From Akkermansiaceae bacterium (GTDB lineage Bacteria; Verrucomicrobiota; Verrucomicrobiia; Verrucomicrobiales; Akkermansiaceae): a stretch of 64,000 nucleotides of DNA. The stretch covers positions 1 to 64,000 of the forward strand of contig CAIVSK010000002.1 of assembly GCA_903908495.1 (NCBI GenBank). Reading direction: 5' to 3'. Under the pieces are notes generated by a model. That model did no database searches and had not been told where the DNA came from. It saw nothing but the letters and a program-made list of their open reading frames with translations. The position numbers were made by a program, and so were the translations under genes. Of the stretch, positions 1 through 64,000 are shown piece after piece (within the stretch, counting starts at the first letter, position 1; each line of letters starts with the position of its first letter).

Positions 1-64
1 CCTGGGCGGCTTATAGATGGCGCCCTTCCTGACCTCCCGGTCCGAGAACTCGTGGGTCTTCCCC

Positions 65-98
65 AATAACAGATAACAAATAACTCTTCCCCCCCCCC
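65..98. repeat. heptad repeats and C10 tract before the first gene
   Basis: Three 7-bp units (AATAACA, GATAACA, AATAACT) run from 65 to 85. After CTT comes an uninterrupted run of ten C (89-98) that touches the ATG at 99. No Shine-Dalgarno sequence is visible. The same arrangement, heptads then a C run then the start codon, recurs before 3810. The first 64 bases hold no recognisable gene; frame 1 is open to a TAA at 67-69 and could be the tail of an upstream gene, but nothing identifies it. Confidence 0.75.
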
Positions 99-971
99 AT
101 GCACCGCTTCCTCGATCCCGCCGACATCCGCCGACTCAAGAACTATGAGTTCGGCGCCAAGGCAATGGTCGAAGGGTATCTGGCAGGCCGCCACCGCTCG
201 CACCAGCGCGGCTCGTCCATCGAGTTTCACGAATTCCGCCAGTACGTGCCCGGCGATGACCTCGCCCGCGTCGACTGGCGCGTGTTCGCCCGCAACGACA
301 AGTTGTTTTTGCGCACTTTCGAGCAGGAAACCAACCTCGAATGCCATATCTTCCTCGATTGCTCGGCCTCCATGGGCTTCCCCGAAAATTCACCCCGCCT
401 CTCCAAACTCGAGTACGCCTCGTTCTTCGCCGCCGCCCTCGCCTGGTGGGTCATCTCCAAAAACGACCGCGTCTCGCTCACCCTCTTCGACCACGGCATC
501 CGCAAATTCCTACCGCCCGCCTCCACCCGCCAACACCTCCACGACCTGCTCCACACGCTGGAAACCAACCGACCGGGATCCCACACGTCCATCACCGAGA
601 CGCTGGCCCGCGCCCAACCGCTGCTCAAACGCAAGGGCACGCTGGTCATCCTATCGGATTTCTTCAGCGAGCCCGCCGCCCTCTTCCACGCGCTCAACCC
701 GTACATCCACCGCGGCTTCCGCATCCACCTCTTCCACCTGCTCGATCCCGCTGAACTCAAGCTCGACGAGCGCGGCCTGTCGCGCTTTGTCGATATGGAA
801 ACCAACGACCAGCTCACCGTCCACCCGCACTCGCTGCGGGCCGCCTGGACCGAGGAACTCCTCAGCCACACCCGCGCCTTGCGCGCCCTCGCCTCCGCCC
901 GCCACGCCGACTACGCCCTAACCTCCACCGCAGATCCGTATTTTTCTCTCTTTGATCGCTTAAGAGACTGA
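99..971 (+). CDS. DUF58 domain protein (MoxR-associated)
   Basis: This 290-residue protein belongs to the DUF58 family, VWA-like proteins encoded next to MoxR AAA ATPases and thought to act with them in assembling or activating envelope or metalloprotein complexes. The family signature YVPGDD followed by RVDW is at about residues 49-60, and a MIDAS-like DxSxS (D87, S89, S91) lies in the VWA-like core. There is no signal peptide or membrane segment, so it is probably cytoplasmic. It sits 20 bp before the BatA-like gene. Its MoxR partner is expected to the left of the window. It is paralogous to the DUF58 gene at 30495-31385. The start codon follows a run of ten C instead of a ribosome binding site. 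Confidence 0.93.
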   Translation: MHRFLDPADIRRLKNYEFGAKAMVEGYLAGRHRSHQRGSSIEFHEFRQYVPGDDLARVDWRVFARNDKLFLRTFEQETNLECHIFLDCSASMGFPENSPRLSKLEYASFFAAALAWWVISKNDRVSLTLFDHGIRKFLPPASTRQHLHDLLHTLETNRPGSHTSITETLARAQPLLKRKGTLVILSDFFSEPAALFHALNPYIHRGFRIHLFHLLDPAELKLDERGLSRFVDMETNDQLTVHPHSLRAAWTEELLSHTRALRALASARHADYALTSTADPYFSLFDRLRD

Positions 972-991
972 AGCACTAAATCTTAAATTCC

Positions 992-2992
992 ATGTCTATC
1001 AACTACCTGCACCCGGCATTGCTTGGCTTGCTCGCGCTTGCCGGGCTGCCCGTGCTGGTGCATTTGTTGTCGCGAGCCCGGCCGCCGGTCTATCGATTTT
1101 CCAACACCGAGTTCCTGCGCCGCGTGCTGCGCAGCACCGCCCGCATCCGCCGACCCAAGGATTGGCTGCTGCTTGCCCTGCGCAGCCTCGCCCTGTTCGC
1201 GCTGGCCGCCGCGTTTGCCTGGCCGGTTGTCACGTCCAACTCCGCCTCCCTGCCCGGCGAAAAATCCACCGTCATCCTGCTGGTCGACCGCTCCGCCTCG
1301 ATGGCCGCCCGCGAAGGTGCCGGCAGCCGGTTTGATTCCGCCTGCGCCCAAGCGACCCGCTTCCTCGATCAATCCAAGCCCGACAACGCCAACCTCATCT
1401 GGATCGACGCCGAACCCGACGCCGTCTTCCCGGAACCCGGGCCCAACCTGACGTTTCTAACGGATTTACTGAAACAAACCCAGCCCAAGCCGGAAGCCGG
1501 TGCTCAATCCGCCGCCTTCGATCTGGCGCTGCGCCAACTCGCCAAGGTCGGCGGCCACCGCGAACTGGTCATCATTTCCGACTTCCAAGCGACCGCCTGG
1601 CGTGACTTTGCACCGCAGCTTCCATCCAACATCGTCGTCCGCACCCAGCGCGTCGCCACCGCCAGCCCGCCCAACGTCGCCGTCAGCCGCCTCATTCCAC
1701 AACCGGCCGAACCCGTCGCCGGCCAGGACCTGACCCTGCTCACCCGCATCCAAAATTTTTCCGCTGAGGCGGTCCGCACCCAGCTCACGCTTGATGCCGA
1801 TGGGGCGCGCCAATCGCAGGCCATCGACCTACCGGCATGGGGCGAGGCGGAATCCGCGTTTGTCATCCGCCCCGCCAACCCCGGGCCGATGGCCATCAGT
1901 GCGTCCATCGAGGCCGACGGCTTCCCCGCCGATGACGCCCATTTCACCGTCGTCCAAGTCCGCGATTCGCTGCGCCTCGCGCTCACCGCCGCGCCCGACT
2001 CGGCCGATGGCAGGATTCTCGCCAAACTCGCCACCTCGCTCAAATGGTTGGAGATGGCCACCGACCCGAAAAATGTCAGAGCGGCGGATTTTCACTTCAT
2101 TTCCGCTTGGTCCGGCGCGGCACCCGCGGATCTGCGCAAGTCCGCACAGGCCGGCACCACCCTCATCGTGCGGCCCGCGGCGGCCTGCCCGCTGGCGGCC
2201 ATCCGCGACCTCCTGAAGCTTCCGGCCGATCCGCTCGACGGCCCGCTCGCACTGGACGCCTCACCCGCCGGCTGGGCAGCCATCCCCGACGAGACCCATC
2301 CCGCCAACCAACTTTTCCGCTCCGGGGATTTCGGCAACCCGTTCGCCGGCAATTTCCGCGAACGCGTCCACCTGCCCGCCGCCCTCGCGTCGCTGCCGGG
2401 CATCCGCCCGATCGCCACCTACACCGACGGCATCCCGGCCCTGCTCGAAGGCCCGACCGCCAACGCCTCCATCCTGCTGTGGAACCTCCCGCTCGACCCC
2501 GCCAAAACCGACTGGCCCACCCAAGGCTCGTTCCTGCCCGCCATCGCCGAAGTCCTCCTCCGCACCCGGCCGCGCAACACCACCGAGCCCGCCTACTCAC
2601 TCCCCGGCAGCCTGCTCAGCTGGTCATCGAACGATCCCGCCCACGCCGGCGCCGTCACCCTGCTCGGACCAAGCTCCGAACCGCTGGCCCTCACCGAGTC
2701 CACCACCGCCAATGGCTCCCAGTGGCAATCCAAGGCCACCGCCGTCCCCGGCATTTACCGCTGGCAAATTTCCGGCCAGCCCATCGCCTTCACCGCCGTC
2801 AACTTTCCCGATTCCGAGAGCGACCTCCGCCCGCTCGAGACCACCCCCAGCTTTGGCAAGCTCGATGCCTCCAACGACTCCCTCGTCCGCCAAGCCGCCC
2901 TCGCCCAGGGCCTCCCGCTCTGGCCCTGGCTCGCCCTGGCAGGCATTCTCTTTCTCGTCCTCGAATCCCTAATCCACTCCCGAGCCCGCTAG
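992..2992 (+). CDS. BatA/VWA domain membrane protein
   Basis: This 666-residue protein has the typical BatA N-terminus: a double membrane region at about residues 6-27 and 58-80 separated by a basic loop with a PPVYRFSNTEFL-type motif. A VWA domain follows with the MIDAS motif DRSAS at residues 99-103. A long periplasmic beta-rich part comes next, and a C-terminal membrane segment at about 640-660. In aerotolerance (Bat) and MoxR operons such proteins are thought to form a membrane complex with DUF58 and MoxR proteins. It lies 20 bp after the DUF58 gene. Its paralogue in this window is 28374-30491, with the same length class and layout. The function of the complex in this organism is unknown. 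Confidence 0.9.
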   Translation: MSINYLHPALLGLLALAGLPVLVHLLSRARPPVYRFSNTEFLRRVLRSTARIRRPKDWLLLALRSLALFALAAAFAWPVVTSNSASLPGEKSTVILLVDRSASMAAREGAGSRFDSACAQATRFLDQSKPDNANLIWIDAEPDAVFPEPGPNLTFLTDLLKQTQPKPEAGAQSAAFDLALRQLAKVGGHRELVIISDFQATAWRDFAPQLPSNIVVRTQRVATASPPNVAVSRLIPQPAEPVAGQDLTLLTRIQNFSAEAVRTQLTLDADGARQSQAIDLPAWGEAESAFVIRPANPGPMAISASIEADGFPADDAHFTVVQVRDSLRLALTAAPDSADGRILAKLATSLKWLEMATDPKNVRAADFHFISAWSGAAPADLRKSAQAGTTLIVRPAAACPLAAIRDLLKLPADPLDGPLALDASPAGWAAIPDETHPANQLFRSGDFGNPFAGNFRERVHLPAALASLPGIRPIATYTDGIPALLEGPTANASILLWNLPLDPAKTDWPTQGSFLPAIAEVLLRTRPRNTTEPAYSLPGSLLSWSSNDPAHAGAVTLLGPSSEPLALTESTTANGSQWQSKATAVPGIYRWQISGQPIAFTAVNFPDSESDLRPLETTPSFGKLDASNDSLVRQAALAQGLPLWPWLALAGILFLVLESLIHSRAR

Positions 2993-2993
2993 A

Positions 2994-3136
2994 GACACAA
3001 GACTGCAAGACACAAGACGCAAGACAAGAAATCGCGATTCCTATTCTGTATCTTCCAGCCCCCCAATCTTCCTACCAATATTCTTCCTGCCCAAATCTGA
3101 TTTCCATAATCTGAAATCCTAAATCTGAAATTCAAG
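2994..3136. repeat. two blocks of heptad repeats around a CT-rich spacer
   Basis: After the stop of the BatA gene, units of the type GACACAA run from 2994 to 3029, one of them 8 bp long. A CT-rich stretch with a repeated TCTTCCT word follows. Six further 7-bp units cover 3095-3136 (ATCTGAT, TTCCATA, ATCTGAA, ATCCTAA, ATCTGAA, ATTCAAG) and end exactly at the ATG of the next gene. No promoter or ribosome binding site is evident. Confidence 0.7.
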
Positions 3137-3757
3137 ATGCCCGCCAAGAAAGCACAAGCCGCCAAGCCGAAACCCGCCGACCCCGGGGCCTTGCTTGCGC
3201 CCGCGATGCTGGCCCCGCTCGTCCGCTACTTCCGCCACGAAAAGGTCATTCTCGACTCCGATCTGGCGGAGCTATACAGCGTCTCAACCAAACGACTGAA
3301 CGAGGCGGTGAAGCGCAACCTGGACCGATTTCCTGACGACTTCATGTTCCAACTCACTGAAAATGAGGTGGAAATCTTGATATCACAAATTGCGATATCA
3401 AATTCCGGCCAATCCTCTTTAAGGTCGCAATCTGCGACCTTAAAGCGCGGGCAGCACCGCAAGTACCTCCCCTACGCATTCACCGAGCAAGGAGTCGCCA
3501 TGCTCTCCAGCGTGCTGCGCTCGCCCCGCGCCGTGGCGGTGAACATTGCCATCATGCGCACCTTCGTCCAACTCCGGCGTTTGATGGATTCCAACGCCCT
3601 GCTCGCCGAAAAAATCGAAGCCCTCGAAGAAAAACACGCCGAACACGACCAGCACTTCCAAATCGTCTTCGATGCCATCAAGCAGCTCATTGCCACGCCG
3701 TCGGCACCGACCAAGGAACTCGGTTTTCACACCATCCCGTCCACCCGCACCCCCTAA
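3137..3757 (+). CDS. ORF6N domain DNA-binding protein
   Basis: This 206-residue protein carries an ORF6N domain, a DNA-binding module related to KilA-N that occurs in phage and mobile-element proteins and many bacterial chromosomes. The domain starts near residue 30 (VILDSDLAELYSVSTKRLNE). The conserved YLPYAFTEQGVAMLSSVL block lies just after residue 110, and a coiled-coil-like tail follows at about 150-180. The variable stretch between the two conserved blocks (about 81-103) is encoded by two perfect or near-perfect palindromes and reads as two versions of the pattern L-x-S-Q-x-A. The gene sits between the BatA-like and VWA-like genes of a module that has no such gene in its second copy, so it looks inserted. 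Its target and role are unknown. Confidence 0.88.
   Translation: MPAKKAQAAKPKPADPGALLAPAMLAPLVRYFRHEKVILDSDLAELYSVSTKRLNEAVKRNLDRFPDDFMFQLTENEVEILISQIAISNSGQSSLRSQSATLKRGQHRKYLPYAFTEQGVAMLSSVLRSPRAVAVNIAIMRTFVQLRRLMDSNALLAEKIEALEEKHAEHDQHFQIVFDAIKQLIATPSAPTKELGFHTIPSTRTP
3377..3401. repeat. palindrome 1 inside the ORF6N coding sequence
   Basis: The left arm is 3377-3388 and the right arm 3390-3401, 12 bp each with one mismatch (3385 against 3393), around a single centre base at 3389. In frame it encodes residues 81-88, L-I-S-Q-I-A-I-S. Its centre is 42 bp, exactly 14 codons, from the centre of the next palindrome. Confidence 0.9.
3417..3445. repeat. palindrome 2 inside the ORF6N coding sequence
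   Basis: The arms are 3417-3429 and 3433-3445, 13 bp each without mismatch, around a 3-base centre. It encodes S-L-R-S-Q-S-A-T-L-K (residues 94-103). The core around the CAA codon resembles palindrome 1, but the outer arms differ from it while remaining self-complementary. Confidence 0.93.
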
Positions 3758-3761
3758 TAGC

Positions 3762-3809
3762 CGACCACCGACCACCGACCACCGACAACCGACAACCGCC
3801 CCCCCCCCC
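3762..3809. repeat. heptad repeats and C11 tract
   Basis: Three CGACCAC and two CGACAAC units occupy 3762-3796. A run of eleven C (3799-3809) follows and touches the TTG at 3810. There is no Shine-Dalgarno sequence. The layout repeats that at 65-98. Confidence 0.8.
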
Positions 3810-6035
3810 TTGCACCCGCCCTTTCCACTTCCCGTTCTCATCCCCCTCGCCATCCTGGCGTTGGGCATCGCCGCGTTCGGCGCGTGGCGGGGTTCGTCGG
3901 GCATCAGCCGGGGCTTGCGCTGGCTGCTCCTGTCCTTGCGGCTGCTCGCCATCGCCGCCGCCCTCGCCCTCTTGTTCAATCCGGGAAAATGGGCCTATCC
4001 CACCGAATCCCACCCCAGCCCGTGGATCATCCTCGACGACGTCTCCGCGTCGATGGCCCAGACCACCGCCGACGGCTCCTCCCGCGCTGCCGTGGCCACC
4101 TCGCTCGTGCGCCAAGCCACCGCCCACGCCAAATCGGCCGACCTCCCGCTGCGCGTTCACTCCTTCGCCGCCAAGCTCGACGTTGCCTCCAGCGCCGCGC
4201 CACCGCCGCCTGACGGCACCGCCTCCAACATCCTCCCCGCCGTTTCCCAAATCCTCCAGGACGCCGCCGCCGCCGGCGAAACCCTGGCCGGCATCATCGT
4301 CCTCAGCGACGGCCGCCAAACCCTCAATTCATCGCCCGCCGACTTCGACGCCCTCGGCCTGCGCGCCCGCAGCCGCAACACCGCCGTACACACCGTTGCC
4401 ATCGGCACCGACTCCCCGCCACCCGACCTCGCCCTCATCCAACCCCGCGCCTCCATCACCGCCTTCGCCGGCCAACCGCTGCGCATCGGCTTCGCCCTCA
4501 AGTCCACCGGCCTCGACCCGCTCCGCCCCGTCGTCACCTTGCGCGATGCCGCCGGCATGTCCCTCACCAGCCTCACCCTCGAGGTGCCTCCCGGCAAGAC
4601 CGTCGCCGCCACCTTTGAGATCAAAGCCCCGCCCACCTCCGCCCACTGGACCCTCGATACCCCCGTAATCACCGGCGAAGTCCGCTCGTCTAACAACCAC
4701 GCGGCCCTCAATATCCGCATTCTCGAATCCAAAACCCGCGTGTTCCTCGTCGAGGGCGCTCCCTATTGGGATAGCAAGTTCCTCGCCCAACTCCTCCGCC
4801 AACAACCCCACATGGACGTCCACTCCGTCCACCGCCTGTCCGATGAACGCTACTTCCGCATCGATTCCGGCGACACCAAGAACCAAGAAACCAACCAACC
4901 GGTATTTCCCAACACGCTCGACGAACTCGCCCGCTACGACCTGATTGTTTTCGGCAAAAACATCGACCCGTTCCTCACCCCGGAGCGGGCCGAGATTTTG
5001 CGCAGCTATGTTCGTGAGCGCGGCGGAGCGGTGTTATTTTCGCGCGGCAAGGCATCGACAGCGTCGCTGGCCGCGCTGGAACCGTTGGAACCAGTGGTCT
5101 GGGGCAGCGCCACCACCGCGGATTTCCGCTTCACCCCGACCCGCGACGGCGAGGCCGCCGGGCTCTTCGGCCAGGCGCTGCCCGCCCCCGACGCATCGCT
5201 GTGGGCCGCGCTGCCGACGCTGCGGGATGGCCGCCAAATCGCCATGGTCAAGCCATTCACCCGCGTCCTCGCCGAGGGCATCCCCGAGCATGGGGCAGGA
5301 TCGGGCACCCCGGGAAAATTCCCGCTGCTGATGGTCCGCCGCTATGGCCAGGGCGTCACCGGCTTGGTCAATGGTGACGGGCTGTGGAAATGGGACTTTT
5401 TTCCCGAAGCGCGGGAGCTGGGGAATTGTTACGAGGATTTCTGGACCCAATTGATTCAATGGATGGCGTCCTACTCGGAGTTTCTCCCCGGCCAGGATTT
5501 TTCGCTGAGGCTGCCCGCCACTCGCGGTGAGCTGGGCACGACCCTCGCCGCCACCCTCTCGTATCGCGGTGCCGATCCCGCCCCGCAACCGCTCATCCTC
5601 ATCACGTCCCCTGCCGGCACCACCACCAAAATCAACCCCGCCGCCATCCCGGACCCCTCCGGCCGCCCGCTCTGGCGCGCCTCGTTCACTCCCGACCAAC
5701 CCGGCCTCTGGACCCTCAAGCTCAGCGACCCGCGACCCGACGCCCCGCCCACTCCCGAAGTTCTCTTCAGCGTCCCCAACCCGCCCCAGGAATCCGACGA
5801 CCTCTCGCCCGATCCCGGCTTGCTCGAGGCCCTCGCACAAGCCACCGGCGGCCAGGCGCTCCAGCCCGCCGCCTTCACCACCCTCCTCCGCAGCCAACTC
5901 GTCAAGCACCCGCCCGCCACCCGTGAGGCCGGTGCCATCTGGGCTCCCTCCTGGGACTTCACCCTCGTCGCCCTGGCCATCGCCGCCCTCTTCGCCATCG
6001 AGTGGTTCCTCCGCCGCCGCCACGGACTTTCTTGA
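3810..6035 (+). CDS. VWA domain membrane protein of the MoxR module
   Basis: This protein of about 741 residues has two N-terminal membrane segments (about 9-25 and 37-56). A VWA-like domain with the MIDAS pattern D77-V-S-A-S81 follows. Next comes a glutamine-amidotransferase-like region (starting near VFLVEGAPYWDSKF) of the kind often seen in these large VWA proteins. A C-terminal membrane helix precedes a basic tail. TTG 3810 is chosen as start because the frame upstream overlaps the ORF6N gene and is low-complexity, and because the codons after it (Leu/Met-His-Pro/Arg) and the preceding C run mirror the start at 99. If translation instead began upstream, the C11 run would lie inside the coding sequence. 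The paralogue is 25937-28372. It probably forms a membrane complex with the BatA-like protein. Confidence 0.85.
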   Translation: MHPPFPLPVLIPLAILALGIAAFGAWRGSSGISRGLRWLLLSLRLLAIAAALALLFNPGKWAYPTESHPSPWIILDDVSASMAQTTADGSSRAAVATSLVRQATAHAKSADLPLRVHSFAAKLDVASSAAPPPPDGTASNILPAVSQILQDAAAAGETLAGIIVLSDGRQTLNSSPADFDALGLRARSRNTAVHTVAIGTDSPPPDLALIQPRASITAFAGQPLRIGFALKSTGLDPLRPVVTLRDAAGMSLTSLTLEVPPGKTVAATFEIKAPPTSAHWTLDTPVITGEVRSSNNHAALNIRILESKTRVFLVEGAPYWDSKFLAQLLRQQPHMDVHSVHRLSDERYFRIDSGDTKNQETNQPVFPNTLDELARYDLIVFGKNIDPFLTPERAEILRSYVRERGGAVLFSRGKASTASLAALEPLEPVVWGSATTADFRFTPTRDGEAAGLFGQALPAPDASLWAALPTLRDGRQIAMVKPFTRVLAEGIPEHGAGSGTPGKFPLLMVRRYGQGVTGLVNGDGLWKWDFFPEARELGNCYEDFWTQLIQWMASYSEFLPGQDFSLRLPATRGELGTTLAATLSYRGADPAPQPLILITSPAGTTTKINPAAIPDPSGRPLWRASFTPDQPGLWTLKLSDPRPDAPPTPEVLFSVPNPPQESDDLSPDPGLLEALAQATGGQALQPAAFTTLLRSQLVKHPPATREAGAIWAPSWDFTLVALAIAALFAIEWFLRRRHGLS

Positions 6036-6090
6036 ACTCTCAATTCTTCGCTCTTATGTTCGCAATCCTCATGAGACACCAGCCGCCAGA

Positions 6091-6131
6091 GAAGAGATCC
6101 GTCGGATCGGTCAGATCCGACCGATCTCTTC
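6091..6131. repeat. long stem-loop between the VWA and DUF4175-like genes
   Basis: The arms 6091-6108 and 6114-6131 are 18 bp with a single mismatch, around a 5-base loop. No T run follows on the + strand, so it is not a classic terminator. It could be an attenuator, an RNA-processing site or a repeat element. Confidence 0.75.
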
Positions 6132-6134
6132 CCT

Positions 6135-6169
6135 GATAACCCATAACCTCTAACCAATAACCGGCAACC
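6135..6169. repeat. five heptad repeats of the type NNTAACC
   Basis: The units are GATAACC, CATAACC, TCTAACC, AATAACC and GGCAACC, end to end, stopping 3 bases before the ATG at 6173. The consensus is close to the NATAACA units at 65-85. Confidence 0.8.
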
Positions 6170-6172
6170 TCC

Positions 6173-9097
6173 ATGGGCCCCTTTTCGTCACAACTCCGCC
6201 GCATCCGCGTCCTGCTCCGCTGCACCCGGGTCGTCGGCGCGGGCCTCGGACTCTTGGCGCTGGGTGCCTGCCTGTGGCTCGCCTTCGGTCTGGCCGATGG
6301 GGCGGCCGCCTTTGAAGCGCCCGCACGCGTCGCCATCACCACCACCCTCATCGCCATCTGCGCCGTCGCCGGGCTCGTCGCCCTCATCCGCTCGCTGCGC
6401 GTGCCGGCCCACACTGCCGCCGCCCGCGCCGACGCCGCCTTGGGCGACCCGCGCGCCTCCACCGCCGCCGCGCTTTCCCTCGCCAAGGGGGGCACGGGCA
6501 GCCCGCCCGTGCCCGGCAGTTCAACGCCTTCTGCAGGGAAAACAGGCGTCCCGCCTGTGATGGAAGACAGCGCGTCCCGCCTGTCTGCCCATGAAACGAC
6601 AGGCTGGAAGCCCGTCATCCAGGACAGGCAGGATGCCTATCCTCCCAACCCCTCCCCCCTCACCGAATATCTAACCACCCGCACGCTGACTGCCGCTGCC
6701 GCCGCCCTCGCCGCGCTGCCAGCCAACAAACTCATCCCGTGGCGGCCTCTCGGTCTTTGCCTGCTTGCGCTCACCGTTCCGCTGCTCACCATCGGCGGTC
6801 TGCGCCTCGCCCAACCGGCCGCTTTTGCCACCATCAGCGCACGCCTGCGCCACCCCGGTGCAGACATCCCGCCGTACAGCCGGCTCGTATTCATGCTCGA
6901 TCCGGCCACGCCGGCCACCGTCTATGGCGGCGAACTGCTCATCACGGCGGAAATCACTGGAGCCGCCCTGACCCAGCCCGTCGAGTGCCTCATCCGCCAA
7001 CCCGGCGGCGGCACCACCCTCCACCTCCAGGCGTTCCGCGAATCGCCCACCCGCTTCTCCCGCAAACTCGACGGCCTCACCGAGCCCATCGCCATCGCGT
7101 TCGCCTGCGGCAAGGCCCGCTCAACCTGGCACCCGGTGGAAATCCTGCTCGAACCGAACATCCTGAGCGGCCTGGTGCGCCTCACCCCGCCGCCCTACAC
7201 CGGCTTGGCCGCCACCGAGTTTCCGCTCGATACCAATGAGATCGCCGCCATCGAAGGGTCCAGCGTCACTCTGGAGCTTACCAGCAACCGCCCGCTCGGC
7301 TCCGCCACCCTCGTTTTCACCCCCGCCACCGTCCCCGGCACCACTCCCGTCCCCCAAGCCAACCCGGCCACCCTCCCGGCCGCCCACACCGCCGCCTTCA
7401 CTTGGATCGCCACCCAGTCCGGCCGCCTCTCCGCCACCCTCCGCGACCTCCGCGGCACGCCCAGCCCGCACCCGCTCGACCTCGCATTCCGCACCTTGCC
7501 AGACTTGCCGCCCAGCGTGGTGCTCACCTCGCCGCCGGCCATGATGTTGGCCACGCCCAAGTCGATCATCCCGGTCGTCGGCCGCGCACAGGACGACTTC
7601 GCCCTCTCCAAGGTCAACTTCGTGCGCACCCTGTCGGGCTTCCGCGACCGCGCCCGCGTCGTCGCCCCCGCCCTGCGCGATAAGTATTTTGATTTTTCCG
7701 ACAAGCTCGACCTTGCAGAACTCGGCCTCGACGCCGGCCAAACCATTGAATTGATGCTTGAGGCCTCCGACCACAACCCGTCGTTGCTCGGCCAAGGCAG
7801 CTCGGAAATTTCCCGCATCCAAATCATTTCGGAGGACCAGTATGCCCAATACGTCCGCGCCAAAACCACGATCAACCAATTTGCCAACCGTTTCCAAGCC
7901 GCCAAGGATGCCATCGACCATGCCCGCAAAGCCCTCGAGGATCTCAAACAGGCCAGCGCGGCCGGCGACCCCGCCGCCATCCAACAAGCCGCCGATGCCG
8001 CCCAAAAAGCCCACCAACAGGCGGCCGATCTGCTGGATAAAATCGCCAAGGATTTCCCAGCCTTCGAACTCGAAAAGCGCCTCCAGGACCTCGCCCAAAA
8101 ACAGGCCGACGACGTCCGCGAAAACATCAAACCCCTCGCGGACTTCGACCCGAAAGCCCCCAAGGCCGACCAGCAAGCCGCCATCGCCGAAATGCTCCAA
8201 CGCCTCGGCCGCCAGCAACCCCGGGCCGATCAACTCGGCGACGACGTCCACAAGGTCAACCAAGCCGCCACCCTCCTCGAAATGGCCGCCAAGTTCCGCC
8301 AAATCTATGAGTCCCAGGCGAACCTCGCCAAACGCTTCGGCACCATCGTCGAGGAACTCCGCCACGGCGATGACCAAAACCGCCGCCTCCTGCCATCCCT
8401 CGCCGATACCCAACAAAAAAACCGCGCCGCCCTCGACGCATTCAAAACCGAGCTGCGCCGCCGCGCCGAAGCCCTGCCCAAGGACGATCCCGACCTCACC
8501 CCGATGATCGATTCCGCCCTCAAATTCCTCGACGATCTGGCCCAGGCCGCCCCCGAAACCCTCATGGATGCCGCCGCCCAACACGGCAAAGCCGGCGAGG
8601 CCGCCGACGCCTTCGCCAATGCCGAGCGCGCCCGCGCCCTGCTCGAACGTCTCCTCTCCGAGCCCGAGCCGTTCCCCCAGGCAGCCAAGGGCCAAGCCCC
8701 GCAATTCGATATCCCGCGCCTCGATGTGAACAAAAACCTCCAACAACTCCTCGATGCATTGCTCGGCCAAAACCCAGGCCAGGGCCAGGGCGACCAACCC
8801 GGCGGCCAGGGCCAGGGCCCCGCCGGCATGGGCCTGGCCGGTGCCCCGGGCGGCGGATTCCCCATGAACCTCCCGGTCGTCGGCCCCGAGCGCCTCCAAT
8901 TCGACGACCCCGCCAGCGCCGCCGGCGGCGGCCGCAACGGCGACGGCAAAACCCCGCCCGTCCGCCCGCTGCCCGCCACCGCCGAAAACGGCACCTTCAA
9001 GCCCACCGAGACCCGCCAGGGCCAGTCCTCCACCACCACCCCCGATGCCATCCCCGAACCGTATCGCGAAGCCGTGAAACGCTTTCTGACTCCATGA
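6173..9097 (+). CDS. DUF4175-like membrane and coiled-coil protein
   Basis: This 974-residue protein has two N-terminal membrane segments, a third near residue 190-210, a beta-rich periplasmic part, then a long alpha-helical coiled-coil part (about 560-850). A Gly/Gln-rich linker at about 866-898 and a disordered tail end it. It resembles the DUF4175-type proteins that accompany MoxR/VWA operons. Its first half matches the layout of the 565-residue protein at 24238-25935. Its second half resembles the separate coiled-coil protein at 22359-24215, so here the two appear fused. About 55 residues near 104-161 are the translation of a cluster of palindromic repeats and are absent from the paralogue. 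Its stop overlaps the start of the next gene by 4 bp. Confidence 0.82.
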   Translation: MGPFSSQLRRIRVLLRCTRVVGAGLGLLALGACLWLAFGLADGAAAFEAPARVAITTTLIAICAVAGLVALIRSLRVPAHTAAARADAALGDPRASTAAALSLAKGGTGSPPVPGSSTPSAGKTGVPPVMEDSASRLSAHETTGWKPVIQDRQDAYPPNPSPLTEYLTTRTLTAAAAALAALPANKLIPWRPLGLCLLALTVPLLTIGGLRLAQPAAFATISARLRHPGADIPPYSRLVFMLDPATPATVYGGELLITAEITGAALTQPVECLIRQPGGGTTLHLQAFRESPTRFSRKLDGLTEPIAIAFACGKARSTWHPVEILLEPNILSGLVRLTPPPYTGLAATEFPLDTNEIAAIEGSSVTLELTSNRPLGSATLVFTPATVPGTTPVPQANPATLPAAHTAAFTWIATQSGRLSATLRDLRGTPSPHPLDLAFRTLPDLPPSVVLTSPPAMMLATPKSIIPVVGRAQDDFALSKVNFVRTLSGFRDRARVVAPALRDKYFDFSDKLDLAELGLDAGQTIELMLEASDHNPSLLGQGSSEISRIQIISEDQYAQYVRAKTTINQFANRFQAAKDAIDHARKALEDLKQASAAGDPAAIQQAADAAQKAHQQAADLLDKIAKDFPAFELEKRLQDLAQKQADDVRENIKPLADFDPKAPKADQQAAIAEMLQRLGRQQPRADQLGDDVHKVNQAATLLEMAAKFRQIYESQANLAKRFGTIVEELRHGDDQNRRLLPSLADTQQKNRAALDAFKTELRRRAEALPKDDPDLTPMIDSALKFLDDLAQAAPETLMDAAAQHGKAGEAADAFANAERARALLERLLSEPEPFPQAAKGQAPQFDIPRLDVNKNLQQLLDALLGQNPGQGQGDQPGGQGQGPAGMGLAGAPGGGFPMNLPVVGPERLQFDDPASAAGGGRNGDGKTPPVRPLPATAENGTFKPTETRQGQSSTTTPDAIPEPYREAVKRFLTP
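6492..6654. repeat. cluster of palindromic repeats translated within a gene
   Basis: The cluster contains several short inverted repeats: GCACGGGC/GCCCGTGC at 6492-6512, ACAGGCG/CGCCTGT with centre TCC at 6542-6558, and a block with GACAGGCTGGAAGCCCGTC at about 6598-6616. The same words recur in intergenic DNA at 47678-47694, 47961-48006 and, more loosely, 62302-62350. The reading frame stays open through all of it. Confidence 0.8.
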
Positions 9098-9729
9098 AAT
9101 ACTTAACCATTATCTTCGCCCTCACCGCCCCGCTGCTCGCGAAGGAAGGTGCCGTCGAATGCGGCAACCTCATCTATGCCGGCACCAAGACGTCCAAGTG
9201 CTTCAGCGATGAATTCCTAACAACCGTGCAGCAGAAAACCTCGATCGCCACCGAGCGCCGCTTCAAGGCGGTCAAACTCGCCGATGACGAACTTTTCAAA
9301 ATCCCCTTCGTCATCATGACCGGCGAGAGCGACTTCAACCTCACCGCCAAAGAGCGCGAAAACCTCAAAAAGTACCTCGAAAACGGCGGTTTTCTGCTAG
9401 CCTCGGCGTCCTGTTCCAACGAGGCCTGGAGCAAGTCGTTCGAGCGCGAGCTCAAGGCGATTTTCGGCAACGACTGTCTCAAGGACATCCCGCTGAGCCA
9501 TGACATCTTCCGCACCGTCTTCACCGTCAAGGACCTCAAGCTATCCCACTCCGGCCCCGAAACCCTGCTCAAGGGATTCACCCGCAACGGCAAAATCGTC
9601 GTCGTCTATTCCGCCGAAGGCCTCAACGATAGCTCCCATGCCGAAGGCTGCTGCTGCTGTGGCGGCAACGAAATCCAAAACTCCATGGAAATCAACGCCA
9701 ATATCCTCGCCTACGCACTGCTTCACTGA
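9094..9729 (+). CDS. DUF4159 domain protein, secreted
   Basis: This 211-residue protein starts with a short signal peptide (MKYLTIIFALTAPLLAKE) and is followed by a DUF4159 domain (GATase-like fold, with the stretch from about LIYAG to the LENGGFLLASASCSN block). DUF4159 proteins are frequent partners of MoxR/DUF58/VWA operons; their activity is not established. Near the C-terminus there is a run of four cysteines (residues 186-189, EGCCCCGGNE), encoded by a CTG/GCT triplet repeat. This is unusual and may bind metal or take part in disulfide exchange. Translation is probably coupled to the preceding gene through the ATGA overlap. Confidence 0.85.
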   Translation: MKYLTIIFALTAPLLAKEGAVECGNLIYAGTKTSKCFSDEFLTTVQQKTSIATERRFKAVKLADDELFKIPFVIMTGESDFNLTAKERENLKKYLENGGFLLASASCSNEAWSKSFERELKAIFGNDCLKDIPLSHDIFRTVFTVKDLKLSHSGPETLLKGFTRNGKIVVVYSAEGLNDSSHAEGCCCCGGNEIQNSMEINANILAYALLH

Positions 9730-9747
9730 AGACGGAAGACGAAGAGG

Positions 9748-9768
9748 TTATTAGTTATTAGTTATTAG
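9748..9768. repeat. three TTATTAG heptads
   Basis: Three perfect 7-bp copies lie in the spacer after the DUF4159 gene. Downstream, the word AATCTTCCTGC occurs twice (about 9784-9808), and related words occur at 3064-3090. Confidence 0.85.
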
Positions 9769-9810
9769 TCGCCGCCCACAAGAATCTTCCTGCCCTCAAT
9801 CTTCCTGCTC

Positions 9811-12800
9811 ATGAGCCTTATCCATTCCATCCCCCTGCGCCTGAGACTCAGGCCCAGGCATCCTGGCTGCGGCGGCGATGGAATGATCTCACACGCAGCT
9901 TGGCGGCGGGCAAGTTGCCCGCGCCACAGTGGACCGCGCATCCTGCCCGGATCCATATCGGCGCGCTCGGTGACCCCGGACAAGACATTTTCCCAGCGGG
10001 GGGCAGGACTCGTGCTCCTCGTCATTTCAGCATTTCAGGTTTTCTGTGTTGCAGCATTTCTATCCGCTCAAGACGCCGTACCGGACGATCCAACTCCTGC
10101 TGCCACTGCCCCCACGCCGGCCGACGAGGCGTTCGAGCGCTTCCGCCACGGCACCCTCGACGTCCCGACCTTGGCCGAGGTGTTGCCACAGCTATCCAAC
10201 AAAGACCGCCGGCCGATCATCCGCGCCACCCTGCTGGACGCCAAAGCCCCACCCCGCGCCGACCTCGTCGCCCTCCTCGACCATCCCACCCTCGCCGTGC
10301 GCCTCGGCGCATTGGAACTCCTCGAGGAACTCGCCGGCGGCGACCTGTCGTACAACCCGTGGACCCCCGCCGGGTCGCCTGAAAACGCCGCCGCACTCGC
10401 CCGTTGGCACGCCTGGGCCGGGGCCACCGCCGACGCCCGCCGCGCCGGCAGCTTGTTTTCCGACGAGCAACGCCGCGGCTACCTGCGCGATTTGCTCGGC
10501 GACGATAGCGACAAAGCCACCCGCGCCCGTCACATGTTGGAAGCGGAGGGCCTCGCCGCCGTCGGATTCCTCGAGGCCTTTCTCAACGCCACTCCCACCC
10601 TGCCCGTTGGCAGCCGGGCCCGCATCCGCGAGGCCCAGTACCAAATCACCCTCGCCCGCCAACTCGGCGACCAAGCCGCCGATACCGCCCGCCAGCTCGC
10701 CTTTGGCAGCCGCGACCAATTGCTCTCGTCCCTCACCACGGTGCGCAGCGCCGGCAGTCTTGCACTGCCGATTCTGCGCGACTTCATCACCCATTCCGAC
10801 CCCTTGGTTCGCGAATCCGCCATCGATGCCTTGCTCGTCTGCGGCGGCGAACCGGCCGTGGCCATCCTCGCCCCGCTGCTGGCCCAGGAGCCCGACGTCA
10901 ACGTCATCCACGGTGCCCTGCGCCGCCTCAAGGACATTCCCGGCCCGGAATCCGAGAAACTCGTCGAATCCTTCCTCACCCACCCCGACGAGGACCTGCT
11001 CGTCTCCGCCATCCAAACCAGCCTCACCCTCAGCGGCGACAACAAACGCTACTCATCCGGCCCCAAGAAAAGCGCCGCCACCGCCGACGACGCGATTGTC
11101 CACGCCCTATCCGATACGCGGTGGCGGGTGCGTGCCTCCGCCCTCGAATACGTCACCAAACGCAAGCTCGCCAAAGCCAAGGATGCCTGCCTCGCCCTGC
11201 TCGAGGACCCGGACGAATTCGTCCGCTTTGCCGCCATCAATGCCATCGTCGCACTTGGTGCCAAGGATGCCCTGCCAAAACTCAAGGCGATGTTTCTGGC
11301 CAACCCCGCCATGGCCGGCCCCGTCCTCGAAGGCTACGGTGCCATGAAACAATCCCTCGACCCCGAAATCCTCGCCAAACTCGACGCCGCTCCGCCCGAT
11401 GCCCGCCTCGCCGCCTTGCGCGCCGGCGGATCTGGCAAGTCCCTCACTTCCCTCGCCCTCCGCTTCGCCACCGACGACAACCTCGACGTCGCCTGCGCCG
11501 CCCTCCGCATGCTCGCCGCCGATGACGAGGCGCTCAAAAGCAACAAGGCCGCCAGTGTCATTGTGGCCGCCCTCCGCTCCAACAGCCAGGAAAAGACCAC
11601 CGCCATTCTCGAGCGCCTCGATCTGCCCGCGTCGAGTTCCCGGCGCACCGATCCGCAGTTGCTCGAGGCACTCACCGCCGCCAGAGACCAGGGCGAACCC
11701 ACCGCCCTCGACCCGCTTTACGATGCATTCCTCCTGCCAGGCAAGGACACCAAGGCGGCACCCGCCGAGCGGGACGTCCCCGCCCTTGCCGCCGCCCAAG
11801 CCGAACTTCTCCGCGAAATCGCCAAGCGCTGCACCCCGGAAACCCCGCCGGGCCTGCGCATCAACGCCGCCATCAACCTCGCCAAAGTCGGCAACAGCGA
11901 TGGCTATGCCGCATTGATCCGCGACCTGTCCAGCCAGACGACTGCACAAAAAATCGCCATTTGCAGCCACCTCAACAACCCGTCCACCCGCGAAGCCATT
12001 CCGCTGCTCACCACATTGTTGCGCGATCCGGTCCCTGAGGTGCGCAGTGCCGCGGCCGAATGCGCCATGTCCAACGAAAAGGCCAAGGCCCTCATCAACC
12101 TGGTGCTCGAGGAATTGACCCGTCCGGGGAGCCTGCTGCAACCCCACGAGGCGTATGGCTACCGCTTTGAATACGCCACGCGCGAAAACAGCGCCATCTT
12201 CCGCCCCTGGTGCCTGACCCTCCTGCAAGCTCGCGACGCCTCCACCCCCCTGCGCATTCTCGCCACCATCGCCAGCCGCCACTTCACCACCACCAAAATC
12301 ACCGACGCGCTCAGGCAACACACCACGGCCAAGGACCCGAACCTGCGGCGCGCAGCCTGGCAGGCGTTGCTCACCACCCGCCCCGCCGAACTCGGCCCCA
12401 ATGCCGAGGCCATCGCCAAGGATCCGGAGGCCTTCGTCCGCGCCGTGCTGCCGGACCGCGCCAGCAAATCCGAAAACAACTGGACCCACCGCTTTTCCGA
12501 CAGCCTGCTCACCCGCGACGATTATTCGAACTACAACGAGAAAAAACCGCGTCTGGACGCGCCGGTCCGCGCCATCCTGCAACGCCTCGCCGAGCGCGAC
12601 CCGTCTCCACTCCTGCGCTTCGAAGCCGGCTTCGCCCTCATCGCCCAGGGCGTGCCAATCGATCTCGATGCCTTTGTGGCGCTGCTGCCCCGCCTCTCCA
12701 AGGAAACCAACGCGGTCTATCGAATCACCGAGTGGCTCGGCGAAAATGCCGCCCGCGCCACCCCGGCACTGCGGCCGCTGCTCGCCGTGGTCAACCCGTC

Positions 12801-14052
12801 CACCATCCAGCCCGACAAACTCAAACTCCTCAACGCCCGCATCAATCCGGTCCAAACCAAGGGCTTTGCCACCTTCGCCTCGCTGGCGGAGTCCGCCGCC
12901 AAACCCACCGCCAAGGACGCCCCGGTGCTAACCGACGCGCCCGCCGCAGCCCCCCCGCCAACGCGCGCCTCGCTCGACGTCGTGTTCTTCTACAAACCCG
13001 GCTGCCCGGAATGCATCAAAACCAAACAATTTATCACTTTGCTCCAAAAAGACTTTCCACTCGTTAAAGTCACTGAATTCAACATCCTGGAAGCCTCGGG
13101 CATCATCCTCAACCAGGCGCTCTGCGGCCGCTTCACCGTCCCCTCAATCAAACACTCGCTCACCCCGGCCGTCTTCACCCAGGCCGGCTTCCTCATCGGC
13201 ACCGATATCGCCCCCGCCTCCCTCGGCAAACTCTTCACCCAAACCATGGCCGAAGCGCCGGACAACTCCTGGCGCCAACTCGACGAACCCGAGCAACTCG
13301 CCGCCGCCAAGGAAGTGGACCGCCGCTACCGGGAAATCACCCTGCCCATCGTGCTCGGCGGTGGCTTGTTAGACGGCATCAACCCCTGCGCCTTTGCCAC
13401 CATCATCTTCTTCCTGTCCTACCTGCAAATCGCCCGCCGCTCGCCGCGCGAAATGCTCATGGTCGGCGCCGCCTTCATCAGCGCCGTGTTCATCGCCTAC
13501 CTCGCCGCCGGCCTGGTCCTCTACGCAATGTTGGATCAACTCAACAACCGCTTCGCCGGCATCCAGTTCTGGCTCAACCTGTGCTTCGGCCTGCTCGCCT
13601 TGCTCGCCGCCTGGCTGTCGTTGCGCGACGCCCTGCGCGCCCGCGCCGGCCGCCTCGACGAGATGAGCCTGCAACTGCCCGGCTTCCTCAAGTCCCATAT
13701 CCGCGGCGTCATCCGCAGCGGCGCCCGCGCCCGCAACTTCGTCATCGCCGCCTTTGTCTCCGGGCTGGTCGTCTCGCTATTGGAACTCGCCTGCACCGGC
13801 CAGGTCTATGCCCCCATCATCTATCAAATACAGAAGGGCAGGCTCGATGCCGTGCTGTGGCTGGTCATCTATAACCTCGCCTTCATCGCCCCACTGATCG
13901 TCATCTTCCTGCTAGCCTACGGCGGCCTGCGCAGCGAGACGCTCATCGCCTTGCAGAAAAGGCACACCTTCGCCGTCAAGCTCGGCCTCGCCTTGCTGTT
14001 CCTCTTCCTCGCGCTGTTCATCTTCTTCGGCAGCAACCTCTTACCGCATTGA
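9811..14052 (+). CDS. HEAT-repeat / thioredoxin-like / CcdA-like fusion protein
   Basis: This very large protein (up to 1413 residues) begins with a hydrophobic signal segment (LVLLVISAFQVFCVAAFLSA). About 950 residues of HEAT/armadillo-type helical repeats follow, then a thioredoxin-like domain with a CPEC motif near residue 1065. At the C-terminus is a polytopic membrane domain with the signature LLDGINPCAFATIIFFLSYL and the later ELACTGQVYAPIIY. These two cysteines are the pair expected for the electron-transferring DsbD/CcdA family. The protein therefore probably moves reducing equivalents from the cytoplasm to the periplasm, onto its own thioredoxin domain or a client held by the HEAT array. 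The start is uncertain: residues 1-60 look like translated repeat DNA (a palindrome lies at 9906-9922), and GTG codons at 9970 or 10012 would give a more normal signal peptide. Confidence 0.85.
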   Translation: MSLIHSIPLRLRLRPRHPGCGGDGMISHAAWRRASCPRHSGPRILPGSISARSVTPDKTFSQRGAGLVLLVISAFQVFCVAAFLSAQDAVPDDPTPAATAPTPADEAFERFRHGTLDVPTLAEVLPQLSNKDRRPIIRATLLDAKAPPRADLVALLDHPTLAVRLGALELLEELAGGDLSYNPWTPAGSPENAAALARWHAWAGATADARRAGSLFSDEQRRGYLRDLLGDDSDKATRARHMLEAEGLAAVGFLEAFLNATPTLPVGSRARIREAQYQITLARQLGDQAADTARQLAFGSRDQLLSSLTTVRSAGSLALPILRDFITHSDPLVRESAIDALLVCGGEPAVAILAPLLAQEPDVNVIHGALRRLKDIPGPESEKLVESFLTHPDEDLLVSAIQTSLTLSGDNKRYSSGPKKSAATADDAIVHALSDTRWRVRASALEYVTKRKLAKAKDACLALLEDPDEFVRFAAINAIVALGAKDALPKLKAMFLANPAMAGPVLEGYGAMKQSLDPEILAKLDAAPPDARLAALRAGGSGKSLTSLALRFATDDNLDVACAALRMLAADDEALKSNKAASVIVAALRSNSQEKTTAILERLDLPASSSRRTDPQLLEALTAARDQGEPTALDPLYDAFLLPGKDTKAAPAERDVPALAAAQAELLREIAKRCTPETPPGLRINAAINLAKVGNSDGYAALIRDLSSQTTAQKIAICSHLNNPSTREAIPLLTTLLRDPVPEVRSAAAECAMSNEKAKALINLVLEELTRPGSLLQPHEAYGYRFEYATRENSAIFRPWCLTLLQARDASTPLRILATIASRHFTTTKITDALRQHTTAKDPNLRRAAWQALLTTRPAELGPNAEAIAKDPEAFVRAVLPDRASKSENNWTHRFSDSLLTRDDYSNYNEKKPRLDAPVRAILQRLAERDPSPLLRFEAGFALIAQGVPIDLDAFVALLPRLSKETNAVYRITEWLGENAARATPALRPLLAVVNPSTIQPDKLKLLNARINPVQTKGFATFASLAESAAKPTAKDAPVLTDAPAAAPPPTRASLDVVFFYKPGCPECIKTKQFITLLQKDFPLVKVTEFNILEASGIILNQALCGRFTVPSIKHSLTPAVFTQAGFLIGTDIAPASLGKLFTQTMAEAPDNSWRQLDEPEQLAAAKEVDRRYREITLPIVLGGGLLDGINPCAFATIIFFLSYLQIARRSPREMLMVGAAFISAVFIAYLAAGLVLYAMLDQLNNRFAGIQFWLNLCFGLLALLAAWLSLRDALRARAGRLDEMSLQLPGFLKSHIRGVIRSGARARNFVIAAFVSGLVVSLLELACTGQVYAPIIYQIQKGRLDAVLWLVIYNLAFIAPLIVIFLLAYGGLRSETLIALQKRHTFAVKLGLALLFLFLALFIFFGSNLLPH

Positions 14053-14070
14053 GATGAAACGTGCGGGGTT

Positions 14071-14406
14071 TTGATGAACTTTTTGAGTGGTTCGATGCGG
14101 CTGCGCATCGTTCTGGTGCACCAGTTCTTCAAGGATTACATGCGCTGGACCGATCAGACGGCTGTGGTGGTTGCATCCAATCCCGGCAACCAACCCGCGA
14201 ACATCACTCTTCTGATCGATCCGGCCGTCTGCGGATGGAATACCCGCGAACTTCACGTCACCGATCTTTGGGGCGGCACGGGAAAACGCGCACTGTCCGT
14301 GGACTCGAGTGGCAAAGTCAGTTTGACCGTAACCATCGCGCCGGACAAAACACCAGGCGGTGGTCTGGCGGTATTCCTTATCCGACCGGTTGCCTACGAA
14401 CGATAA
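14071..14406 (+). pseudogene. C-terminal remnant of a secreted glycan-active enzyme
   Basis: The 111-codon frame has the look of the C-terminal beta-sandwich of a glycoside hydrolase (VVVASNPGNQPANITLLID, then VTDLWGG and a GGLAVFLI end), preceded by a catalytic-domain-like scrap (FKDYMRWTDQ). No catalytic part is present upstream, so it is interpreted as a leftover of a larger gene. Assignment to a GH family is not possible from this stretch. Confidence 0.4.
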
Positions 14407-14751
14407 TTGAAATCATGTTCCGTGCCTTCCCGAACCCGCAACGCCTCTGCAAACACACGACTGTTTCCATCCGCAGATTACGAACCCATCCGGGGCGGCG
14501 CGTCACGAACAACACGATCGGAAGAACACGATCAGCCCACATGGAACCCGGGGCGAGACGTGGCTCGGCCGGGCCGGGCCGCAGCCGCTTGCCTTCCCAC
14601 ACTGGGTCGGCATGGGCACCCCCTACGTGCGGCGAGCCCCGGAGCAGTCGGAGTGGCTGGCCATGGTTGAGCGCAACGCCCCCCCCGGCGACGCCGGTTC
14701 GGGTGCTAAGGGGTTGACGCAGCACGCCCGCCCGCCTAGGGTCGACGTCCA
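14407..14751. other. non-coding stretch, nothing recognised
   Basis: No convincing frame, repeat or RNA gene is visible between the remnant and rsgA. Presumably the rsgA promoter lies here. Confidence 0.4.
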
Positions 14752-15855
14752 ATGACACTCCGCACCCTGGGATGGAACCCCGAGTTTGCCAAAGCCTTCG
14801 CACCGTATCGGGAAAAAGGTTGGGTGCCCGCACGCCTGATCCGCGAAACACCGATCAACTTCGGCGCATTTCTGCAGGATGGCGAGGAGATCGATGTGAT
14901 TTTGTGCGGCCGGATGTGGCACGCCGCAGCCTGTGATGCGGATCTGCCGGCGGTGGGCGATTGGGTGGCGGTGGAACTCGGCAACGCCAATCAGGACCAC
15001 GTCATCCGCGCGATGCTGCCTCGGCGCAGTTGTTTCTCGCGAAAAATGCCCGGCAACAGCTCACAAGCTCAGGTCATCGGCGCCAACGTCGATCTGGTCG
15101 CCGTGGTCACCGACGCCGGCCCGGACTATAACCTGCGGCGCATGGAGCGATATTTCACGCTCATCGGCCGCAGCGGCGCCAAGGCGGTCGTGCTCGTCAA
15201 CAAATCCGACCTCTATCCGCCCGAGCAAAGCCAGAAGGCCGCCGCGGAAATTGCCGCGCTGTGGGATGGGGCGACCGTCCACATCACCAGCGCGGTGAAT
15301 GGCGACGGGCTGCGCGCTCTCAAGAAACATCTCAGGAAGGGCCTCACAATGTGCATCGTGGGATCCAGCGGCGTGGGCAAATCCACCCTCGTCAACCAGC
15401 TCTACGGCGAGGACTGGCAATGGACCGACGAGGTCAATGAAGTCACCGGCAAGGGCCGCCACACCACCACCACCCGCGAGCTGGTGCCGCTGCCCGGCAG
15501 CGGCATGCTCATCGACAACCCCGGCATGCGCGAAATCCAAATGTGGACCGATGAGGCCACCCTGCGCGACAGCTTTGCCGACGTGGAGGCGCTCACTTCG
15601 CAATGCCGGTTTGCCGATTGCGGGCACCGTCAGGATGCCGGCTGCGCACTGCGGGCGGCGGTCGAGGGCGGCCAGATGGACTCCAAGCGCCACGCGAGTT
15701 TTCTCAATTTGGAATCTGAAATTGCGGCGCTGAGGAAGCGAGCGGAGAAGCGCCAGATGTCGGTGGAGCGCTGGGCCAAGCGCAACAACCGAGTCCAGGC
15801 CCGCAACCTCAACGACCGCATCCAACTCGAGAAGGACGCCCGCGGCGAATTGTGA
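14752..15855 (+). CDS. rsgA: ribosome small subunit-dependent GTPase RsgA
   Basis: This 367-residue protein is a circularly permuted GTPase that helps late maturation of the 30S ribosomal subunit. The G motifs come in permuted order: NKSD at 150-153 (G4), GSSGVGKST at 204-212 (G1), RHTTT at 236-240 (G2) and DNPG at 255-258 (G3). An OB-fold precedes them. The C-terminal zinc site is C285, C290, H292, C298. All key residues are intact and the length is normal. It ends 16 bp from the end of the convergent GH2 gene. Confidence 0.96.
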   Translation: MTLRTLGWNPEFAKAFAPYREKGWVPARLIRETPINFGAFLQDGEEIDVILCGRMWHAAACDADLPAVGDWVAVELGNANQDHVIRAMLPRRSCFSRKMPGNSSQAQVIGANVDLVAVVTDAGPDYNLRRMERYFTLIGRSGAKAVVLVNKSDLYPPEQSQKAAAEIAALWDGATVHITSAVNGDGLRALKKHLRKGLTMCIVGSSGVGKSTLVNQLYGEDWQWTDEVNEVTGKGRHTTTTRELVPLPGSGMLIDNPGMREIQMWTDEATLRDSFADVEALTSQCRFADCGHRQDAGCALRAAVEGGQMDSKRHASFLNLESEIAALRKRAEKRQMSVERWAKRNNRVQARNLNDRIQLEKDARGEL

Positions 15856-15871
15856 TAGGACGCGCGGTGGC

Positions 15872-18832
15872 CTACTTTGCCGAGAGGCTGATGGTGGTGG
15901 CCCGCAGACCATCAGCACTGGCAGTGAGCTTGATTTCGCCGCTTTGGTGGGGCTTGGCGCGGACGATGACCAGCGCCATGCCGTTGAAGGCCCGGCGCTC
16001 CGGCGATTGAAACGACTCGAAGCTGGTGGCATCGCCGTTGTCGGTGGCGACAATCTCGCCAGGGCCTTCCACGCTGAAGTGGATGGGCTGAGCGGCCCGC
16101 GGCACGGTGCTGCCGTGCTTGTCGGTCACACGCGTGGTGATAAAGGCCAGGTCCTTACCGTCATTACTGATGACCTTGCGATCGACCGTTAGATCGAGTT
16201 GTGTGGCGGCACCGGTGGTTTTGACCGAGTCCTGCGCCCACGGCTTGCCTTGCTTGTAGGCCACCACTCGGACTTCACCGGGTTGGTAGATCACGTCATC
16301 CCAGCGCAGCCGGCATTCGCCCGGCGCGAGTTGTTTGCGGCCTTGGGAGGTGCCGTTGACAAACAACTCCGCCTCATCGCCGGAAGTGTAAACGTGCACC
16401 GGGGTGACCTGGCCGGTGCGTTCAGGCCAATTCCAGTGCGGCAGGATGTGGGCCATTGGCAGGTCCTGGCGCCACTGCCCCTGATAGAGATAATAGCGGT
16501 CCTTGGGGAAGCCGGCCAGATCGACCACGCCGAAGTAGCTGCTGCGCGACGGGACTTTGAGGGTGCCGAGTTCCTTGAGTTGCTTTTCCAGGGCGGCGCG
16601 CTTGACCGGATCGCCGGTGAAATTGAGGAGGTTGCTCGCATCGCCGTCATATGGGGTCGGCTCGCCGAGATAGTCGAAACCGGTCCAGATGAACTCGCCA
16701 AAGACTTCCGGATGGGCGTGCAGGGCGCGGAACTGCGTATCCGGATCGTAGGCCCAGCCCGGGGCATCCACATCATACGAGGAAACCTGGAAATTCACCT
16801 GTGAATCCCGCCCGCGTTTGACGGGGAAGAAATATTCGCCGCGCGAGCTGACGCATGACGAGGTCTCGCTGCCAAACACCGGGATGCGGGCGAAGCGCGG
16901 GTCTTTTAGAAACGGCGCATAGAAATTCAGGTGATAATTCACGCCCATGACATCAAGCTCCTGGATGAAATTGTGGGACGCTGCCTTCTCCGGATTGTGG
17001 CAACCGGCGGTCACCGGGCGGGTTGAATCATCTGATTTAACGATTGCGACGAGTTCGTGTGGGAATTGGGCCTTATCCTGCTCGACGATCTCGTTGCCGA
17101 TGCTCCACATGAACACGCTCGGGTGATTGCGGTTCTGGCGGACCATGTCGCGCAGATCGGCGTCGTGCCACTGGTCCCACAGGCGGTTGTAATCCTTGGC
17201 AACCTTGCCGGCTTTCCAACAATCGAAGGCCTCCACCTGGACCAACAGACCCATCTTGTCGGCCAGGTCGAGAATCTCTGGCGGAGGAGGATTGTGGGTG
17301 GTCCGGAGCGCATTGACACCCATCTGTTGGAGAATTTGCAGCTTGCGCTCCAGCGCGCGGTTGTTGAGTGCGGAACCGAGCGCGCCAAAATCATGATGCT
17401 CGCAGACGCCGTGGATCTGCACGCGTTTGCCGTTGAGTTTGAAGCCATCGCGCGGGGTGAACTCCAGCGAGCGGATGCCGAAGGGGGTGTCAAAAACGTC
17501 CACCGGCTTGCCATCGATGCTAACAACCGCGCGGGCGAGGTAGCGGTTAGGTGACGACAAATCCCACAATTTCGGTTTGGGGACTTTGATCTCCAACGAG
17601 GCACCGCCGGTGGCGCTGGCGACCTGCGCAGCCACGGAGTCGTCGGCAGCCAGTTCGTGGATATCCACTTTCACGCTGACCTTTTGCCCTGCGGTGGTGT
17701 TGTCGATGCGGGTCACGACTTTAACGGTGGCGGAGTCCGCGGTAATCTCCGGCGTGGTCACGGTGCAGCCGTATTGCGCGATGTGGACGGGCTGGGTCTT
17801 CACCAGCCAGGTGTGGCGATAGATGCCCGCGCCGGGATACCAGCGGGAGTCCCAGCTTTCGGTATCGAGGCGCACGGAAATGAGGTTGTCGCCGCCGAAT
17901 TTGAGATGGGGCGTGAGATCGACGCGGAAGGCGGAGTAGCCATAGGGCCGGGCTGGCAAGTCGGTGCCATTGATCCAAACTTTGGCGTAGGCCATGGCGC
18001 CATCGAAATCGAGATAGACCTGCTTACCCTTGTCCTGGGCCGGCAGAGTGAAGGATTTCTGATACCATCCGATGCCCTTCCACGGCAGCTTGGCGGTATT
18101 GCCTCCCAGTTCCTGGCGGAACGGGCCCTCGATGCCCCAGTCGTGCGGCAGGTCCAGTTTGCGCCAATCGTTGTGGGCAAGGGCTTGGGGCGGCGCTCCC
18201 GCCGTGGGAATCTGCCGCGGCTTCACCGGGTGGCCCTTGCCATCCGTTAGTATCACCTCGCGGATGCTTGCCCATTGATCTTTGGGCAGGCTGCTGGTGC
18301 GGATGCGCAAGTACCGCGCTTTCACGGGTGCCGCCGCCGTTGGCGCGACCTTGATCCAGGACTTGCCATCATTGGATCCTTCAAGCAACGGCACATAGCC
18401 GCCGGACTTCTCCCACGTCACTTGGACGTCGGAAACCCCGTCGATGTGGCTCAGGTCGAGCTGTAGCCACTGATTGACACCCGGGCCGTTGGCGCACCAG
18501 CGGGTCGCCGGGTCACCATCGAAGGCGTTCACGGCGGGGTTGCCCTTTTCCGATTCTTCACTGGATGCGGTCACTGCAATCTCCCAACTGGGAGCGCCGG
18601 GCTCGGCCAAGCGAGTGCCATCGGCTTGCAGGCCATAGCGCTTGAAACTCCAGCCGGAATCAAACAACTCACGAGTGCGCAGGTTGTCCAGGCCGGCGGG
18701 TGGCGGGAAATTCAGGTTGGAGGAGTGCGCGGTCATCGATGTGCATGCGATCAGCGCGCCGATGGAGACGGAGGAAAGGGAGAAGTGATTGCGGGTCATT
18801 GGGTTGCCGTGTGATGTTTGAATGGCTTTCAT
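15872..18832 (-). CDS. GH2 beta-galactosidase-like enzyme with embedded F5/8C domain
   Basis: This 986-residue secreted enzyme of glycoside hydrolase family 2 has a signal peptide within the first 36 residues. The acid/base is E581 in WSIGNE and the nucleophile is probably E656 in FGSETS. The GH2 sugar-binding domain starts at about 51 (RELFDSGWSFKRYG) and is interrupted after about 82 by a discoidin-like (F5/8 type C) domain of some 115 residues. It resumes at about 222 with LDLPHDWGIEGPF. The C-terminus has the DUF4982/Big-like domains common in beta-galactosidases. It probably removes terminal beta-galactose from a polysaccharide in the periplasm or at the surface. It is the last gene of the - strand array. 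ATG 18799 is an alternative start. Confidence 0.9.
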   Translation of the reverse strand: MKAIQTSHGNPMTRNHFSLSSVSIGALIACTSMTAHSSNLNFPPPAGLDNLRTRELFDSGWSFKRYGLQADGTRLAEPGAPSWEIAVTASSEESEKGNPAVNAFDGDPATRWCANGPGVNQWLQLDLSHIDGVSDVQVTWEKSGGYVPLLEGSNDGKSWIKVAPTAAAPVKARYLRIRTSSLPKDQWASIREVILTDGKGHPVKPRQIPTAGAPPQALAHNDWRKLDLPHDWGIEGPFRQELGGNTAKLPWKGIGWYQKSFTLPAQDKGKQVYLDFDGAMAYAKVWINGTDLPARPYGYSAFRVDLTPHLKFGGDNLISVRLDTESWDSRWYPGAGIYRHTWLVKTQPVHIAQYGCTVTTPEITADSATVKVVTRIDNTTAGQKVSVKVDIHELAADDSVAAQVASATGGASLEIKVPKPKLWDLSSPNRYLARAVVSIDGKPVDVFDTPFGIRSLEFTPRDGFKLNGKRVQIHGVCEHHDFGALGSALNNRALERKLQILQQMGVNALRTTHNPPPPEILDLADKMGLLVQVEAFDCWKAGKVAKDYNRLWDQWHDADLRDMVRQNRNHPSVFMWSIGNEIVEQDKAQFPHELVAIVKSDDSTRPVTAGCHNPEKAASHNFIQELDVMGVNYHLNFYAPFLKDPRFARIPVFGSETSSCVSSRGEYFFPVKRGRDSQVNFQVSSYDVDAPGWAYDPDTQFRALHAHPEVFGEFIWTGFDYLGEPTPYDGDASNLLNFTGDPVKRAALEKQLKELGTLKVPSRSSYFGVVDLAGFPKDRYYLYQGQWRQDLPMAHILPHWNWPERTGQVTPVHVYTSGDEAELFVNGTSQGRKQLAPGECRLRWDDVIYQPGEVRVVAYKQGKPWAQDSVKTTGAATQLDLTVDRKVISNDGKDLAFITTRVTDKHGSTVPRAAQPIHFSVEGPGEIVATDNGDATSFESFQSPERRAFNGMALVIVRAKPHQSGEIKLTASADGLRATTISLSAK

Positions 18833-18877
18833 GAAGAATATGAGGGCAAGGCAGTTGGCTGATAGATAGGGGTTAAA

Positions 18878-19888
18878 TCAATGAGGGATCACCGCTTCCC
18901 CGGTATTGACATCGAGCGTCCACTCCCGGGGCTCGGGCAGGTGGAGTTTGCCGCCGCCGATTTCCAGCGGCATCCACAGATAGCGTGAATCCCACTGGGT
19001 TCTGGGTTTCCAAATATCTCCCATGAAGATGACGGTTGTTTGTTTCGAGCCCACGACTTTGAGCATCATCGTGGATTGTGAGCCGTAAGTATTGGCTGCT
19101 GGCGGCGCGATGTCCTTAAACTCCGACCACGGCCCTTCGAGTTTGCTGGCGGTCGCGTATTGGTTCGGGTTCGGCTTCCAACCGCTCATGAACGATCCTA
19201 TCACATAATAGAGACCATCATGGTGAACCAAGGCTCCTCCTTCGAGTGGTGATTTGATAAAACATACTTCCTTTTCGACATTGAGGTAGTCCTCCGATAG
19301 CTTTGCAATAAAGAAGCCCTTGGTCGGACGACTCTCGAAAATCAAATATGCGGACCCGTCGTCATCGATGAACTGGCCCATGTCGCGGCTTTCCTTGCCG
19401 AGGGGACGAAAACTGCGGACGTATTTGTAGTCGCCGTCCACGGTGTCGCAGGTGGCCACTCCCACACGGGCCAGCGCGTAGGAATTACTCATGTCGCCGG
19501 GGGTGGCCGGGCCATCGATATGCATGTACATCACGAACTTGTGGGTCATCGCGTTGTGAAACACTTTGGGTCTCTCCAGCACCCATCGCGGGCCGAAGTT
19601 CTCTGGATCGGCAAGCTTGAGGACTTGGTTGCGAAACGTCCAGTGAACGAGGTCGGTCGATGAATAACAGGCGACGTGGCGCTTGTTCCGTTCATTGTCC
19701 TTGGAACGATCCTCGCCGAACCAGAAGTAGGTTTCACGTTCCTTGATGATGCCGCCGCCGTGGGCCTGGACGTGCTGGCCGCGGTTATCAGGCCACACTT
19801 CGCCTGGCTTGACCGGCTCGGCGGCAGCGAGTCCGTCCAATGCAAACAGGGCTAGCGCGGCGATTACGAGATGGATTGGTTGATTCAT
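18878..19888 (-). CDS. GH43-like glycosidase (resembles exo-beta-1,3-galactanases)
   Basis: This 336-residue protein has a signal peptide (cleavage after about ALDGLAAA) and a five-bladed propeller of the GH43 type. The first-blade motif VQAHGGGII and the WFGED block resemble GH43 subfamily 24, exo-beta-1,3-galactanases that lack the usual catalytic aspartate. The second motif is FIDDDGSAYLIF and the presumed acid lies in SPLEGGALV. The start at 19888 was chosen because the signal peptide follows directly. It lies between the GH128-like and GH2 genes and probably acts on the same glycan. The substrate is inferred, not shown. Confidence 0.78.
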   Translation of the reverse strand: MNQPIHLVIAALALFALDGLAAAEPVKPGEVWPDNRGQHVQAHGGGIIKERETYFWFGEDRSKDNERNKRHVACYSSTDLVHWTFRNQVLKLADPENFGPRWVLERPKVFHNAMTHKFVMYMHIDGPATPGDMSNSYALARVGVATCDTVDGDYKYVRSFRPLGKESRDMGQFIDDDGSAYLIFESRPTKGFFIAKLSEDYLNVEKEVCFIKSPLEGGALVHHDGLYYVIGSFMSGWKPNPNQYATASKLEGPWSEFKDIAPPAANTYGSQSTMMLKVVGSKQTTVIFMGDIWKPRTQWDSRYLWMPLEIGGGKLHLPEPREWTLDVNTGEAVIPH

Positions 19889-19963
19889 GATGTTTTGTTT
19901 GGAGGAAATTGACGGATGGTACCGGCGCGCGCCGGCCAATCCATCCGCGACGCAAGAAGGAAA

Positions 19964-21511
19964 TCACGGGTTTTTACCGGCGGCCTCCGGGTGGTACGAC
20001 ACGGGAGACACTTCATCGCGGTAAACGTCCCCAGCCGGGGTGAGTGAGCCGTCCTTGCGCTGGATATTGCGACAATCCTCGACCCAGTTGTAGAGCGCGT
20101 ATCGCTCGACGAACGGGGTCTCGTCGAGCATCTTGACCATGGCCGCGATGGTGTCTTTCTGTTGTTCGATACTCGGCTTGCGATCCTTGGTCCAGTTCGC
20201 GCCGTTGTTCCACTCGGTGATCCATATCGGCCGGTGGGTGCGGTCGTGAATCTCCTTGATATATTGATAGAACTGTTTGGAGGCTCCCTTGGCGTTGCCA
20301 GGGTCTGAGTAGGAGCGATAGTAATGCACGACGATGAAATCGACGCGCAATTTGGCAGCGTCGGCCTTGTCGATAAACTCATAGAGCCAGCGCAGCCCGC
20401 CGTCCGAGACTGCCGGTGACCCCAGGCGCAGGCCAGACGCCAGCAGAGTGGGCCAGCCTTTGATGGCCTGGTCCACGCTGAGGTTGGATTGGTCCTTATG
20501 GTCCGGCTCGTTGTAGCCGAGCAGGTGGAGCGCGCCGCGCATTTTCCAATCCTGCTGGAGGTTGGGCCAGCCCACTTTCTGGGCGATGGGGACGTATTCC
20601 AAGCTTGGCGACGACTGGCTGCTGATATTCCAGTTGTAATACCAGCCGACGTTGAATTTCTCGTAAATATTCCCCGCGATGCCCTTTTTTGGGGTCCAGC
20701 GCCACGGGAAGACGCGGATGAAGCGGATACTGTTAGCCAGTTCGGTTGGCAACGATTTGACTTCGATATCCTGATCCTGAGCGACGTAGTTTTCGCTGGA
20801 GCCGGTACCGTCTCGTTGGGTGGCGAGGGTTGCCATGTAGCCGCGCTTGAGCCGGAATGAGCTGACGTTGGATTTGATTGGAGCCAGATTGGCGTCGCTG
20901 TATTCCTTGTAACAGGTGAGCGACTTCGATGCGCCCTCGAATGACAGGTTGGCAAAAACCGTCATGGCGGGATAGTCCGGTTCGTGGGGAATGATGACGG
21001 TGCCCGGGCCGTATTGGACGACGCGGACGTTCTTGCCAGCGATCGCATTGCCGCCGTTGACGCGCATCCGCTTGAGCAGTCCAGCCTCCACCGCCTGGGG
21101 CGAGATATGATCGAGGAACAGCCAAGCGTCCGCAGAGGTGAAATGGATGCTGCTTCCAGCCAGCGGATCGCCGCTATCGGTGACATGAAGCTCCTTGGCC
21201 CCATCAAGTGTCAGGGTGCGGTTGACTAGGTTGGCGACAGTTTCCGGCTTGGCGGGCGAGCCGGAGGCGGGGAATTGGCTGCCGGCCTGCGAGCGAACGA
21301 AATCCTGGTCTGCGGGACTGAAGCGGGCGAGTGGGAATCCGCGTTCTCTGCCATCCGGGCTTTTGAGCATCACCTTGCCATCAGTCATTCCTACATATTC
21401 GGCTTCGACGTGAGTCGGGTTGCCGACGAAAGTCCACGGCCGCGCGACCAGGGCTGATAGGGCGGCGATCCAGCACAGGAGCGCGGTGGGGAGGGTTCGA
21501 GAGGAGTTCAT
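19964..21511 (-). CDS. SHD1 domain plus GH128-like endo-beta-1,3-glucanase
   Basis: This 515-residue secreted protein has a signal peptide (1-23) and an SHD1 (SLA1 homology) domain at about 25-73. A beta-rich domain follows, with a GTVIIPHEPDYPA stretch, at about 96-255. The C-terminal half is a TIM barrel of the GH128 (Asl1-like) type with acid/base E335 in LLGYNEPDH and nucleophile E433 in IWITEWN. GH128 enzymes cut beta-1,3-glucans. Both catalytic residues are present. The start at 21511 follows from the signal peptide; the longer frame upstream is only a shadow of the preceding gene. It is 20 bp from the PA14-like gene. Confidence 0.82.
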   Translation of the reverse strand: MNSSRTLPTALLCWIAALSALVARPWTFVGNPTHVEAEYVGMTDGKVMLKSPDGRERGFPLARFSPADQDFVRSQAGSQFPASGSPAKPETVANLVNRTLTLDGAKELHVTDSGDPLAGSSIHFTSADAWLFLDHISPQAVEAGLLKRMRVNGGNAIAGKNVRVVQYGPGTVIIPHEPDYPAMTVFANLSFEGASKSLTCYKEYSDANLAPIKSNVSSFRLKRGYMATLATQRDGTGSSENYVAQDQDIEVKSLPTELANSIRFIRVFPWRWTPKKGIAGNIYEKFNVGWYYNWNISSQSSPSLEYVPIAQKVGWPNLQQDWKMRGALHLLGYNEPDHKDQSNLSVDQAIKGWPTLLASGLRLGSPAVSDGGLRWLYEFIDKADAAKLRVDFIVVHYYRSYSDPGNAKGASKQFYQYIKEIHDRTHRPIWITEWNNGANWTKDRKPSIEQQKDTIAAMVKMLDETPFVERYALYNWVEDCRNIQRKDGSLTPAGDVYRDEVSPVSYHPEAAGKNP

Positions 21512-21531
21512 TTTCCAGGGGGCGGGATGCA

Positions 21532-22347
21532 TCACGGGTGGCATATCCAGGGGGTGTTGTTCACGCTGAACGGGATATAGTGCTCGCCACCGGCAACTTG
21601 GATGGGTTTGGCGCGGACTTGAAATACTGGAAGCAGTGGCTTGCCTGCATTGGTCGGATAGGTGGCACCTTGTTTTTCGATCAACAACCAAGCGCCGAAG
21701 AGGTTGCCGGGAATTTCTCCGATCAGGATGTCGAGGTCGATGATCTGGTCCTTCTTGCAGGTGAACCAGTCGCCGCGTTTGAGGCCGCTGCGGATCCAGC
21801 ACGGGATGGTCTCCTTGGGTGAGGGTTCCTTCCAACTGCTGAAATGACCGTCATAAAAGTCCTGGACCAGCACCGTCTTGCCATTGACACCCACGGCGAT
21901 GACATCGTCGGCAGCACCGACAAACCGATAGGTGCCGTCTTCGGGTGGGGAAACCTGGGATTCATAGATCGCGACCCAATGTCCGGGTTTGACGATACCG
22001 GTGAGACCGAATGCCTGGGGAGCGCCGCCGGAATCCATGGATGGGATGAGTATCTCGGTGGCATAGAGCGGTTTGGTGGCCCGGAAAAAACGACTCAGCA
22101 CACTTTCATCCCAGCCGCTGTCAATGAATGCAGCGAGCGCCTTGTAAGTATCGGCGGGTTGGGGATTGGGGAGTGGCTGGCGTTTGGGGTTTTGCTTGAG
22201 GTCGTAAAAAATGCCGAGCATCGTACCGACTGTCTTCTGTGACGATCCGAAGACGGAATCCTGCACGGCCTCTGGTTCCTGCGCCTGGCTGCGAGACACG
22301 GCGAGGACCAGGCACGTGATGGCGGCGAGAGCGAGTCGGTGATTCAT
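21532..22347 (-). CDS. secreted PA14-like domain protein
   Basis: This 271-residue protein has a signal peptide (1-22, ending SRSQAQ). The remainder resembles PA14-type carbohydrate-binding folds: GIFYDLKQNP, then a central block with GTYRFVGAADDVIAVGVNG, which is typical for the PA14 beta-barrel, followed by WFTCKKDQIIDLDILIGE. Such domains bind glycans or surface ligands. It is packed between the coiled-coil gene (11 bp) and the GH128 gene (20 bp), which suggests an accessory glycan-binding subunit. Confidence 0.7.
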   Translation of the reverse strand: MNHRLALAAITCLVLAVSRSQAQEPEAVQDSVFGSSQKTVGTMLGIFYDLKQNPKRQPLPNPQPADTYKALAAFIDSGWDESVLSRFFRATKPLYATEILIPSMDSGGAPQAFGLTGIVKPGHWVAIYESQVSPPEDGTYRFVGAADDVIAVGVNGKTVLVQDFYDGHFSSWKEPSPKETIPCWIRSGLKRGDWFTCKKDQIIDLDILIGEIPGNLFGAWLLIEKQGATYPTNAGKPLLPVFQVRAKPIQVAGGEHYIPFSVNNTPWICHP

Positions 22348-22358
22348 GGTGGAGCTAG

Positions 22359-24215
22359 TTAGGGATTGGCGTCGGTCTCGGTCGCGAGATTCTTGATGTA
22401 TTGATTCACCAATGGAGCGAATTCCGGCGCGGTTTTCTCCTGCTTGAGGAGAAGCAAGGCGTCCCGTTGGGCGTCGCTGGCATCGGCAAGGTTAGAATAG
22501 ATCGGGCCGCCCCTCAAGGCGGTCGAAGTGTTGCCTCCGCCTTCTCCTGGTCCGTCTGCTGCTTGTGCCTGTTGCGCAGCGAGCTGCATGGCGGCTTCCT
22601 GCAGTCCGGCCAGGGCCTTGTTGATATTGGCGCGGGTGTGATAGAGGTTATGTCCGACCTGGGTCCCGTTGGCGGCGAGATCCGCCAACCGTTGGGCTTC
22701 AGCGATTGCCGCGTGGACATCTTCGCCGACGATCGGGCCAGCCGCCTTGGCTTGTTCGCTTCCGGCAGACATATTCTGCTGTGCTTGCCCGACGCGGGGC
22801 TTGAAATCCCCCTTGGTGTCATTCATGCGACCCGCGAGATCGACGTTGATCCTGGCATCCACGAGCTGTCTCATCGCATCCTGGATGGCGGCCGCCTCGG
22901 GACTCAATTTCGGTTCTTGTGGATCCGCGCCGCTTTGGGCGGCTGCCGCAGCGGCAATTTTCTCCGCTTTTTGTTGGAGTGTCCGGCTCATGGCCGAGAG
23001 GTCCCGGGCGAGCGAATTTTGCGAATCCACAGTGCGGGCGACGAGCGGGATATTGTCGCGGAAATTTTCGGGCCGGAGGGTATCGCCGATTTCGGCGGCC
23101 TGGGTGGTGGACTCGGCGGCTTTGGTGGAGGATTCGGCATCGAGGGATTTGATGCGGTTTTGCAGGACATCCATGCGATCGGCGATGCCGAGTTGATCCC
23201 GGGTGGCCCGGTTTTTTTGTTCACCCCACATGTTAGGCGTGAGGTTGGCGAGTCCGTCTTCCTTGAGGGATAAGTCGCCGAGTTGGTTGGCGATGTCGCG
23301 GAGGCGCTCCTCGTCGCTTTTAGCGGCGTCGAGGCTTGCAATGACGGTCTGGAGGGTATTGAAAACGCTCTCCTGTTCGGCGGCGGAGCGGGCGTAATCA
23401 CGATCCATGGCGGTGGCTGCCGCTCGCGAATGTTCGTCGATCTTGCCCGCCTTGGCGACTTCCAGAGCCTGTTTGAAATGAGTGACGTCAGCGGCCAGCG
23501 GATCCTCCACGACTTTAGCCAGGGCTTCGACGGCGAGGCCGGTTTCCTTTACCAACGTCGATTGCTCCATTTGGCGACGGCTGTGTTCCCGCATGAGGTT
23601 TTGTTTTTTTTCTGCAAGTCGCAATGCTTTGATGGCCTCCAGATCATCCCGTTCCGGACGCGGCAGCTTGGCGGGCATGGCGGCCACATCGCTGGCGAGC
23701 TGAGCCGGGGTGATCCCGAGCTCCGTCAAGTTCTTGGTCAATTCGCGAGTGGCGCGGAGGTTGGCCGACTGCCGCACGGCGAGTTCCTCGATGCGTTTCT
23801 GCATTGCTGCCTGATTCGAATAGAGGGCGAGTTGGTCGGCCAGGGTGCGCAGGCGGGTTTGGATTAGTTTCTGTTGGCCGCTGGCTTGCGCGATATTGCC
23901 GTGGACGAGGGCGGCTTCGCCCGAGTGGCTGGCCACCAGCAACAAGCGCACGACGTCGGGCATGTTGCGCGCGGTGATGGTATCGAGCGAGCCCACGGAT
24001 TCCTTCAACTTGGCGATTTCCACGGCGGCGATCTCGTAGTGCTCGTAGTCACGCATGATGGCGGCCAGATCGTTTTTCATCTGGTCGGTGGCGCTTTGCA
24101 GTTGGGTCTGCGAGACGCTGGCGCGGTAGGCGGTGGTATTCGCCTCGGATTGTTGAGCGCGCGCCGGAAGGCACAGGGCAACCACAACAGCAATGAGGAG
24201 AGTGATGGTTTTCAT
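22359..24215 (-). CDS. secreted alpha-helical coiled-coil protein
   Basis: This 618-residue protein has a signal peptide (about 1-20, LPARAQ) and is otherwise almost entirely predicted alpha-helical, with heptad-like patterns and Ala/Gln/Glu richness. No enzymatic motif is seen. It corresponds in position and character to the C-terminal coiled-coil half of the 974-residue protein at 6173-9097, so in this module that half is a separate exported protein. It is likely a scaffold of the MoxR/VWA membrane complex. The function is unknown. Confidence 0.75.
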   Translation of the reverse strand: MKTITLLIAVVVALCLPARAQQSEANTTAYRASVSQTQLQSATDQMKNDLAAIMRDYEHYEIAAVEIAKLKESVGSLDTITARNMPDVVRLLLVASHSGEAALVHGNIAQASGQQKLIQTRLRTLADQLALYSNQAAMQKRIEELAVRQSANLRATRELTKNLTELGITPAQLASDVAAMPAKLPRPERDDLEAIKALRLAEKKQNLMREHSRRQMEQSTLVKETGLAVEALAKVVEDPLAADVTHFKQALEVAKAGKIDEHSRAAATAMDRDYARSAAEQESVFNTLQTVIASLDAAKSDEERLRDIANQLGDLSLKEDGLANLTPNMWGEQKNRATRDQLGIADRMDVLQNRIKSLDAESSTKAAESTTQAAEIGDTLRPENFRDNIPLVARTVDSQNSLARDLSAMSRTLQQKAEKIAAAAAAQSGADPQEPKLSPEAAAIQDAMRQLVDARINVDLAGRMNDTKGDFKPRVGQAQQNMSAGSEQAKAAGPIVGEDVHAAIAEAQRLADLAANGTQVGHNLYHTRANINKALAGLQEAAMQLAAQQAQAADGPGEGGGNTSTALRGGPIYSNLADASDAQRDALLLLKQEKTAPEFAPLVNQYIKNLATETDANP

Positions 24216-24237
24216 GGGTCGGGCGAAGGGGTTAGCA

Positions 24238-25935
24238 TCAGGGTGTGGCGGTCTCCATGTGGCTGTTGATGGCGCGTTGCTGATCGTAGAGTTGCTCGAT
24301 CTCCGCGGCTTTTCGGCCTAGCAGATCGAGCAATTCCAGGCGTTTTTCCTGCTCGGAAATGACCCGGATCGTTCGCTCTGCGCTGCGCCCGGTAGCTGGA
24401 GCGATGCCGTTGTTGTCGGTGGCTTCGATCCAAATGATGATATCGTATCCGGTAGTGACCGGCGGGACGAGCAGCGCGAGATTCCATGGAAATGCATGCT
24501 TCCACTCGCGTTGGCCAAGCGGGACTTTCAGCGCAATCCTCCCTGCGCCGCTCTCCTCGGTGCCGCCGTCCGGCAACAACCGGTACACGCGGTAAAACAT
24601 GTTAGCCGAAACCAATTCAAAGTCGTCGTTCGCTTCAAAACCAATTTGGACGGTATCATTGGCGATCACGGTGACGATCTCATCCTTCGGCTGGGTGAGC
24701 GTCACGGTGGGCGGGCGGTCCCGCCGCAGTTCAATGGGATATTCCGGATCGCCGACAGAGCCATCACCATCGGCACCTTCAAGGTGCAATGAAAGGGATT
24801 TCCAACCGGAGCCGGGCACGGGAATATTCACTGAAAATTGTTTTTGATCGGAGAAATCGACCGTGAGTTGCACGGGATTTTCCACCCCATTGATTCGGAC
24901 CTGGCCGCCGCGCAAATCCTTGGATGCAGTGCCGTCGATGTGCAGTGTGGAGCCCTCCAGCAATTTCAACGAGGTGGGAGACAACTCCAATCTCGGCAGT
25001 TTGGTATAGGCTGGTGGAACTTCGACGAAATGGAGGGTTTTGGGAGATGGTGGAAATCTGACCATCACGTTGTGTTCCAGACCCACGCCGTCGTTGAGCT
25101 CGAAATGGTAGGAAAAACTCTCGCGGATGTTTTTCACGGACTGCGTGAAATCAGCTGCTCCCGCAGTGGTCGGCGTCACCGGAATAATCTCGGGCGGGCG
25201 GCCCTGGTGAGTGACGACCAAGCGTCCGTCAGCGGGAATTTCTCCTGTCGCACGGGCAGCTAGAATTGCCTCACCGCCTTCGTCCACCCGGACGTCGCGG
25301 GTGATGTCCGCCACGGAGGTCTTGGCGGGAAACGCGTCGCGGGAAAGCAGAATTCTCCTAACCAAAAGCCCGGAGGTCGGCTGGCAAATACCGAACAACA
25401 ATAGCGCGACGGCAACCGGCGCGGACATGCGGGCAACAAGTTTTTTAAAGCCATCCGTCCGGATCACGCGGGCGACCACATTCGATTGTGTGGCGAGGGC
25501 CGCGACCTCCGCCACCATGCGCTCGACCAAGTATCGGGATTGCGGGGGTGGTTCTGCGGTTGGAGCGGCGAGTTCGACCGCGGAAATCAACGCTGTGCGG
25601 AACTCAGGGATGCCGCGCTCGACGAGCAGGGCCGCGCCTATCCGGTCGAGTCGTTGTTGCCAGGGGCGCAGCACGAAGCGGGCGAGCAGCCACAGCACGC
25701 CGATGGAATCGATGACCAACAGGGCGCAACGGGCATTCCATGAGAGATCGAACACGCGGTCGGCGAGGGCTTGCGCCACCCAAGCGCTGGCGATGGCAGC
25801 CACGAGGATCACGGGAAACGCCGCGAGATTCATCAGGAGATGACGGCGCTTGACCTGATCGAGGATGTGCGTCAACGCGGGAGGCAGGCCGGCCTCGCGT
25901 GGATCGTGGGAAGGTGGTGATGGATGAGCACTCAT
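24238..25935 (-). CDS. DUF4175-like membrane protein
   Basis: This 565-residue protein has two membrane segments near 34-56 and 68-86 and a third at about 170-185. A long periplasmic part with beta-sandwich repeats follows (for example VTLTQPKDEIVTV and IQIGFEANDDFELVSA-like phrases). The C-terminal helix is an EQEKRLELLDLLGRK-type coiled coil. It is the counterpart of the first half of the 6173-9097 protein, but without the repeat-derived insert. It is 1 bp from the VWA gene, so the two are translated from one message. Confidence 0.8.
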   Translation of the reverse strand: MSAHPSPPSHDPREAGLPPALTHILDQVKRRHLLMNLAAFPVILVAAIASAWVAQALADRVFDLSWNARCALLVIDSIGVLWLLARFVLRPWQQRLDRIGAALLVERGIPEFRTALISAVELAAPTAEPPPQSRYLVERMVAEVAALATQSNVVARVIRTDGFKKLVARMSAPVAVALLLFGICQPTSGLLVRRILLSRDAFPAKTSVADITRDVRVDEGGEAILAARATGEIPADGRLVVTHQGRPPEIIPVTPTTAGAADFTQSVKNIRESFSYHFELNDGVGLEHNVMVRFPPSPKTLHFVEVPPAYTKLPRLELSPTSLKLLEGSTLHIDGTASKDLRGGQVRINGVENPVQLTVDFSDQKQFSVNIPVPGSGWKSLSLHLEGADGDGSVGDPEYPIELRRDRPPTVTLTQPKDEIVTVIANDTVQIGFEANDDFELVSANMFYRVYRLLPDGGTEESGAGRIALKVPLGQREWKHAFPWNLALLVPPVTTGYDIIIWIEATDNNGIAPATGRSAERTIRVISEQEKRLELLDLLGRKAAEIEQLYDQQRAINSHMETATP

Positions 25936-25936
25936 G

Positions 25937-28372
25937 TCATTTCAAACGGGACAAGCGCCGCAGGAGCCATTCGGCGAAGAGCAGGGTGAGGAAACCGGAG
26001 AGAATCCACACGGAGTAATATAACTCCACTTTGCGGAAACTGGCCACCCGGATGCTGGTGGCGGAAATCCAGTCCGGGAGATGTTGGAGATCCTCCTCGC
26101 GCAGGAAGCGCCCGCCCGCGGTGGCGGCCATGTTTTTGAGAAGGCTTTCATCGAGGGCGGTCTGTATATCTTCGAGGTTGGGATCGACGACTTCGAATTT
26201 CAGGACACCATCTGGATCCTGGGCGGTGTGAAACGTGTAGCTGCCGGGTTCCGTGGCGATGAAATCGCAGCTGAAGAGATTCTTATCGGTCGCGGCGAGA
26301 TTGATGTTGCGGGTGGACGCCGGGGTTGCCGCGCCGGATTTGACGAACGTCAGCACACCTTCCAATGAAGGCACGATGAGAGGCACGTAGTTTCCGGTGT
26401 AGACATGCCCGGCAATCACCACCCGCTCGCCGATATTGTATTGTTTCCGGTCGCTGCGCAACTGGGTGAGCGGGGATGCACTGTCTAGCAACTGTAGCGC
26501 GAGTGTCTGCATGATCTGCCCCCACAGGATCGAGTAATATTTTTCACCGGTCCGGCTGCGCCACCGGTACGTTTCATCGCTGCCGAAATAGACGCACTTG
26601 CCAGAGCCGTAGCCCTGCATCGCAAACACCGGCAGCTTGCCATAACGGCCCGCACTCGACGCCCGCGGATCAACCAGCAGGACCTCGGCCCCCGGTTTCA
26701 CCCGTGCGATGGGAGCGACCCAGCGGACACCGGGGAATTGATCCCAAATCTGTTGGTTGGCGGTGGGATCACTATCCATCTGGAGATAGGCCGACCGACG
26801 GCCAACCGGAGTGAGCTCCAAGGGAAACGGCACGGGCTCGCGCTGAGATCTCATCGCCCGTGGCCGGCGGGTGTCGGGAACGACCGGAAGCAAGGCCTCC
26901 AACGGAGTGCCGATGTAGGAGGCCGGGTTGAAATTCGAGCCTGCGAGGAAAATGATACCGCCACCGGCTTCGACCCATTCGACGATCATGGCCATCCGTT
27001 CTTGGCCGAGGTCCTTGGGATTGACGTCGCCGAGGATGAGTACCTGCGAATTGAAAAACGCATCCCGCGTGCTCGGCAGCGCGGGGAGGAACGGCGAGTT
27101 CGGTTTGGCAAGGCCGGGTTCGCCATCGATCATGACGCTTTTGACGACGAGCCGCGGGTCGCGCTGCAAGTAGTCCAACAGGAAGCGGAAGTCCCAGCGA
27201 GGTTCCTGCTCGACGAGCAGAACGTTGAACTTCTTGTCCGTGATGCGCGTGGTGGCGGCGGCGGCATTGTTATCGCGGTTGACCTCCTCGTCGCGAACCG
27301 GCACCGAGACTTCCAGTTTCACCTCGCCTGGCTTCTTCGGAACAAAATTGAAGGTGACTTCCTGGGTCTTGTCGCCGCCGAGCGGAAGATCGATTTGGTT
27401 CACGACCTCGCCGTCGGCTTTGAGGATGGCGGTGGCCGGCTTTTCGTCCAAGCTGCGGGAGGCGATTTTGGCGTGGACGTCGAGGCGTTCGCCGACGAAT
27501 GCGAGGCTCTGGGCGGTCACTTCCGAGACTGCGATGTCCGGTGGCGATGTCACTCCGACTCCATAGATGAACAATGGCACGTTTTGCTCGCGGGCGATTT
27601 GAGCGGCCTCCATGGGCGAGGGTCCATGGTTGTTGCCGCCGTCGGTGATGAGAACTATGCCGCCGAGCGCTTGGCTGCGCTGTTCCTGAATCACGTTGCG
27701 CAATGCCTCGCCGATGGCGGTGGCGGACTCGGTCGCATCGGTTTTTGGAAATCTAACGCTGGGCGGTTGGTTCTTGGCCTGCTTGTCTTCCACCATCTCG
27801 GGTGCGCCCAGCGGTTTGGTGCTGCCTCCGAATTGGTAGAAACGCAGCTCGGAGCGGGTGCCGAGGCGGGTCCACAGGTCGAGCTTCCGGTTTCTTCCCA
27901 ACTGCTCAATGATATCATGGCGGGAAATATTGCGGACCTGCGCGATGATATTGGCTGCGGGCGCAGTGGCGAGACCGACGCTTGGCTCGACGAGGCCGGC
28001 AGCGATGGCGGCGCGGTTTTGATCGATTGGCAGATCCCTGCGGTCCGTGAGGGCCATGCTGCGCGAGGCATCCACGACCACGGCGAGCGGTTGTTTGACC
28101 GGGTGATACTCGGTGAAACGGATAACGGGTTTGGTGAGCAAGGCCGCCAAAACCGCGGCGGCAAGGAGGCGCAATGCCACCAATGCGATCCAACCCGGCT
28201 TTTTGACGCCGGGCGCGCATCGCAGGTAGGCGACAACGGTGAGGGCTGCGAGGGCCATGAAAATCAGGAACGCCGATGAGGGTTGAAGTCCTTCGTGATC
28301 GAGCTTCCATGTGCTCTGGACACCGGTGGCGTCTGCGAGGAAATTCATCGGTAATGAAAATAGGGTGTTCAT
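25937..28372 (-). CDS. large VWA / GATase-like membrane protein
   Basis: This 811-residue protein has N-terminal membrane segments (about 30-50 and 60-80) and a VWA-type domain with the MIDAS motif DASRS. A GATase-like region begins near FNVLLVEQEPRWDFRFL, and a C-terminal membrane helix lies at about 780-800. It is the paralogue of 3810-6035. It is separated from the BatA-like gene by a single base and is part of the second MoxR module. Confidence 0.85.
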   Translation of the reverse strand: MNTLFSLPMNFLADATGVQSTWKLDHEGLQPSSAFLIFMALAALTVVAYLRCAPGVKKPGWIALVALRLLAAAVLAALLTKPVIRFTEYHPVKQPLAVVVDASRSMALTDRRDLPIDQNRAAIAAGLVEPSVGLATAPAANIIAQVRNISRHDIIEQLGRNRKLDLWTRLGTRSELRFYQFGGSTKPLGAPEMVEDKQAKNQPPSVRFPKTDATESATAIGEALRNVIQEQRSQALGGIVLITDGGNNHGPSPMEAAQIAREQNVPLFIYGVGVTSPPDIAVSEVTAQSLAFVGERLDVHAKIASRSLDEKPATAILKADGEVVNQIDLPLGGDKTQEVTFNFVPKKPGEVKLEVSVPVRDEEVNRDNNAAAATTRITDKKFNVLLVEQEPRWDFRFLLDYLQRDPRLVVKSVMIDGEPGLAKPNSPFLPALPSTRDAFFNSQVLILGDVNPKDLGQERMAMIVEWVEAGGGIIFLAGSNFNPASYIGTPLEALLPVVPDTRRPRAMRSQREPVPFPLELTPVGRRSAYLQMDSDPTANQQIWDQFPGVRWVAPIARVKPGAEVLLVDPRASSAGRYGKLPVFAMQGYGSGKCVYFGSDETYRWRSRTGEKYYSILWGQIMQTLALQLLDSASPLTQLRSDRKQYNIGERVVIAGHVYTGNYVPLIVPSLEGVLTFVKSGAATPASTRNINLAATDKNLFSCDFIATEPGSYTFHTAQDPDGVLKFEVVDPNLEDIQTALDESLLKNMAATAGGRFLREEDLQHLPDWISATSIRVASFRKVELYYSVWILSGFLTLLFAEWLLRRLSRLK

Positions 28373-28373
28373 T

Positions 28374-30491
28374 CTAACGGGCGTAGCTCATGCGATGGGC
28401 CATGGCTGCTTCGGCCACGAACAGGGCGACCACGCACCAGATGAGGGCGGGCCAGTATTCTTTCAGGACCACCATGCGTGCGTCACTGCCTGACGCGCTG
28501 CGTGGCACGTCGCTCAATTCCTTGAGCGCGGCGGGATCCACCGGCCTGAGATCGGACTCGGCGGGATCCATCTGTACGGCGATGGTGGCGATGGGCTCGG
28601 AGCCCATACTAATCCGATAGGCACCGAGATTTTCGGTGCCTGAATAGCGGAGGTAGGCTCCGGATTCGTCGGCGGCCACTTGTCCGGCGGTGCGGGCGGA
28701 CCCTGCACCCGGTCGTTGGACGGTGAAGTCTTTGCCCACGAGGGATTCGTCGATGGTTTTGCGAAACGTCTCACCGGGCTGGAAGTTGAGTCTAACTTCA
28801 TTCTTGGCGTGGAAAAACCCCATGAGCCGCTGAAGCAGTGGAACAAAGGACGGATGCAGCGGGAGATTCGTCCACTGACGGGTGGCGTTGGCGTTGAACA
28901 TGACCACGCTGCCGCGGCCGTAGGTCCATTCGACCACTGCGGGTTGACCGTCGGAAAAGGCGCAGACGATGTTGGGAGTTGCCGCGGTGTTGAGCTTCAT
29001 CGGGCAATAGCGGGTGAACTTCACCGATGCCAAGCTGCCGTTGGCGGGGTCGTTCCAGAAGCGGGTGATCTCATGGGTGAATCCATCGGCCTGCCATGTT
29101 TTCGGCAGTTCATTGCCGGCGATCTCCGCTGGTGCCGCGAGGGTGGCGGGTAGCAAGCGGGCGAGAGCGTCAGGGGTGTCCACGATGCCGAGCTGAGTGC
29201 TGGAACCCGGAAAGACCACCAGGTTGCCACCCGTTTTCACATAGATCTCAAGTGCGGCCGCAACGTCTGTGGAGAGATGCGCTGGATCGCAGAGAAAAGC
29301 CACCGCCGGGCGCTCCGGGCCGGTCTGCGCGATGGACCCGGGCAAGTCCGCGATGCGGACAGATTGGAGGGCGAGGTAGTAGTTGGCGGCTTGCTCGCGT
29401 GGAACCGGCACGAGGGCCCGGGAAATGAAGAAAGCACCCTGGCCGCCCGCGGAATCGGCAGACTCGGAATCCGCGATGACGACGTCAACCCGTTGCGTCA
29501 CCTCCAGCGCGACGCTGCGCTGGTTGTCGGTGGCGAAGCTATCGGGCGGGATCGAGGCCATCACATGGTGCGCCCCCGCAGCTGGGAAAGTCACCATCAC
29601 ATTGACGCTTTGCGATTCACCCGGAGCGATGGCGGGAATGATCGCTGAGCCAGCCGGCAGATGATCGTTCAGCGTGAAATCCACCTTCACTCCGTTGGCC
29701 GTGGTGGGTCCGGAGTTCAGAACTTCAGCATGAAAACGGACCGCTTGCCCCACCGATGGAATACCGCCTTCCTGGCGCAATGCGACGATGCCGAGATTTT
29801 CAGCGGGTGGTCCACCGATGACGAGCGGGCGGATGACGATGTCCGGATGTTCCTGAGCGATGAGACGCAACTCCGCGCGATGGAGGAAGGCGCCCGCCTG
29901 CCCGTCGGTGTAGATGCGGATTTCCTTCGGGCGGCCCGTCACGGTTTTCAACGATTCCACCGCGAGGCGCAGCGATTGGGTGAAATCGCTGCCATAATCG
30001 CTCGGGGCCGCAGCATCGAGCGACTTGCGGAAGAGTGCGAAGTCATTGGCGGGCTTGCCTATCAACGGAATGGTGCGGGATCCAGCCAGATACAAGCCCA
30101 CCAGCGATTGCGCGTCTTGCTTGTCGAGCCAGCTGCGGATCTCCGTCCTGGCAAGATCGAAACGGCTCGTCAAGCCGACGGTTTGCGCCATGCTGGCGGA
30201 GTGATCCAACAAAACAACAGCGGCCACCGGACCTTCTCCACCGAGGCCGAGACCTTTCAAAACCGGACGTGCAAACGCCAACACCGCCAGCGCGACGACA
30301 AGGCAACGGAGAATCAGCAGGATCAAATCGTCCATCTTCACCCGCTTTTGGTTCTTCTGGACAATATCTATCAGAAATCGCATCGCGCCCCAGTCAGTCG
30401 TTTTGACGCGGAATTTGTTCAGCAGATGGATGATGATGGGAACGCCGATCGCAGCCAACCCACCGAGGACAAAAGGAGATAGGAAGCTCAT
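28374..30491 (-). CDS. BatA/VWA domain membrane protein (second module)
   Basis: This 705-residue protein has a BatA N-terminus (FLSPFVLGGLAAIGVPIIIH), a second membrane segment near 57-77, and a VWA domain with MIDAS motif DHSAS in VAAVVLLDHSASMAQ. A periplasmic part and a C-terminal membrane helix follow. It is paralogous to 992-2992. It starts 3 bp after the DUF58 stop. Confidence 0.88.
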   Translation of the reverse strand: MSFLSPFVLGGLAAIGVPIIIHLLNKFRVKTTDWGAMRFLIDIVQKNQKRVKMDDLILLILRCLVVALAVLAFARPVLKGLGLGGEGPVAAVVLLDHSASMAQTVGLTSRFDLARTEIRSWLDKQDAQSLVGLYLAGSRTIPLIGKPANDFALFRKSLDAAAPSDYGSDFTQSLRLAVESLKTVTGRPKEIRIYTDGQAGAFLHRAELRLIAQEHPDIVIRPLVIGGPPAENLGIVALRQEGGIPSVGQAVRFHAEVLNSGPTTANGVKVDFTLNDHLPAGSAIIPAIAPGESQSVNVMVTFPAAGAHHVMASIPPDSFATDNQRSVALEVTQRVDVVIADSESADSAGGQGAFFISRALVPVPREQAANYYLALQSVRIADLPGSIAQTGPERPAVAFLCDPAHLSTDVAAALEIYVKTGGNLVVFPGSSTQLGIVDTPDALARLLPATLAAPAEIAGNELPKTWQADGFTHEITRFWNDPANGSLASVKFTRYCPMKLNTAATPNIVCAFSDGQPAVVEWTYGRGSVVMFNANATRQWTNLPLHPSFVPLLQRLMGFFHAKNEVRLNFQPGETFRKTIDESLVGKDFTVQRPGAGSARTAGQVAADESGAYLRYSGTENLGAYRISMGSEPIATIAVQMDPAESDLRPVDPAALKELSDVPRSASGSDARMVVLKEYWPALIWCVVALFVAEAAMAHRMSYAR

Positions 30492-30494
30492 GTT

Positions 30495-31374
30495 TTATTT
30501 TTTCGCCCGTTGGCGAAACGCTAGGTATCCGCTGAGGGTTTCGGCCAGGCTCTTGCTGGTGTCTGCGAGCACGTAATGGGCGCGAAATTTCTCACACATC
30601 CTGCGGATGCGGGTTTGAAATTCGCCGAAGTTTGCAAGGTAGGCCTTGCGATAATCTTCCGGTGATATTTTCAGGCGATCCACGCCTTCCAAATTGCGGA
30701 ATTCCCATGTTCCATCGAATGGGAAGGTGAGTTCGTGGGAGTCGAGGGTATGGAAAACGATGACCTCGTTGCCGCTGAAGGCGAAGCGCTCGAGCCCGCT
30801 TGCCAGACCGTCATCATCGTCGAAGAGATCGCTGATGATGATGACGATGCCGCGCCTGCTGGTTTGGCGGGCGACTTGTTGGAGGGAATTGCCCAAACGG
30901 GTGCCGCCCTTGCCTTGAAACGCCGCGAGGCGCTGCATGATGTGCTGGATGCGTTGCTGGTTATCGGTTCTGGGCAGATATTCCTGGATTTCCTCGCCAA
31001 CCATGGCGAGCGCCACGGCATCGCGCTGGGTCAGAATGACGTGGGCGAGGCAGGCGGCGAGAACCTTGCCATATTGGAGTTTGGAAAGCTGGCCCGAGCC
31101 ATAATTCATCGAGGCGCTGCCGTCCAATACGATGTTGGCGACAAAATTAGTATCCTGTTCGTATTGGCGGATATAGTAACGCTCGGAGCGGCCAAAAACC
31201 TTCCAATCGAGGTGTCGGGTATCATCACCCGGCGTATATTCGCGGTGTTGTGCGAACTCGATGGCGAAGCCCTGGAACGGGGACCGGTGTTCACCCACGC
31301 GGTAGCCTTCGACGATTTTGCGGGCCATGATTCCCAGAGCGTCACCTTTGGAAACCGCGTCCGGATCCAGCAGG

Positions 31375-31385
<11 letters not shown>
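30495..31385 (-). CDS. DUF58 domain protein (second module)
   Basis: This 296-residue protein contains the DUF58 signature YTPGDDTRHLDWKVFG and a MIDAS-like DGSAS. It is paralogous to the protein at 99-971. The start at 31385 overlaps the MoxR coding region by 11 bp, which suggests translational coupling. It is expected to act with the MoxR ATPase on the membrane-bound VWA proteins. Confidence 0.92.
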
Positions 31386-32414
<1,029 letters not shown>

Positions 32415-32418
<4 letters not shown>

Positions 32419-33812
32419 GGAATTGGGAGGCGGGAGAGCTGCTTCGAGGGCGGGTTGAGGCCGGCGGCGGCGCCTGGCAGGGGCGTCGGCGAGGCGTCCG
32501 CGGGCAGCGCCGCGCGACCGGTCCTGGCACCTGCGGGCAGTCCCTCGTGCCGACCGATGAACATGTTGTCAGTGAAGCGGGTGCCGCTGCTCACCGCCAG
32601 ATCGTAGGTGGCCTTGCCGCCGTCCGAGACGATGAACATATTGTTAGAAAAAAGGGTGTTTTGGGCTTTACCGCCATCCCATTCATTGAACGCGATGAGC
32701 GGCAGGCTTTGCTGCGGGCCGATGACGATGGTATTGTTGTAAAAATGGGTGTTGGTCGGATTGCCGCCGATCTGGATGACCCTGCCGCTGTCGACGCCAT
32801 CGTGGACACTGACGTTGTAGCGCACGATGGTGTCGAGGTTGTAGGAATTTCCGGGCGAACAAATCAAGATGAAGCCGCCCTCGTTCTGATAGCTATAGTT
32901 GTACTGGATGATCGTGCGCTTGCACTGGTAGTCCGAATCAAATGCCTGGCCGTCCTTGGTGCCCTTGGTGCCGGTCACCTCGTTGTATTGGACGAGGGTG
33001 TCGTCGCAGGCGAAGGGCCAGATGGCGGCCGCGTTGTCCGCGCAGCGGGCCCGGCAGTTGCGGACGAGGTTTTTCTCGATGAGGCCGCCGTTGGTACCCC
33101 ACAGCTTGATGGCGTCGCCGCCGATATCGTCCAGAACGTTAGAGCGGATGATGACGTTTTTGCTGCGGGTGGCGCCGAGGCCGCGCTGGCAGATGCCGTT
33201 GCGGTCGGTGCGCTCCAAGCGGCAATTTTCTATCAAAATCCCGTCGAACGCGGCATTGGTCTTGGCGCTGGCCTCAAACAGGATGCCCTGGCCCTCGTGG
33301 CTCTTGCGGAGGTCGCCATTGACGTCGTGGACGTGGAGGCCGCGCAGGGTGATGCCGCGCATGAGGTGAAGGGCCTGGGCGTGGATGCGCACGCCGCTGC
33401 GGCCGGGGGCGGTGTCGGCTCCCTTGTTAGTGACAGCAAGGTCCGCGATGGTCCAATAGTCGACGTCCTCGATCAGGACGGTGTCGGGATAGCGGCCGGA
33501 GCCGTTGATTTCCGGCAGAGGGCCATCGCCGTAGCGGCCGATGGTGATGGGGAGCAAGTGACTGGCGGTGGCGCTGCCGGAGCCCTGGGGGCGCAATTGG
33601 CCGCTCCACTGCTGGCCGGACTTGAACAGGATGTGATCGTCCGGTTTGAACACCGTGGCATTGAATTTTTCCAACGACTTCCACGCCGTGGCAGGCGTCA
33701 GACCGTCCCGCAAGTCATCTTTGGCGGCGGCGTCGATGTGATAGGTCCGGGCACAGCACGAGGTGGCCAGGCCGAGTGCGAGCCAGAGGGGGCGGGAATG
33801 GGGGGATTTCAT
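32415..33812 (-). CDS. secreted right-handed parallel beta-helix protein
   Basis: This 465-residue protein has a signal peptide (1-21, ending TSCCA, possibly a lipobox-like context). A long series of beta-helix coils follows, with phrases such as IIRSNVLDDIGGDAIKL and TIIQYNYSYQNEGGF. Such folds occur in pectate-lyase-like enzymes and in surface glycan-binding proteins. No certain catalytic residues can be named. It is translationally coupled to moxR by a 4-bp overlap, which is unusual and places a secreted glycan-related protein at the head of the MoxR module. Confidence 0.82.
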
Positions 33813-33864
33813 CGAAGTGGAGGTGGTGGCGGCGCGGCCATGGACGCGCCTGAGCCGTCGGCAT

Positions 33865-34506
33865 TCAGCGTTTGGGGGCTTGCATGCTCATGAACTTGAG
33901 GGTGGCCTGGGTGCGGCCGTGGACATGGAGTTTTTCGTAGATTTGTTTGAGGTGCCAGCGCACGGTTTCAAGGGTGACGTTGAGGGCGTCGGCGATATCC
34001 TTGTTAGAAAGTCCCTTTGAGAGGCCCTTGAGGACTTCGGTTTCGCGGCGCGAGAGAGCGGGTTCATCGGGTTGGCGGGAGGCGACCTGACGGAACGACT
34101 CGACGACCTTGCGGGCGATGGTGCTGGTCATCGGCACGCCGCCGCCGAGCATGTCCTTGATGGCTTGGACCACCTCTGCGGCGCTGGCGCGTTTGAGGAT
34201 GTAGCCGCTGGCACCGGCCTTGAAGGCCTCGAAGATTCTTTCCTCATCCTCGTAGACGGTGAGCATGAGGATCAACAGGGAGGGCAGGCATTCCTTGAGT
34301 TTGGCCGCGCACTCGATGCCGGAGAGGTTGGGCAATTGGATGTCCATCATGACCAGATCCGGGGCGAGGCGCGGCACCAAGCGGATGGCGTCTTCGGCAT
34401 TGCCAAAAGTGGCCAGGCACTTGAAGCCGGCGATGGAATTAACCAACTCCTCCAGGCAACCCCGGACTACGTTGTTGTCCTCCACGATGACTACTGATGA
34501 CGGCAT
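33865..34506 (-). CDS. NarL/LuxR-type response regulator
   Basis: This 213-residue protein has an N-terminal receiver domain (acidic E9-D10, phosphoacceptor D55, conserved K near 105) and a C-terminal LuxR-type helix-turn-helix (SRRETEVLKGLSKGLSNKDIA, then VRWHLKQIYEKL). It lies 85 bp after the sensor kinase gene on the same strand and is clearly its partner. The 52 bp before the beta-helix gene leave room for a target promoter. Confidence 0.95.
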   Translation of the reverse strand: MPSSVVIVEDNNVVRGCLEELVNSIAGFKCLATFGNAEDAIRLVPRLAPDLVMMDIQLPNLSGIECAAKLKECLPSLLILMLTVYEDEERIFEAFKAGASGYILKRASAAEVVQAIKDMLGGGVPMTSTIARKVVESFRQVASRQPDEPALSRRETEVLKGLSKGLSNKDIADALNVTLETVRWHLKQIYEKLHVHGRTQATLKFMSMQAPKR

Positions 34507-34591
34507 GACGAAATGAATGAGGGCTTAGAATAGCGACTGGCGGAACAATGACCAGCCCCCCGAATGGGTAGAACGAAGCGGCGGGGCGGAT

Positions 34592-37500
34592 TCATGGCAA
34601 CGGCACGCGCAGGGAGACGACGGTGCCGAGCTGGGTGCTGGCGATATCCACCGAGCCGCCGGACGCCTCCATGCGGCGTTGCAGGTTGACCAGCCCGTTG
34701 CGACCCTCGAGGGCGCTGACCGGGATGAAGCCGCTGCCGTTGTCGGCGACGGACACCTGCAGCGCAGCCTGCTCGATGCGGATCGAGAGGGTGCATTCGG
34801 TGGCTTTGGAATGCTTGAGGACGTTGTGGACGGCCTCATTGACGGCCATGAGCAAGTTGTGGCGCAATTCCGAGTCCAGCGGGGTGTTGGGCAAATCGTC
34901 GGCGACGTCCAGGCGGCAGCGGATGCCAGCGGTCACAAGGCTTTCCTGGGCCCGCGAGCAGAGGTAATTGGCGGTGGACGTCAACGAGTCATTGGCCGGG
35001 TTGACCGCCCAGACGATCTCGTCGAGCGCCTTGGTCATGCGTTGGGCGCGTTCGACCATGCCCTCGATGCGCTGGCGCACGGTCGGATCGCTTACCGCAT
35101 TGGCAGTGAGGGTGCCGAGAAAGTTGATCTCGGTGAGACTGGCACCGAGGTCGTCGTGGAGGTCGCGGGCGATGCGGGTGCGTTCCTTGTCGACGCGCAA
35201 TTCGTTCATAACGACGGCCATGCGGCGGTGCAAACGGCGCAGTGAGCCGACCCTGATGAGCAGGCCGATGGCCGAAAGCACAACGATCGAGACGGTCACG
35301 CGGAAGCCGAGGGTCTGCCAGATGAACGGCTCGACGACGACGGTGACGCGGGCGGGACTGGGGTTCCAGGTGCCGTCGGAGCTGGCGCCGATCACCTCAA
35401 ACTTATAGGTACCGGGCAGCAGCGAGGCGTAACTGGCGACCCGGGTTCCTTCCACCTCCTGCCATTCCTTTTCCACGCCGGTCATGCGGTATTGAAAGCG
35501 GCCGTGTTCGGGCGCGATGAAATTGGGCGAAGTGAAACGGATTTGGAGGGTGCCGGCCCCCGGTGCCAGCACGATGGAGTCACGCGCCTGCCGGCCTTCG
35601 AACGTCCAGATGGGGCCCTTGTCGGCGGCGGCGCTTTCGATGCGAACAAAGGGCGGGGCGCTGGATTTGGAAAACCGCCGGGGATCGACGCGGATGGCAC
35701 CGGAGGCCAGCGAGAACCACAGCGAGCCATCCGCGGCGCGCTGCGCGAGGTTGCCGTGTTCGCCGCTGAACTGCGGGGTGGGCAGTCCGTCCTCGCGGCT
35801 GAAACGCATGCTTTCCACCGGCAAGGCATGACCGTCCTGGCCGTAGGCATCCAACTCGGCGCACGCCACCCGTTGCAGGCCGCGGTCTGAACCGAGCCAC
35901 AGGTGCCCGCTGTCGTCCTCGAGGATCTGGCAAATGGTGTCGCTCACGATGCCGTCGCGCTGGCTCCATTGCGCCAGGTGCTGGTTATGGATGCGGGCCA
36001 GGCCCTGGCCGAGGGTGCCGATCCAGAGGTCGCCGTCGGGGGATTCGTGCAACACCGCGGCGAGCAGGCCGGGGGAGCCAAGCTTGGTCCGCATATCGCT
36101 CCAGACACCGTTTTCCAGCAACCAAAGTCCGGAACTGCCGGTAGCAACCCAAACCCTGTCCTGGCGATCCACCAGCATGTGATAGACCGCACTTTCGTCG
36201 CCGGGGGTCAGGCGGGGAAATGCTGGATCGATTTGCCCGTCCATCCACTTGCACACCCCGGAATTATGCGTGCCGATGAGCAGGCCGCCATCACGGGTGG
36301 TGGCAAGCGCGGAGATGGAATTGTTAATAAACTCACTGCCCAGCGGGATGTGCTCCACCTGCTGCCGGCGGATGTGGAACAGCCCGTCGCGGTGGGTGCC
36401 CACCCACAGGCTGGCGTCGGGCGACTCACACAACGACCAGATCAGGCCGTTATCGGGCAGGCCCAGATTGCGGAATTGGGCGGCGAACTTGCCGTCCTGT
36501 TTGATGAAAATACCGCCGCCGTCGGTGCCGGCAAACACGCGACCGCCGCGGCCGACCACCAAGGCGGAGGTGATGGTGCTGCCGAGGCCCTCGCCGGTGG
36601 AGTAGGTGTCGAACAAGCGCCGGCGCAGGAGGTTGATGCCGCCGCCATTGGTGCCGGCCAGGATCATGCCATCGGGATCGATCATGACGCTGCGCACGTC
36701 ATTGAGGGAGAGGCCGGTGGCGGCGTCGACAGTGCCGGTTTCCGTGTCGCTGATGAAAATGAGGCCGTGGTTGCGGGTGGCCAGCCACAGGGTGTGGTCG
36801 GGGGCGACGGCGCAGGCGAGGTAGGCGTGTTGGTCGCCGCCGGGGATGCGGCGATTGAGGTCTTCCCAGTCGCTGTCCTGGCGGCGCAGCAGCAGGTCGG
36901 TGCCGCAGACGATCACGCGGCCGTCGTTGTCTCGAGCCAGGTCGCGCAAGTCCTTGTCGCTCCATGGGCCGGGAATGTCTTGCACTTCGTCGGGATGCTC
37001 CGCCGTCCAGCGGCAAAGGTTGTTTTGGGTGAGGATCCACATGCCGCTGGTGCCGTCGCTGAGGAACGAGCGCACGTCGGGGGTCGGGTTGCCTAGATTG
37101 ATGCGGGCAAATCCGCCCCCGCTCCAGCGCCAGCATCCATTGTAGGTACCGACCCAAATCGCGCCGTCGGTCCCCTCCCCCAGCGAGAACACCGGTGCCG
37201 CCGGCAGCCCCGCTGGAATGATCCAAGCACCATTTTCGCGATAGGCGACACCTCGCCGGGTGCCGGCCCAGATCCGGTTGTGGCGATCCACATGAAGGCA
37301 GAAAATATACGTGTCAGGCAGCCCGTCCGCCGAATAAAACGTCTCAAAACGCAGTCCGTCGAAGCGCGCCACGCCCGCGCCGGTGGCGATCCACAGGAAA
37401 CCGTCGCGATCCTTGGCGATGCGCGACACCGAATTACTCGGCATGCCGTCGCTGGTTTGCCAGCAGCGACTGAGGTACACCCGCGCCTCATCGGCGCGGC

Positions 37501-37633
37501 CGCGAGGCGGCAGCATCGCCGCACCGAGCATGAGAACGGCGAAGATGGCGGCAAACGCCGAATGGCACAAGCGGGCTGAACGGAACATGGCACGCACGGA
37601 TGAATATACCCGGCTGAAACCGAGTTCACTCAT
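34592..37633 (-). CDS. beta-propeller sensor histidine kinase (HisKA_3)
   Basis: This protein of about 1013 residues has a signal or membrane segment near the N-terminus and two beta-propeller lobes built from two-component-regulator propeller repeats (for example DRDGFLWIATGAGVARFDG). A Y_Y_Y domain (GTYKFEVIGASSDG region) and a membrane helix come next, then a HisKA_3 domain (H in RIARDLHDDLG) and an HATPase_c domain (NEAVHNVLKHS, VADNGSGF). Kinases of this design often sense oligosaccharides in the periplasm. ATG 37588 is an alternative start; neither has a clear ribosome binding site. It heads the - strand array. Confidence 0.92.
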   Translation of the reverse strand: MSELGFSRVYSSVRAMFRSARLCHSAFAAIFAVLMLGAAMLPPRGRADEARVYLSRCWQTSDGMPSNSVSRIAKDRDGFLWIATGAGVARFDGLRFETFYSADGLPDTYIFCLHVDRHNRIWAGTRRGVAYRENGAWIIPAGLPAAPVFSLGEGTDGAIWVGTYNGCWRWSGGGFARINLGNPTPDVRSFLSDGTSGMWILTQNNLCRWTAEHPDEVQDIPGPWSDKDLRDLARDNDGRVIVCGTDLLLRRQDSDWEDLNRRIPGGDQHAYLACAVAPDHTLWLATRNHGLIFISDTETGTVDAATGLSLNDVRSVMIDPDGMILAGTNGGGINLLRRRLFDTYSTGEGLGSTITSALVVGRGGRVFAGTDGGGIFIKQDGKFAAQFRNLGLPDNGLIWSLCESPDASLWVGTHRDGLFHIRRQQVEHIPLGSEFINNSISALATTRDGGLLIGTHNSGVCKWMDGQIDPAFPRLTPGDESAVYHMLVDRQDRVWVATGSSGLWLLENGVWSDMRTKLGSPGLLAAVLHESPDGDLWIGTLGQGLARIHNQHLAQWSQRDGIVSDTICQILEDDSGHLWLGSDRGLQRVACAELDAYGQDGHALPVESMRFSREDGLPTPQFSGEHGNLAQRAADGSLWFSLASGAIRVDPRRFSKSSAPPFVRIESAAADKGPIWTFEGRQARDSIVLAPGAGTLQIRFTSPNFIAPEHGRFQYRMTGVEKEWQEVEGTRVASYASLLPGTYKFEVIGASSDGTWNPSPARVTVVVEPFIWQTLGFRVTVSIVVLSAIGLLIRVGSLRRLHRRMAVVMNELRVDKERTRIARDLHDDLGASLTEINFLGTLTANAVSDPTVRQRIEGMVERAQRMTKALDEIVWAVNPANDSLTSTANYLCSRAQESLVTAGIRCRLDVADDLPNTPLDSELRHNLLMAVNEAVHNVLKHSKATECTLSIRIEQAALQVSVADNGSGFIPVSALEGRNGLVNLQRRMEASGGSVDIASTQLGTVVSLRVPLP

Positions 37634-37789
37634 GGATGCTTTAAAAATATCCAAGGCGGGTGAAATCCTTTTTCCCTGAACCACTCTTGCATGGCGGGCG
37701 CGACGTTCAGAACACCTGACCTCGACCGGGCTTTGGCCGTGTTTGAGGTGATGAGATGGCTCTGATCTATCAAGTCACAGGCTCACCCA

Positions 37790-37882
37790 ATTGGTGAATG
37801 TCAGCAAATTCATAACTCTTTCTTCATCCGTGGATTCCTGAAATCCGTGGTTTCTATTTTCCGATCCAGGTCAAAATCTTTG
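37790..37882. repeat. AT-rich dispersed repeat, copy A
   Basis: This stretch shares the word GGCTCACCC (37790-37798) and the 15-mer ATTCATAACTCTTTC (37808-37822) with 47858-47900. A similar ATCCGTGG/ATCTGTGG-type tail follows in both. It lies in the spacer upstream of the sensor kinase gene; no gene is seen between 37634 and 38024. Confidence 0.7.
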
Positions 37883-37952
37883 ACTTCACGGTCCTTAGCC
37901 GCTTTGGCTCTCGCACGAGCTCAGGTGTTCTGACGTTGCGCCACCCAGTCTC

Positions 37953-37976
37953 CTTTGCGGCTTTGCGGCTTTGCGC
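37953..37976. repeat. three 8-bp repeats CTTTGCGG/CTTTGCGC
   Basis: Three consecutive 8-bp units lie in the kinase-typA spacer. Words of this sort are widespread intergenic repeats in environmental bacteria. Confidence 0.75.
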
Positions 37977-38024
37977 CAATTCTGCAAGTTGCTCGAGAGC
38001 GTCATTCACTTGCGGTGGCCGGGC

Positions 38025-38050
38025 AGGCCGCACAGGGGACTGTGCGGCCT
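38025..38050 (-). terminator. hairpin after typA
   Basis: A perfect 10-bp inverted repeat (AGGCCGCACA / TGTGCGGCCT) with a 6-base loop lies 19 bp downstream of the typA stop. No U-rich tract follows on the - strand, so it may be an imperfect terminator or an mRNA-stabilising hairpin. Confidence 0.4.
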
Positions 38051-38068
38051 TTCAACATCAGTCTCGCC

Positions 38069-39919
38069 TCAACCGCGGTTGCTGCGGTCTTCGGCGGCTT
38101 GGGAGGTGCCTTTGGCGGCGCGCTTGCGGGCGTTGGCGTCCAGCACCCGCTTGCGCAGCCGGATGTTCTTCGGCGTGGCTTCCACCAATTCGTCCGCATC
38201 AATGTATTCGATCGCCCGCTCCAGCGAAAACCGGATCGGCGGGGTGAGCTTGGACGTTTTGTCCTTGCCCGACGAGCGCATGTTATCGAGGTGCTTTTCC
38301 TTGACCGGATTGACCGGCAAATCCCCGACGCGCGGGTTCTCGCCGACGAGCATGCCGGCATAGACGGCATCGCCCGGTGCCACAAACAGCGCGCCGCGAT
38401 CTTCCAGCGTTTGCAGCGAGTAGGGAGTGGCAGTCCCCGAGTCCATCGATACCAGCGTACCTGTGGTGCGGTTGGTGATCTCGCCCGCATGTTCGCCGTA
38501 GTGCTTGAACAAATGGCTCATGATCCCGTGTCCTGAGGTCAGGTTGACCAGCTCGGTCTCAAAGCCGATCAAGCCACGGGTCGGAATCACCGCCACAATG
38601 AAGGTGCGCCCGCTCGGCTCGGTATCCATGTGCTCCATCTGGCCCTTGCGGTTGGCCAGAATCTTGAGAATGCCCTGGGTGTAGTCGCCGGGTGCCTCGA
38701 TGTAGAGGGTTTCGAAGGGTTCCAACAACTTACCCGCCTCATCGCGGCGGTAAATCACCATCGGCCGCGAGACGCACACCTCAAATCCCTCGCGGCGCAT
38801 TTGTTCCACCAGCACGGCAATCTGCATCGCCCCGCGCGCCGACACATTGAAAATGCCCGATTGGTCGGTATCTTCCACTTGGATCGAGATATTGGTCTTC
38901 AACTCGCGCATCAGACGCTCACGGATGGCGCGCGACGTCACGTGCTTGCCCTCGCGGCCGGCCAGCGGACCGTCGTTGATCGAGAACTGCATCTGCACCG
39001 TGGGCGGGTCAATTGCCACGAACGGCAGCGGATCCATGTCCGGCGAGGCGGACAGGGTCTCGCCGATGTCGATGCTTTCAATGCCGGCGGCGATGCCGAC
39101 GATGCCGCCAGCGCCGCAACCTTCGGAGTCGGTGGTGGCCAGGCCGGAGTAGGTGAAGGTTTTCATCACCTTCGACTGTTGCTTGGTGCCGTCCTTGCGC
39201 AGCAGCCAAATGGTGTCGCCTTTCTTGACGTCGCCACCGAGGACCTTGCCGATGGCCACGCGACCGACGTAATCGTCCCATTCGATGTTGGAAACGAGCA
39301 TGGAGAATGGCGCGGCGGGATCAGCCTTGGGCGCGGGAATGCTTTCAATGATCTTTTTCAGCAGCGGGATGCAGTCGGTGCGCTCATCCTCCGGATGGTC
39401 CATGAAATAGCCGTCGCGGGCCGAGCCATACACGAACGGGGCGTTGAATTGGTCCTCATTGGCGTCCAGATCGAGAAACAACTCGAGCACCTGGTCGTGC
39501 ACCTTGAGCGGCTCCGCCAGCGGGCGGTCAATCTTGTTGATCACCACGATGGGTTTGAGGCCTTCCTCCATCGCCTTGCGCAGCACGAAGCGCGTCTGCG
39601 CCTGTGGGCCGCCGAAGGCATCCACCACGAGCAACACGCCATCAACCATTTTCATCACGCGCTCGACCTCGGCCCCGAAGTCGGCATGGCCCGGGGTATC
39701 GACGATATTGATGGTGTATCCTTGCCAGTGAACGGATGTGTTCTTGGCCTTGATGGTGATGCCTTTTTCCCGCTCGAGGTCCATCGAGTCCATGGCGCGC
39801 TCGGTGACGGCTTGGTTTTCACGGTAGGTGCCGCCAGCTTGCAAGAGTTGGTCAACGAGAGTGGTCTTCCCATGGTCAACATGGGCGATAATGGCGAGAT
39901 TTCTGATTTTCAGGGACAT
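38069..39919 (-). CDS. typA: translational GTPase TypA/BipA
   Basis: This 616-residue ribosome-associated GTPase of the elongation-factor family takes part in stress adaptation and 50S assembly. The P-loop AHVDHGKT is at 12-19, DTPGH at 74-78 and NKID near 131. EF-G-like domains II, III and V and the specific C-terminal domain follow. The start MSLKIRNLAII is the usual N-terminus of the family; the open frame further upstream is non-coding in character. It ends with a basic Lys/Arg tail. Confidence 0.96.
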   Translation of the reverse strand: MSLKIRNLAIIAHVDHGKTTLVDQLLQAGGTYRENQAVTERAMDSMDLEREKGITIKAKNTSVHWQGYTINIVDTPGHADFGAEVERVMKMVDGVLLVVDAFGGPQAQTRFVLRKAMEEGLKPIVVINKIDRPLAEPLKVHDQVLELFLDLDANEDQFNAPFVYGSARDGYFMDHPEDERTDCIPLLKKIIESIPAPKADPAAPFSMLVSNIEWDDYVGRVAIGKVLGGDVKKGDTIWLLRKDGTKQQSKVMKTFTYSGLATTDSEGCGAGGIVGIAAGIESIDIGETLSASPDMDPLPFVAIDPPTVQMQFSINDGPLAGREGKHVTSRAIRERLMRELKTNISIQVEDTDQSGIFNVSARGAMQIAVLVEQMRREGFEVCVSRPMVIYRRDEAGKLLEPFETLYIEAPGDYTQGILKILANRKGQMEHMDTEPSGRTFIVAVIPTRGLIGFETELVNLTSGHGIMSHLFKHYGEHAGEITNRTTGTLVSMDSGTATPYSLQTLEDRGALFVAPGDAVYAGMLVGENPRVGDLPVNPVKEKHLDNMRSSGKDKTSKLTPPIRFSLERAIEYIDADELVEATPKNIRLRKRVLDANARKRAAKGTSQAAEDRSNRG

Positions 39920-40093
39920 GCTGCGATGGGGGATGGAACCGGCGAGGTGTGCGGGGGACGGGTCTATGCACGCCTTTGCCGCAGGTTGCAAGACAGGATT
40001 CGGCAAATACCGAGAAATTCCGAGCCTAAATTTGCAAAATGAGCCGAATCCGGCCCAAATCATCGGTTTGATGGCCCCAGCCGGGGCCACGAC

Positions 40094-40282
40094 ATGAGAA
40101 GCGGCATCCAAGTGTCAGCCCACCCGGACCTCAATGGTCCGGTAGCTGTCCGGGCTCGCGCGGGCAATTCGGTGGGCGAGACCCAAGGTGACGACCAGAC
40201 TTTCACCACCGCCGGCTCGCCCATGGAGGTGTGGAAATTTGCCCATTTCGGCGCGGCCTGGACCAGCGTGGATATGTCCGAC
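40094..40282 (+). pseudogene. tail fragment of a surface protein (Fn3-like end)
   Basis: The frame reads like the end of a fibronectin-III-like domain (VRARAGNSVGETQGDDQTF) followed by a MEVWKFAHFG-type segment, which is common near the C-termini of large verrucomicrobial secreted proteins. It then runs directly into GH4-like sequence. No beginning or end of the original protein is present. It is interpreted as a fossil. Confidence 0.45.
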
Positions 40283-40646
40283 TTTCTCGCCACCCCGGCG
40301 CTGGTCGGCAGTGAGTACCGCTTGATGGCCCAGACCGACACGCGGCTGGATAAAATGCACGCGTTTGTCAGCCGCATGATCCGTGATAACGGCGTCGATG
40401 CAACGGTGATGTCCACCAACGACCGTCGTGAGGCGCGGCGCGGCGCGGATTATGTGGTGGTGATGTTGCAGGCCGGCGGAGTCGGGGAATTCCGTCAGGA
40501 TTACGAGATACCTGCCGCAATTTGCCGGCCCCTGCCTGCGTGCCGTGCCCGCCATCAGCGTGCCAGCGGACCTCCAACGCCAGGAGGTGCCACTCGACCC
40601 GGCGCTGGCCATTGCCAATCGCTTCGGCACCCTCGCCAACGCCTGA
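40283..40646 (+). pseudogene. GH4 alpha-galactosidase remnant with internal deletion
   Basis: Codons 40283-40503 match the N-terminal region of GH4 NAD-dependent glycosidases: FLATPALVGSEYRLM, then FVSRMIRDNGVDATV, DRREARRGADYVVVM and FRQDYEIP. The NAD-binding glycine-rich start is missing. At about 40504 the frame shifts. In the +1 frame a second coding-like stretch (YLPQFAGPCLRAVPAISVPA, ending in RFGTLANA) runs to the TGA at 40644-40646 and fits a GH4-type C-terminus. Most of the central catalytic part is therefore deleted. Confidence 0.55.
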
Positions 40647-40666
40647 TGCCTTCTCCGCCGCCTTAA

Positions 40667-43525
40667 TCAAGGTGGGGAAATCTGGTGGATGGTGCCGTGA
40701 ATCGAGCGCTCGACGGCGGTCCCGTCGGGCGAGCGCAGCTTCACGATGAGTTCGTAACATTGCGTGGTGACGAGCGTCGGAATGTTCACCGTGAGCGTGC
40801 GGCCATCCTGGCTGAGGCTCGCCCCGGTGATCGCCAGCGGATGTTCATCGATGTGATTGGAGCCGTAGTCCGCGCTGCGTTTGAGCGACCAGATTCTGAA
40901 GGCGCAGGCCGCCGGGCTGACGCTGGCCGGATCCAGCGCATCACTGAAAGTCACCTGCATGGCCCCTTGCACCGGGTGCATGGAGAGCGGGACATGGGCC
41001 GCCTGGGCACCCCGGCGGATCCGATAGAAACCACCGGGTGTGGTGGCATTGCCTGCCCAGGCGAACATGCCGCAGGTATAGAGCGCGCCATCGGCGGCGA
41101 AGCGGCCGCGCATGATGCCGGTGGCAAAGGCGGGCATCGGCAGTTCGCACACCGCGCCCTGCCAGATGCCGCCGGCCTGTTCGTGGGGCACGATGAAGGC
41201 GCGGCCGGTGCCGTAGCTGAGGTTGAGGAGCGAGCCGCCGAGCGTGCCCCAGGCGTTTTCAGGCACCCACAGCAATTCCGCCGGGCTGCGATCCTTGTTA
41301 TTGGTGATCCACACCATCGGCTGCTCCATGGCCGAATCCGAGGGATCGGTCACGTCGGTGTAGCCGGTCATGTTGCCATAAAAGCCGCCGGGTTTGACCC
41401 GGTTGATCCGGTTTTTTGGTGTCCAGAACCCTTCCTGATCGGTGACAAAATACGTGCCGTCGTCGTTGAGGCAGACGCCGTTGGCGGCACGAAAACCCGT
41501 GGCCAGAATGTCGGTGTGCGTGCCATCGGCGCTGACCCGCAGCAACGTGCCGTGATGCGGCACCAGTGCCGGCAGCGCGTGGCGGGCGCTCTTCGCATAG
41601 TAGAAATTGCCTGCCGCGTCCGTCTGCAACCCCATCGCAAACTCATGAAAATGCTCGGTGACTTGATGGTCGTTGTTGAAGCACTCGATGAAGTCAATTT
41701 CCCCGTCGCCGTTGAGGTCGTGCAAGCAGGCGAGTTGGTCGCGACAAGTGATGAACAGGTCCTTGCCACGGAACTTCACGCCTAACGGTTGGAACAGGCC
41801 GCTGGCGATGCGCCGCCAGCGCAGGGTGGCCGGGGCCGGATCCATCACGCCCTCGACGCGCCACACGTCGCCATTCCACATGGCCACCACAGCGGCCTTG
41901 CCATCGGGGGTGAAATCAAATCCGCCGGGGCGCATCCAGCTTTGCCACGGGTTGTCCAGCGGCAGCGGGAAGGTGTCGGCGATGAACGAGGCGGCGGGGT
42001 TGCCGGCCTCGGACGTGGTGGTGAGTTCCAGCGGCCAGCGGCTGGGACCTCCGGCTGTCATCGGTTCGAGGGCCAGCGGCTTGCTGTCTGCTTTGGCCAA
42101 GGACGCGAGCGCCGCCGGGGCACTGCGCGAAATGAAAATGCGCGTCCGGGCCGCGCCGGGCAGCTCGGCCAGCCAGAAGCCGCCGTCCTTGCGCAGGGTG
42201 CCGTCGCCTGTCAGGACGACGTTGAGTGAATCCGGAGCCACCCGCAGCCGCAGCGGTTGGGTGGCGGCTGCAATGTTGAACGTCCTGATGAACACGGGAG
42301 TGGCATCGTTTTCCACCCAGCTGGGCGATTCGAGCACACTTGTGCCGCAGATGGTCGAGGCCATCACCGCCTGGTCGCCGTGCAGGTACAATCCGTCGTA
42401 GCGTGCCCACTCGCGGGGCAGCGGCCCGTACGGCAGATGGTCGCGTCCCAGCAATCGGGCGTCGTCCCAACTGCCATCCGGCGACGCCCAGCCGGGCCCG
42501 ACCGGGTTGACCACGTGCTTGTCGCCGGTGAGACTCACGTGAGAACCGTGGCCGCCATCGAAGGCGATGTTGTGCCAATCGATGAAGCTGCCGGTGGTGG
42601 CGGCGGCCAGGCGCATCGTGTCGTGGTCATACACCATCCAGGCGCGGCCTTTGCTAACGCCTCCCGGGCCCTCGTCGAGGCGGATGGCGATGCCTTTTTG
42701 GGCGATGTTGCCCGGGGCCACCTGGTAGGTCCAAAACAGGGCCGGGCCGAGATCCATGCGCAGGTACGGGGGCTGGTCGCGATCGAGCTTCTCGGCCTCT
42801 CCGTGTGCCAGCGCCTTGGGCAGTGAGGCAAGGTATGGTGGGGTGATCTGGAACAATTGCCCGGGGTTGTGCGGACGCAGAAACGTCTCGCGAATGTAGT
42901 GGATGACCGCATATTTTTGCGCCGTGGTGAATTGCGGCTGTGCCATCATCTGGCCATAACCCTGGGTCAGCGTGCGATACATCGAGTACGGATCCGAGCC
43001 GTTCTTGAACTGGCCCTCCGCAAAGCGCAGGGCGGTGGGCAGCGTGCCCGGCTTGTCCGTGGTGCCGTGGCAAGCCACGCACAGCGAGTCATAGATTTGG
43101 CCCCCCTCGGCGAGCGCTTGCGGGTTCCATCCGGCCACGATTGCGCCGTGATCACTCCGCTCCAGTTCCTGCACCCAGGCGCTTTCCACCTTCGCTCCCC
43201 CCACCGCTTCCACCACCGGCCGGCTGAGGGGTTTGACCCCTTTGAGCTCCTCGGGACCGCGCAGCAACTTGCCGCCGGACCACACACGCAGCACCGCCTC
43301 GCCCTGGGCCGCTTGCTCCACCGCGATATCGTGCGAGCTACCCTCCGGCAATTCCATCTGCGGGCCGTCGGGCCAGTGCAGGCTGGCGCGGGTGGCCGTA
43401 GAAAACTCGACGTGCAGGCGGTAGTTTGCCGGCCACTTCGCGGCGTTCAGCGGCACGGCATCACGCGGCACCGCCGTAACTACAGGGGCCAAAAGAAACA
43501 TCACGAGGGCGGCAATGGTTTTCAT
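40667..43525 (-). CDS. secreted c-type cytochrome protein (DUF6797-like)
   Basis: This protein of about 952 residues has a signal peptide (1-18). A haem c site C149-V-A-C152-H153 lies in an N-terminal cytochrome domain of about 100 residues. A long part follows that resembles the verrucomicrobial and planctomycetal DUF6797/soluble-dehydrogenase-like beta-propellers (phrases GGFDFTPDGKAAVVAMWNGD, LFITCRDQLACLHDLNGDG, GNMTGYTDVTDPSD). Such proteins are thought to be periplasmic oxidoreductases of sugars or organic substrates passing electrons to the fused haem. The start 43525 begins the signal peptide directly. Substrate unknown. Confidence 0.82.
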   Translation of the reverse strand: MKTIAALVMFLLAPVVTAVPRDAVPLNAAKWPANYRLHVEFSTATRASLHWPDGPQMELPEGSSHDIAVEQAAQGEAVLRVWSGGKLLRGPEELKGVKPLSRPVVEAVGGAKVESAWVQELERSDHGAIVAGWNPQALAEGGQIYDSLCVACHGTTDKPGTLPTALRFAEGQFKNGSDPYSMYRTLTQGYGQMMAQPQFTTAQKYAVIHYIRETFLRPHNPGQLFQITPPYLASLPKALAHGEAEKLDRDQPPYLRMDLGPALFWTYQVAPGNIAQKGIAIRLDEGPGGVSKGRAWMVYDHDTMRLAAATTGSFIDWHNIAFDGGHGSHVSLTGDKHVVNPVGPGWASPDGSWDDARLLGRDHLPYGPLPREWARYDGLYLHGDQAVMASTICGTSVLESPSWVENDATPVFIRTFNIAAATQPLRLRVAPDSLNVVLTGDGTLRKDGGFWLAELPGAARTRIFISRSAPAALASLAKADSKPLALEPMTAGGPSRWPLELTTTSEAGNPAASFIADTFPLPLDNPWQSWMRPGGFDFTPDGKAAVVAMWNGDVWRVEGVMDPAPATLRWRRIASGLFQPLGVKFRGKDLFITCRDQLACLHDLNGDGEIDFIECFNNDHQVTEHFHEFAMGLQTDAAGNFYYAKSARHALPALVPHHGTLLRVSADGTHTDILATGFRAANGVCLNDDGTYFVTDQEGFWTPKNRINRVKPGGFYGNMTGYTDVTDPSDSAMEQPMVWITNNKDRSPAELLWVPENAWGTLGGSLLNLSYGTGRAFIVPHEQAGGIWQGAVCELPMPAFATGIMRGRFAADGALYTCGMFAWAGNATTPGGFYRIRRGAQAAHVPLSMHPVQGAMQVTFSDALDPASVSPAACAFRIWSLKRSADYGSNHIDEHPLAITGASLSQDGRTLTVNIPTLVTTQCYELIVKLRSPDGTAVERSIHGTIHQISPP

Positions 43526-43636
43526 AGTGAGCAAAAAGGGGCGGCCGTCTGAAGTGGACCCCACCAGTCCGGCTCCACTAATCCACTAATATTGTAAAGT
43601 CAACTTGACATGGCAGAATGATAGACAAACTCGCCC

Positions 43637-43870
43637 ATCAGGACATCGGCCAAATGGACAACCGACGGCACGCTGCGACTGCTGGCTCTGACGATCCCGG
43701 CCTATCTGCCGGAAATCGACGGGGTTTTCCTCATTGAGGAACCGGAGAATGGCATTCACCCGCGGGCCATCGGGACGGTGCTGCAATCGTCATCCTCGAT
43801 TTACGATGGCCAGGTGCTGTTGGCGACTCACAGCCCGGTCGCCCTGAACATGCTGGATCCGAAGGAGGTG
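43637..43870 (+). pseudogene. fragment of an AAA_21-type ATPase (defence-like)
   Basis: In frame with 43655 the sequence reads WTTDGTLRLLALTIPAYLPE. The Walker B block VFLIEEPENGIHP and the H-loop VLLATHSPVALNML follow. This is the C-terminal half of the nucleotide-binding domain of overcoming-lysogenisation/RecF-like ATPases found in several defence systems. The Walker A part is missing and homology stops abruptly near 43870. It is a fossil only. Confidence 0.65.
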
Positions 43871-44041
43871 GTAAATCGTGGCGCGGGTTTCCCCATGGCG
43901 ATCCACCCAGCCCACCTCGCGCAGGCGGTTCAACCGGTTCAAGGCGGTCCGCGGGGTGAAGGCCGCCTCGTATTCCAAGGCACCCAATTCCGCGCTGATG
44001 CGGAACGGCTCGAGCCATTTCTTCGGAATCGGGCGGTTCAT
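43863..44041 (-). pseudogene. truncated winged-helix/HTH protein
   Basis: The - strand frame starts with ATG 44041 and reads INRPIPKK-type N-terminus, WLEPFRISAELGALEYEAAF, TPRTALNRLNRLREVGWVDR, which looks like a winged helix. Sense stops where the AAA remnant begins on the other strand (about 43865). It is either a broken regulator or a small intact gene of 83 codons ending at 43790; the first is more likely. Confidence 0.4.
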
Positions 44042-44164
44042 GGCGAGAAAATGGCGCGATTGGGGGATTTTGTGGCGTGATGGTTCCGTAGAACCGAGAT
44101 TGTCGAGAGACGGCCACTCGGGAAACCCGATTGGAATGCCCTATTGGGGAATCAATTGGCAAGA

Positions 44165-44210
44165 GTGGCAAATAACGGCATATTTTGGCCTGAATGGACA
44201 AATTTGCCAC
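44165..44210. repeat. 9-bp inverted repeat GTGGCAAAT / ATTTGCCAC
   Basis: Perfect 9-bp arms are separated by 28 bp, in AT-rich DNA between the HTH remnant and the tRNA gene. It may be a former operator or a recombination site; nothing else supports either. Confidence 0.5.
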
Positions 44211-44264
44211 GAGCGTCAAAGTCTTGAAATTCGTCGGATACATCTGAATTCCAATGGTTTACGC

Positions 44265-44339
44265 TGGAGGCGGGGATGGGAATCGAACCCATTAATGGTG
44301 GTTTTGCAAACCACTGCCTTACCGGTTGGCTACCCCGCC
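44265..44339 (-). tRNA. tRNA-Cys(GCA)
   Basis: On the - strand the acceptor stem GGCGGGG pairs with CCCCGCC. The anticodon stem GTGGT/ACCAC carries the loop TTGCAAA with anticodon GCA. The T arm contains GGTTCGATTCC. The discriminator base is U, as expected for tRNA-Cys, and the 3' CCA is encoded (44265-44267). Confidence 0.96.
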
Positions 44340-44448
44340 GTTCGCACTGGCGCGTGGGCAGACGATTAGGGCGGAGGCGGGGAGGTGTCAAGCCTTGGAT
44401 TTCGGAAATCCTCGAAAAAGCGTCCGCCGGGTGAAATCGCAGGGATCC

Positions 44449-44480
44449 GGGCGGAGGGGGATGCTCATGCCCCCCAGCCC
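44449..44480 (-). terminator. possible GC hairpin after bioA
   Basis: G-rich 44449-44460 can pair with C-rich 44470-44480 around an ATG-containing loop. There is no clear T run. It lies between the bioA stop and the tRNA gene. Confidence 0.25.
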
Positions 44481-44564
44481 AACGACGCGCAAGAGCAAGC
44501 CACCATGTGGCAACCCTGCGTTCCGCGTAGGCAGTGACGGCTGGCAACCGCCCCTGCTTGCCGC

Positions 44565-45854
44565 TCAGACCCGATCCAGCGCGGCATCCAGCGCGGCGAA
44601 GGCGTGGTCGAGTTCGGCGGGGCTGGCACACAGCGGGGGCAGCAGAACGAGGGTATCGAGAATCGGCCGGGTGAGCAAGCCGTGGGCGCGGGCGGCGAGG
44701 CAGACGGTCTCGCCGAGGCGCGCGGCGGGCGGGAAATCAGCGCCAGCGGGTTGGCGCAGTTCGATGCCGGCAATGAACCCGCACTGACGGATTTCGTGAA
44801 TCACGGGATGGCGGGCTTGAAGGGCGGCCAAGCCGCGGCGCAGGTGCTCGATTTTGGCAGGCAGGGCCGCAAGCGTTTGCTCCTGTTGGAAAACCTCGAG
44901 GCTGGCCAACGCCGCGGCACAACCGAGCGGGTTGGCAGTGAAACTATGGCCATAGTAGAAAGCGTTTTCTGCGGCACCGAGAAATGCCGCGTAAACCGCC
45001 GCGGTGGTGAGGGTGGCAGCCAGCGGCAGGTATCCGCCGGTGAGGCCTTTGGCGAGGCAGAGAAAATCCGGGATGACTTGTTCGCGCTGGCAGGCAAACA
45101 TGCTGCCACTGCGGCCAAAGCCCGTCATCACTTCGTCGAGAATGAGATGAATCCCCTGCGCGCTGCACCAGCCGCGCAACTCGGCGAGCATGCCCACCGG
45201 CCATGGCCGCATTTCATTGACCCCTTGGATGAGCGGCTCAATCACCACCCCGGCGGTAGCGGCGATCATTTCGTCGGGCAAGTCGCGCAAGGTGGCCATC
45301 GAGGCGACGTGCCGCACCGGATATCCAAGGCCGCGGAAGCGTTCGAAAAACCTGCCCACGCCCATCAGCGAGGCGGCACCAAGGGTATCGCCGTGGTAGC
45401 CGTTGGCAAATGCAATGAAGCCGTTGCGCTGCGGCGAGTGGGTCTGCTGGCGGTATTGAAGCGCCATTTTGAGGGCAACCTCGATGGCGGTCGAGCCGTC
45501 ATCGGAGAAGAACACGCGTTCGAGCGTGTTTGGAGGGAAAAATGCCGTTAGACGCCGGGCCAACTCGGCGGCGGCGGGGTGGGTGAAGCCGAGAAACGAG
45601 GTGTGCGCCACCCGATCGAGCTGGGCCCGGATCGCGGCACCGATGTGTGGGTGGGCGTGGCCGTGAATGTTGGTCCAGATCGAGGAATTGCCATCGAAAT
45701 AGCGCCGGCCCTCCGAGTCCCACAGCCACACGCCCTCCCCCCGCACCAACACCAGCGGCTCATGCCCGCGCTCACACCACTCGGCCTGGCGGGTGAACGG
45801 GTGCCAGCAATGAGCCTGATCGGCCTCTATCCATCGGCGGGTATCGTCGCGCAT
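44565..45854 (-). CDS. bioA: adenosylmethionine-8-amino-7-oxononanoate aminotransferase
   Basis: This 429-residue class III PLP aminotransferase catalyses the conversion of KAPA to DAPA in biotin synthesis. The typical N-terminus WHPFTRQ is followed by DGNSSIWTNIHGHAHP, the PLP-binding DEVMTGFGR at 240-248, and the Schiff-base lysine K269 in LCLAKGLTGGYLPLAAT. ATG 45854 gives the family's usual N-terminus; an in-frame ATG at 45941 would add 29 atypical residues. No other biotin genes are nearby. It is divergent from the FAD oxidoreductase gene, with 108 bp between them. Confidence 0.95.
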   Translation of the reverse strand: MRDDTRRWIEADQAHCWHPFTRQAEWCERGHEPLVLVRGEGVWLWDSEGRRYFDGNSSIWTNIHGHAHPHIGAAIRAQLDRVAHTSFLGFTHPAAAELARRLTAFFPPNTLERVFFSDDGSTAIEVALKMALQYRQQTHSPQRNGFIAFANGYHGDTLGAASLMGVGRFFERFRGLGYPVRHVASMATLRDLPDEMIAATAGVVIEPLIQGVNEMRPWPVGMLAELRGWCSAQGIHLILDEVMTGFGRSGSMFACQREQVIPDFLCLAKGLTGGYLPLAATLTTAAVYAAFLGAAENAFYYGHSFTANPLGCAAALASLEVFQQEQTLAALPAKIEHLRRGLAALQARHPVIHEIRQCGFIAGIELRQPAGADFPPAARLGETVCLAARAHGLLTRPILDTLVLLPPLCASPAELDHAFAALDAALDRV

Positions 45855-45962
45855 CGGCACCCAGCATGCGGCGGGCACCCAGCCCGGCGCAACCCTTAAA
45901 CCCGAACTCACTTGCAGATTTGCTGACCAATGTTGGGTCATGGATTCAGTAATAACACCCCC

Positions 45963-47591
45963 ATGAACCGATTCCTGCCAATTTTTGCTATCGCGCTGGC
46001 GGCCCGCGCGCTGGCGGCCCCCCTGCCCTGCGACGTGGTCATCTACGGCGGCACCGCCGCCGGTATCGCCGCCGCCCTGCAGACGAAGCACATGGGCAAA
46101 TCCGTTGTCGTCGTCGCTCCGGAACAACACCTCGGAGGACTCATGGCCAGCGGCCTCGGCTGGACCGATTCCGGCAACAAGGCGGCCATCGGCGGCTTGG
46201 CACGCGAGTTTTTCCACCGCGTGTGGCTGGCCTATCAGCAACCGGCGGCCTGGCGCTGGCAACCGCGCGCCGCCTATGGCGCACGCGGCCAGGGCAGCCC
46301 CGCCATCGACGGGGACGAGCGCACGATGTGGACGTTCGAGCCGCAGGTGGCGGAACGCACCTTCGAGGCCTGGCTGCGCGAAAACGCCGTTCCGGTGCAC
46401 CGCAACCAGTGGCTCGAACGCCAGCACGGCGTGCTCGTCAAGGACGGCCGCATCGTGTCCATCACCACCCTCGATGGCAACGTCTACGCCGGCAAGATGT
46501 TCATCGACGCCACCTACGAGGGCGATTTGTTAGCTGCGGCGGGCGTCAGCTTCGCGGTGGGCCGCGAAGCTAACAAGCAATACGGAGAATCCCTCAACGG
46601 CGTGCAGGTGCAACACGCCGTCAAACACCAGTTCGAAAAACCGGTGAGTGCCTACGTGGTGGCCGGCGACGCTGCCAGCGGGCTATTGGCCCGGGTGGCC
46701 GCGCAGCCGCCGGCAGCCGACGGCAGCGCCGACAACAAGGTGCAGGCCTATTGCTTCCGGACTTGCCTAACCGATCAACCGGACAACCGCGTCGCCTTTG
46801 CCAAACCCGCCGGGTACGACCCGCGCCAATACCAATTGCTCGCCCGCTACCTGCAAGCCGGATGGAGCGCGGTGGCGGGCAAGTTCGACCCCATCCCCAA
46901 CCGCAAGACCGACACCAACAACCACGGCGCGTTCTCGTTCGATGACATCGGCATGAATTACGCCTACCCGGAAGCCTCGTACGCGCAGCGCCGGGAAATC
47001 CTCCGCGAGCACCAGGTCTATCAACAAGGACTGCTGTGGTTCGTGGCCAACGACGCGCAGGTGCCGGCGAAAGTGCGCGCCCAAATGTCGAAGTGGGGCC
47101 TGGCCAAGGACGAGTTTGCCGACAACGGCAACTGGCCCTATCAGATTTATGTGCGCGAGGCGCGCCGCATGGTGGGCGATTTCGTGGTGAGCGAGGGGCA
47201 CTTGACAGGAGCCAAGCCCACACCGCGGCCGGTGGGAATGGGGTCCTACAACATGGACTCGCACCATGTGCAGCGCTACGCCGACGCCGAGGGCAACGCA
47301 CGCAACGAGGGGGATGTCGAAGTCGCTTTGCGGCACCCCTATCCGGTGGATTATCTGGCCATCGTGCCCAAACGCGCCGAATGCCGGAATTTACTCGTCC
47401 CGGTGTGTGTGTCGGCCAGCCACATCGCCTATGGCTCGATCCGGATGGAGCCGGTGTTCATGATTCTGGGGCAAAGCGCCGCCACCGCCGCTGCCCTCGC
47501 GCTCGACGCCGGCTGCGCGCTGCAGGACCTGCCCTACCCCGCGCTGCGCAGCCGCTTGCTAACGGATGGCCAGGTGCTCGAGTACCCCTAA
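45963..47591 (+). CDS. secreted FAD-dependent oxidoreductase (PF12831 type)
   Basis: This 542-residue protein has a signal peptide (1-17, ARALAA) and an N-terminal FAD-binding Rossmann motif in a GGTAAGIAAA variant at about 26-35. LGGLMASGLGWTDS and IGGLAREFFHRVW, typical of FAD_oxidored proteins of Planctomycetes and Verrucomicrobiota, follow. Conserved blocks such as YNMDSHHVQRY and a C-terminal AATAAALALDAGCAL complete the domain. It probably oxidises a carbohydrate-derived or other small substrate outside the cytoplasm. The substrate is not known. Confidence 0.87.
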   Translation: MNRFLPIFAIALAARALAAPLPCDVVIYGGTAAGIAAALQTKHMGKSVVVVAPEQHLGGLMASGLGWTDSGNKAAIGGLAREFFHRVWLAYQQPAAWRWQPRAAYGARGQGSPAIDGDERTMWTFEPQVAERTFEAWLRENAVPVHRNQWLERQHGVLVKDGRIVSITTLDGNVYAGKMFIDATYEGDLLAAAGVSFAVGREANKQYGESLNGVQVQHAVKHQFEKPVSAYVVAGDAASGLLARVAAQPPAADGSADNKVQAYCFRTCLTDQPDNRVAFAKPAGYDPRQYQLLARYLQAGWSAVAGKFDPIPNRKTDTNNHGAFSFDDIGMNYAYPEASYAQRREILREHQVYQQGLLWFVANDAQVPAKVRAQMSKWGLAKDEFADNGNWPYQIYVREARRMVGDFVVSEGHLTGAKPTPRPVGMGSYNMDSHHVQRYADAEGNARNEGDVEVALRHPYPVDYLAIVPKRAECRNLLVPVCVSASHIAYGSIRMEPVFMILGQSAATAAALALDAGCALQDLPYPALRSRLLTDGQVLEYP

Positions 47592-47677
47592 CGAGTCGGC
47601 AGACGCGGTGCATGGCCCCGCCCTCACACTCGGGCAGGCTGGCCAATCCTGTCAGTTTAGTGCTCTCTGATCGGAAA

Positions 47678-47694
47678 ACAGGCTTCCAGCCTGT
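47678..47694. repeat. palindromic repeat ACAGGCT-TCC-AGCCTGT
   Basis: Perfect 7-bp arms surround a TCC centre. The design is the same as 6542-6558, and the surrounding words (ATGAAACGACAGGCTGGAAG on the other strand) recur at about 6590-6610. Confidence 0.8.
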
Positions 47695-47857
47695 CGTTTC
47701 ATCCAGGAAAGGACAATGGAAATGGTTGCAGCGCCGTTTTTTTACCACAACCGAGCGCAGCGAGATGGCCTGACTGACTGCTTTTCAAATATTCAGGCAA
47801 ATTTCACGGATTGAAGAGGATTACACGGAAAATAAGACCTCAATCCATCTACTCCTC

Positions 47858-47935
47858 GGCTCACCCTAAAGGTATCTGCCAAATAATTCATAACTCTTTC
47901 ATTATCTGTGTAATCTGTGTAATCTGTGGTTCCTA
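47858..47935. repeat. AT-rich dispersed repeat, copy B
   Basis: It shares GGCTCACCC and ATTCATAACTCTTTC with copy A at 37790-37822. It then contains a 9-bp-period ATCTGTGTA repeat ending in ATCTGTGGTT (about 47903-47931). Confidence 0.75.
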
Positions 47936-47960
47936 CTTTCCTTTCTAGGTTCATGCGCAG

Positions 47961-48006
47961 ACAGGCTGGAAGCCCGTCGTGCATGACAGGCTGGAAGCCT
48001 ATCCTC
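47961..48006. repeat. two copies of the ACAGGCTGGAAGCC repeat
   Basis: ACAGGCTGGAAGCCCGTCG is at 47961-47979. A second copy, GACAGGCTGGAAGCC, begins at 47985 and runs into CTATCCTCC, the same end as the cluster at 6633-6654. Confidence 0.8.
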
Positions 48007-48014
48007 CTTCTGAA

Positions 48015-48229
48015 CTAACTTGACCGTATCGGGCAGGGATGGATTTGCGCCAGGGTGGTTACCATGGATTCCTTGGCGAGTTGCTGGTCGTGGTGCGATT
48101 GGAGATTGAGCCACACTGTGGCAGGCCAGCCGAAGTAGCGTTCGAGACGCAGGGCGGTATCGACGGTGACCGCCCGCTGGCCCTTGACGATTTGATTGAT
48201 GCGGATGGAGTGGTTGCCCTTGCGATTGC
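48015..48229 (-). pseudogene. C-terminal fragment of a HigA-type antitoxin
   Basis: The - strand frame reads INQIVKGQRAVTVDTALRLE, RYFGWPATVWLNLQSHHDQQ and LAKES, ending at TAG 48015-48017. This matches the second half of HigA/XRE addiction-module antitoxins. The HTH start (the HPGEIL part) is missing and no HigB toxin is adjacent. It lies directly beside the end of the sulfatase gene. Confidence 0.7.
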
Positions 48230-48240
48230 ATGCAGTGGGC

Positions 48241-50133
48241 TCAGGGGGTCGTGATGACGGCGTTGGTCACTTTGCCTGAAAACGGATGCGGGGCGGTGTA
48301 ATCGCCCACGGCTGACTGACCGTCACTGCCGACGGTGAGTCCTTCACCCGGCTTGCGCAGGATCAAACCGGGGAATTTCCCCTCCCCTACCTGCTTGCCG
48401 GCCGCCTTGAGGGTGACCTGGCCGTCGGCTGCCAAAGTGGAGCTAACAGTGACTTTACCGCTGGGCAGGGCGGTGTTGGCCACCACCGAGGACAGCTTGC
48501 CGTCGCGGCGCAAGGAGAGGGCGAGTTTGCCATCGACGGCGTAGAGTGAAAAGCCGTGGAGTTTTCCGCCAACGGCCACGATGACGCCGGCCGGAGCCTG
48601 CGGATCATCGAGGCCATCGATGTCATCGAGGTCGGCAGTCACGCTGAAGGCTTTGTTGGCGATGTCGGGCGAATCCGGACCGCTGAGCACATCGCCGGAT
48701 TTCCAGGGACCGGTGAGCGCAGCATTGCTGGTGGTCGCTTTGCCTGCTGTGGCGTTGCCTGCTGCTGCCTTGGAGCGGCCAGCGCGGCGCGGGGTACCGG
48801 GAATCCATTTGGGATCAACGAGAGTGACGTTCCAAGTGTTCCAGAGGTCGGTGAGTTCCTTGAGCTTGGCGGGTTCCTTGGCGGCAAGATCGGATTTCTC
48901 GCCGATGTCGGCAGCCAGGTTATAGAGTTGGGCACCTGCGGTGGTGGCGGTTCCGGCGCCGCTGCGGGTCCCGTCGGCAGCGGATTTCACCAATTTCCAG
49001 TCACCCTTGCGGATGGCAATTTGTTGGCCGAAGCGCCAAAACAACGCATCATGCGGGTTGTCGGACTTTTCGCCCTTGAGATAGGGCAGCAGATTCACGC
49101 CATCGAGTTTCCATGCGGGATCGATGGTCACGCCGGCGGCGGCCAGGCTGGTGGGCAGCAGGTCGAGTTGGATGACCGGGCGATCATCGGTTTTACCGGC
49201 CGGGAGGGTGCCTTTCCACTGGATGGCGAAGGGCACCCGGATGCCACCCTCCGATGTCTGTGCCTTGTAGCCCTTGAGCGGGCCGTTGAACGAGGTGGTC
49301 GAGGGGGTGGGCCCTCCGTTGTCGCTGATGAAATAAATCAACGTGTCCTCTTCGAGTTTCAGCTCGCGCACCTTGGTCAGCACGGTGCCCACCGAGGCGT
49401 CAAGCGCGGCGAGCAACGCGGCGAATTTGCGCCGCTTCGGATCGCTGATGCCGGTGAATTGCTTGTCATATTTCGTCAGCGTCTCCAAGGGCGCGTGGAC
49501 CGCGTTGAAGGGCAGATAGACGAACCACGGGATGTCCTTTTTCTTCTCGATGAACGCCGCCGCCTCGCGGGCGAAGGCTTCCGTGAGATAGCCGGGATCC
49601 TTCACCGGCTCGCTGCCGTGCAAGATGGCATTCTCCCCGTCGCCCGGATTAACATAACTGTGGGCACCGCCGAGGAAACCGAAAAATTCGTCGAAGCCGC
49701 GCTTCTGCGGGTGGAATTGCGGCGCGGACCCGAGGTGGGATTTGCCGAACCAACCGGTGGCGTAACCGGCGGCCCGCAGGCGGTCGCCGATGGTCGTTTC
49801 ACTCAGCGCGAGTCCGATCGAATCGGTGCCGTTGACCGGCGAGCCGGGGTTGAATTCATGCCCGAAGCGCTGCTGGTAGCGGCCTGTCATGAGACCGGCG
49901 CGGGTGGGACTGCAATATGGCCCGCTGACGTAGCCGCTGGTGAAACGGGTGCCGTTGCTGAGGATGCTGTCGATATTGGGCGTCGGAATGTCCTTGCGGA
50001 ACCCCTGACCGGTCAACTCGCCGTAGCCAAGGTCGTCGGCCACAATGAGCAGGATGTTAGGTTTGCGCCCGGCATGGGCGGTGGCGGCGAGGAGCCCCGC
50101 GAACAGGACTCCGATGAGATAGGATCGTTTCAT
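48241..50133 (-). CDS. secreted S1-type sulfatase
   Basis: This 630-residue protein has a signal peptide (1-21). The catalytic formylglycine site is C74-S-P-T-R78 in GPYCSPTRAGLMTGRY. The metal-binding aspartates lie in NILLIVADDLGYGE, and WFGKSHLG and YFISDNGGPTPS follow. After the sulfatase domain (to about 455) a Ser/Ala/Thr-rich linker leads to a LamG-like beta-sandwich of about 150 residues, probably a glycan-binding or anchoring part. A formylglycine-generating enzyme must be encoded elsewhere. It is probably active on sulfated polysaccharides. Confidence 0.92.
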   Translation of the reverse strand: MKRSYLIGVLFAGLLAATAHAGRKPNILLIVADDLGYGELTGQGFRKDIPTPNIDSILSNGTRFTSGYVSGPYCSPTRAGLMTGRYQQRFGHEFNPGSPVNGTDSIGLALSETTIGDRLRAAGYATGWFGKSHLGSAPQFHPQKRGFDEFFGFLGGAHSYVNPGDGENAILHGSEPVKDPGYLTEAFAREAAAFIEKKKDIPWFVYLPFNAVHAPLETLTKYDKQFTGISDPKRRKFAALLAALDASVGTVLTKVRELKLEEDTLIYFISDNGGPTPSTTSFNGPLKGYKAQTSEGGIRVPFAIQWKGTLPAGKTDDRPVIQLDLLPTSLAAAGVTIDPAWKLDGVNLLPYLKGEKSDNPHDALFWRFGQQIAIRKGDWKLVKSAADGTRSGAGTATTAGAQLYNLAADIGEKSDLAAKEPAKLKELTDLWNTWNVTLVDPKWIPGTPRRAGRSKAAAGNATAGKATTSNAALTGPWKSGDVLSGPDSPDIANKAFSVTADLDDIDGLDDPQAPAGVIVAVGGKLHGFSLYAVDGKLALSLRRDGKLSSVVANTALPSGKVTVSSTLAADGQVTLKAAGKQVGEGKFPGLILRKPGEGLTVGSDGQSAVGDYTAPHPFSGKVTNAVITTP

Positions 50134-50198
50134 GGTGGTATGAGTCGGTTGGTGTACGTTGGTTGTATGAGTCGATGGATGGAAAGCAAGCTGGCAAT

Positions 50199-52556
50199 TC
50201 AGCGCGACGCGGTGGCGGCGGCGGGGTTATCGGTGGCAGTGGCGGTGTTGGCGGCGGCAACGGACGTGCGGTCGGGAATGCTGCGCAGGTTCATGCGACG
50301 GGTCGCCGGGTCTTGATAGACGCAGACCAGCCAGCGGCGGTCGCGGCGCACGGCGCAGCGGGTTTCGGTGAGGCGGTTCCACTTTCCGTCTGCCATGAAC
50401 TCGAAGCGCACACCCTGGGTGGTGCCGGGTTCTCCTTGCAATTCGAGACCGGCGATGGCACCGGGCTTGACCTCGGCGAAACTGCGGCCGATGGCCCCGC
50501 GCACCGGGTGGGTCGAGACATTGACAAGTTGATAGGTCCCGAGCGGGAACCGGGCGTGACCAAAGTCGATCGCGAAGGCGCGGTACGGCTCACTGCTGCC
50601 CACAGCAGTTGGCATGAGCACGACGAGCGCCTTGTCGATATCATCATGGATTATTAGACTCGCGGCAGGGTTGGCCGGATCGCCAGAGCCGCGGAGGATC
50701 ACGGCCTTGCCGGCGGTGACCGGCAACGAGACCGGTTGGGTGATGTTGGCGGTGGGAGTGGCGGTGGAAGAGTCGGTGGAGGAATCGATGAACTCGGGCA
50801 CTCGCTGCACGACGGCCTCGCACCAGGCGCGGACCTTGGAAGCCGTGCCATCGGCGGCCTCGCCGTAGGCACGGATCCGGAAGGTATCGCCGCGCGCCAC
50901 CAACTGCGGTGCCAGTGGCGTTAGAACATCCGCCTGATTGATCACCCCCGGTGCGCCATCGGCCGTGTTGCCGCCGCCGGGAAGCAGGTGCGAGGCGTCG
51001 AGCACGTTGTCATTGATGGCGGCGTTTTCGAGGGCGGCTTGCAGTGCTCCGTTGCGGGACAATTCGCCCCCACCCGGGCGGCGGTTCACAAACTCGGCGA
51101 GGGATTGGAACGGCCCGCGTTTTTTCACCTCCTCGACGATGGCGGCCGCGAGGCGGGCTAGCTGGTCTTGGTTGAGGCGGCGGTAGCCATTCCACTTGGC
51201 GTTGTCGGACGGCTGGGTCCCGCTGGCGGTTTCGAAATCGCCGGCGGTGACGTGCGAGTGGCGCAGCACCGGCAGATTCCGGCCGTTGTGGAGTTGGAGC
51301 GCTCCAGCGGCGATGAGCGGGGCTGGCGCGCCGAAGTTGGATGCGAGCAGCGCCTGCCAGGCTGCGACGCGGGTGGAGTTCACATTGAACGGAGCATCAA
51401 TCATCATGTGGGCGGCGATCTCGCGGTAGCTATCTGCGGAGGACTTCAGGTGTGCCGCCAATCGCGCTGGGTTTTCACCTCCCGTGTGGGGACTGAAACG
51501 GCCGTTGGGCAACGCTTTGCCATCGACGAAAAAGCCGGCCAGCAGGTCCCCGGCGCTACGGGCAGCGGTGCCGGGCAGCGCCGGATGATCCGCGGCACTG
51601 GAAAGGAACCACGAGTCGAACAGCGCGTTGTTGGCGAGGTACGAGTGGTCGAGATAGGTGCGGCTTCCGGCCACCGCCCTCACCCGGTTCTCGCCGAGCA
51701 GCGGCGGCGCAAACGAGTTGGCTATGATCTGGGTGGTCAGCGGCAGCTGGCCGCCGACGTTCAGCGGCGCATGGCGCAGTTGCGCCAGCGAATGCGCGGG
51801 CCCTAATGGAAGACTGGCGAAGGTGGCGAATTCGGTGCCGCTCTGGGCATAGATTCCAGCCCCGCCGTAGCCGCGGTTACCCTCATTGCTGATTTCGATG
51901 GTCGGACTGTTAGGCGGCCAGTCGGTCATCGCTTCCCATTTGAATTCATACTGGTGGTTGGCGAAGTCTTCGTCCTGATCGATACCCTCCGAGGCATAGA
52001 ATCCACCCGGCGAGTTATCGATCCACGAGCGGCTCGGGAAGCGCGAATCCCGCTCGGTCTTTTCCTGGAAGGTGGCTAACAAAAATGGTTCCTTCCAGCG
52101 CAGCGCCTGGCGGGCGGGGTTCAAGCCCGCGATGTCGCCCACAGGAATATCCGGGCTGACGACGATGGTTGGCAGATCATCCGGCGGAAAGTGCGGGAGC
52201 AGGTCTTTTTCCTTGGTGCCGTAGTCGAGCTCGATCCCACCCAGCAACCGCGCGACATTGCCGCCGCCGAGATAGTATTTGAGAAAACCAGTGACTTCCC
52301 GCCCACCGGTTTCGCTGAAGTTATCGATCCCCGCACGTTGGGGTGCCACCTCGACCTGGATGCGGTCGCCCGCCTTCACCGCCACGGTGCGCACGCTCTT
52401 GCCATAGTCGCGGCCCGATGAGATGCCGGTGGAATCGACGAAAATGTTCTGGGTGGTCACCCCGCCGACCTCGAGGCTGCTGGCATTTCCGGCCGGGGGA
52501 TGGAAACCGGGGCGCAGGGTCACGCCGGTGATGCTCGAGTTGCCGAAGAGCAAGTT
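50199..52556 (-). pseudogene. 5'-truncated Verru_Chthon cassette protein A
   Basis: The frame resembles the second part of Verru_Chthon cassette protein A, large proteins encoded with type-IV-pilin-like partners in Verrucomicrobiota. Recognisable pieces are ASLPLGPAHSLAQLRHAPLN, DHSYLANNALFDSWFLSS, QSLAEFVNRRPGGGELSRNG and DTFRIRAYGEAADG with KVRAWCEAVVQRVPEF. The prepilin-like N-terminus and the first hundreds of residues are missing. The frame continues open to 52826 only by reading the reverse strand of a receiver-domain fragment. After about 50745 the last 180 residues (ALVVLMPTAVGSSEPYRAFA and following) seem to belong to a different family. It is probably not functional. Confidence 0.6.
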
Positions 52557-52730
52557 CCGCAGGTGCCCATCATTGCCATGACTTCCAATGTGAGACAAAG
52601 TGACCAGCATGATTGCCTGGTCGCCGGCATGAATGACTTTCATACCAAGCCCCTCAACCCGCATGTGCTCACAACCATGCTGGAAAAATGGCTGCCCCAA
52701 GCACCGGTTAGCCCATCCTGCCTGGCGTGA
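52557..52730 (+). pseudogene. C-terminal end of a response-regulator receiver domain
   Basis: In frame with 52563 the sequence reads VPIIAMTSN, then CLVAGMNDFHTKPLNP and LTTMLEKWLP. This is the beta-4 to alpha-5 end of a CheY-like receiver with the conserved lysine, as at the end of hybrid kinases. The phosphoacceptor half is missing. It lies opposite to the truncated Verru_Chthon A frame, so two fragments were joined here. Confidence 0.65.
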
Positions 52731-52755
52731 CTTCGGCTCGGCAGAGTGCTCCTCC

Positions 52756-54966
52756 TCAATGCGGCGGCAGCTGGCGGCGGTAATCGTCCAGATAGAGGCC
52801 GATGCTGTGAAACGGGATGGGCTCAAACGAGGGGGCCTCGGTGAGCAAGCGCGAGTCCTTGCGCAGGGTGAAATCCCCAGCCGCTAGATCCGCGAACCCG
52901 AGCACCACCGGCTCGTCCTTGGTGCCCGCCACGCGGGCCCAGCCCTTGAGTTCATTGGCCGAGGCCTTTCCCGCCGGCACGCCGAGCGTGCTCACTATCA
53001 GATTGTCCGCCATCTCGAATTTATCTAGCAGTTTGATGACGTTGCCGTCGAAATCATAAACCTTTTGGGTGCAGTCCACAAACACGTTGCGCCGGATCGG
53101 GTTGTTGAGCGGCTGGCGCGGCTCCTCGTTCATGATCGCGGCCAGCCTGGGATACTTCACGCTCCATGGCGGCTGGGTATAATCGAGCGCCTTGGCCTTG
53201 TCTTCCAGGCACCAACTCGGCTCGTTCGTGTTGTTCCATTGCGGCCAGGTCATGCCGCGGGCATCGATGTGCAGGCCGATGGGGCAATCGATGATCAGGT
53301 TGTTGAGCACCGGGTTGTCGCGCCCGCCGCCGAGCATGATGGCGCGGCCCGCGCGGTAGAAGATGTTGCCCTCGATGGAGTCCCCGCAGTCGCAGTCGTC
53401 GAGATACACTCCCATGGTGTTGGCCTCCTTGGAGCCGCCACCTAGGTCGTGAATGAAATTGTGGCGCAGCACGTTGCCCTGGCTGGTCCAATCGCGCCCG
53501 GTGTAGAATGCGCCCGCGTCTCCCGTCTCCATCACTACCCGATAGATATCGTTTTCTTCAAACCGATTCTCGTTGCCACCATACAGCACCGCGTTGTGCG
53601 GCGCGTCATGGACCGAGTTGTTGCGCACGATCTGGCCACAGCCGCCCACGCCGATTCCCGGGGCATAGGTGCGCTGGAAAATCCCGTAGTGATGGATGTG
53701 GTTGTTGACCGCCAGATTGTGCGCCAAGGTTAGGGTTTTGCGGTCGCCGCCGTTGAGAGAAATCCCGCTTTTGCCGAGATTGAACAGGTCGCACGAGCGC
53801 ACCGTGTTGCTGCTGCCGCTCACCGCGATGCCCTCGCCCGCCAGGTTCGCCACCTCGCAACCGGCGATCTCGACGTGCTCCGCGTTCTGAACCACCAGGC
53901 CATTGCCATGGCTATACTCAAATGCCAGGTTCACCAACTTGACATATTTCGCGCCGTCGATTTTCACCAGCGGCTGGGTCAGGGTAGCCAGCACGATCGT
54001 GGCGTTGGGCAGCGGTCGCGCCGGATAGAGATAGAGCAGCTTGCGGGACCGGTCGAGATACCACTCGCCAGGCGCGTCCAGCTCGTCTAACGAATTAAAT
54101 GCGAAGAACCGGCGCCTGGCAGCTCCCCAGGTTTTGCCCATAATGCCATCGCCGTGCGCAGCCGCCAGGGTGATGACCTTCTTGTCCTTGTCATATGCCC
54201 CCACGCGGATCACCTCGTCGCTCCAATCGTGGGTCCAGTAACCCAGCAACCATACGCCCTCCTGGAGATTCCAGCGCGCCGGGCGCGGATCCTCGAACTC
54301 GAACGACCCGGGATGCAACTTGCGCAGCGCGGGATCCGGCGCATCCGCGACGGGCAGGCCGGTGTCCACCGCTTTGGTGAAGCCGGTCCACCCCGCGTCA
54401 GGCGCATCGATGTTAGGCCAGCGTGCCAGGGCCATGGGCTGACCGTTGAGGTAAAGCCACGGCCCGGTCGGCGCGCCGTGATACGCAGTCTTGAAGGGTT
54501 CCAAGGTGCCGGCCAGTTGTGTCGAGAGATCGCACACCAGCACTTTGCCGCGCGCCGCCGCATCCAAGCGCGCCAGCACCGCTGGCTCGGTCAGCGGTTT
54601 GAATGCGGTGGGGGCCAGGATGCGCCCGCCGCGGATCCGCGCCTGGCCGCGTTGCTGCGCGCGAAACACCACCTCCGCTCCGGTCGTGCCGCTGTCCTCG
54701 GATGTGAGTTCAAATGAGGCGTCCAGTGGATAGGCTCCGGGCCCGACTAGCACGGTCACAGCCACCCCGCTCTTGAGTGTGCCGGTTTTGCGTGCCGCGC
54801 GCAGCGCGTCGCGGGCCTGGGTGAGAGTCTGGTAGGGAGCGCGCTTGCTGCCGTCGCCGCCAGCGCCCGCATCAGCCCCTACAAACACCGTCAGTTCCGC
54901 GTTTGCGCTCGCAAGCATGCCTAACGCGAACCATAACGCGAACCATCGGCTGTTCTGCTGATTCAT
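52756..54966 (-). CDS. secreted right-handed parallel beta-helix protein
   Basis: This 736-residue protein has a signal peptide (1-23, ASANA). The N-terminus FVGADAGAGGDGSKRAPYQT is followed by a domain with VWLLGYWTHDWSDEV, and then many beta-helix turns (for example VEIAGCEVANLAGEGIAV and RVVMETGDAGAFYTGRDW). This layout is common in verrucomicrobial and planctomycetal surface proteins that degrade or bind polysaccharides, related to GH- and PL-type beta-helices. No definite catalytic residues can be assigned. Its 3' end reaches the receiver fragment. Confidence 0.85.
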   Translation of the reverse strand: MNQQNSRWFALWFALGMLASANAELTVFVGADAGAGGDGSKRAPYQTLTQARDALRAARKTGTLKSGVAVTVLVGPGAYPLDASFELTSEDSGTTGAEVVFRAQQRGQARIRGGRILAPTAFKPLTEPAVLARLDAAARGKVLVCDLSTQLAGTLEPFKTAYHGAPTGPWLYLNGQPMALARWPNIDAPDAGWTGFTKAVDTGLPVADAPDPALRKLHPGSFEFEDPRPARWNLQEGVWLLGYWTHDWSDEVIRVGAYDKDKKVITLAAAHGDGIMGKTWGAARRRFFAFNSLDELDAPGEWYLDRSRKLLYLYPARPLPNATIVLATLTQPLVKIDGAKYVKLVNLAFEYSHGNGLVVQNAEHVEIAGCEVANLAGEGIAVSGSSNTVRSCDLFNLGKSGISLNGGDRKTLTLAHNLAVNNHIHHYGIFQRTYAPGIGVGGCGQIVRNNSVHDAPHNAVLYGGNENRFEENDIYRVVMETGDAGAFYTGRDWTSQGNVLRHNFIHDLGGGSKEANTMGVYLDDCDCGDSIEGNIFYRAGRAIMLGGGRDNPVLNNLIIDCPIGLHIDARGMTWPQWNNTNEPSWCLEDKAKALDYTQPPWSVKYPRLAAIMNEEPRQPLNNPIRRNVFVDCTQKVYDFDGNVIKLLDKFEMADNLIVSTLGVPAGKASANELKGWARVAGTKDEPVVLGFADLAAGDFTLRKDSRLLTEAPSFEPIPFHSIGLYLDDYRRQLPPH

Positions 54967-55000
54967 CCTGCGCAGATACCGAACTTTTGGCGGGGATCTT

Positions 55001-55138
55001 TCAGGAGGTTTCTCGGGTCACGCCGCTGACCGGCCTGCCGTCATAAAACCGAAGCGCCCCGGTGAAACCGAAAATCCGGAAAAGATTCTGATAAGCGTGC
55101 TGTGGGTTGCTGCCGAAATGATTGATGAATTCTCGGTC
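55001..55138 (-). pseudogene. 45-codon C-terminal fragment of an unknown protein
   Basis: Between an in-frame TGA and the stop at 55001-55003 the - strand reads REFINHFGSNPQHAYQNLF then RIFGFTGALRFYDGRPVSG. Composition and codon use look coding, but no start is available and the family is not recognised. Confidence 0.35.
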
Positions 55139-55185
55139 TCATGTCTGCTTGTGGTTCTGATTTCTTAATTGAGCAGCACCGGGCC

Positions 55186-55207
55186 AAAAACCGCCCCGGC
55201 GGGGCGG
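55186..55207 (-). terminator. intrinsic terminator of the rhodanese gene
   Basis: A perfect 7-bp GC stem (55191-55197 with 55201-55207) and 3-base loop are followed on the - strand by five T (55190-55186). It is about 80 bp downstream of the rhodanese stop. Confidence 0.65.
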
Positions 55208-55286
55208 CCACGGGCGGGCTCGCGCCAATCCGGCGGACGCCGGTTAGACCGGTCCGAGGTTTAGCTTCCGGCGGAATCGCGGTGAC

Positions 55287-55838
55287 TCAGGGTGGATCCG
55301 AGCGGAACTCCTTGCCGCTGCGGTTCCATGGTGCCAATGCCAGAAAGATGGCAAGTCCGCAAATATCGGTGACCCCGGCAAACACCAGACCAGCGCCGAC
55401 AAAAGCAGCCAGGATGAAGAACCCGGGATGAAGGAACCAGCCGAGGCTCACACCCGTTAGAACCAGCAGGCCCGCCCCGATGCGCACCTGGCGCTCGATC
55501 GAAAGGGTCTTGCGCCCCCGCAGCACGGGCAGCCCGGCTGCGCTCCAGGCCTGGGTGCCGCCTTCGATCACCCGCAGATTGTCGAGTCCGGCACTTTGCA
55601 GTTGCGCGGCCGCCTTGACGGCCCGGATTCCCGAGGCGCACAACAAGTGGACCGGCCCTGGGTTGGAGCCGAGCGCGGCCTCGACCCGTTGCCGGCTCAG
55701 CACATCGAGCGGGATGAGGATGGCCCCAAGCGCATGAACCTCGCGGAACTCGCCGGGCGTGCGCACATCCAGCAGGATCCCCCGCCCGCTCTCAGCGGCG
55801 GCCAAGGCTTCGGCGGGGGCAATGGTTTGGTATGACAT
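55287..55838 (-). CDS. rhodanese domain membrane protein (YgaP-like)
   Basis: This 183-residue protein has an N-terminal rhodanese domain with active-site C67 in the loop CASGIR and the start motif LLDVRTPGEF. Two membrane helices of the DUF2892 type follow (about 120-137 and 140-160). The arrangement equals the inner-membrane rhodanese YgaP, which handles sulfane sulfur at the membrane. A good terminator follows. It is monocistronic as far as can be seen. Confidence 0.88.
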   Translation of the reverse strand: MSYQTIAPAEALAAAESGRGILLDVRTPGEFREVHALGAILIPLDVLSRQRVEAALGSNPGPVHLLCASGIRAVKAAAQLQSAGLDNLRVIEGGTQAWSAAGLPVLRGRKTLSIERQVRIGAGLLVLTGVSLGWFLHPGFFILAAFVGAGLVFAGVTDICGLAIFLALAPWNRSGKEFRSDPP

Positions 55839-55917
55839 GGGAGTTACGGTGTTGGCATTCCGGCTTTTCGCAAGTCAGTTAGAATATCCACCCGACGCTG
55901 ACGCCGACGGAGTCCTG

Positions 55918-56013
55918 ATGCATAATCAGATCCGCCACATGTCATTGGCCGAGCGCGCCAAGGAAATGAAAAAGTTTGTGCCGGAGGTGATGGAGCCGGA
56001 CTTCATGATCTGA
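55918..56013 (+). other. short open frame in the rhodanese-cobA spacer
   Basis: A 31-codon frame (HNQIRHMSLAERAKEMKKF and on to EPDFMI) looks coding in composition but is too short to classify. It may be a remnant. Otherwise the 318-bp spacer 55839-56156 holds nothing recognised; 56060-56110 contains partially self-complementary GGTGACACC/GGTCACATGA words. Confidence 0.2.
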
Positions 56014-56156
56014 TTCCAGTGGCTGCCCATCTTGCAGGTTTCCCCGATGACCACACCGGTGACACCGGGGTCACATGACGTCCATAATGTCTGTCATCAT
56101 GTGAGTGATGCCAGGCACACGCGCAAATCAGCCATTGGGCGCACTGGTCTCTGCCG

Positions 56157-57671
56157 TTAGCGATGGGCCTTGAAGTGCTTCAAGATGGCGGCGGTGAGGC
56201 CGGGGATGTCGTGCTTGGCGGCTTCGAAGGCGGGCGGTTGGCCGTGCTTGCGGAGGACCTCGCTGGTGACCGGGCCGATGCTGCCGGCGACGCAAGCCTC
56301 AGGCCATGGGAGGCCGAGGTTGAAGAAATGCTCGACGGTGGAGCCGGAAGTGAAGGTGATGAGATCGGCGCCATTTTCGGCGAGGCTGGCGCGGGCGCCG
56401 GTGACGTCTTCGGTTTCGGGCACGGTGCGATAGGCGATGCACTCATCGACGATGGCACCGAGGGCGGCAAGGCCGTCGCCGATGATGTCGCGGGATTCCG
56501 CGGCCTTGACCCACAGCATGGTTAGATTCTCGACGTTTTGTTTTTTGAATGCCTCGATGAGGCCCTCGGCGACGAAGCGTTCGGGGATGAGATCCACGGC
56601 GAAGCGGTAGTCGCGGATTTTTTTGGCGGTGCCATTGCCGATGGCGGCGATGCGCGGATTGCCGAGGCTGCGGGCGTCGTCATAGGCGGCGTAGAAGGCA
56701 TCGAAGAAGCGCTCGACGCCGTTGGGGCTGCTGAAGACGAGCCAGTCGTATTCATGGGCGGAGGTGACCATTTCAGCGAAGCCGAGGTGGTCTTCGGGCG
56801 GTTCGATGCGGATGGTGGGCAGTTCGACCACATCGGCACCGAGGTTGCGGAGGGCATTGCTGAGTTCACCGGCCTGCTCGCGGGTGCGGGTGACGACGAT
56901 GCGCTTGCCAAACAGGGGCCGTTTTTCGAACCAGTTGATTTTTTTCCGTTCGGTGACGACGCCGCCGATGACGGCGACGGCCGGTGACGAGAAGTTCACC
57001 TTGTCGGCGATGTCGGCGATGGTGGCCAGGGTGCCTTCGATGGTGGACTGTCTGGAGGTGGTGGCCCAGCGGGTGAGGGCGATGGGGGTGTTCGGGTCGG
57101 CACCGTTGGCGACGAAGGCGGCGGTGATTTCGCGCAAGCGGGAGACGCCCATGAGAAACACCTTGGTGCCGGGAGTTTTGGCAAGCTGGGCGAAATCGAT
57201 GGAACTGTAGCCTTTGGTGGGATCCTCGTGGCCGGTGAAAATGGTCAGCTGGGTGCAGTGGTCGCGATGAGTCACGGGAATACCCGCATACGCCGGTCCG
57301 GCAATCGAGGAGCTGATGCCCGGGACGATCTCAAAGCGCACGCCAGCGGCCGCCAACTCTGCGGCCTCCTCGCCGCCGCGCCCGAAAATCATCGGGTCGC
57401 CGCCTTTGAGACGCACGACGGATTTGCCCGCCTTGGTCTTCTCGACGATGAGGGCGTTGATCTGGTCCTGTGGCAGGGCATGGTCCTTGGCACGCTTGCC
57501 GACGTGGATTTTCTCACAGCCGGGTTTGGTCCAGCGCAGGAGTTCGGGACTGCTCAGCGCATCGTAGACGAGCACGTCGGCCAGTTCGATGCACTCTTTG
57601 GCGCGGAGGGTGACCAGACCCAGATCGCCGGGGCCGGCACCGACGAGATAACAAGTGCCTGAGTGACTCAT
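56157..57671 (-). CDS. cobA-hemD: uroporphyrinogen-III C-methyltransferase / synthase fusion
   Basis: This 504-residue bifunctional enzyme has an N-terminal SUMT domain (about 1-245), with the SAM-binding start YLVGAGPGDLGLVTLRA, VVRLKGGDPMIFGRGGEEA and the PAYAGIPVTHR block. It methylates uroporphyrinogen III to precorrin-2. The C-terminal HemD domain (about 255-500, RIVVTRTREQAGEL and FTSGSTVEHFF) closes hydroxymethylbilane to uroporphyrinogen III. This fusion is common in Gram-positives and PVC bacteria and lies at the branch point to haem, sirohaem and cobalamin. The start was chosen at ATG 57671, whose 4-bp overlap with hemC is consistent with coupling. Confidence 0.95.
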   Translation of the reverse strand: MSHSGTCYLVGAGPGDLGLVTLRAKECIELADVLVYDALSSPELLRWTKPGCEKIHVGKRAKDHALPQDQINALIVEKTKAGKSVVRLKGGDPMIFGRGGEEAAELAAAGVRFEIVPGISSSIAGPAYAGIPVTHRDHCTQLTIFTGHEDPTKGYSSIDFAQLAKTPGTKVFLMGVSRLREITAAFVANGADPNTPIALTRWATTSRQSTIEGTLATIADIADKVNFSSPAVAVIGGVVTERKKINWFEKRPLFGKRIVVTRTREQAGELSNALRNLGADVVELPTIRIEPPEDHLGFAEMVTSAHEYDWLVFSSPNGVERFFDAFYAAYDDARSLGNPRIAAIGNGTAKKIRDYRFAVDLIPERFVAEGLIEAFKKQNVENLTMLWVKAAESRDIIGDGLAALGAIVDECIAYRTVPETEDVTGARASLAENGADLITFTSGSTVEHFFNLGLPWPEACVAGSIGPVTSEVLRKHGQPPAFEAAKHDIPGLTAAILKHFKAHR

Positions 57672-58642
57672 GAGAGGGATTGGAAAAGGTTGAGGGCTAC
57701 GAGGAGGGGGGCCGCGGACGGTCCGTGTGATTCGCCAGTACGCGGCGGGCCGCCGGCTTCCGGGAACACCCGGGCTTGCAGATGCAATTCGTCGCCGATG
57801 AGAGTGGAAAATACGCCGACCGGAGTGTGGCAGCCGGCATCTAACAACCTGAGGAATTCCCGCTCGGCGGTGACGCGCAACCAGGTGGGAGAATGGCCGA
57901 TGGATTCCGCACAAGCCCGGCTAGCCACATCGTCGCTGCGGATCTCCAAGCCGATGGCACCTTGGCCGGCGGCTGGAAAAAACACGCTTTCGTCGAGGCG
58001 CTGGGCGTGCAGGGTTGGCATGCCGGTGATGGTTTCGGCGACCGCCGCGGCGGCGGGTGGCAGGAAACCCAGCCGCACCAAGCCGGCCTCGGCTAGCAGG
58101 ATGGCGTCGTAGGCGTCCGATTCAGCGAGTTTGCGCAAGCGGGTGGGAACGTTGCCGCGGAGATCGACGACGGTTAGATCGGGTCGCAGCCATTCGATCT
58201 GGCGGGCGCGGCGCACGCTGCTGGTGCCGACGCGGGCACCGGGCGGCAGGGCGTCAAGGCCGCCGGGCAGGCGGCTGAGGAGGGCATCGCGGACGGGTGC
58301 GCGTTCGAGCACGGCGGCGAGGCTGAAGCGTTGGTCGAGCACGGTGGGCAAGTCTTTGAGGCTATGGACGGCGAGATCGATGGTGCCGCCATCGAGCGCC
58401 TCTTCGAGTTCCTTGATGAAGACCCCCTTGTCAAAAACCCCTTCCGCCTTGGCAACCTCGTTGAGGGCGACGTCGGTGCGGCGGTCGCCGGTGGTCTTGA
58501 TGACGTTGCGCACGAGCGTTAGATCCGGATGCGCTTGGCTGAGCAGGTGTTCGGTGGCGGTGGCCTGCACCAAGGCGAGCTCGCTGCCGCGGGTGCCGAT
58601 GACGAGAGTGGGACGGTCCGGGATTTCGGTTGGGGTACTCAT
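57668..58642 (-). CDS. hemC: hydroxymethylbilane synthase
   Basis: This 324-residue porphobilinogen deaminase polymerises four porphobilinogens to hydroxymethylbilane. The start VIGTRGSELALVQA, catalytic D97 in HSLKDLP, the GTSSVRRARQ block and the dipyrromethane-binding C271 in LLDAGCHTPVG are all present. Its stop overlaps the cobA-hemD start, and its start is 1 bp from the hemA stop, so it is one transcript. Confidence 0.96.
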   Translation of the reverse strand: MSTPTEIPDRPTLVIGTRGSELALVQATATEHLLSQAHPDLTLVRNVIKTTGDRRTDVALNEVAKAEGVFDKGVFIKELEEALDGGTIDLAVHSLKDLPTVLDQRFSLAAVLERAPVRDALLSRLPGGLDALPPGARVGTSSVRRARQIEWLRPDLTVVDLRGNVPTRLRKLAESDAYDAILLAEAGLVRLGFLPPAAAAVAETITGMPTLHAQRLDESVFFPAAGQGAIGLEIRSDDVASRACAESIGHSPTWLRVTAEREFLRLLDAGCHTPVGVFSTLIGDELHLQARVFPEAGGPPRTGESHGPSAAPLLVALNLFQSLS

Positions 58643-58643
58643 A

Positions 58644-59654
58644 TCAGGTGCCGGGGAGGTTGAGTTTGGCCAGTTCGGCATCGATGATGCGCTCGCAAAT
58701 TTCGATTTGGAGTTGGCGGCGGGAGCGCGCCTCGCTGGCGAGGTTTTCCAAGGTATCGATGTCGTAGAGGTAGACTTCCTCGATTTCGGCGACGTCCGGG
58801 TGGATATCGCGGGGCACGGCGATATCGATGAAAAACAGGGGGCGGAATTTGCGTGCGCGGCGGACTTTTTCCACATCGGAGCGGTGGATCAAGGCATGCG
58901 GGGCGCCGGTGGAGGAAATGACCACATCCACGCGCTCCAGCACCCGTTGCCAGTCATCGAAGCGCACGGCGGTGCCGCCCATGTCGCGGGCCAATTCCTC
59001 GGCGCGGTCGAACGAGCGGTTGCTGACGAAAATCGAGCGGGCGCCGCGTGACACCAGGCTTTGGGCGGTGATGCGGCTCATTTCGCCGGCACCCAGGATC
59101 ATCACCTCGCTGTCCTTGAGGTGACCGAAGATTTTTTCCGCCAAGTCCACCGCGACGTTGCCGACGGAGGTGGAGCCTTCCTGAATGGACGTCTCGGTGC
59201 GGACTTTCTTGCCGACGCCAAAGGCGCGCTGGAACAAGCGGTTGAGCACGCTGCCGGTGGTGCCGGCGGCCAGCGCCGCCTGATACGCCTGCTTGACCTG
59301 GCCGAAAATCTCGGTCTCGCCGAGCATCATGGAATCCAATCCGCTGACCACGCGGCAGAGGTGGACGGCCGCATCGGACTTCACCTTGCGGTAAAAGTGG
59401 ACGGAGGCGCCGGCGTCGAGGTTTTCACGCAGGGTGAGGCGCGCTTCGAGCAGGACCAACGCTTGGTGGGCGTCGCTGGCAGCCAGGTAGAACTCGGTCC
59501 GGTTACAGGTGGAAATGACCACCCCTTCGGTGGCATCCGCGAGGTTGGCCAATTCGCCCGCGGCGGCGCCGAGCTGGGTTGAGCTCACCGCAAAGCGTTC
59601 GCGCACCTCCACAGGCGCGGTCCGATGATTCAATCCCAAGCAGAGCAACTCCAT
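58644..59654 (-). CDS. hemA: glutamyl-tRNA reductase
   Basis: This 336-residue enzyme catalyses the first committed step of C5 tetrapyrrole synthesis: NADPH-dependent reduction of glutamyl-tRNA to glutamate-1-semialdehyde. The N-terminus is LLCLGLNHRTAPVEVRE, the catalytic cysteine C50 lies in STCNRTEFY, and LGETEIFGQVKQAY and the NADPH-binding ILGAGEMSRI follow. It is somewhat shorter than the Escherichia coli protein (about 420) because the dimerisation domain at the C-terminus is reduced. The ATG at 59654 overlaps the stop of the preceding gene. Confidence 0.95.
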   Translation of the reverse strand: MELLCLGLNHRTAPVEVRERFAVSSTQLGAAAGELANLADATEGVVISTCNRTEFYLAASDAHQALVLLEARLTLRENLDAGASVHFYRKVKSDAAVHLCRVVSGLDSMMLGETEIFGQVKQAYQAALAAGTTGSVLNRLFQRAFGVGKKVRTETSIQEGSTSVGNVAVDLAEKIFGHLKDSEVMILGAGEMSRITAQSLVSRGARSIFVSNRSFDRAEELARDMGGTAVRFDDWQRVLERVDVVISSTGAPHALIHRSDVEKVRRARKFRPLFFIDIAVPRDIHPDVAEIEEVYLYDIDTLENLASEARSRRQLQIEICERIIDAELAKLNLPGT

Positions 59655-60421
59655 CAGACGCGGGCGAAGACTACCAGTGAAAGAATGAACATGGCCACGG
59701 TGGAAAGCGCAAACTTCCGCCCCGTTAGGCCCCGCACCGTTTTGACGGCGAGCAATCCCGCGTAGCCGACCCACACCGCCATTGCGACGATCAAATGGGA
59801 GTGCACCGGGGTGGTTCGTGGCATGAGAAAACCGGCGACGATGCCGAAGGTGAGCAGCCCGGTGCCAAGCCAGAGCAAGCGTTCGAGCGACACCAGCAAT
59901 TGGTGAGCCGGGGGCAAATTGCGGAACAAGCCGCTTTTCAAGTGGTGGATCTTGAGTTGGCGGTCCAGTACCAGGAACATGATGCCTGCCACCCCCGCGA
60001 GGGCCAGTGCGCCGTAGGCCAGCACCGAGATGGCGGAGTGCAGGGAATGGAACACGTTGGGCGTGAGGTCCCGGTTGGGGCTGGTGGTGAGCATGCCGGA
60101 GACCAGTGCGGCCGCCTGCAACACGAACACCAACGGCGCCGAAAACACCCCCAGCAATGAAATCCGGTACGCCGTGCCGATCACCAGATAAAACAAGGTG
60201 AGAGACCAAGCCAGGAACACCAGCATCTCGCCGAGGTCCTGCAACGGGCAGGCCGCCCGCAATTGACCGCGGATGGAGAGAAAGCCCAACTGGCAGAGCA
60301 GCACGGCGACCATCCACACCACCGTCCAATGGCTGCGGGTGCCACGGTGCACGGAGATCATGCCCCAAGTCCCGCCGATGGCGGCGAGCAGGGTGGCAAT
60401 GAGCAGAAACCAGCGGTCCAT
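59654..60421 (-). CDS. cytochrome c assembly protein (CcsA/HemX-like)
   Basis: This 255-residue integral membrane protein has about eight helices and belongs to the CcmC/CcsA/HemX superfamily. The conserved histidine-bearing stretches are VFHSLHSAISVLAYGALALAG and TPVHSHLIVAMAVW. In many bacteria hemX lies directly before hemA and modulates glutamyl-tRNA reductase level, while true CcsA proteins handle haem for cytochrome c. The position here, overlapping hemA by one base, favours a HemX-type role. The tryptophan-rich WWD motif of real CcsA is not seen. Confidence 0.8.
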   Translation of the reverse strand: MDRWFLLIATLLAAIGGTWGMISVHRGTRSHWTVVWMVAVLLCQLGFLSIRGQLRAACPLQDLGEMLVFLAWSLTLFYLVIGTAYRISLLGVFSAPLVFVLQAAALVSGMLTTSPNRDLTPNVFHSLHSAISVLAYGALALAGVAGIMFLVLDRQLKIHHLKSGLFRNLPPAHQLLVSLERLLWLGTGLLTFGIVAGFLMPRTTPVHSHLIVAMAVWVGYAGLLAVKTVRGLTGRKFALSTVAMFILSLVVFARV

Positions 60422-60572
60422 GCGCTCTTTTGACCCACACCCAGCCGACCCGCAAGGCGAACTTTGCGCGACGGGCGAAAAAAGCCGGATTTGCTACAGG
60501 ATCCTTGGTTTGGGGTTGCCGGAGACAGCAGGATTTGCACAATCGGGGCAACCAAAACCCAACCCAGTGAGC

Positions 60573-61823
60573 ATGACATCCCGCGAGCGCATCCTAGCCG
60601 CTATTGACCACCGCGAACCCGACCGCGTCCCGATCGATCTCGGTGCCACCCCGTCGTCCGGCATTTCGGCCATCGCCTACGGGCGCTTGAACCGGCATCT
60701 CGGGTTTGGGCACAGCCAGACCCGCATTTACGACGTGGTGCAACAATTGGCGCAACCCGAAGACGCGATTCTGGACCGTTTCAAGATTGATGCGGTGGAC
60801 CTCGGCCGCACATTTAACACCCGCGACGAGGATTGGCGGCCGGTCACCTTGTTCGATGGCAGCACGGCAAATTACCCCAGCTGGTTCCAACCCGCGCCGC
60901 TGGCAGACGGCGGATGGCGCGCCTTGGCCGCCGATGGCACCGAAATCGCCGTCCAACTCAAGGATATGAATTTTTTCGACCAGACGTGTTTCCCCTGGCT
61001 CGACGATTACCCGGCGGATTTCTCGGGCCTACCGGCGGCGATGGGCAAGGTCCACTGGGCGGCCTTGGCGCATTCGCCGTGGGACCATGCCGCCACGCCC
61101 GGGTTTTGGCAGCAACTGCGCGCCAACGCCATCGCCCTGCGCGAGCAATCGGACCGGGCGATCATGGTCGTGGTCGGCTGCAATTTGTTCGAATGGGGGA
61201 CGTTCCTGCGCCGCATGGACAATTTCCTGATGGATCTGCTCGCCGAACCGGAACACGTCGAACGCTTGCTCGAAGCGCTTATGGAAATCCACCTCGCCAC
61301 CCTCGAAAACGTCTGCGCCGCAGTGGGCGACGTGGCCGACATCTGCCGCTTCGGCGACGATTTGGGCACCGACACCGGGCCGTTCATGGCACCGGCCACC
61401 TACCGGCGGTTTTTCAAGGCCCATCACGCACGGTTGTGCGACTTTGTCCACCGCCACTCCGGCATGAGAACGTTCCTGCATTCATGCGGGTCGATCCACG
61501 CGCTGCTGCCGGACTTGATCGAGGCCGGCTTCGATGTGGTCAATCCAGTGCAAACCGCCTGCCGCGACATGGATCCGGCACGCTTGAAAAACGAATTCGG
61601 CCGCGACATCGCGTTTTGGGGCGGCGGGGCGGACACCCGGGCCACTCTCAACCACGGTTCGGCGGCCGCGGTCCGGCACGACGTGCTGGAGCGGCTGAAA
61701 ATCTTCGCGCCCGGCGGCGGGTTTGTTTTCAACACCATTCACAACATCCTGCCCGACGTGCCGCCAGCCAACATCGTGGCCATGTTTGATGCCATCGAGG
61801 AATATAACTCCGCCGGCTCCTGA
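60573..61823 (+). CDS. UroD-superfamily protein (MtaA/CmuA-like, not HemE)
   Basis: This 416-residue protein belongs to the uroporphyrinogen decarboxylase superfamily. It begins SRERILAAIDHREPDRVPID, has the zinc-site-like FLHSCGSIHALLPDLIEAG, and ends with GGGFVFNTIHNILPDVPPAN, which is typical of the non-HemE branch involved in methyl transfer or unknown sugar-linked roles. The N-terminal arginines of HemE (FMRQAGRYLPEY) are absent. It is divergent from the hemX-hemA operon with 151 bp between. The next gene, 36 bp downstream, is a rhamnose-mutarotase-like lipoprotein, so both may serve deoxysugar use. Confidence 0.85.
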   Translation: MTSRERILAAIDHREPDRVPIDLGATPSSGISAIAYGRLNRHLGFGHSQTRIYDVVQQLAQPEDAILDRFKIDAVDLGRTFNTRDEDWRPVTLFDGSTANYPSWFQPAPLADGGWRALAADGTEIAVQLKDMNFFDQTCFPWLDDYPADFSGLPAAMGKVHWAALAHSPWDHAATPGFWQQLRANAIALREQSDRAIMVVVGCNLFEWGTFLRRMDNFLMDLLAEPEHVERLLEALMEIHLATLENVCAAVGDVADICRFGDDLGTDTGPFMAPATYRRFFKAHHARLCDFVHRHSGMRTFLHSCGSIHALLPDLIEAGFDVVNPVQTACRDMDPARLKNEFGRDIAFWGGGADTRATLNHGSAAAVRHDVLERLKIFAPGGGFVFNTIHNILPDVPPANIVAMFDAIEEYNSAGS

Positions 61824-61859
61824 GCGGGCCATCCATCCTTCCTCACCCGTCCCAACATC

Positions 61860-62264
61860 ATGAAAATCCGATCGCTCCTGGCATGTGCCGTCGCTATCCT
61901 GCTTGCCAGTTGTGCCGCGCCACCGCCGCAACGTTTTGCCAGCGTCACCGGCCTCAAGCCGCAGAAAGAGGCGTATTACCGCCAGCTGCATGCCGCGCCG
62001 TGGCCGTCGATCCTTGCCAAGATCAAGGCCTGCAACATCCGCAACTACTCGATCTATCGGTCGGAAATCGGCGGCAAGGCCTATCTGTTTTCCTACTTTG
62101 AATATGTCGGCCACGACTTTGCCGCCGACATGAAGCGGATGGCCGCCGATCCGGAGACGCGCCGCTGGTGGAAGGAAACCGACCCCTGCCAAGTCCCCTT
62201 GCCCGCCGCCAGGAAAAAGGGCGGCATCTGGGCCGACGCCGAAGAAGTCTTCCACGCCGATTGA
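61860..62264 (+). CDS. lipoprotein of the L-rhamnose mutarotase family
   Basis: This 134-residue protein starts with a lipoprotein signal (LLASC, lipidated C18). The rest matches the RhaM (DUF718) dimeric alpha-beta barrel: YYRQLHAAPWPSILAKIKAC, NIRNYSIYRSEIGG and RRWWKETDPCQVPL. RhaM interconverts alpha and beta rhamnose (or fucose) in the cytoplasm. A lipid-anchored form would act in the periplasm. It is probably co-transcribed with the UroD-like gene. Confidence 0.82.
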   Translation: MKIRSLLACAVAILLASCAAPPPQRFASVTGLKPQKEAYYRQLHAAPWPSILAKIKACNIRNYSIYRSEIGGKAYLFSYFEYVGHDFAADMKRMAADPETRRWWKETDPCQVPLPAARKKGGIWADAEEVFHAD

Positions 62265-62301
62265 GGGCGTGGGGGCGCTCGCTGCGGTCAATTCAGCAGG
62301 A

Positions 62302-62350
62302 GGACAGGCGTCGCACCTGTCGTTGCATGGGCCGCCGGGCAGGATGCCCA
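62302..62350. repeat. GACAGG/GGGCA palindromic repeats
   Basis: GACAGG-N7-CCTGTC is at 62302-62320 and GGGCA-GGA-TGCCC at 62336-62348. CATCCTGCCGG-like words follow to about 62400. These belong to the same loose repeat family as 6492-6654, 47678-47694 and 47961-48006. Confidence 0.6.
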
Positions 62351-62445
62351 GTCTACGGGGAGCGCCGACATCCTGCCGGCCGGTTTTGGCATCCTGCCGA
62401 ACCCTCTGCGAGGAGCATGAGATCGTGACATCCAGCAGCACGGCG

Positions 62446-63129
62446 TCAGGCACGGCGGGCCAGCGCTCTGTGGAACCAGAGATAGGAGATGGAGGCCACT
62501 TGATCGAGTTTGCCGGGCTCTGCAAACAGATGATTGGTGCCGTGGATGACCTCCAGCATCGGTTTGCAGCGCATTTTGCCAATAGCATCACGGTTGCGGT
62601 CAATGGCAGCCTCGTCCTTGCTGCCCACCAGCATCAGGGTGGGCGCTTGCACCTCGGCCAGCAACTCGCCCGCCAAATCCGGTCGGCCGCCACGGCACAC
62701 CACAGCATGCACCGTGGCCGGCCGCCGGGCGGCGGCAATCAGGGCGGCAGCCGCTCCCGTGCCCGCGCCAAACAGCCCGATGCGCAGGCCGCTGGTGGCC
62801 GGATTGACAGCGAGCCAATCGATGATGGCAACCAGTTGGTTGGCCGTGCGGAAAAGACGCTCCCGGTCGGGCTGTGCTGCGGGCACAGGGTGCTCGGCCG
62901 CCCCAGAGCTGAGATCGGGCAGCCAGATGGCAAATCCCCGGTGCAACAGCGAGCGGGCGACCAAGCGATTGCGCGGGCTGAGGTTGCTACTGGTCTGGCC
63001 GTGGGCGAAGACAATGATATTGCAGGCGTTGACGGGAATTTCCAGGGTTCCGTGCGCCACACCGGCACCCACCGGAGCATCAATCAAGACCGGCGATTCT
63101 ATCAAAACGGAGGAATTTGGAGCATTCAT
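62446..63129 (-). CDS. alpha/beta hydrolase (dienelactone hydrolase-like), nucleophile lost
   Basis: This 227-residue protein has an alpha/beta hydrolase fold with the oxyanion region VFAHGQTSSNLSPRN, the acidic residue in LVGSKDEAAI and the histidine in VIHGTNHLF. The elbow where relatives carry G-A-S-T-G reads G-A-G-T-G: the serine is a glycine. A single A to G change (AGC to GGC) would explain it. The enzyme may be inactive, or the family member may do something else. ATG 63129 is preferred over GTG 63138 because AGGG precedes it at a good distance. Confidence 0.75.
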   Translation of the reverse strand: MNAPNSSVLIESPVLIDAPVGAGVAHGTLEIPVNACNIIVFAHGQTSSNLSPRNRLVARSLLHRGFAIWLPDLSSGAAEHPVPAAQPDRERLFRTANQLVAIIDWLAVNPATSGLRIGLFGAGTGAAAALIAAARRPATVHAVVCRGGRPDLAGELLAEVQAPTLMLVGSKDEAAIDRNRDAIGKMRCKPMLEVIHGTNHLFAEPGKLDQVASISYLWFHRALARRA

Positions 63130-63206
63130 TGAAGGCACCCTAACCGCATCGGCTCAGGCTGCCAATTGGGTGAATCGGAGAATCGATCCTCGGCGGCCCC
63201 ACAGGG

Positions 63207-64000
63207 TCACATAGGGATTTCGCGCAGTGTGCGCTGAGTCGGCCCGCCGAGCGATAACTGGCAGGTGATGCGGCAACCGCCTTGGGCGGGGGTTTCCACC
63301 GCGATTTCCGCACCGATCACCCGGGCGCGGTAATGCATCAGATTGAGCCCCATGCCGGAGGGAACCGTCGCGTGGTCAAACCCGACGCCATCATCTGTGA
63401 CGGCGAACAGATGCATGGCGGGGTGAGCTTCCGAGTCGATACTGATGCGCCGCGGCCTGCCGTGTTTGACGGCATTGCCGATGCATTCCTGGACGATTCG
63501 ATAGACGTGAATCTCGGCCGATGGTTCCAAGCACGGGGCATCGCCGCTTTGCCGCAGCTCGCAATAAATGCCCAAGCGCTGGCTCGTCTGGACCGCCAGA
63601 CCCTTCAGCGCGAGCAGCAACCCGTAGCGCTCCAGCTCTATCGGATAGAACCCCTTCGCCAAGCGCCGCGCTGAGTCGATGGTGGTGCGGGTATAGGTGG
63701 CTATTTTGGCGGCAGCAGCAGCCAGCGGGTGGGCCTCGGCCAGGAGTTTTTTGGCATGGACGTCGCCGAGCAGGGCGATGCCGGCCAATTCCTGGCCCAG
63801 GCCATCGTGCAAGTCCTGCCCGAGGCGGCACTGTTCGCGCTCGCTGATTTCAAGGATTTCGCGCTCCAGGCGCTGGCGTTGGGCCATTTCCGCTTCGAGC
63901 ACTTGGACCGTCTGGTGCAATTCGGCGGTACGCTCCAGCACGCGCGATTCCAGATGTTGGTTGAGCCTGATGATCTTCTCCTCCGCATTCTTGCGGGCGC
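63207..64000 (-). CDS. sensor histidine kinase, partial at window edge
   Basis: The visible 264 C-terminal residues begin inside the window edge with a coiled-coil signalling helix (RLNQHLESRVLERTAEL). A HisKA_3 domain follows (H in CRLGQDLHDGLGQELAGIAL), then an HATPase_c domain (RIVQECIGNAVKHGRP, VTDDGVGFD, SGMGLNLMHYRARVIGA). Its sensory part lies beyond 64000. It is a partner for a LuxR-type regulator outside the window. Confidence 0.92.
   Translation of the reverse strand, partial: ARKNAEEKIIRLNQHLESRVLERTAELHQTVQVLEAEMAQRQRLEREILEISEREQCRLGQDLHDGLGQELAGIALLGDVHAKKLLAEAHPLAAAAAKIATYTRTTIDSARRLAKGFYPIELERYGLLLALKGLAVQTSQRLGIYCELRQSGDAPCLEPSAEIHVYRIVQECIGNAVKHGRPRRISIDSEAHPAMHLFAVTDDGVGFDHATVPSGMGLNLMHYRARVIGAEIAVETPAQGGCRITCQLSLGGPTQRTLREIPM

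Follow-up and report, generated by a model that had tools for sequence, protein, structure and literature searches.

Strand-oriented heptanucleotide arrays in the operon spacers of an Akkermansiaceae genome

Why should the consecutive spacers of one operon be built of tandem repeats that share a 7-bp period and differ in the sequence of the unit? The question is raised by the left end of a 75-kb contig from a freshwater Akkermansiaceae draft genome of 6.19 Mb; the 64,000 nucleotides analysed there are called the window. By Pfam, the operon is ordered DUF58, BatA/VWA, ORF6N, two genes without a match, DUF4159 and HEAT (Table 1). Among named genomes that share this operon, the closest are Akkermansiaceae MAGs, whose DUF58 protein is 95% identical. 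Gene 4 starts with TTG, which is also found at the same place in three relatives (L029, L030 and L031). Gene 7 may start at a GTG near 10010 and not at 9811, since the alignment with relatives begins only at about residue 102. A period-8 CATTTCAG stretch at 10023-10060 adjoins this likely true start, within a putative signal peptide. Both the window and L031 carry a complete ORF6N gene; in L029 (13050-13210) and L030 (12815-12975) only a 3'-end remnant of it lies between BatA and gene 4. A multicopy mobile element at the left edge of the window was ruled out, as positions 1-64 are single-copy in the genome.

Table 1. Genes, heptamer arrays and the inverted repeat of the operon, with the intervals that TRF reports at period 7
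Feature	Position	Strand	TRF array	Basis and remarks
Start-proximal array AATAACA, 3 units, ahead of DUF58 gene	65..85	+	65-84	TRF and shuffles; then a C run up to ATG at 99
DUF58/VWA gene (g1)	99..971	+		Pfam
g1-g2 spacer, short, two weak units TAAATCT/TAAATTC	972..991	+		Shuffle p 0.018
BatA N-terminal + VWA gene (g2)	992..2992	+		Pfam
Stop-proximal array AAGACAC/AAGACGC, directly after BatA-like gene	2993..3028	+	2993-3026	TRF; word in 18/59 relatives
Start-proximal degenerate array AAATCTG/AAATCCT	3093..3136	+	3093-3135 (periods 14 and 7)	TRF and shuffles; ends at ATG of ORF6N gene
ORF6N-domain gene (g3)	3137..3757	+		Pfam
Start-proximal array CGACCAC/CGACAAC, 5.4 units	3761..3798	+	3761-3798	TRF; then a C run up to gene 4 TTG
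Gene 4	3811..6035	+		Without Pfam match; found in most relatives' operons
Inverted repeat (hairpin) GATCGGTCGGATC in g4-g5 spacer	6089..6132	+		Similar ones in L031 g4-g5 and g1-g2 spacers
Start-proximal degenerate array ATAACCN, ahead of gene 5	6135..6169	+	6136-6162	TRF and shuffles
Gene 5	6173..9097	+		974 aa, without Pfam match
DUF4159 gene	9094..9729	+		Pfam
Stop-proximal array GTTATTA (reverse complement of AATAACY word), 17 nt after DUF4159 gene	9747..9769	+	9747-9769	TRF
HEAT-repeat gene 7	9811..14052	+		Start uncertain: ATG 9811 or GTG near 10010

The initial annotation had proposed a heptamer period in six spacers, and TRF places the arrays within a few bases of all of them. The units do differ between the spacers, as had been claimed (AATAACA, AAGACAC, AAATCTG, CGACCAC, ATAACCN and GTTATTA). 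When the best score of each spacer was compared with 500 letter shuffles of that spacer, period 7 gave p<=0.002 in five spacers and 0.018 in the 20-bp g1-g2 spacer, which had not been listed before. In the same spacers, periods 5, 6 and 8 never gave p<0.03, and period 9 reached 0.02 in one. Several arrays end at start codons, as had been described, but the array beyond the DUF4159 gene follows a stop instead. The second module of the window (22358-33812) is free of arrays, also as described, because its genes are packed too tightly (spacers of 0-22 bp) to leave room for them. In addition, runs of 7-11 C lie flush against the start codon at 89-98 and 3801-3811 of the window and in the L066, L018 and L146 spacers, and a C5 run occurs at most 20 nt from the start in 5 of 22 array leaders and in 39 of 714 others. 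The length of these runs could vary through slippage.

Beyond the operon, we counted arrays in a sample of 1.215 Mb from this genome, 87 kb of which is intergenic. Among the intergenic arrays with a score>=11, 25 have period 7, 1 has period 6, 2 have period 8 and 6 have period 9; the absolute density of period 7 is inflated because word hits guided the choice of stretches C141, C191, C333 and C420 and of the C50-C374 set, a choice that was blind to strand and spacer type. The excess of period 7 over 6 and 8, whose absence from other intergenic DNA had been named as evidence against the initial reading, is thus present. In the first batch, made up of the window, contigs chosen by their number and a single hit-picked C191 stretch, the intergenic counts were 5, 0 and 1 for periods 7, 6 and 8. 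Dinucleotide shuffles of the first 60 kb of intergenic DNA yielded ~0 period-7 arrays. The arrays are mainly intergenic (16 in 60 kb of intergenic DNA versus 6 in 763 kb of coding DNA at score>=12), and the operon is locally rich in them, with a score>=9 in 4 of its 6 spacers versus 22 of the 292 same-strand spacers of the sample. Other intergenic word families have a period of 8 (CTTTGCGG) or 9 (ATCTGTGTA and CACGGATTT), and CACGGATTT is also found as inverted pairs; these families lie at 37953-37975 and 47904-47928 of the window, L072 9416-9589 and L077 10831-10891.

Heptanucleotide microsatellites are a known kind of repeat (PMC4679880, PMC4692102, PMC2700814, PMC4060949). Long heptanucleotide SSRs, according to Mrazek 2007 as cited in PMC4679880 and PMC4692102 and to PMC4060949, have 7-bp units, are intergenic and vary in length, which is attributed to polymerase slippage. 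The arrays of the window and the genome share with them the tandem 7-bp excess over chance and over neighbouring periods and the mainly intergenic location, but here several word families occur together and follow a strand rule relative to starts and stops. The TAACTGA repeats of marine Beggiatoaceae, cyanobacteria and some Bacteroidetes (PMC4679880) likewise form short heptamer sets a few nt before starts, and relative L031 carries TAACTGA-TAACCGA before a start. Those repeats consist of one dominant word with rare near variants, whereas many words are used here. TAACTGA was rejected as a shared word, since TAACTGATAACTGATAAC has 0 matches in this genome (G000) and is found in 2 of 145 genomes of the phylum. 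The GGGAATC and GGGGAYT repeats of Xanthomonas and Nostoc (PMC4692102) are similar in being intergenic heptamer arrays, some of them in inverted pairs, which vary in length and sequence between close species. They are G-quadruplex candidates; in contrast, the start-proximal arrays here are G-poor on the sense strand, and most units of the window have no GGG on either strand. The elements of Geobacter metallireducens (GGGACCG; class 3 MTYCTGA; PMC2700814) are also tandem heptamers between genes with more than one word family, but they are described as regulator-site families of four or five units; MTYCTGA x3 occurs at one locus in this genome. The likeness to cyanobacterial heptameric STRR, suggested by the initial annotation, is fair as to kind: like the three heptamers of Calothrix PCC 7601 (as cited in PMC4692102), the arrays comprise several distinct words, intergenic and in many copies per genome, under a genome-wide heptamer period. 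However, the host here belongs, judging by its 95% identical relatives, to the Akkermansiaceae and not to the cyanobacteria, word and strand are constrained, and the likeness is one of general description. Our literature search, which was thin in subscription journals, found no paper on this vocabulary, on the strand rule or on a link with SD-scarce leaders in Verrucomicrobiales.

The further claim that the period is conserved and the sequence is not stands in part. Orthologous spacers do exchange words, but the units come from a limited set that recurs at unlinked loci and in other species. The families AATAACY, GACMACY, AAGACRC and AAATCTG recur across the genome and in related species. Of 59 genomes, 18 contain AAGACRC (2.7 units) and 11 contain GACMACY (2.9 units), and the reversed control words for these two gave 0 matches in the genus. 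For AATAACY such a control carries no information, as reversing the word leaves a pattern that still matches the arrays of AATAACY itself. In this genome the GACMACY pattern has 120 overlapping matches, on at least 12 contigs among those listed. Orthologous g1-g2 spacers carry TAACCTC in L031 and AAGACGC with TTATTAG in L029, and in L035 ATCTCAA grades into CTCTTAG and CTCCAAG before the array ends at a GTG. Orthologous spacers bear arrays but other words; therefore, what is inherited is the tendency to carry arrays, and not the word found at a given place. Neighbouring units within arrays are 92% identical and units three or more apart 73%, as stepwise slippage or local duplication predicts, and in L026 a single array changes from GAAATCT to GAAGGGC units. 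The sole close pair of relatives, L029 and L030 (96% identical MAGs), differs in the operon spacers by indels of 1-3 nt and by none of 7, so that the rate of change is not extreme. The genome G196 belongs to a different family of the order; there, AGAAGACACAAGACGCAAGACTTGAG or close variants of it are repeated after stops almost unchanged (L119, L123 and L127), and by their sequence seem more like a dispersed element than independent slippage. An identical tail, GTTCACGGGTGTCCGGCTAACTGAGGGTTCTGCATTCCCAAAGCGAAGAAAATG, follows (GTTATTG)n at two loci of G018 (L156 and L157), as though the array had been copied together with a gene start.

The placement of the arrays depends on the direction of the flanking genes. 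Same-strand spacers hold 23 arrays (0.55 per kb) and convergent spacers 3 (0.17 per kb), while the 19.6 kb of divergent spacers hold 0, an absence with p ~0.001. Where placement is clean, the start-proximal arrays stop 0-21 nt short of the start codon. Among the well-placed arrays, a small set (n=21) for which gene starts come from a crude ORF caller, the sense strand has more C than G in 13 of 13 start-proximal arrays and more G than C in 6 of 8 stop-proximal ones (Fisher p 0.0005 between the two groups). The AATAAC word follows the same division across three species of two families, with sense/antisense counts of 11/2 in start-proximal and 4/19 in stop-proximal position (p 0.0002). With all arrays, including those that overlap the edges of called genes, the strand test is weaker (p 0.087), and the strand rule thus depends on boundary quality. 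The mean G fraction of the sense strand in start-proximal arrays is 0.11. The last 25 nt of ordinary spacers show a mild skew (C 0.35, G 0.23).

Leaders with arrays have a mean predicted MFE of -3.2 kcal/mol, compared with -13.8 for leaders without. Inverting the array in place lowers the predicted MFE to -10.3 kcal/mol; of 22 leaders, 19 are more open with the array in its native orientation. Letter-shuffled array leaders, at -4.8 kcal/mol, are nearly as open, so most of the openness comes from base composition and not from repetition. In this genome SD-like motifs are not enriched before starts (8.9% at -19..-4 versus 10.1% at -60..-45). Akkermansia muciniphila is listed among SD-scarce organisms (PMC10783764), and in SD-less Flavobacterium leader structure tunes initiation (PMC6847099).

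We lean towards regarding the arrays as heptanucleotide microsatellites grown by slippage, in which the strand is filtered so that leaders before starts stay G-poor and unstructured. Starting from limited seed words, local slippage in the non-coding DNA between operon genes would lengthen and alter the arrays, and translation would filter which strand of a word survives beside a gene. Without an SD signal, the ribosome would depend on a leader that is open and poor in G, and before starts an array would persist only with its C/A/T-rich strand in sense. In other words, the mutational process would set the period and selection the orientation. Analogy with known repeats and the likeness of neighbouring units point to slippage as the source, and the predicted leader structure suggests ribosome access as the selective reason for the strand. 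Slippage might also act by itself, with functionless arrays arising in any unconstrained non-coding DNA and the strand bias a by-product of skew around genes. Such a neutral origin would fit the unrelated words of orthologous spacers and the rank of period 7 as the commonest long microsatellite class in many genomes (Mrazek 2007, cited in PMC4679880 and PMC4692102). It would also fit the survey of PMC4060949, which covers four Verrucomicrobia genera and in whose table 2 only 7n3 among the long classes has a raised median (0.50 in Verrucomicrobia, a slight rise, and 2.00 in Planctomycetes). It does not, however, account for the strand rule and the empty divergent spacers, and the mild skew of ordinary spacers is unlikely to yield 13/13; we consider it possible but rather unlikely. 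Sequence-specific sites, with every word recognised by a regulator of translation or transcription (S1, Csp, Csr or a repeat protein) and one protein per 7 nt, were proposed by MacGregor for TAACTGA upstream of starts (PMC4679880), and here too words recur at many loci. Yet the many words in consecutive spacers of one operon and in orthologous spacers are ill-suited to a single binding specificity, and this explanation appears highly improbable. Frame insulation has still less to recommend it and we give it almost no credence: as 7 = 1 mod 3, three units with a stop would close all three frames between genes, and some units do bear TAA, TAG or TGA (AATAACA, TTATTAG, ATCTGAA), but GGTTATT and AAGACAC have no stop in sense. 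Frame-closure counts of the stop-proximal arrays do not support it, as all frames are closed in 6 of 12 on the sense strand versus 8 of 12 on the antisense strand.

Arrays on the two sides of a spacer might instead serve as paired arms, a G-rich array past a stop pairing with its reverse complement before the next start to form an intercistronic hairpin that couples translation or ends transcription. Inverted matches of at least 10 nt between spacer halves occur in 13 of 134 same-strand spacers, where permutation gives 0.55, and several such arms are built of words, as in L079 with (GGGTTAT)5 and then (ATAACCC)10. In G026, loci of the form stop-(GTTATTG)n...(AATAACC)n-start or -stop are striking, but these were chosen loci, which make paired arms seem commoner than they are. 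In the window, only the g4-g5 spacer has a strong hairpin, and it is made of non-heptamer sequence; the g3-g4 spacer folds at 0.0 kcal/mol, and unbiased stretches of G018 have almost no such pairs. Hairpins were therefore rejected as a general rule, the excess being clear in this genome and weak in unbiased G018, and we doubt that paired arms explain the arrays. A broader conjecture, which we offer as speculation unlikely to hold in full, is that heptamer arrays in Verrucomicrobiales that scarcely use SD are slippage-made, interchangeable and sequence-independent ribosome landing pads, and that a complementary array past a stop would form a hairpin melted by the terminating ribosome, giving tunable translational coupling within operons.

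In this study, the arrays extend a known kind of bacterial microsatellite and suggest what such repeats may be tolerated or selected for. If slippage-grown arrays do keep leaders open, this would give a concrete reason why heptamer microsatellites gather at operon starts in bacteria that do not use SD sites, and it would make them a source of fast-changing translation signals. Even if the arrays are neutral, they show that most of the family's intergenic sequence has been replaced, one word at a time, between species with about 80-97% identity in their operon proteins.

Follow-up and report, generated by a model that had tools for sequence, protein, structure and literature searches.

Why would a protein-coding gene keep two self-complementary stretches of DNA inside its translated sequence, and what keeps their arms matched? 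The question is raised by an ORF6N-domain gene in the window, as we call the whole stretch of 64,000 nucleotides of an Akkermansiaceae contig that was analyzed. The first-pass annotation had placed two palindromes between the conserved ORF6N blocks, with centres 42 bp apart, and this description proved correct in each detail that was checked (centres at 3389 and 3431). The locus contains the following features.

992..2992, forward strand: upstream neighbour, a gene for a large membrane protein in a cluster of vWA type, with orthologues in L004 and L299
3137..3757, forward strand: ORF6N-domain gene (206 aa; Pfam ORF6N, E 2.5e-33); AlphaFold2 predicts a flexible N-terminus, then a winged helix-turn-helix-like domain, a long C-terminal helix and a GFHTI tail
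3287..3316, forward strand: predicted recognition helix TKRLNEAVKR, codons 51-60 (AlphaFold2 helix 51-60, after helix 40-46)
3290-3292 and 3302-3304, forward strand: predicted specificity residues K52 and E56 (columns p1-20 and p1-16, co-varying with palindrome positions 7/8 and 4/5, respectively)
3377..3468, forward strand: flexible loop housing both palindromes, codons 81 to about 110 (pLDDT 53-70 vs 93-97 in the flanking domain)
3377-3401, no strand: palindrome 1, TTGATATCACAA-A-TTGCGATATCAA, i.e. TTGATATCACAAATTGCGATATCAA, with 12-nt arms (sequence and repeat search)
3417-3445, no strand: palindrome 2, CTTTAAGGTCGCA-ATC-TGCGACCTTAAAG, i.e. CTTTAAGGTCGCAATCTGCGACCTTAAAG, with perfect 13-nt arms (sequence and repeat search)
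3802..6035, forward strand: downstream neighbour, which directly adjoins the upstream neighbour in L299 (no ORF6N gene)

The gene of the window and its locus

The window protein falls clearly within PF10543 (ORF6N), with 114.6 bits vs a curated profile cut-off of 27.8. It also matches the PADLOC profile PDC-S05 (E 1.6e-55, residues 25-183), a candidate single-gene defence system for which we found no experimental support, and a PHROG anti-repressor profile (E 1.4e-23); viral proteins appeared among the fold matches too. An NCBIfam search gave no match, a sequence search for relatives of solved structure gave no convincing one, and we detected no nuclease domain. The AlphaFold2 model, built from an input alignment of 41 sequences, had a mean pLDDT of 85.8, with helices at 40-46, 51-60, 75-88 and 130-185, i.e., helix-turn-helix helices plus a C-terminal helix of 55 residues. 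Comparison of this model by VIA-align retrieved Bro-like Orf22, Ski/Dachshund, plasmid partition proteins (Par-centromere among them), RacA-DNA, MerR-promoter and Mbp1, all with Z of 6.5 or less, and a Foldseek search against the PDB gave no match at E 0.001 or better. Such middling values for DNA-binding winged helices support the assignment of the protein to this class, but the fold alone does not prove it. In the model the loop sits at the position expected for the wing, and the part of the protein encoded by a palindrome may contact that same palindrome. Many other ORF6N proteins (L109, L113, L114, L119, L120, L267) have a different C-terminal domain (FFDGQVFDAY...ILLIDNYVDESVL) in place of the coiled tail.

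Both palindromes encode L-x-S-Q-x-A, as had been noticed: LISQIA within LISQIAIS in palindrome 1, and LRSQSA within LRSQSATLK in palindrome 2. Palindrome 1 has a single mismatch (A3385 vs C3393), and this is also the sole difference between its two cores, TCAC on the left (the Gln type, see below) and TCGC on the right (the Glu type). The core of palindrome 2 is TCGC, as expected with Glu56. Folding as single-stranded DNA gave -4.4 kcal/mol for palindrome 1 (z -3.6) and -13.2 kcal/mol for palindrome 2 (z -8.9). In the genome of 6.2 Mb, palindrome 2 was the sole match to GGTCRCANNNTGYGACC with one mismatch or less. The pattern of palindrome 1 (three mismatches or less) was found only at its site in the window and in an ORF6N pseudogene on contig C56. 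This second copy (L002, G000:C56:12760-13050) has two TAG codons and imperfect palindromes.

We have compared the locus with two relatives. In L299, from the same genus, the ORF6N gene is absent and the two flanking genes are adjacent, leaving an empty site at about 1330-1433. In L004, the same-locus orthologue, both flanks are 82–83% identical to the window. There Gln goes with TCAC, whereas the window has Glu56 with TCGC (palindrome 2). Besides, palindrome 1 has changed from ATATC/GATAT in the window to AGGTC/GACCT in L004, a compensatory change at two adjacent pairs, 3381/3397 and 3382/3396. The ORF6N gene comes and goes between genomes. A genome can carry up to 12 copies, most of them solitary chromosomal genes beside ordinary genes. 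Low-complexity, tandem-like stretches (caagacacaagacgcaagac, aaatctgaaatc, ccgaccaccgacc) flank the gene of the window on both sides (2993-3136 and 3758-3810); they are absent from the empty site, a short gap that has a different, GGATCCGAC-type inverted repeat.

Loop palindromes across the ORF6N family

ORF6N loci were gathered from a scan of genome contigs, viral contigs, whole genomes and named plasmids, many of the sequences being metagenome assemblies. The contig scan was seeded with the window protein, so this first set leans to its relatives, whereas the Pfam-based sets do not. The scan reached Verrucomicrobiota, Planctomycetota, Omnitrophota, Nitrospirota, Elusimicrobiota, Desulfobacterota, Proteobacteria, Bacteroidota, Myxococcota, Chloroflexota, Patescibacteria and others; the genes sampled span well over a dozen phyla of bacteria, plus one archaeon (a Woesearchaeote). 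Nearly every locus had a palindrome in the loop. At least one with a score of at least 7 was present in 234 of 245 genes, and most of the other 11 look like decayed versions. The usual number was one per loop (209/245) and two were found in 25/245, which does not amount to an iteron array. Over 209 distinct genes the median score in the loop was 12, compared to a mean of 4.5 for synonymous recodings of the same peptide and 4.5 for stretches of the same length elsewhere in the same genes. Scores of at least 9 were reached by 93% of the loops vs 0.33% of the control stretches. Chance is excluded as the source of the palindromes, in the window and in the family, and the loop palindrome is real and general across ORF6N genes. 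What had been described as a trait of one gene is indeed there, but it characterizes the whole family.

One way to explain such a pattern would be as a mere by-product of a conserved peptide, since LRSQxxT is common in frame A. The probability that we give to this is practically nil. In 188 of the 209 genes the loop was more palindromic than all 100 synonymous recodings, and about 16 genes have the palindrome in another reading frame (frame B), where it encodes another peptide (e.g., ...VTNCDRF... for ...LRSQIVT...). Recoding and frame-B genes together refute the idea. Actually, T6, C3 and A2 of the palindrome are conserved in frame A and frame B alike.

A hairpin in the mRNA, acting for example in translational autoregulation or programmed pausing, would fit the strong self-complementarity inside the transcript and the 3-nt loops. 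However, G.U pairs are almost absent: over 1980 pair cells at positions 2-11 we counted 8 G.U mismatches, 27 A.C and 35 of other classes, and on this scarcity a structured RNA element was rejected. An Rfam scan found no family at gathering score, only a chance match to mir-753 (E 0.6), and an RNA hairpin leaves the code of the DNA-binding helix described below unexplained, so that we regard it as very improbable. With G.U no commoner than other mismatches and the palindrome kept in a second frame, the comparison argues for a DNA element. The alignments show it as a two-fold symmetric element of 25–29 bp at the DNA level.

We have also considered a nomadic element that carries the palindrome into genes, as the Rickettsia palindromic elements do, a possibility close to the earlier suggestion of an element inserted in hairpin form. 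The palindromes are indeed coding and in frame, and some loops (the 25 above) have two. Yet near-perfect AGGTNNCANNNTGNNACCT palindromes, searched for in 30 genomes and in the AGG class only, were located in ORF6N genes, in their upstream regions or in remnants, and three that seemed to stand alone (L097, L098 and L246) proved to be ORF6N remnants. Insertion of the Rickettsia type in many unrelated genes was not what these 30 genomes contained for the AGG class. The palindrome occupies the same site of one family across phyla, with no variety of targets. These data did not support the suggestion of an inserting element, and we give mobility of this kind as little credit as an RNA hairpin.

Arm pairing and the recognition-helix code

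We aligned 198 palindromes at their centre and examined the pairing of the columns. Position 4 was A-T in 97, C-G in 48, G-C in 48 and T-A in 2, i.e., Watson-Crick in 195 of 198 against 73 expected if the columns were independent. All variable positions from 4 to 13 paired above expectation, and past position 13 symmetry was sharply lost. In the closest pairs of genes (101, non-overlapping; both these sister pairs and the tree used below are approximate) there were 232 changes in the left arm and 237 in the right one, 203 of them joint vs 49.5 expected, and pairing was kept in 188 of these 203. Covariation of arm with arm beyond what the protein requires, which the first-pass annotation had proposed to look for, was therefore found across homologues. 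Their arms differ while each palindrome remains self-complementary, and we saw neither non-palindromic loops with the motif kept nor palindromes that were identical throughout.

Joint change is also what templated copying would give. Under this explanation a polymerase switches template between the arms of a hairpin, so that the palindrome maintains itself and alters the protein, with no binding function involved. There is a precedent in coding genes of yeast, where template switching homogenises the arms of inverted repeats and inverts their spacers (PMC8604942), and the ORF6N spacers do occur as reverse-complement pairs (AAT 77 and ATT 52, AAA 25 and TTT 14). However, close pairs with the same arms showed no excess of spacer inversion (0.228 vs 0.204). 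It was dropped as a proof of template switching, reverse-complement spacers being equally frequent in random pairs. Nor does copying predict the abrupt loss of symmetry beyond position 13, the confinement to ORF6N genes, the bases T6, C3 and A2 kept in both frames, or the relationship with two residues of the protein that we describe now.

This relationship was not built in; it emerged when every column of the protein outside the loop was scanned, and it is a result of comparison only. In the 101 sister pairs, residue 56 was associated with palindrome position 4 (Fisher, p 2e-20) and with position 5 (p 2e-9). In 95 of these pairs base 4 and residue 56 change or stay together, and the joint change of residue 56 and core had a p of about 1e-19. 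The next best pair was residue 52 with position 7 (p 7e-13), residue 52 being associated with position 8 as well (p 2e-5); position 4 is also tracked by residue 53. The correspondence can be read as a short code. When residue 56 is Gln the core is TCAC in 118/128; it is TCGC in 56/61 with Glu, TTCC in 21/24 with Lys and, with Arg, mostly TGCC (21/38). For residue 52, Lys goes with G7 (152/156) and other residues with A7 (83/100). Taking residues 52 and 56 together, K and Q go with GGTCAC in 62/79, K and K with GGTTCC in 9/9, and I and E with TATCGC in 6/6. On a tree calculated with the helix columns left out, the residue changed 71 times and the core 71 times, and these events reduce to 74 joint changes. 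The half-site thus varies in concert with two residues of the predicted recognition helix, 52 and 56, whose codons lie outside the palindrome, 70–140 bp upstream of it. Positions 9-13 are symmetric with no obvious partner residue. The frame-B genes follow the same code (Q-A 9/9, E-G 4/4, p 0.0014) although their loops encode other residues, which excludes a contact between loop and helix within the protein as the cause. In the major groove, Gln classically prefers A, and both Arg and Lys prefer G.

Selection to keep a symmetric site, bound by the putatively dimeric product of the gene itself, accounts better than copying of a hairpin for a code with helix residues, together with T6, C3 and A2 kept in two frames. 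We consider copying as the whole explanation improbable. The part of the suggestion that stands is the joint change of the arms, behind which template switching is a possible mutational route, while the code and the bases kept in both frames lie outside what it predicts. In our opinion it is highly probable, judging from the comparison of homologues, that the palindromes are binding sites of the ORF6N protein itself, placed within the codons of the flexible loop of its own DNA-binding domain. Residues of the protein co-vary with its own site, as they should in a dimeric winged-helix autoregulator.

The putative mechanism would be as follows. Two copies of the protein would pair through the long C-terminal helix, and this homodimer would bind the palindrome, with helix positions 2 and 6 reading base pairs 7/8 and 4/5 in either half-site. 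A change of residue 56 (e.g., Glu to Gln) would require both arms to change jointly (at position 4, from G-C to A-T), and the joint change would force amino acid changes in the loop. Binding inside the gene, and just upstream in about a tenth of genes, might then block transcription, a step that is less certain, and each paralogue would probably regulate its own copy. Lock and key would lie in one short stretch, so that a solitary mobile gene could keep its specificity upon transfer or duplication. More tentatively, and with somewhat less than even confidence, we propose that the wing-like loop encoded by the palindrome touches the palindrome, so that specificity and target make one linked, transferable unit with a short code that restricts each paralogue to itself. 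Half-sites were not shared within one genome (14 palindromes, 0.523 within vs 0.521 between). Against binding to the own site counts the fact that the two palindromes of one gene may differ, as in the half Gln-type palindrome 1 of the window.

Sites outside the loop and related systems

Palindromes are also found in front of the genes. Among the 245 genes there were 29 upstream palindromes, about 22 of the family type, most of which lie 15–80 nt ahead of the start. In the set before widening, the upstream rate was about ten times background (19 in 61 kb vs 12 in 368 kb). These sites speak in part against the reading as own binding sites. The residue 56 of the gene fits the upstream core in about 12/22 (a manual tally), and the upstream arms are no closer to the loop of their own gene than to other loops (0.708 vs 0.690, p 0.20). 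The other upstream sites may be targets of paralogues. Genes of the Lys56 and Arg56 types nearly always have upstream palindromes with the TCAC or TCGC core of the other types (L029, L086, L099, L100, L201, L278), a pattern that suggests cross-regulation between paralogues. The exception is that of Butyrivibrio (L272), with identical arms 15 nt before the ATG and in the loop.

Binding inside the own gene is known from certain proteins. The initiator O of phage lambda binds, through its N-terminal half, sites within its own coding sequence (PMC4488673), and RepC of repABC plasmids binds an origin located within its own gene (PMC2783167). By analogy, the self-binding site could be an origin or a centromere-like element, with ORF6N proteins serving the replication, partition or maintenance of small replicons. 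The fold resembles DNA-binding winged helices such as RacA and pSK1 Par, and two Segatella plasmids of 2.9–4.1 kb carry only Rep and ORF6N as annotated genes. Nevertheless, most copies are solitary and chromosomal, beside ordinary genes and up to 12 per genome, and they usually have one palindrome without an iteron array. Our estimate for a role of this kind is as low as the one for hairpin copying.

As a proposed binding site of its own product, the ORF6N palindrome shares with the sites of lambda O the intragenic location. However, lambda O initiates replication and its sites are four iterons of 19 bp, while ORF6N genes have one or two palindromes of 25–29 bp, a two-residue code, a distribution over many phyla and no known role in replication. 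RepC is a plasmid initiator with a role unrelated to ORF6N. I-TevI represses itself, and the DNA that it binds overlaps its reading frame in the 5' part (PMC3943268), but it is a nuclease with a separate homing site, and the window protein has no detected nuclease domain. Inverted repeats are also kept inside translated genes in the mitochondria of Nematomorpha (PMC6649704). Like the Rickettsia elements, these are located in several genes and have no protein partner, whereas the ORF6N palindrome belongs to one family, at one place, with a matching recognition helix. ORF6N is a relative of the Bro-N, KilA-N and phage antirepressor regulators, for which no intragenic palindrome was described in the papers found; ORF6N genes of the present type were present in 5 of 50,697 phage records. 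In the literature, covered through open-licence papers only, we found no description of the ORF6N palindrome or of a recognition-helix code for Bro-N/KilA-N, an absence that is weak evidence of novelty.

These results give a function-level handle on a large and nearly unstudied family that figures among the defence candidates and whose only annotation is 'ORF6N domain-containing'. Since each gene holds both site and protein, its sequence alone yields a natural protein-DNA pair, and the hundreds of such pairs provide a recognition code for winged-helix proteins of this family. They would also represent a clean case for the study of joint specificity change of a transcription factor and its operator. 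The translated loop shows, besides, how selection at the DNA level overrides the protein sequence.

Some further arrangements were observed. Three tandem ORF6N genes are located on a plasmid of Parabacteroides distasonis (L273, 286-2019), and tandem pairs were found in G301, G294, G290 and G303. In L110 (1501-1521) there is an intergenic palindrome of the family type, GAGGTCACAAATTGTGACCTC, with no ORF6N block found nearby. The same palindrome occurs in two large viral contigs without an ORF6N block (L258, 725-749; L264, 10794-10818), and that of L258, located between genes and followed by a run of T, looks like an intrinsic terminator. Finally, the Segatella copri plasmids (4.1 and 2.9 kb, with only Rep and the ORF6N gene annotated) have palindromes (L270, 923-949; L271, 783-803) with AA...TT at the centre in place of CA...TG.
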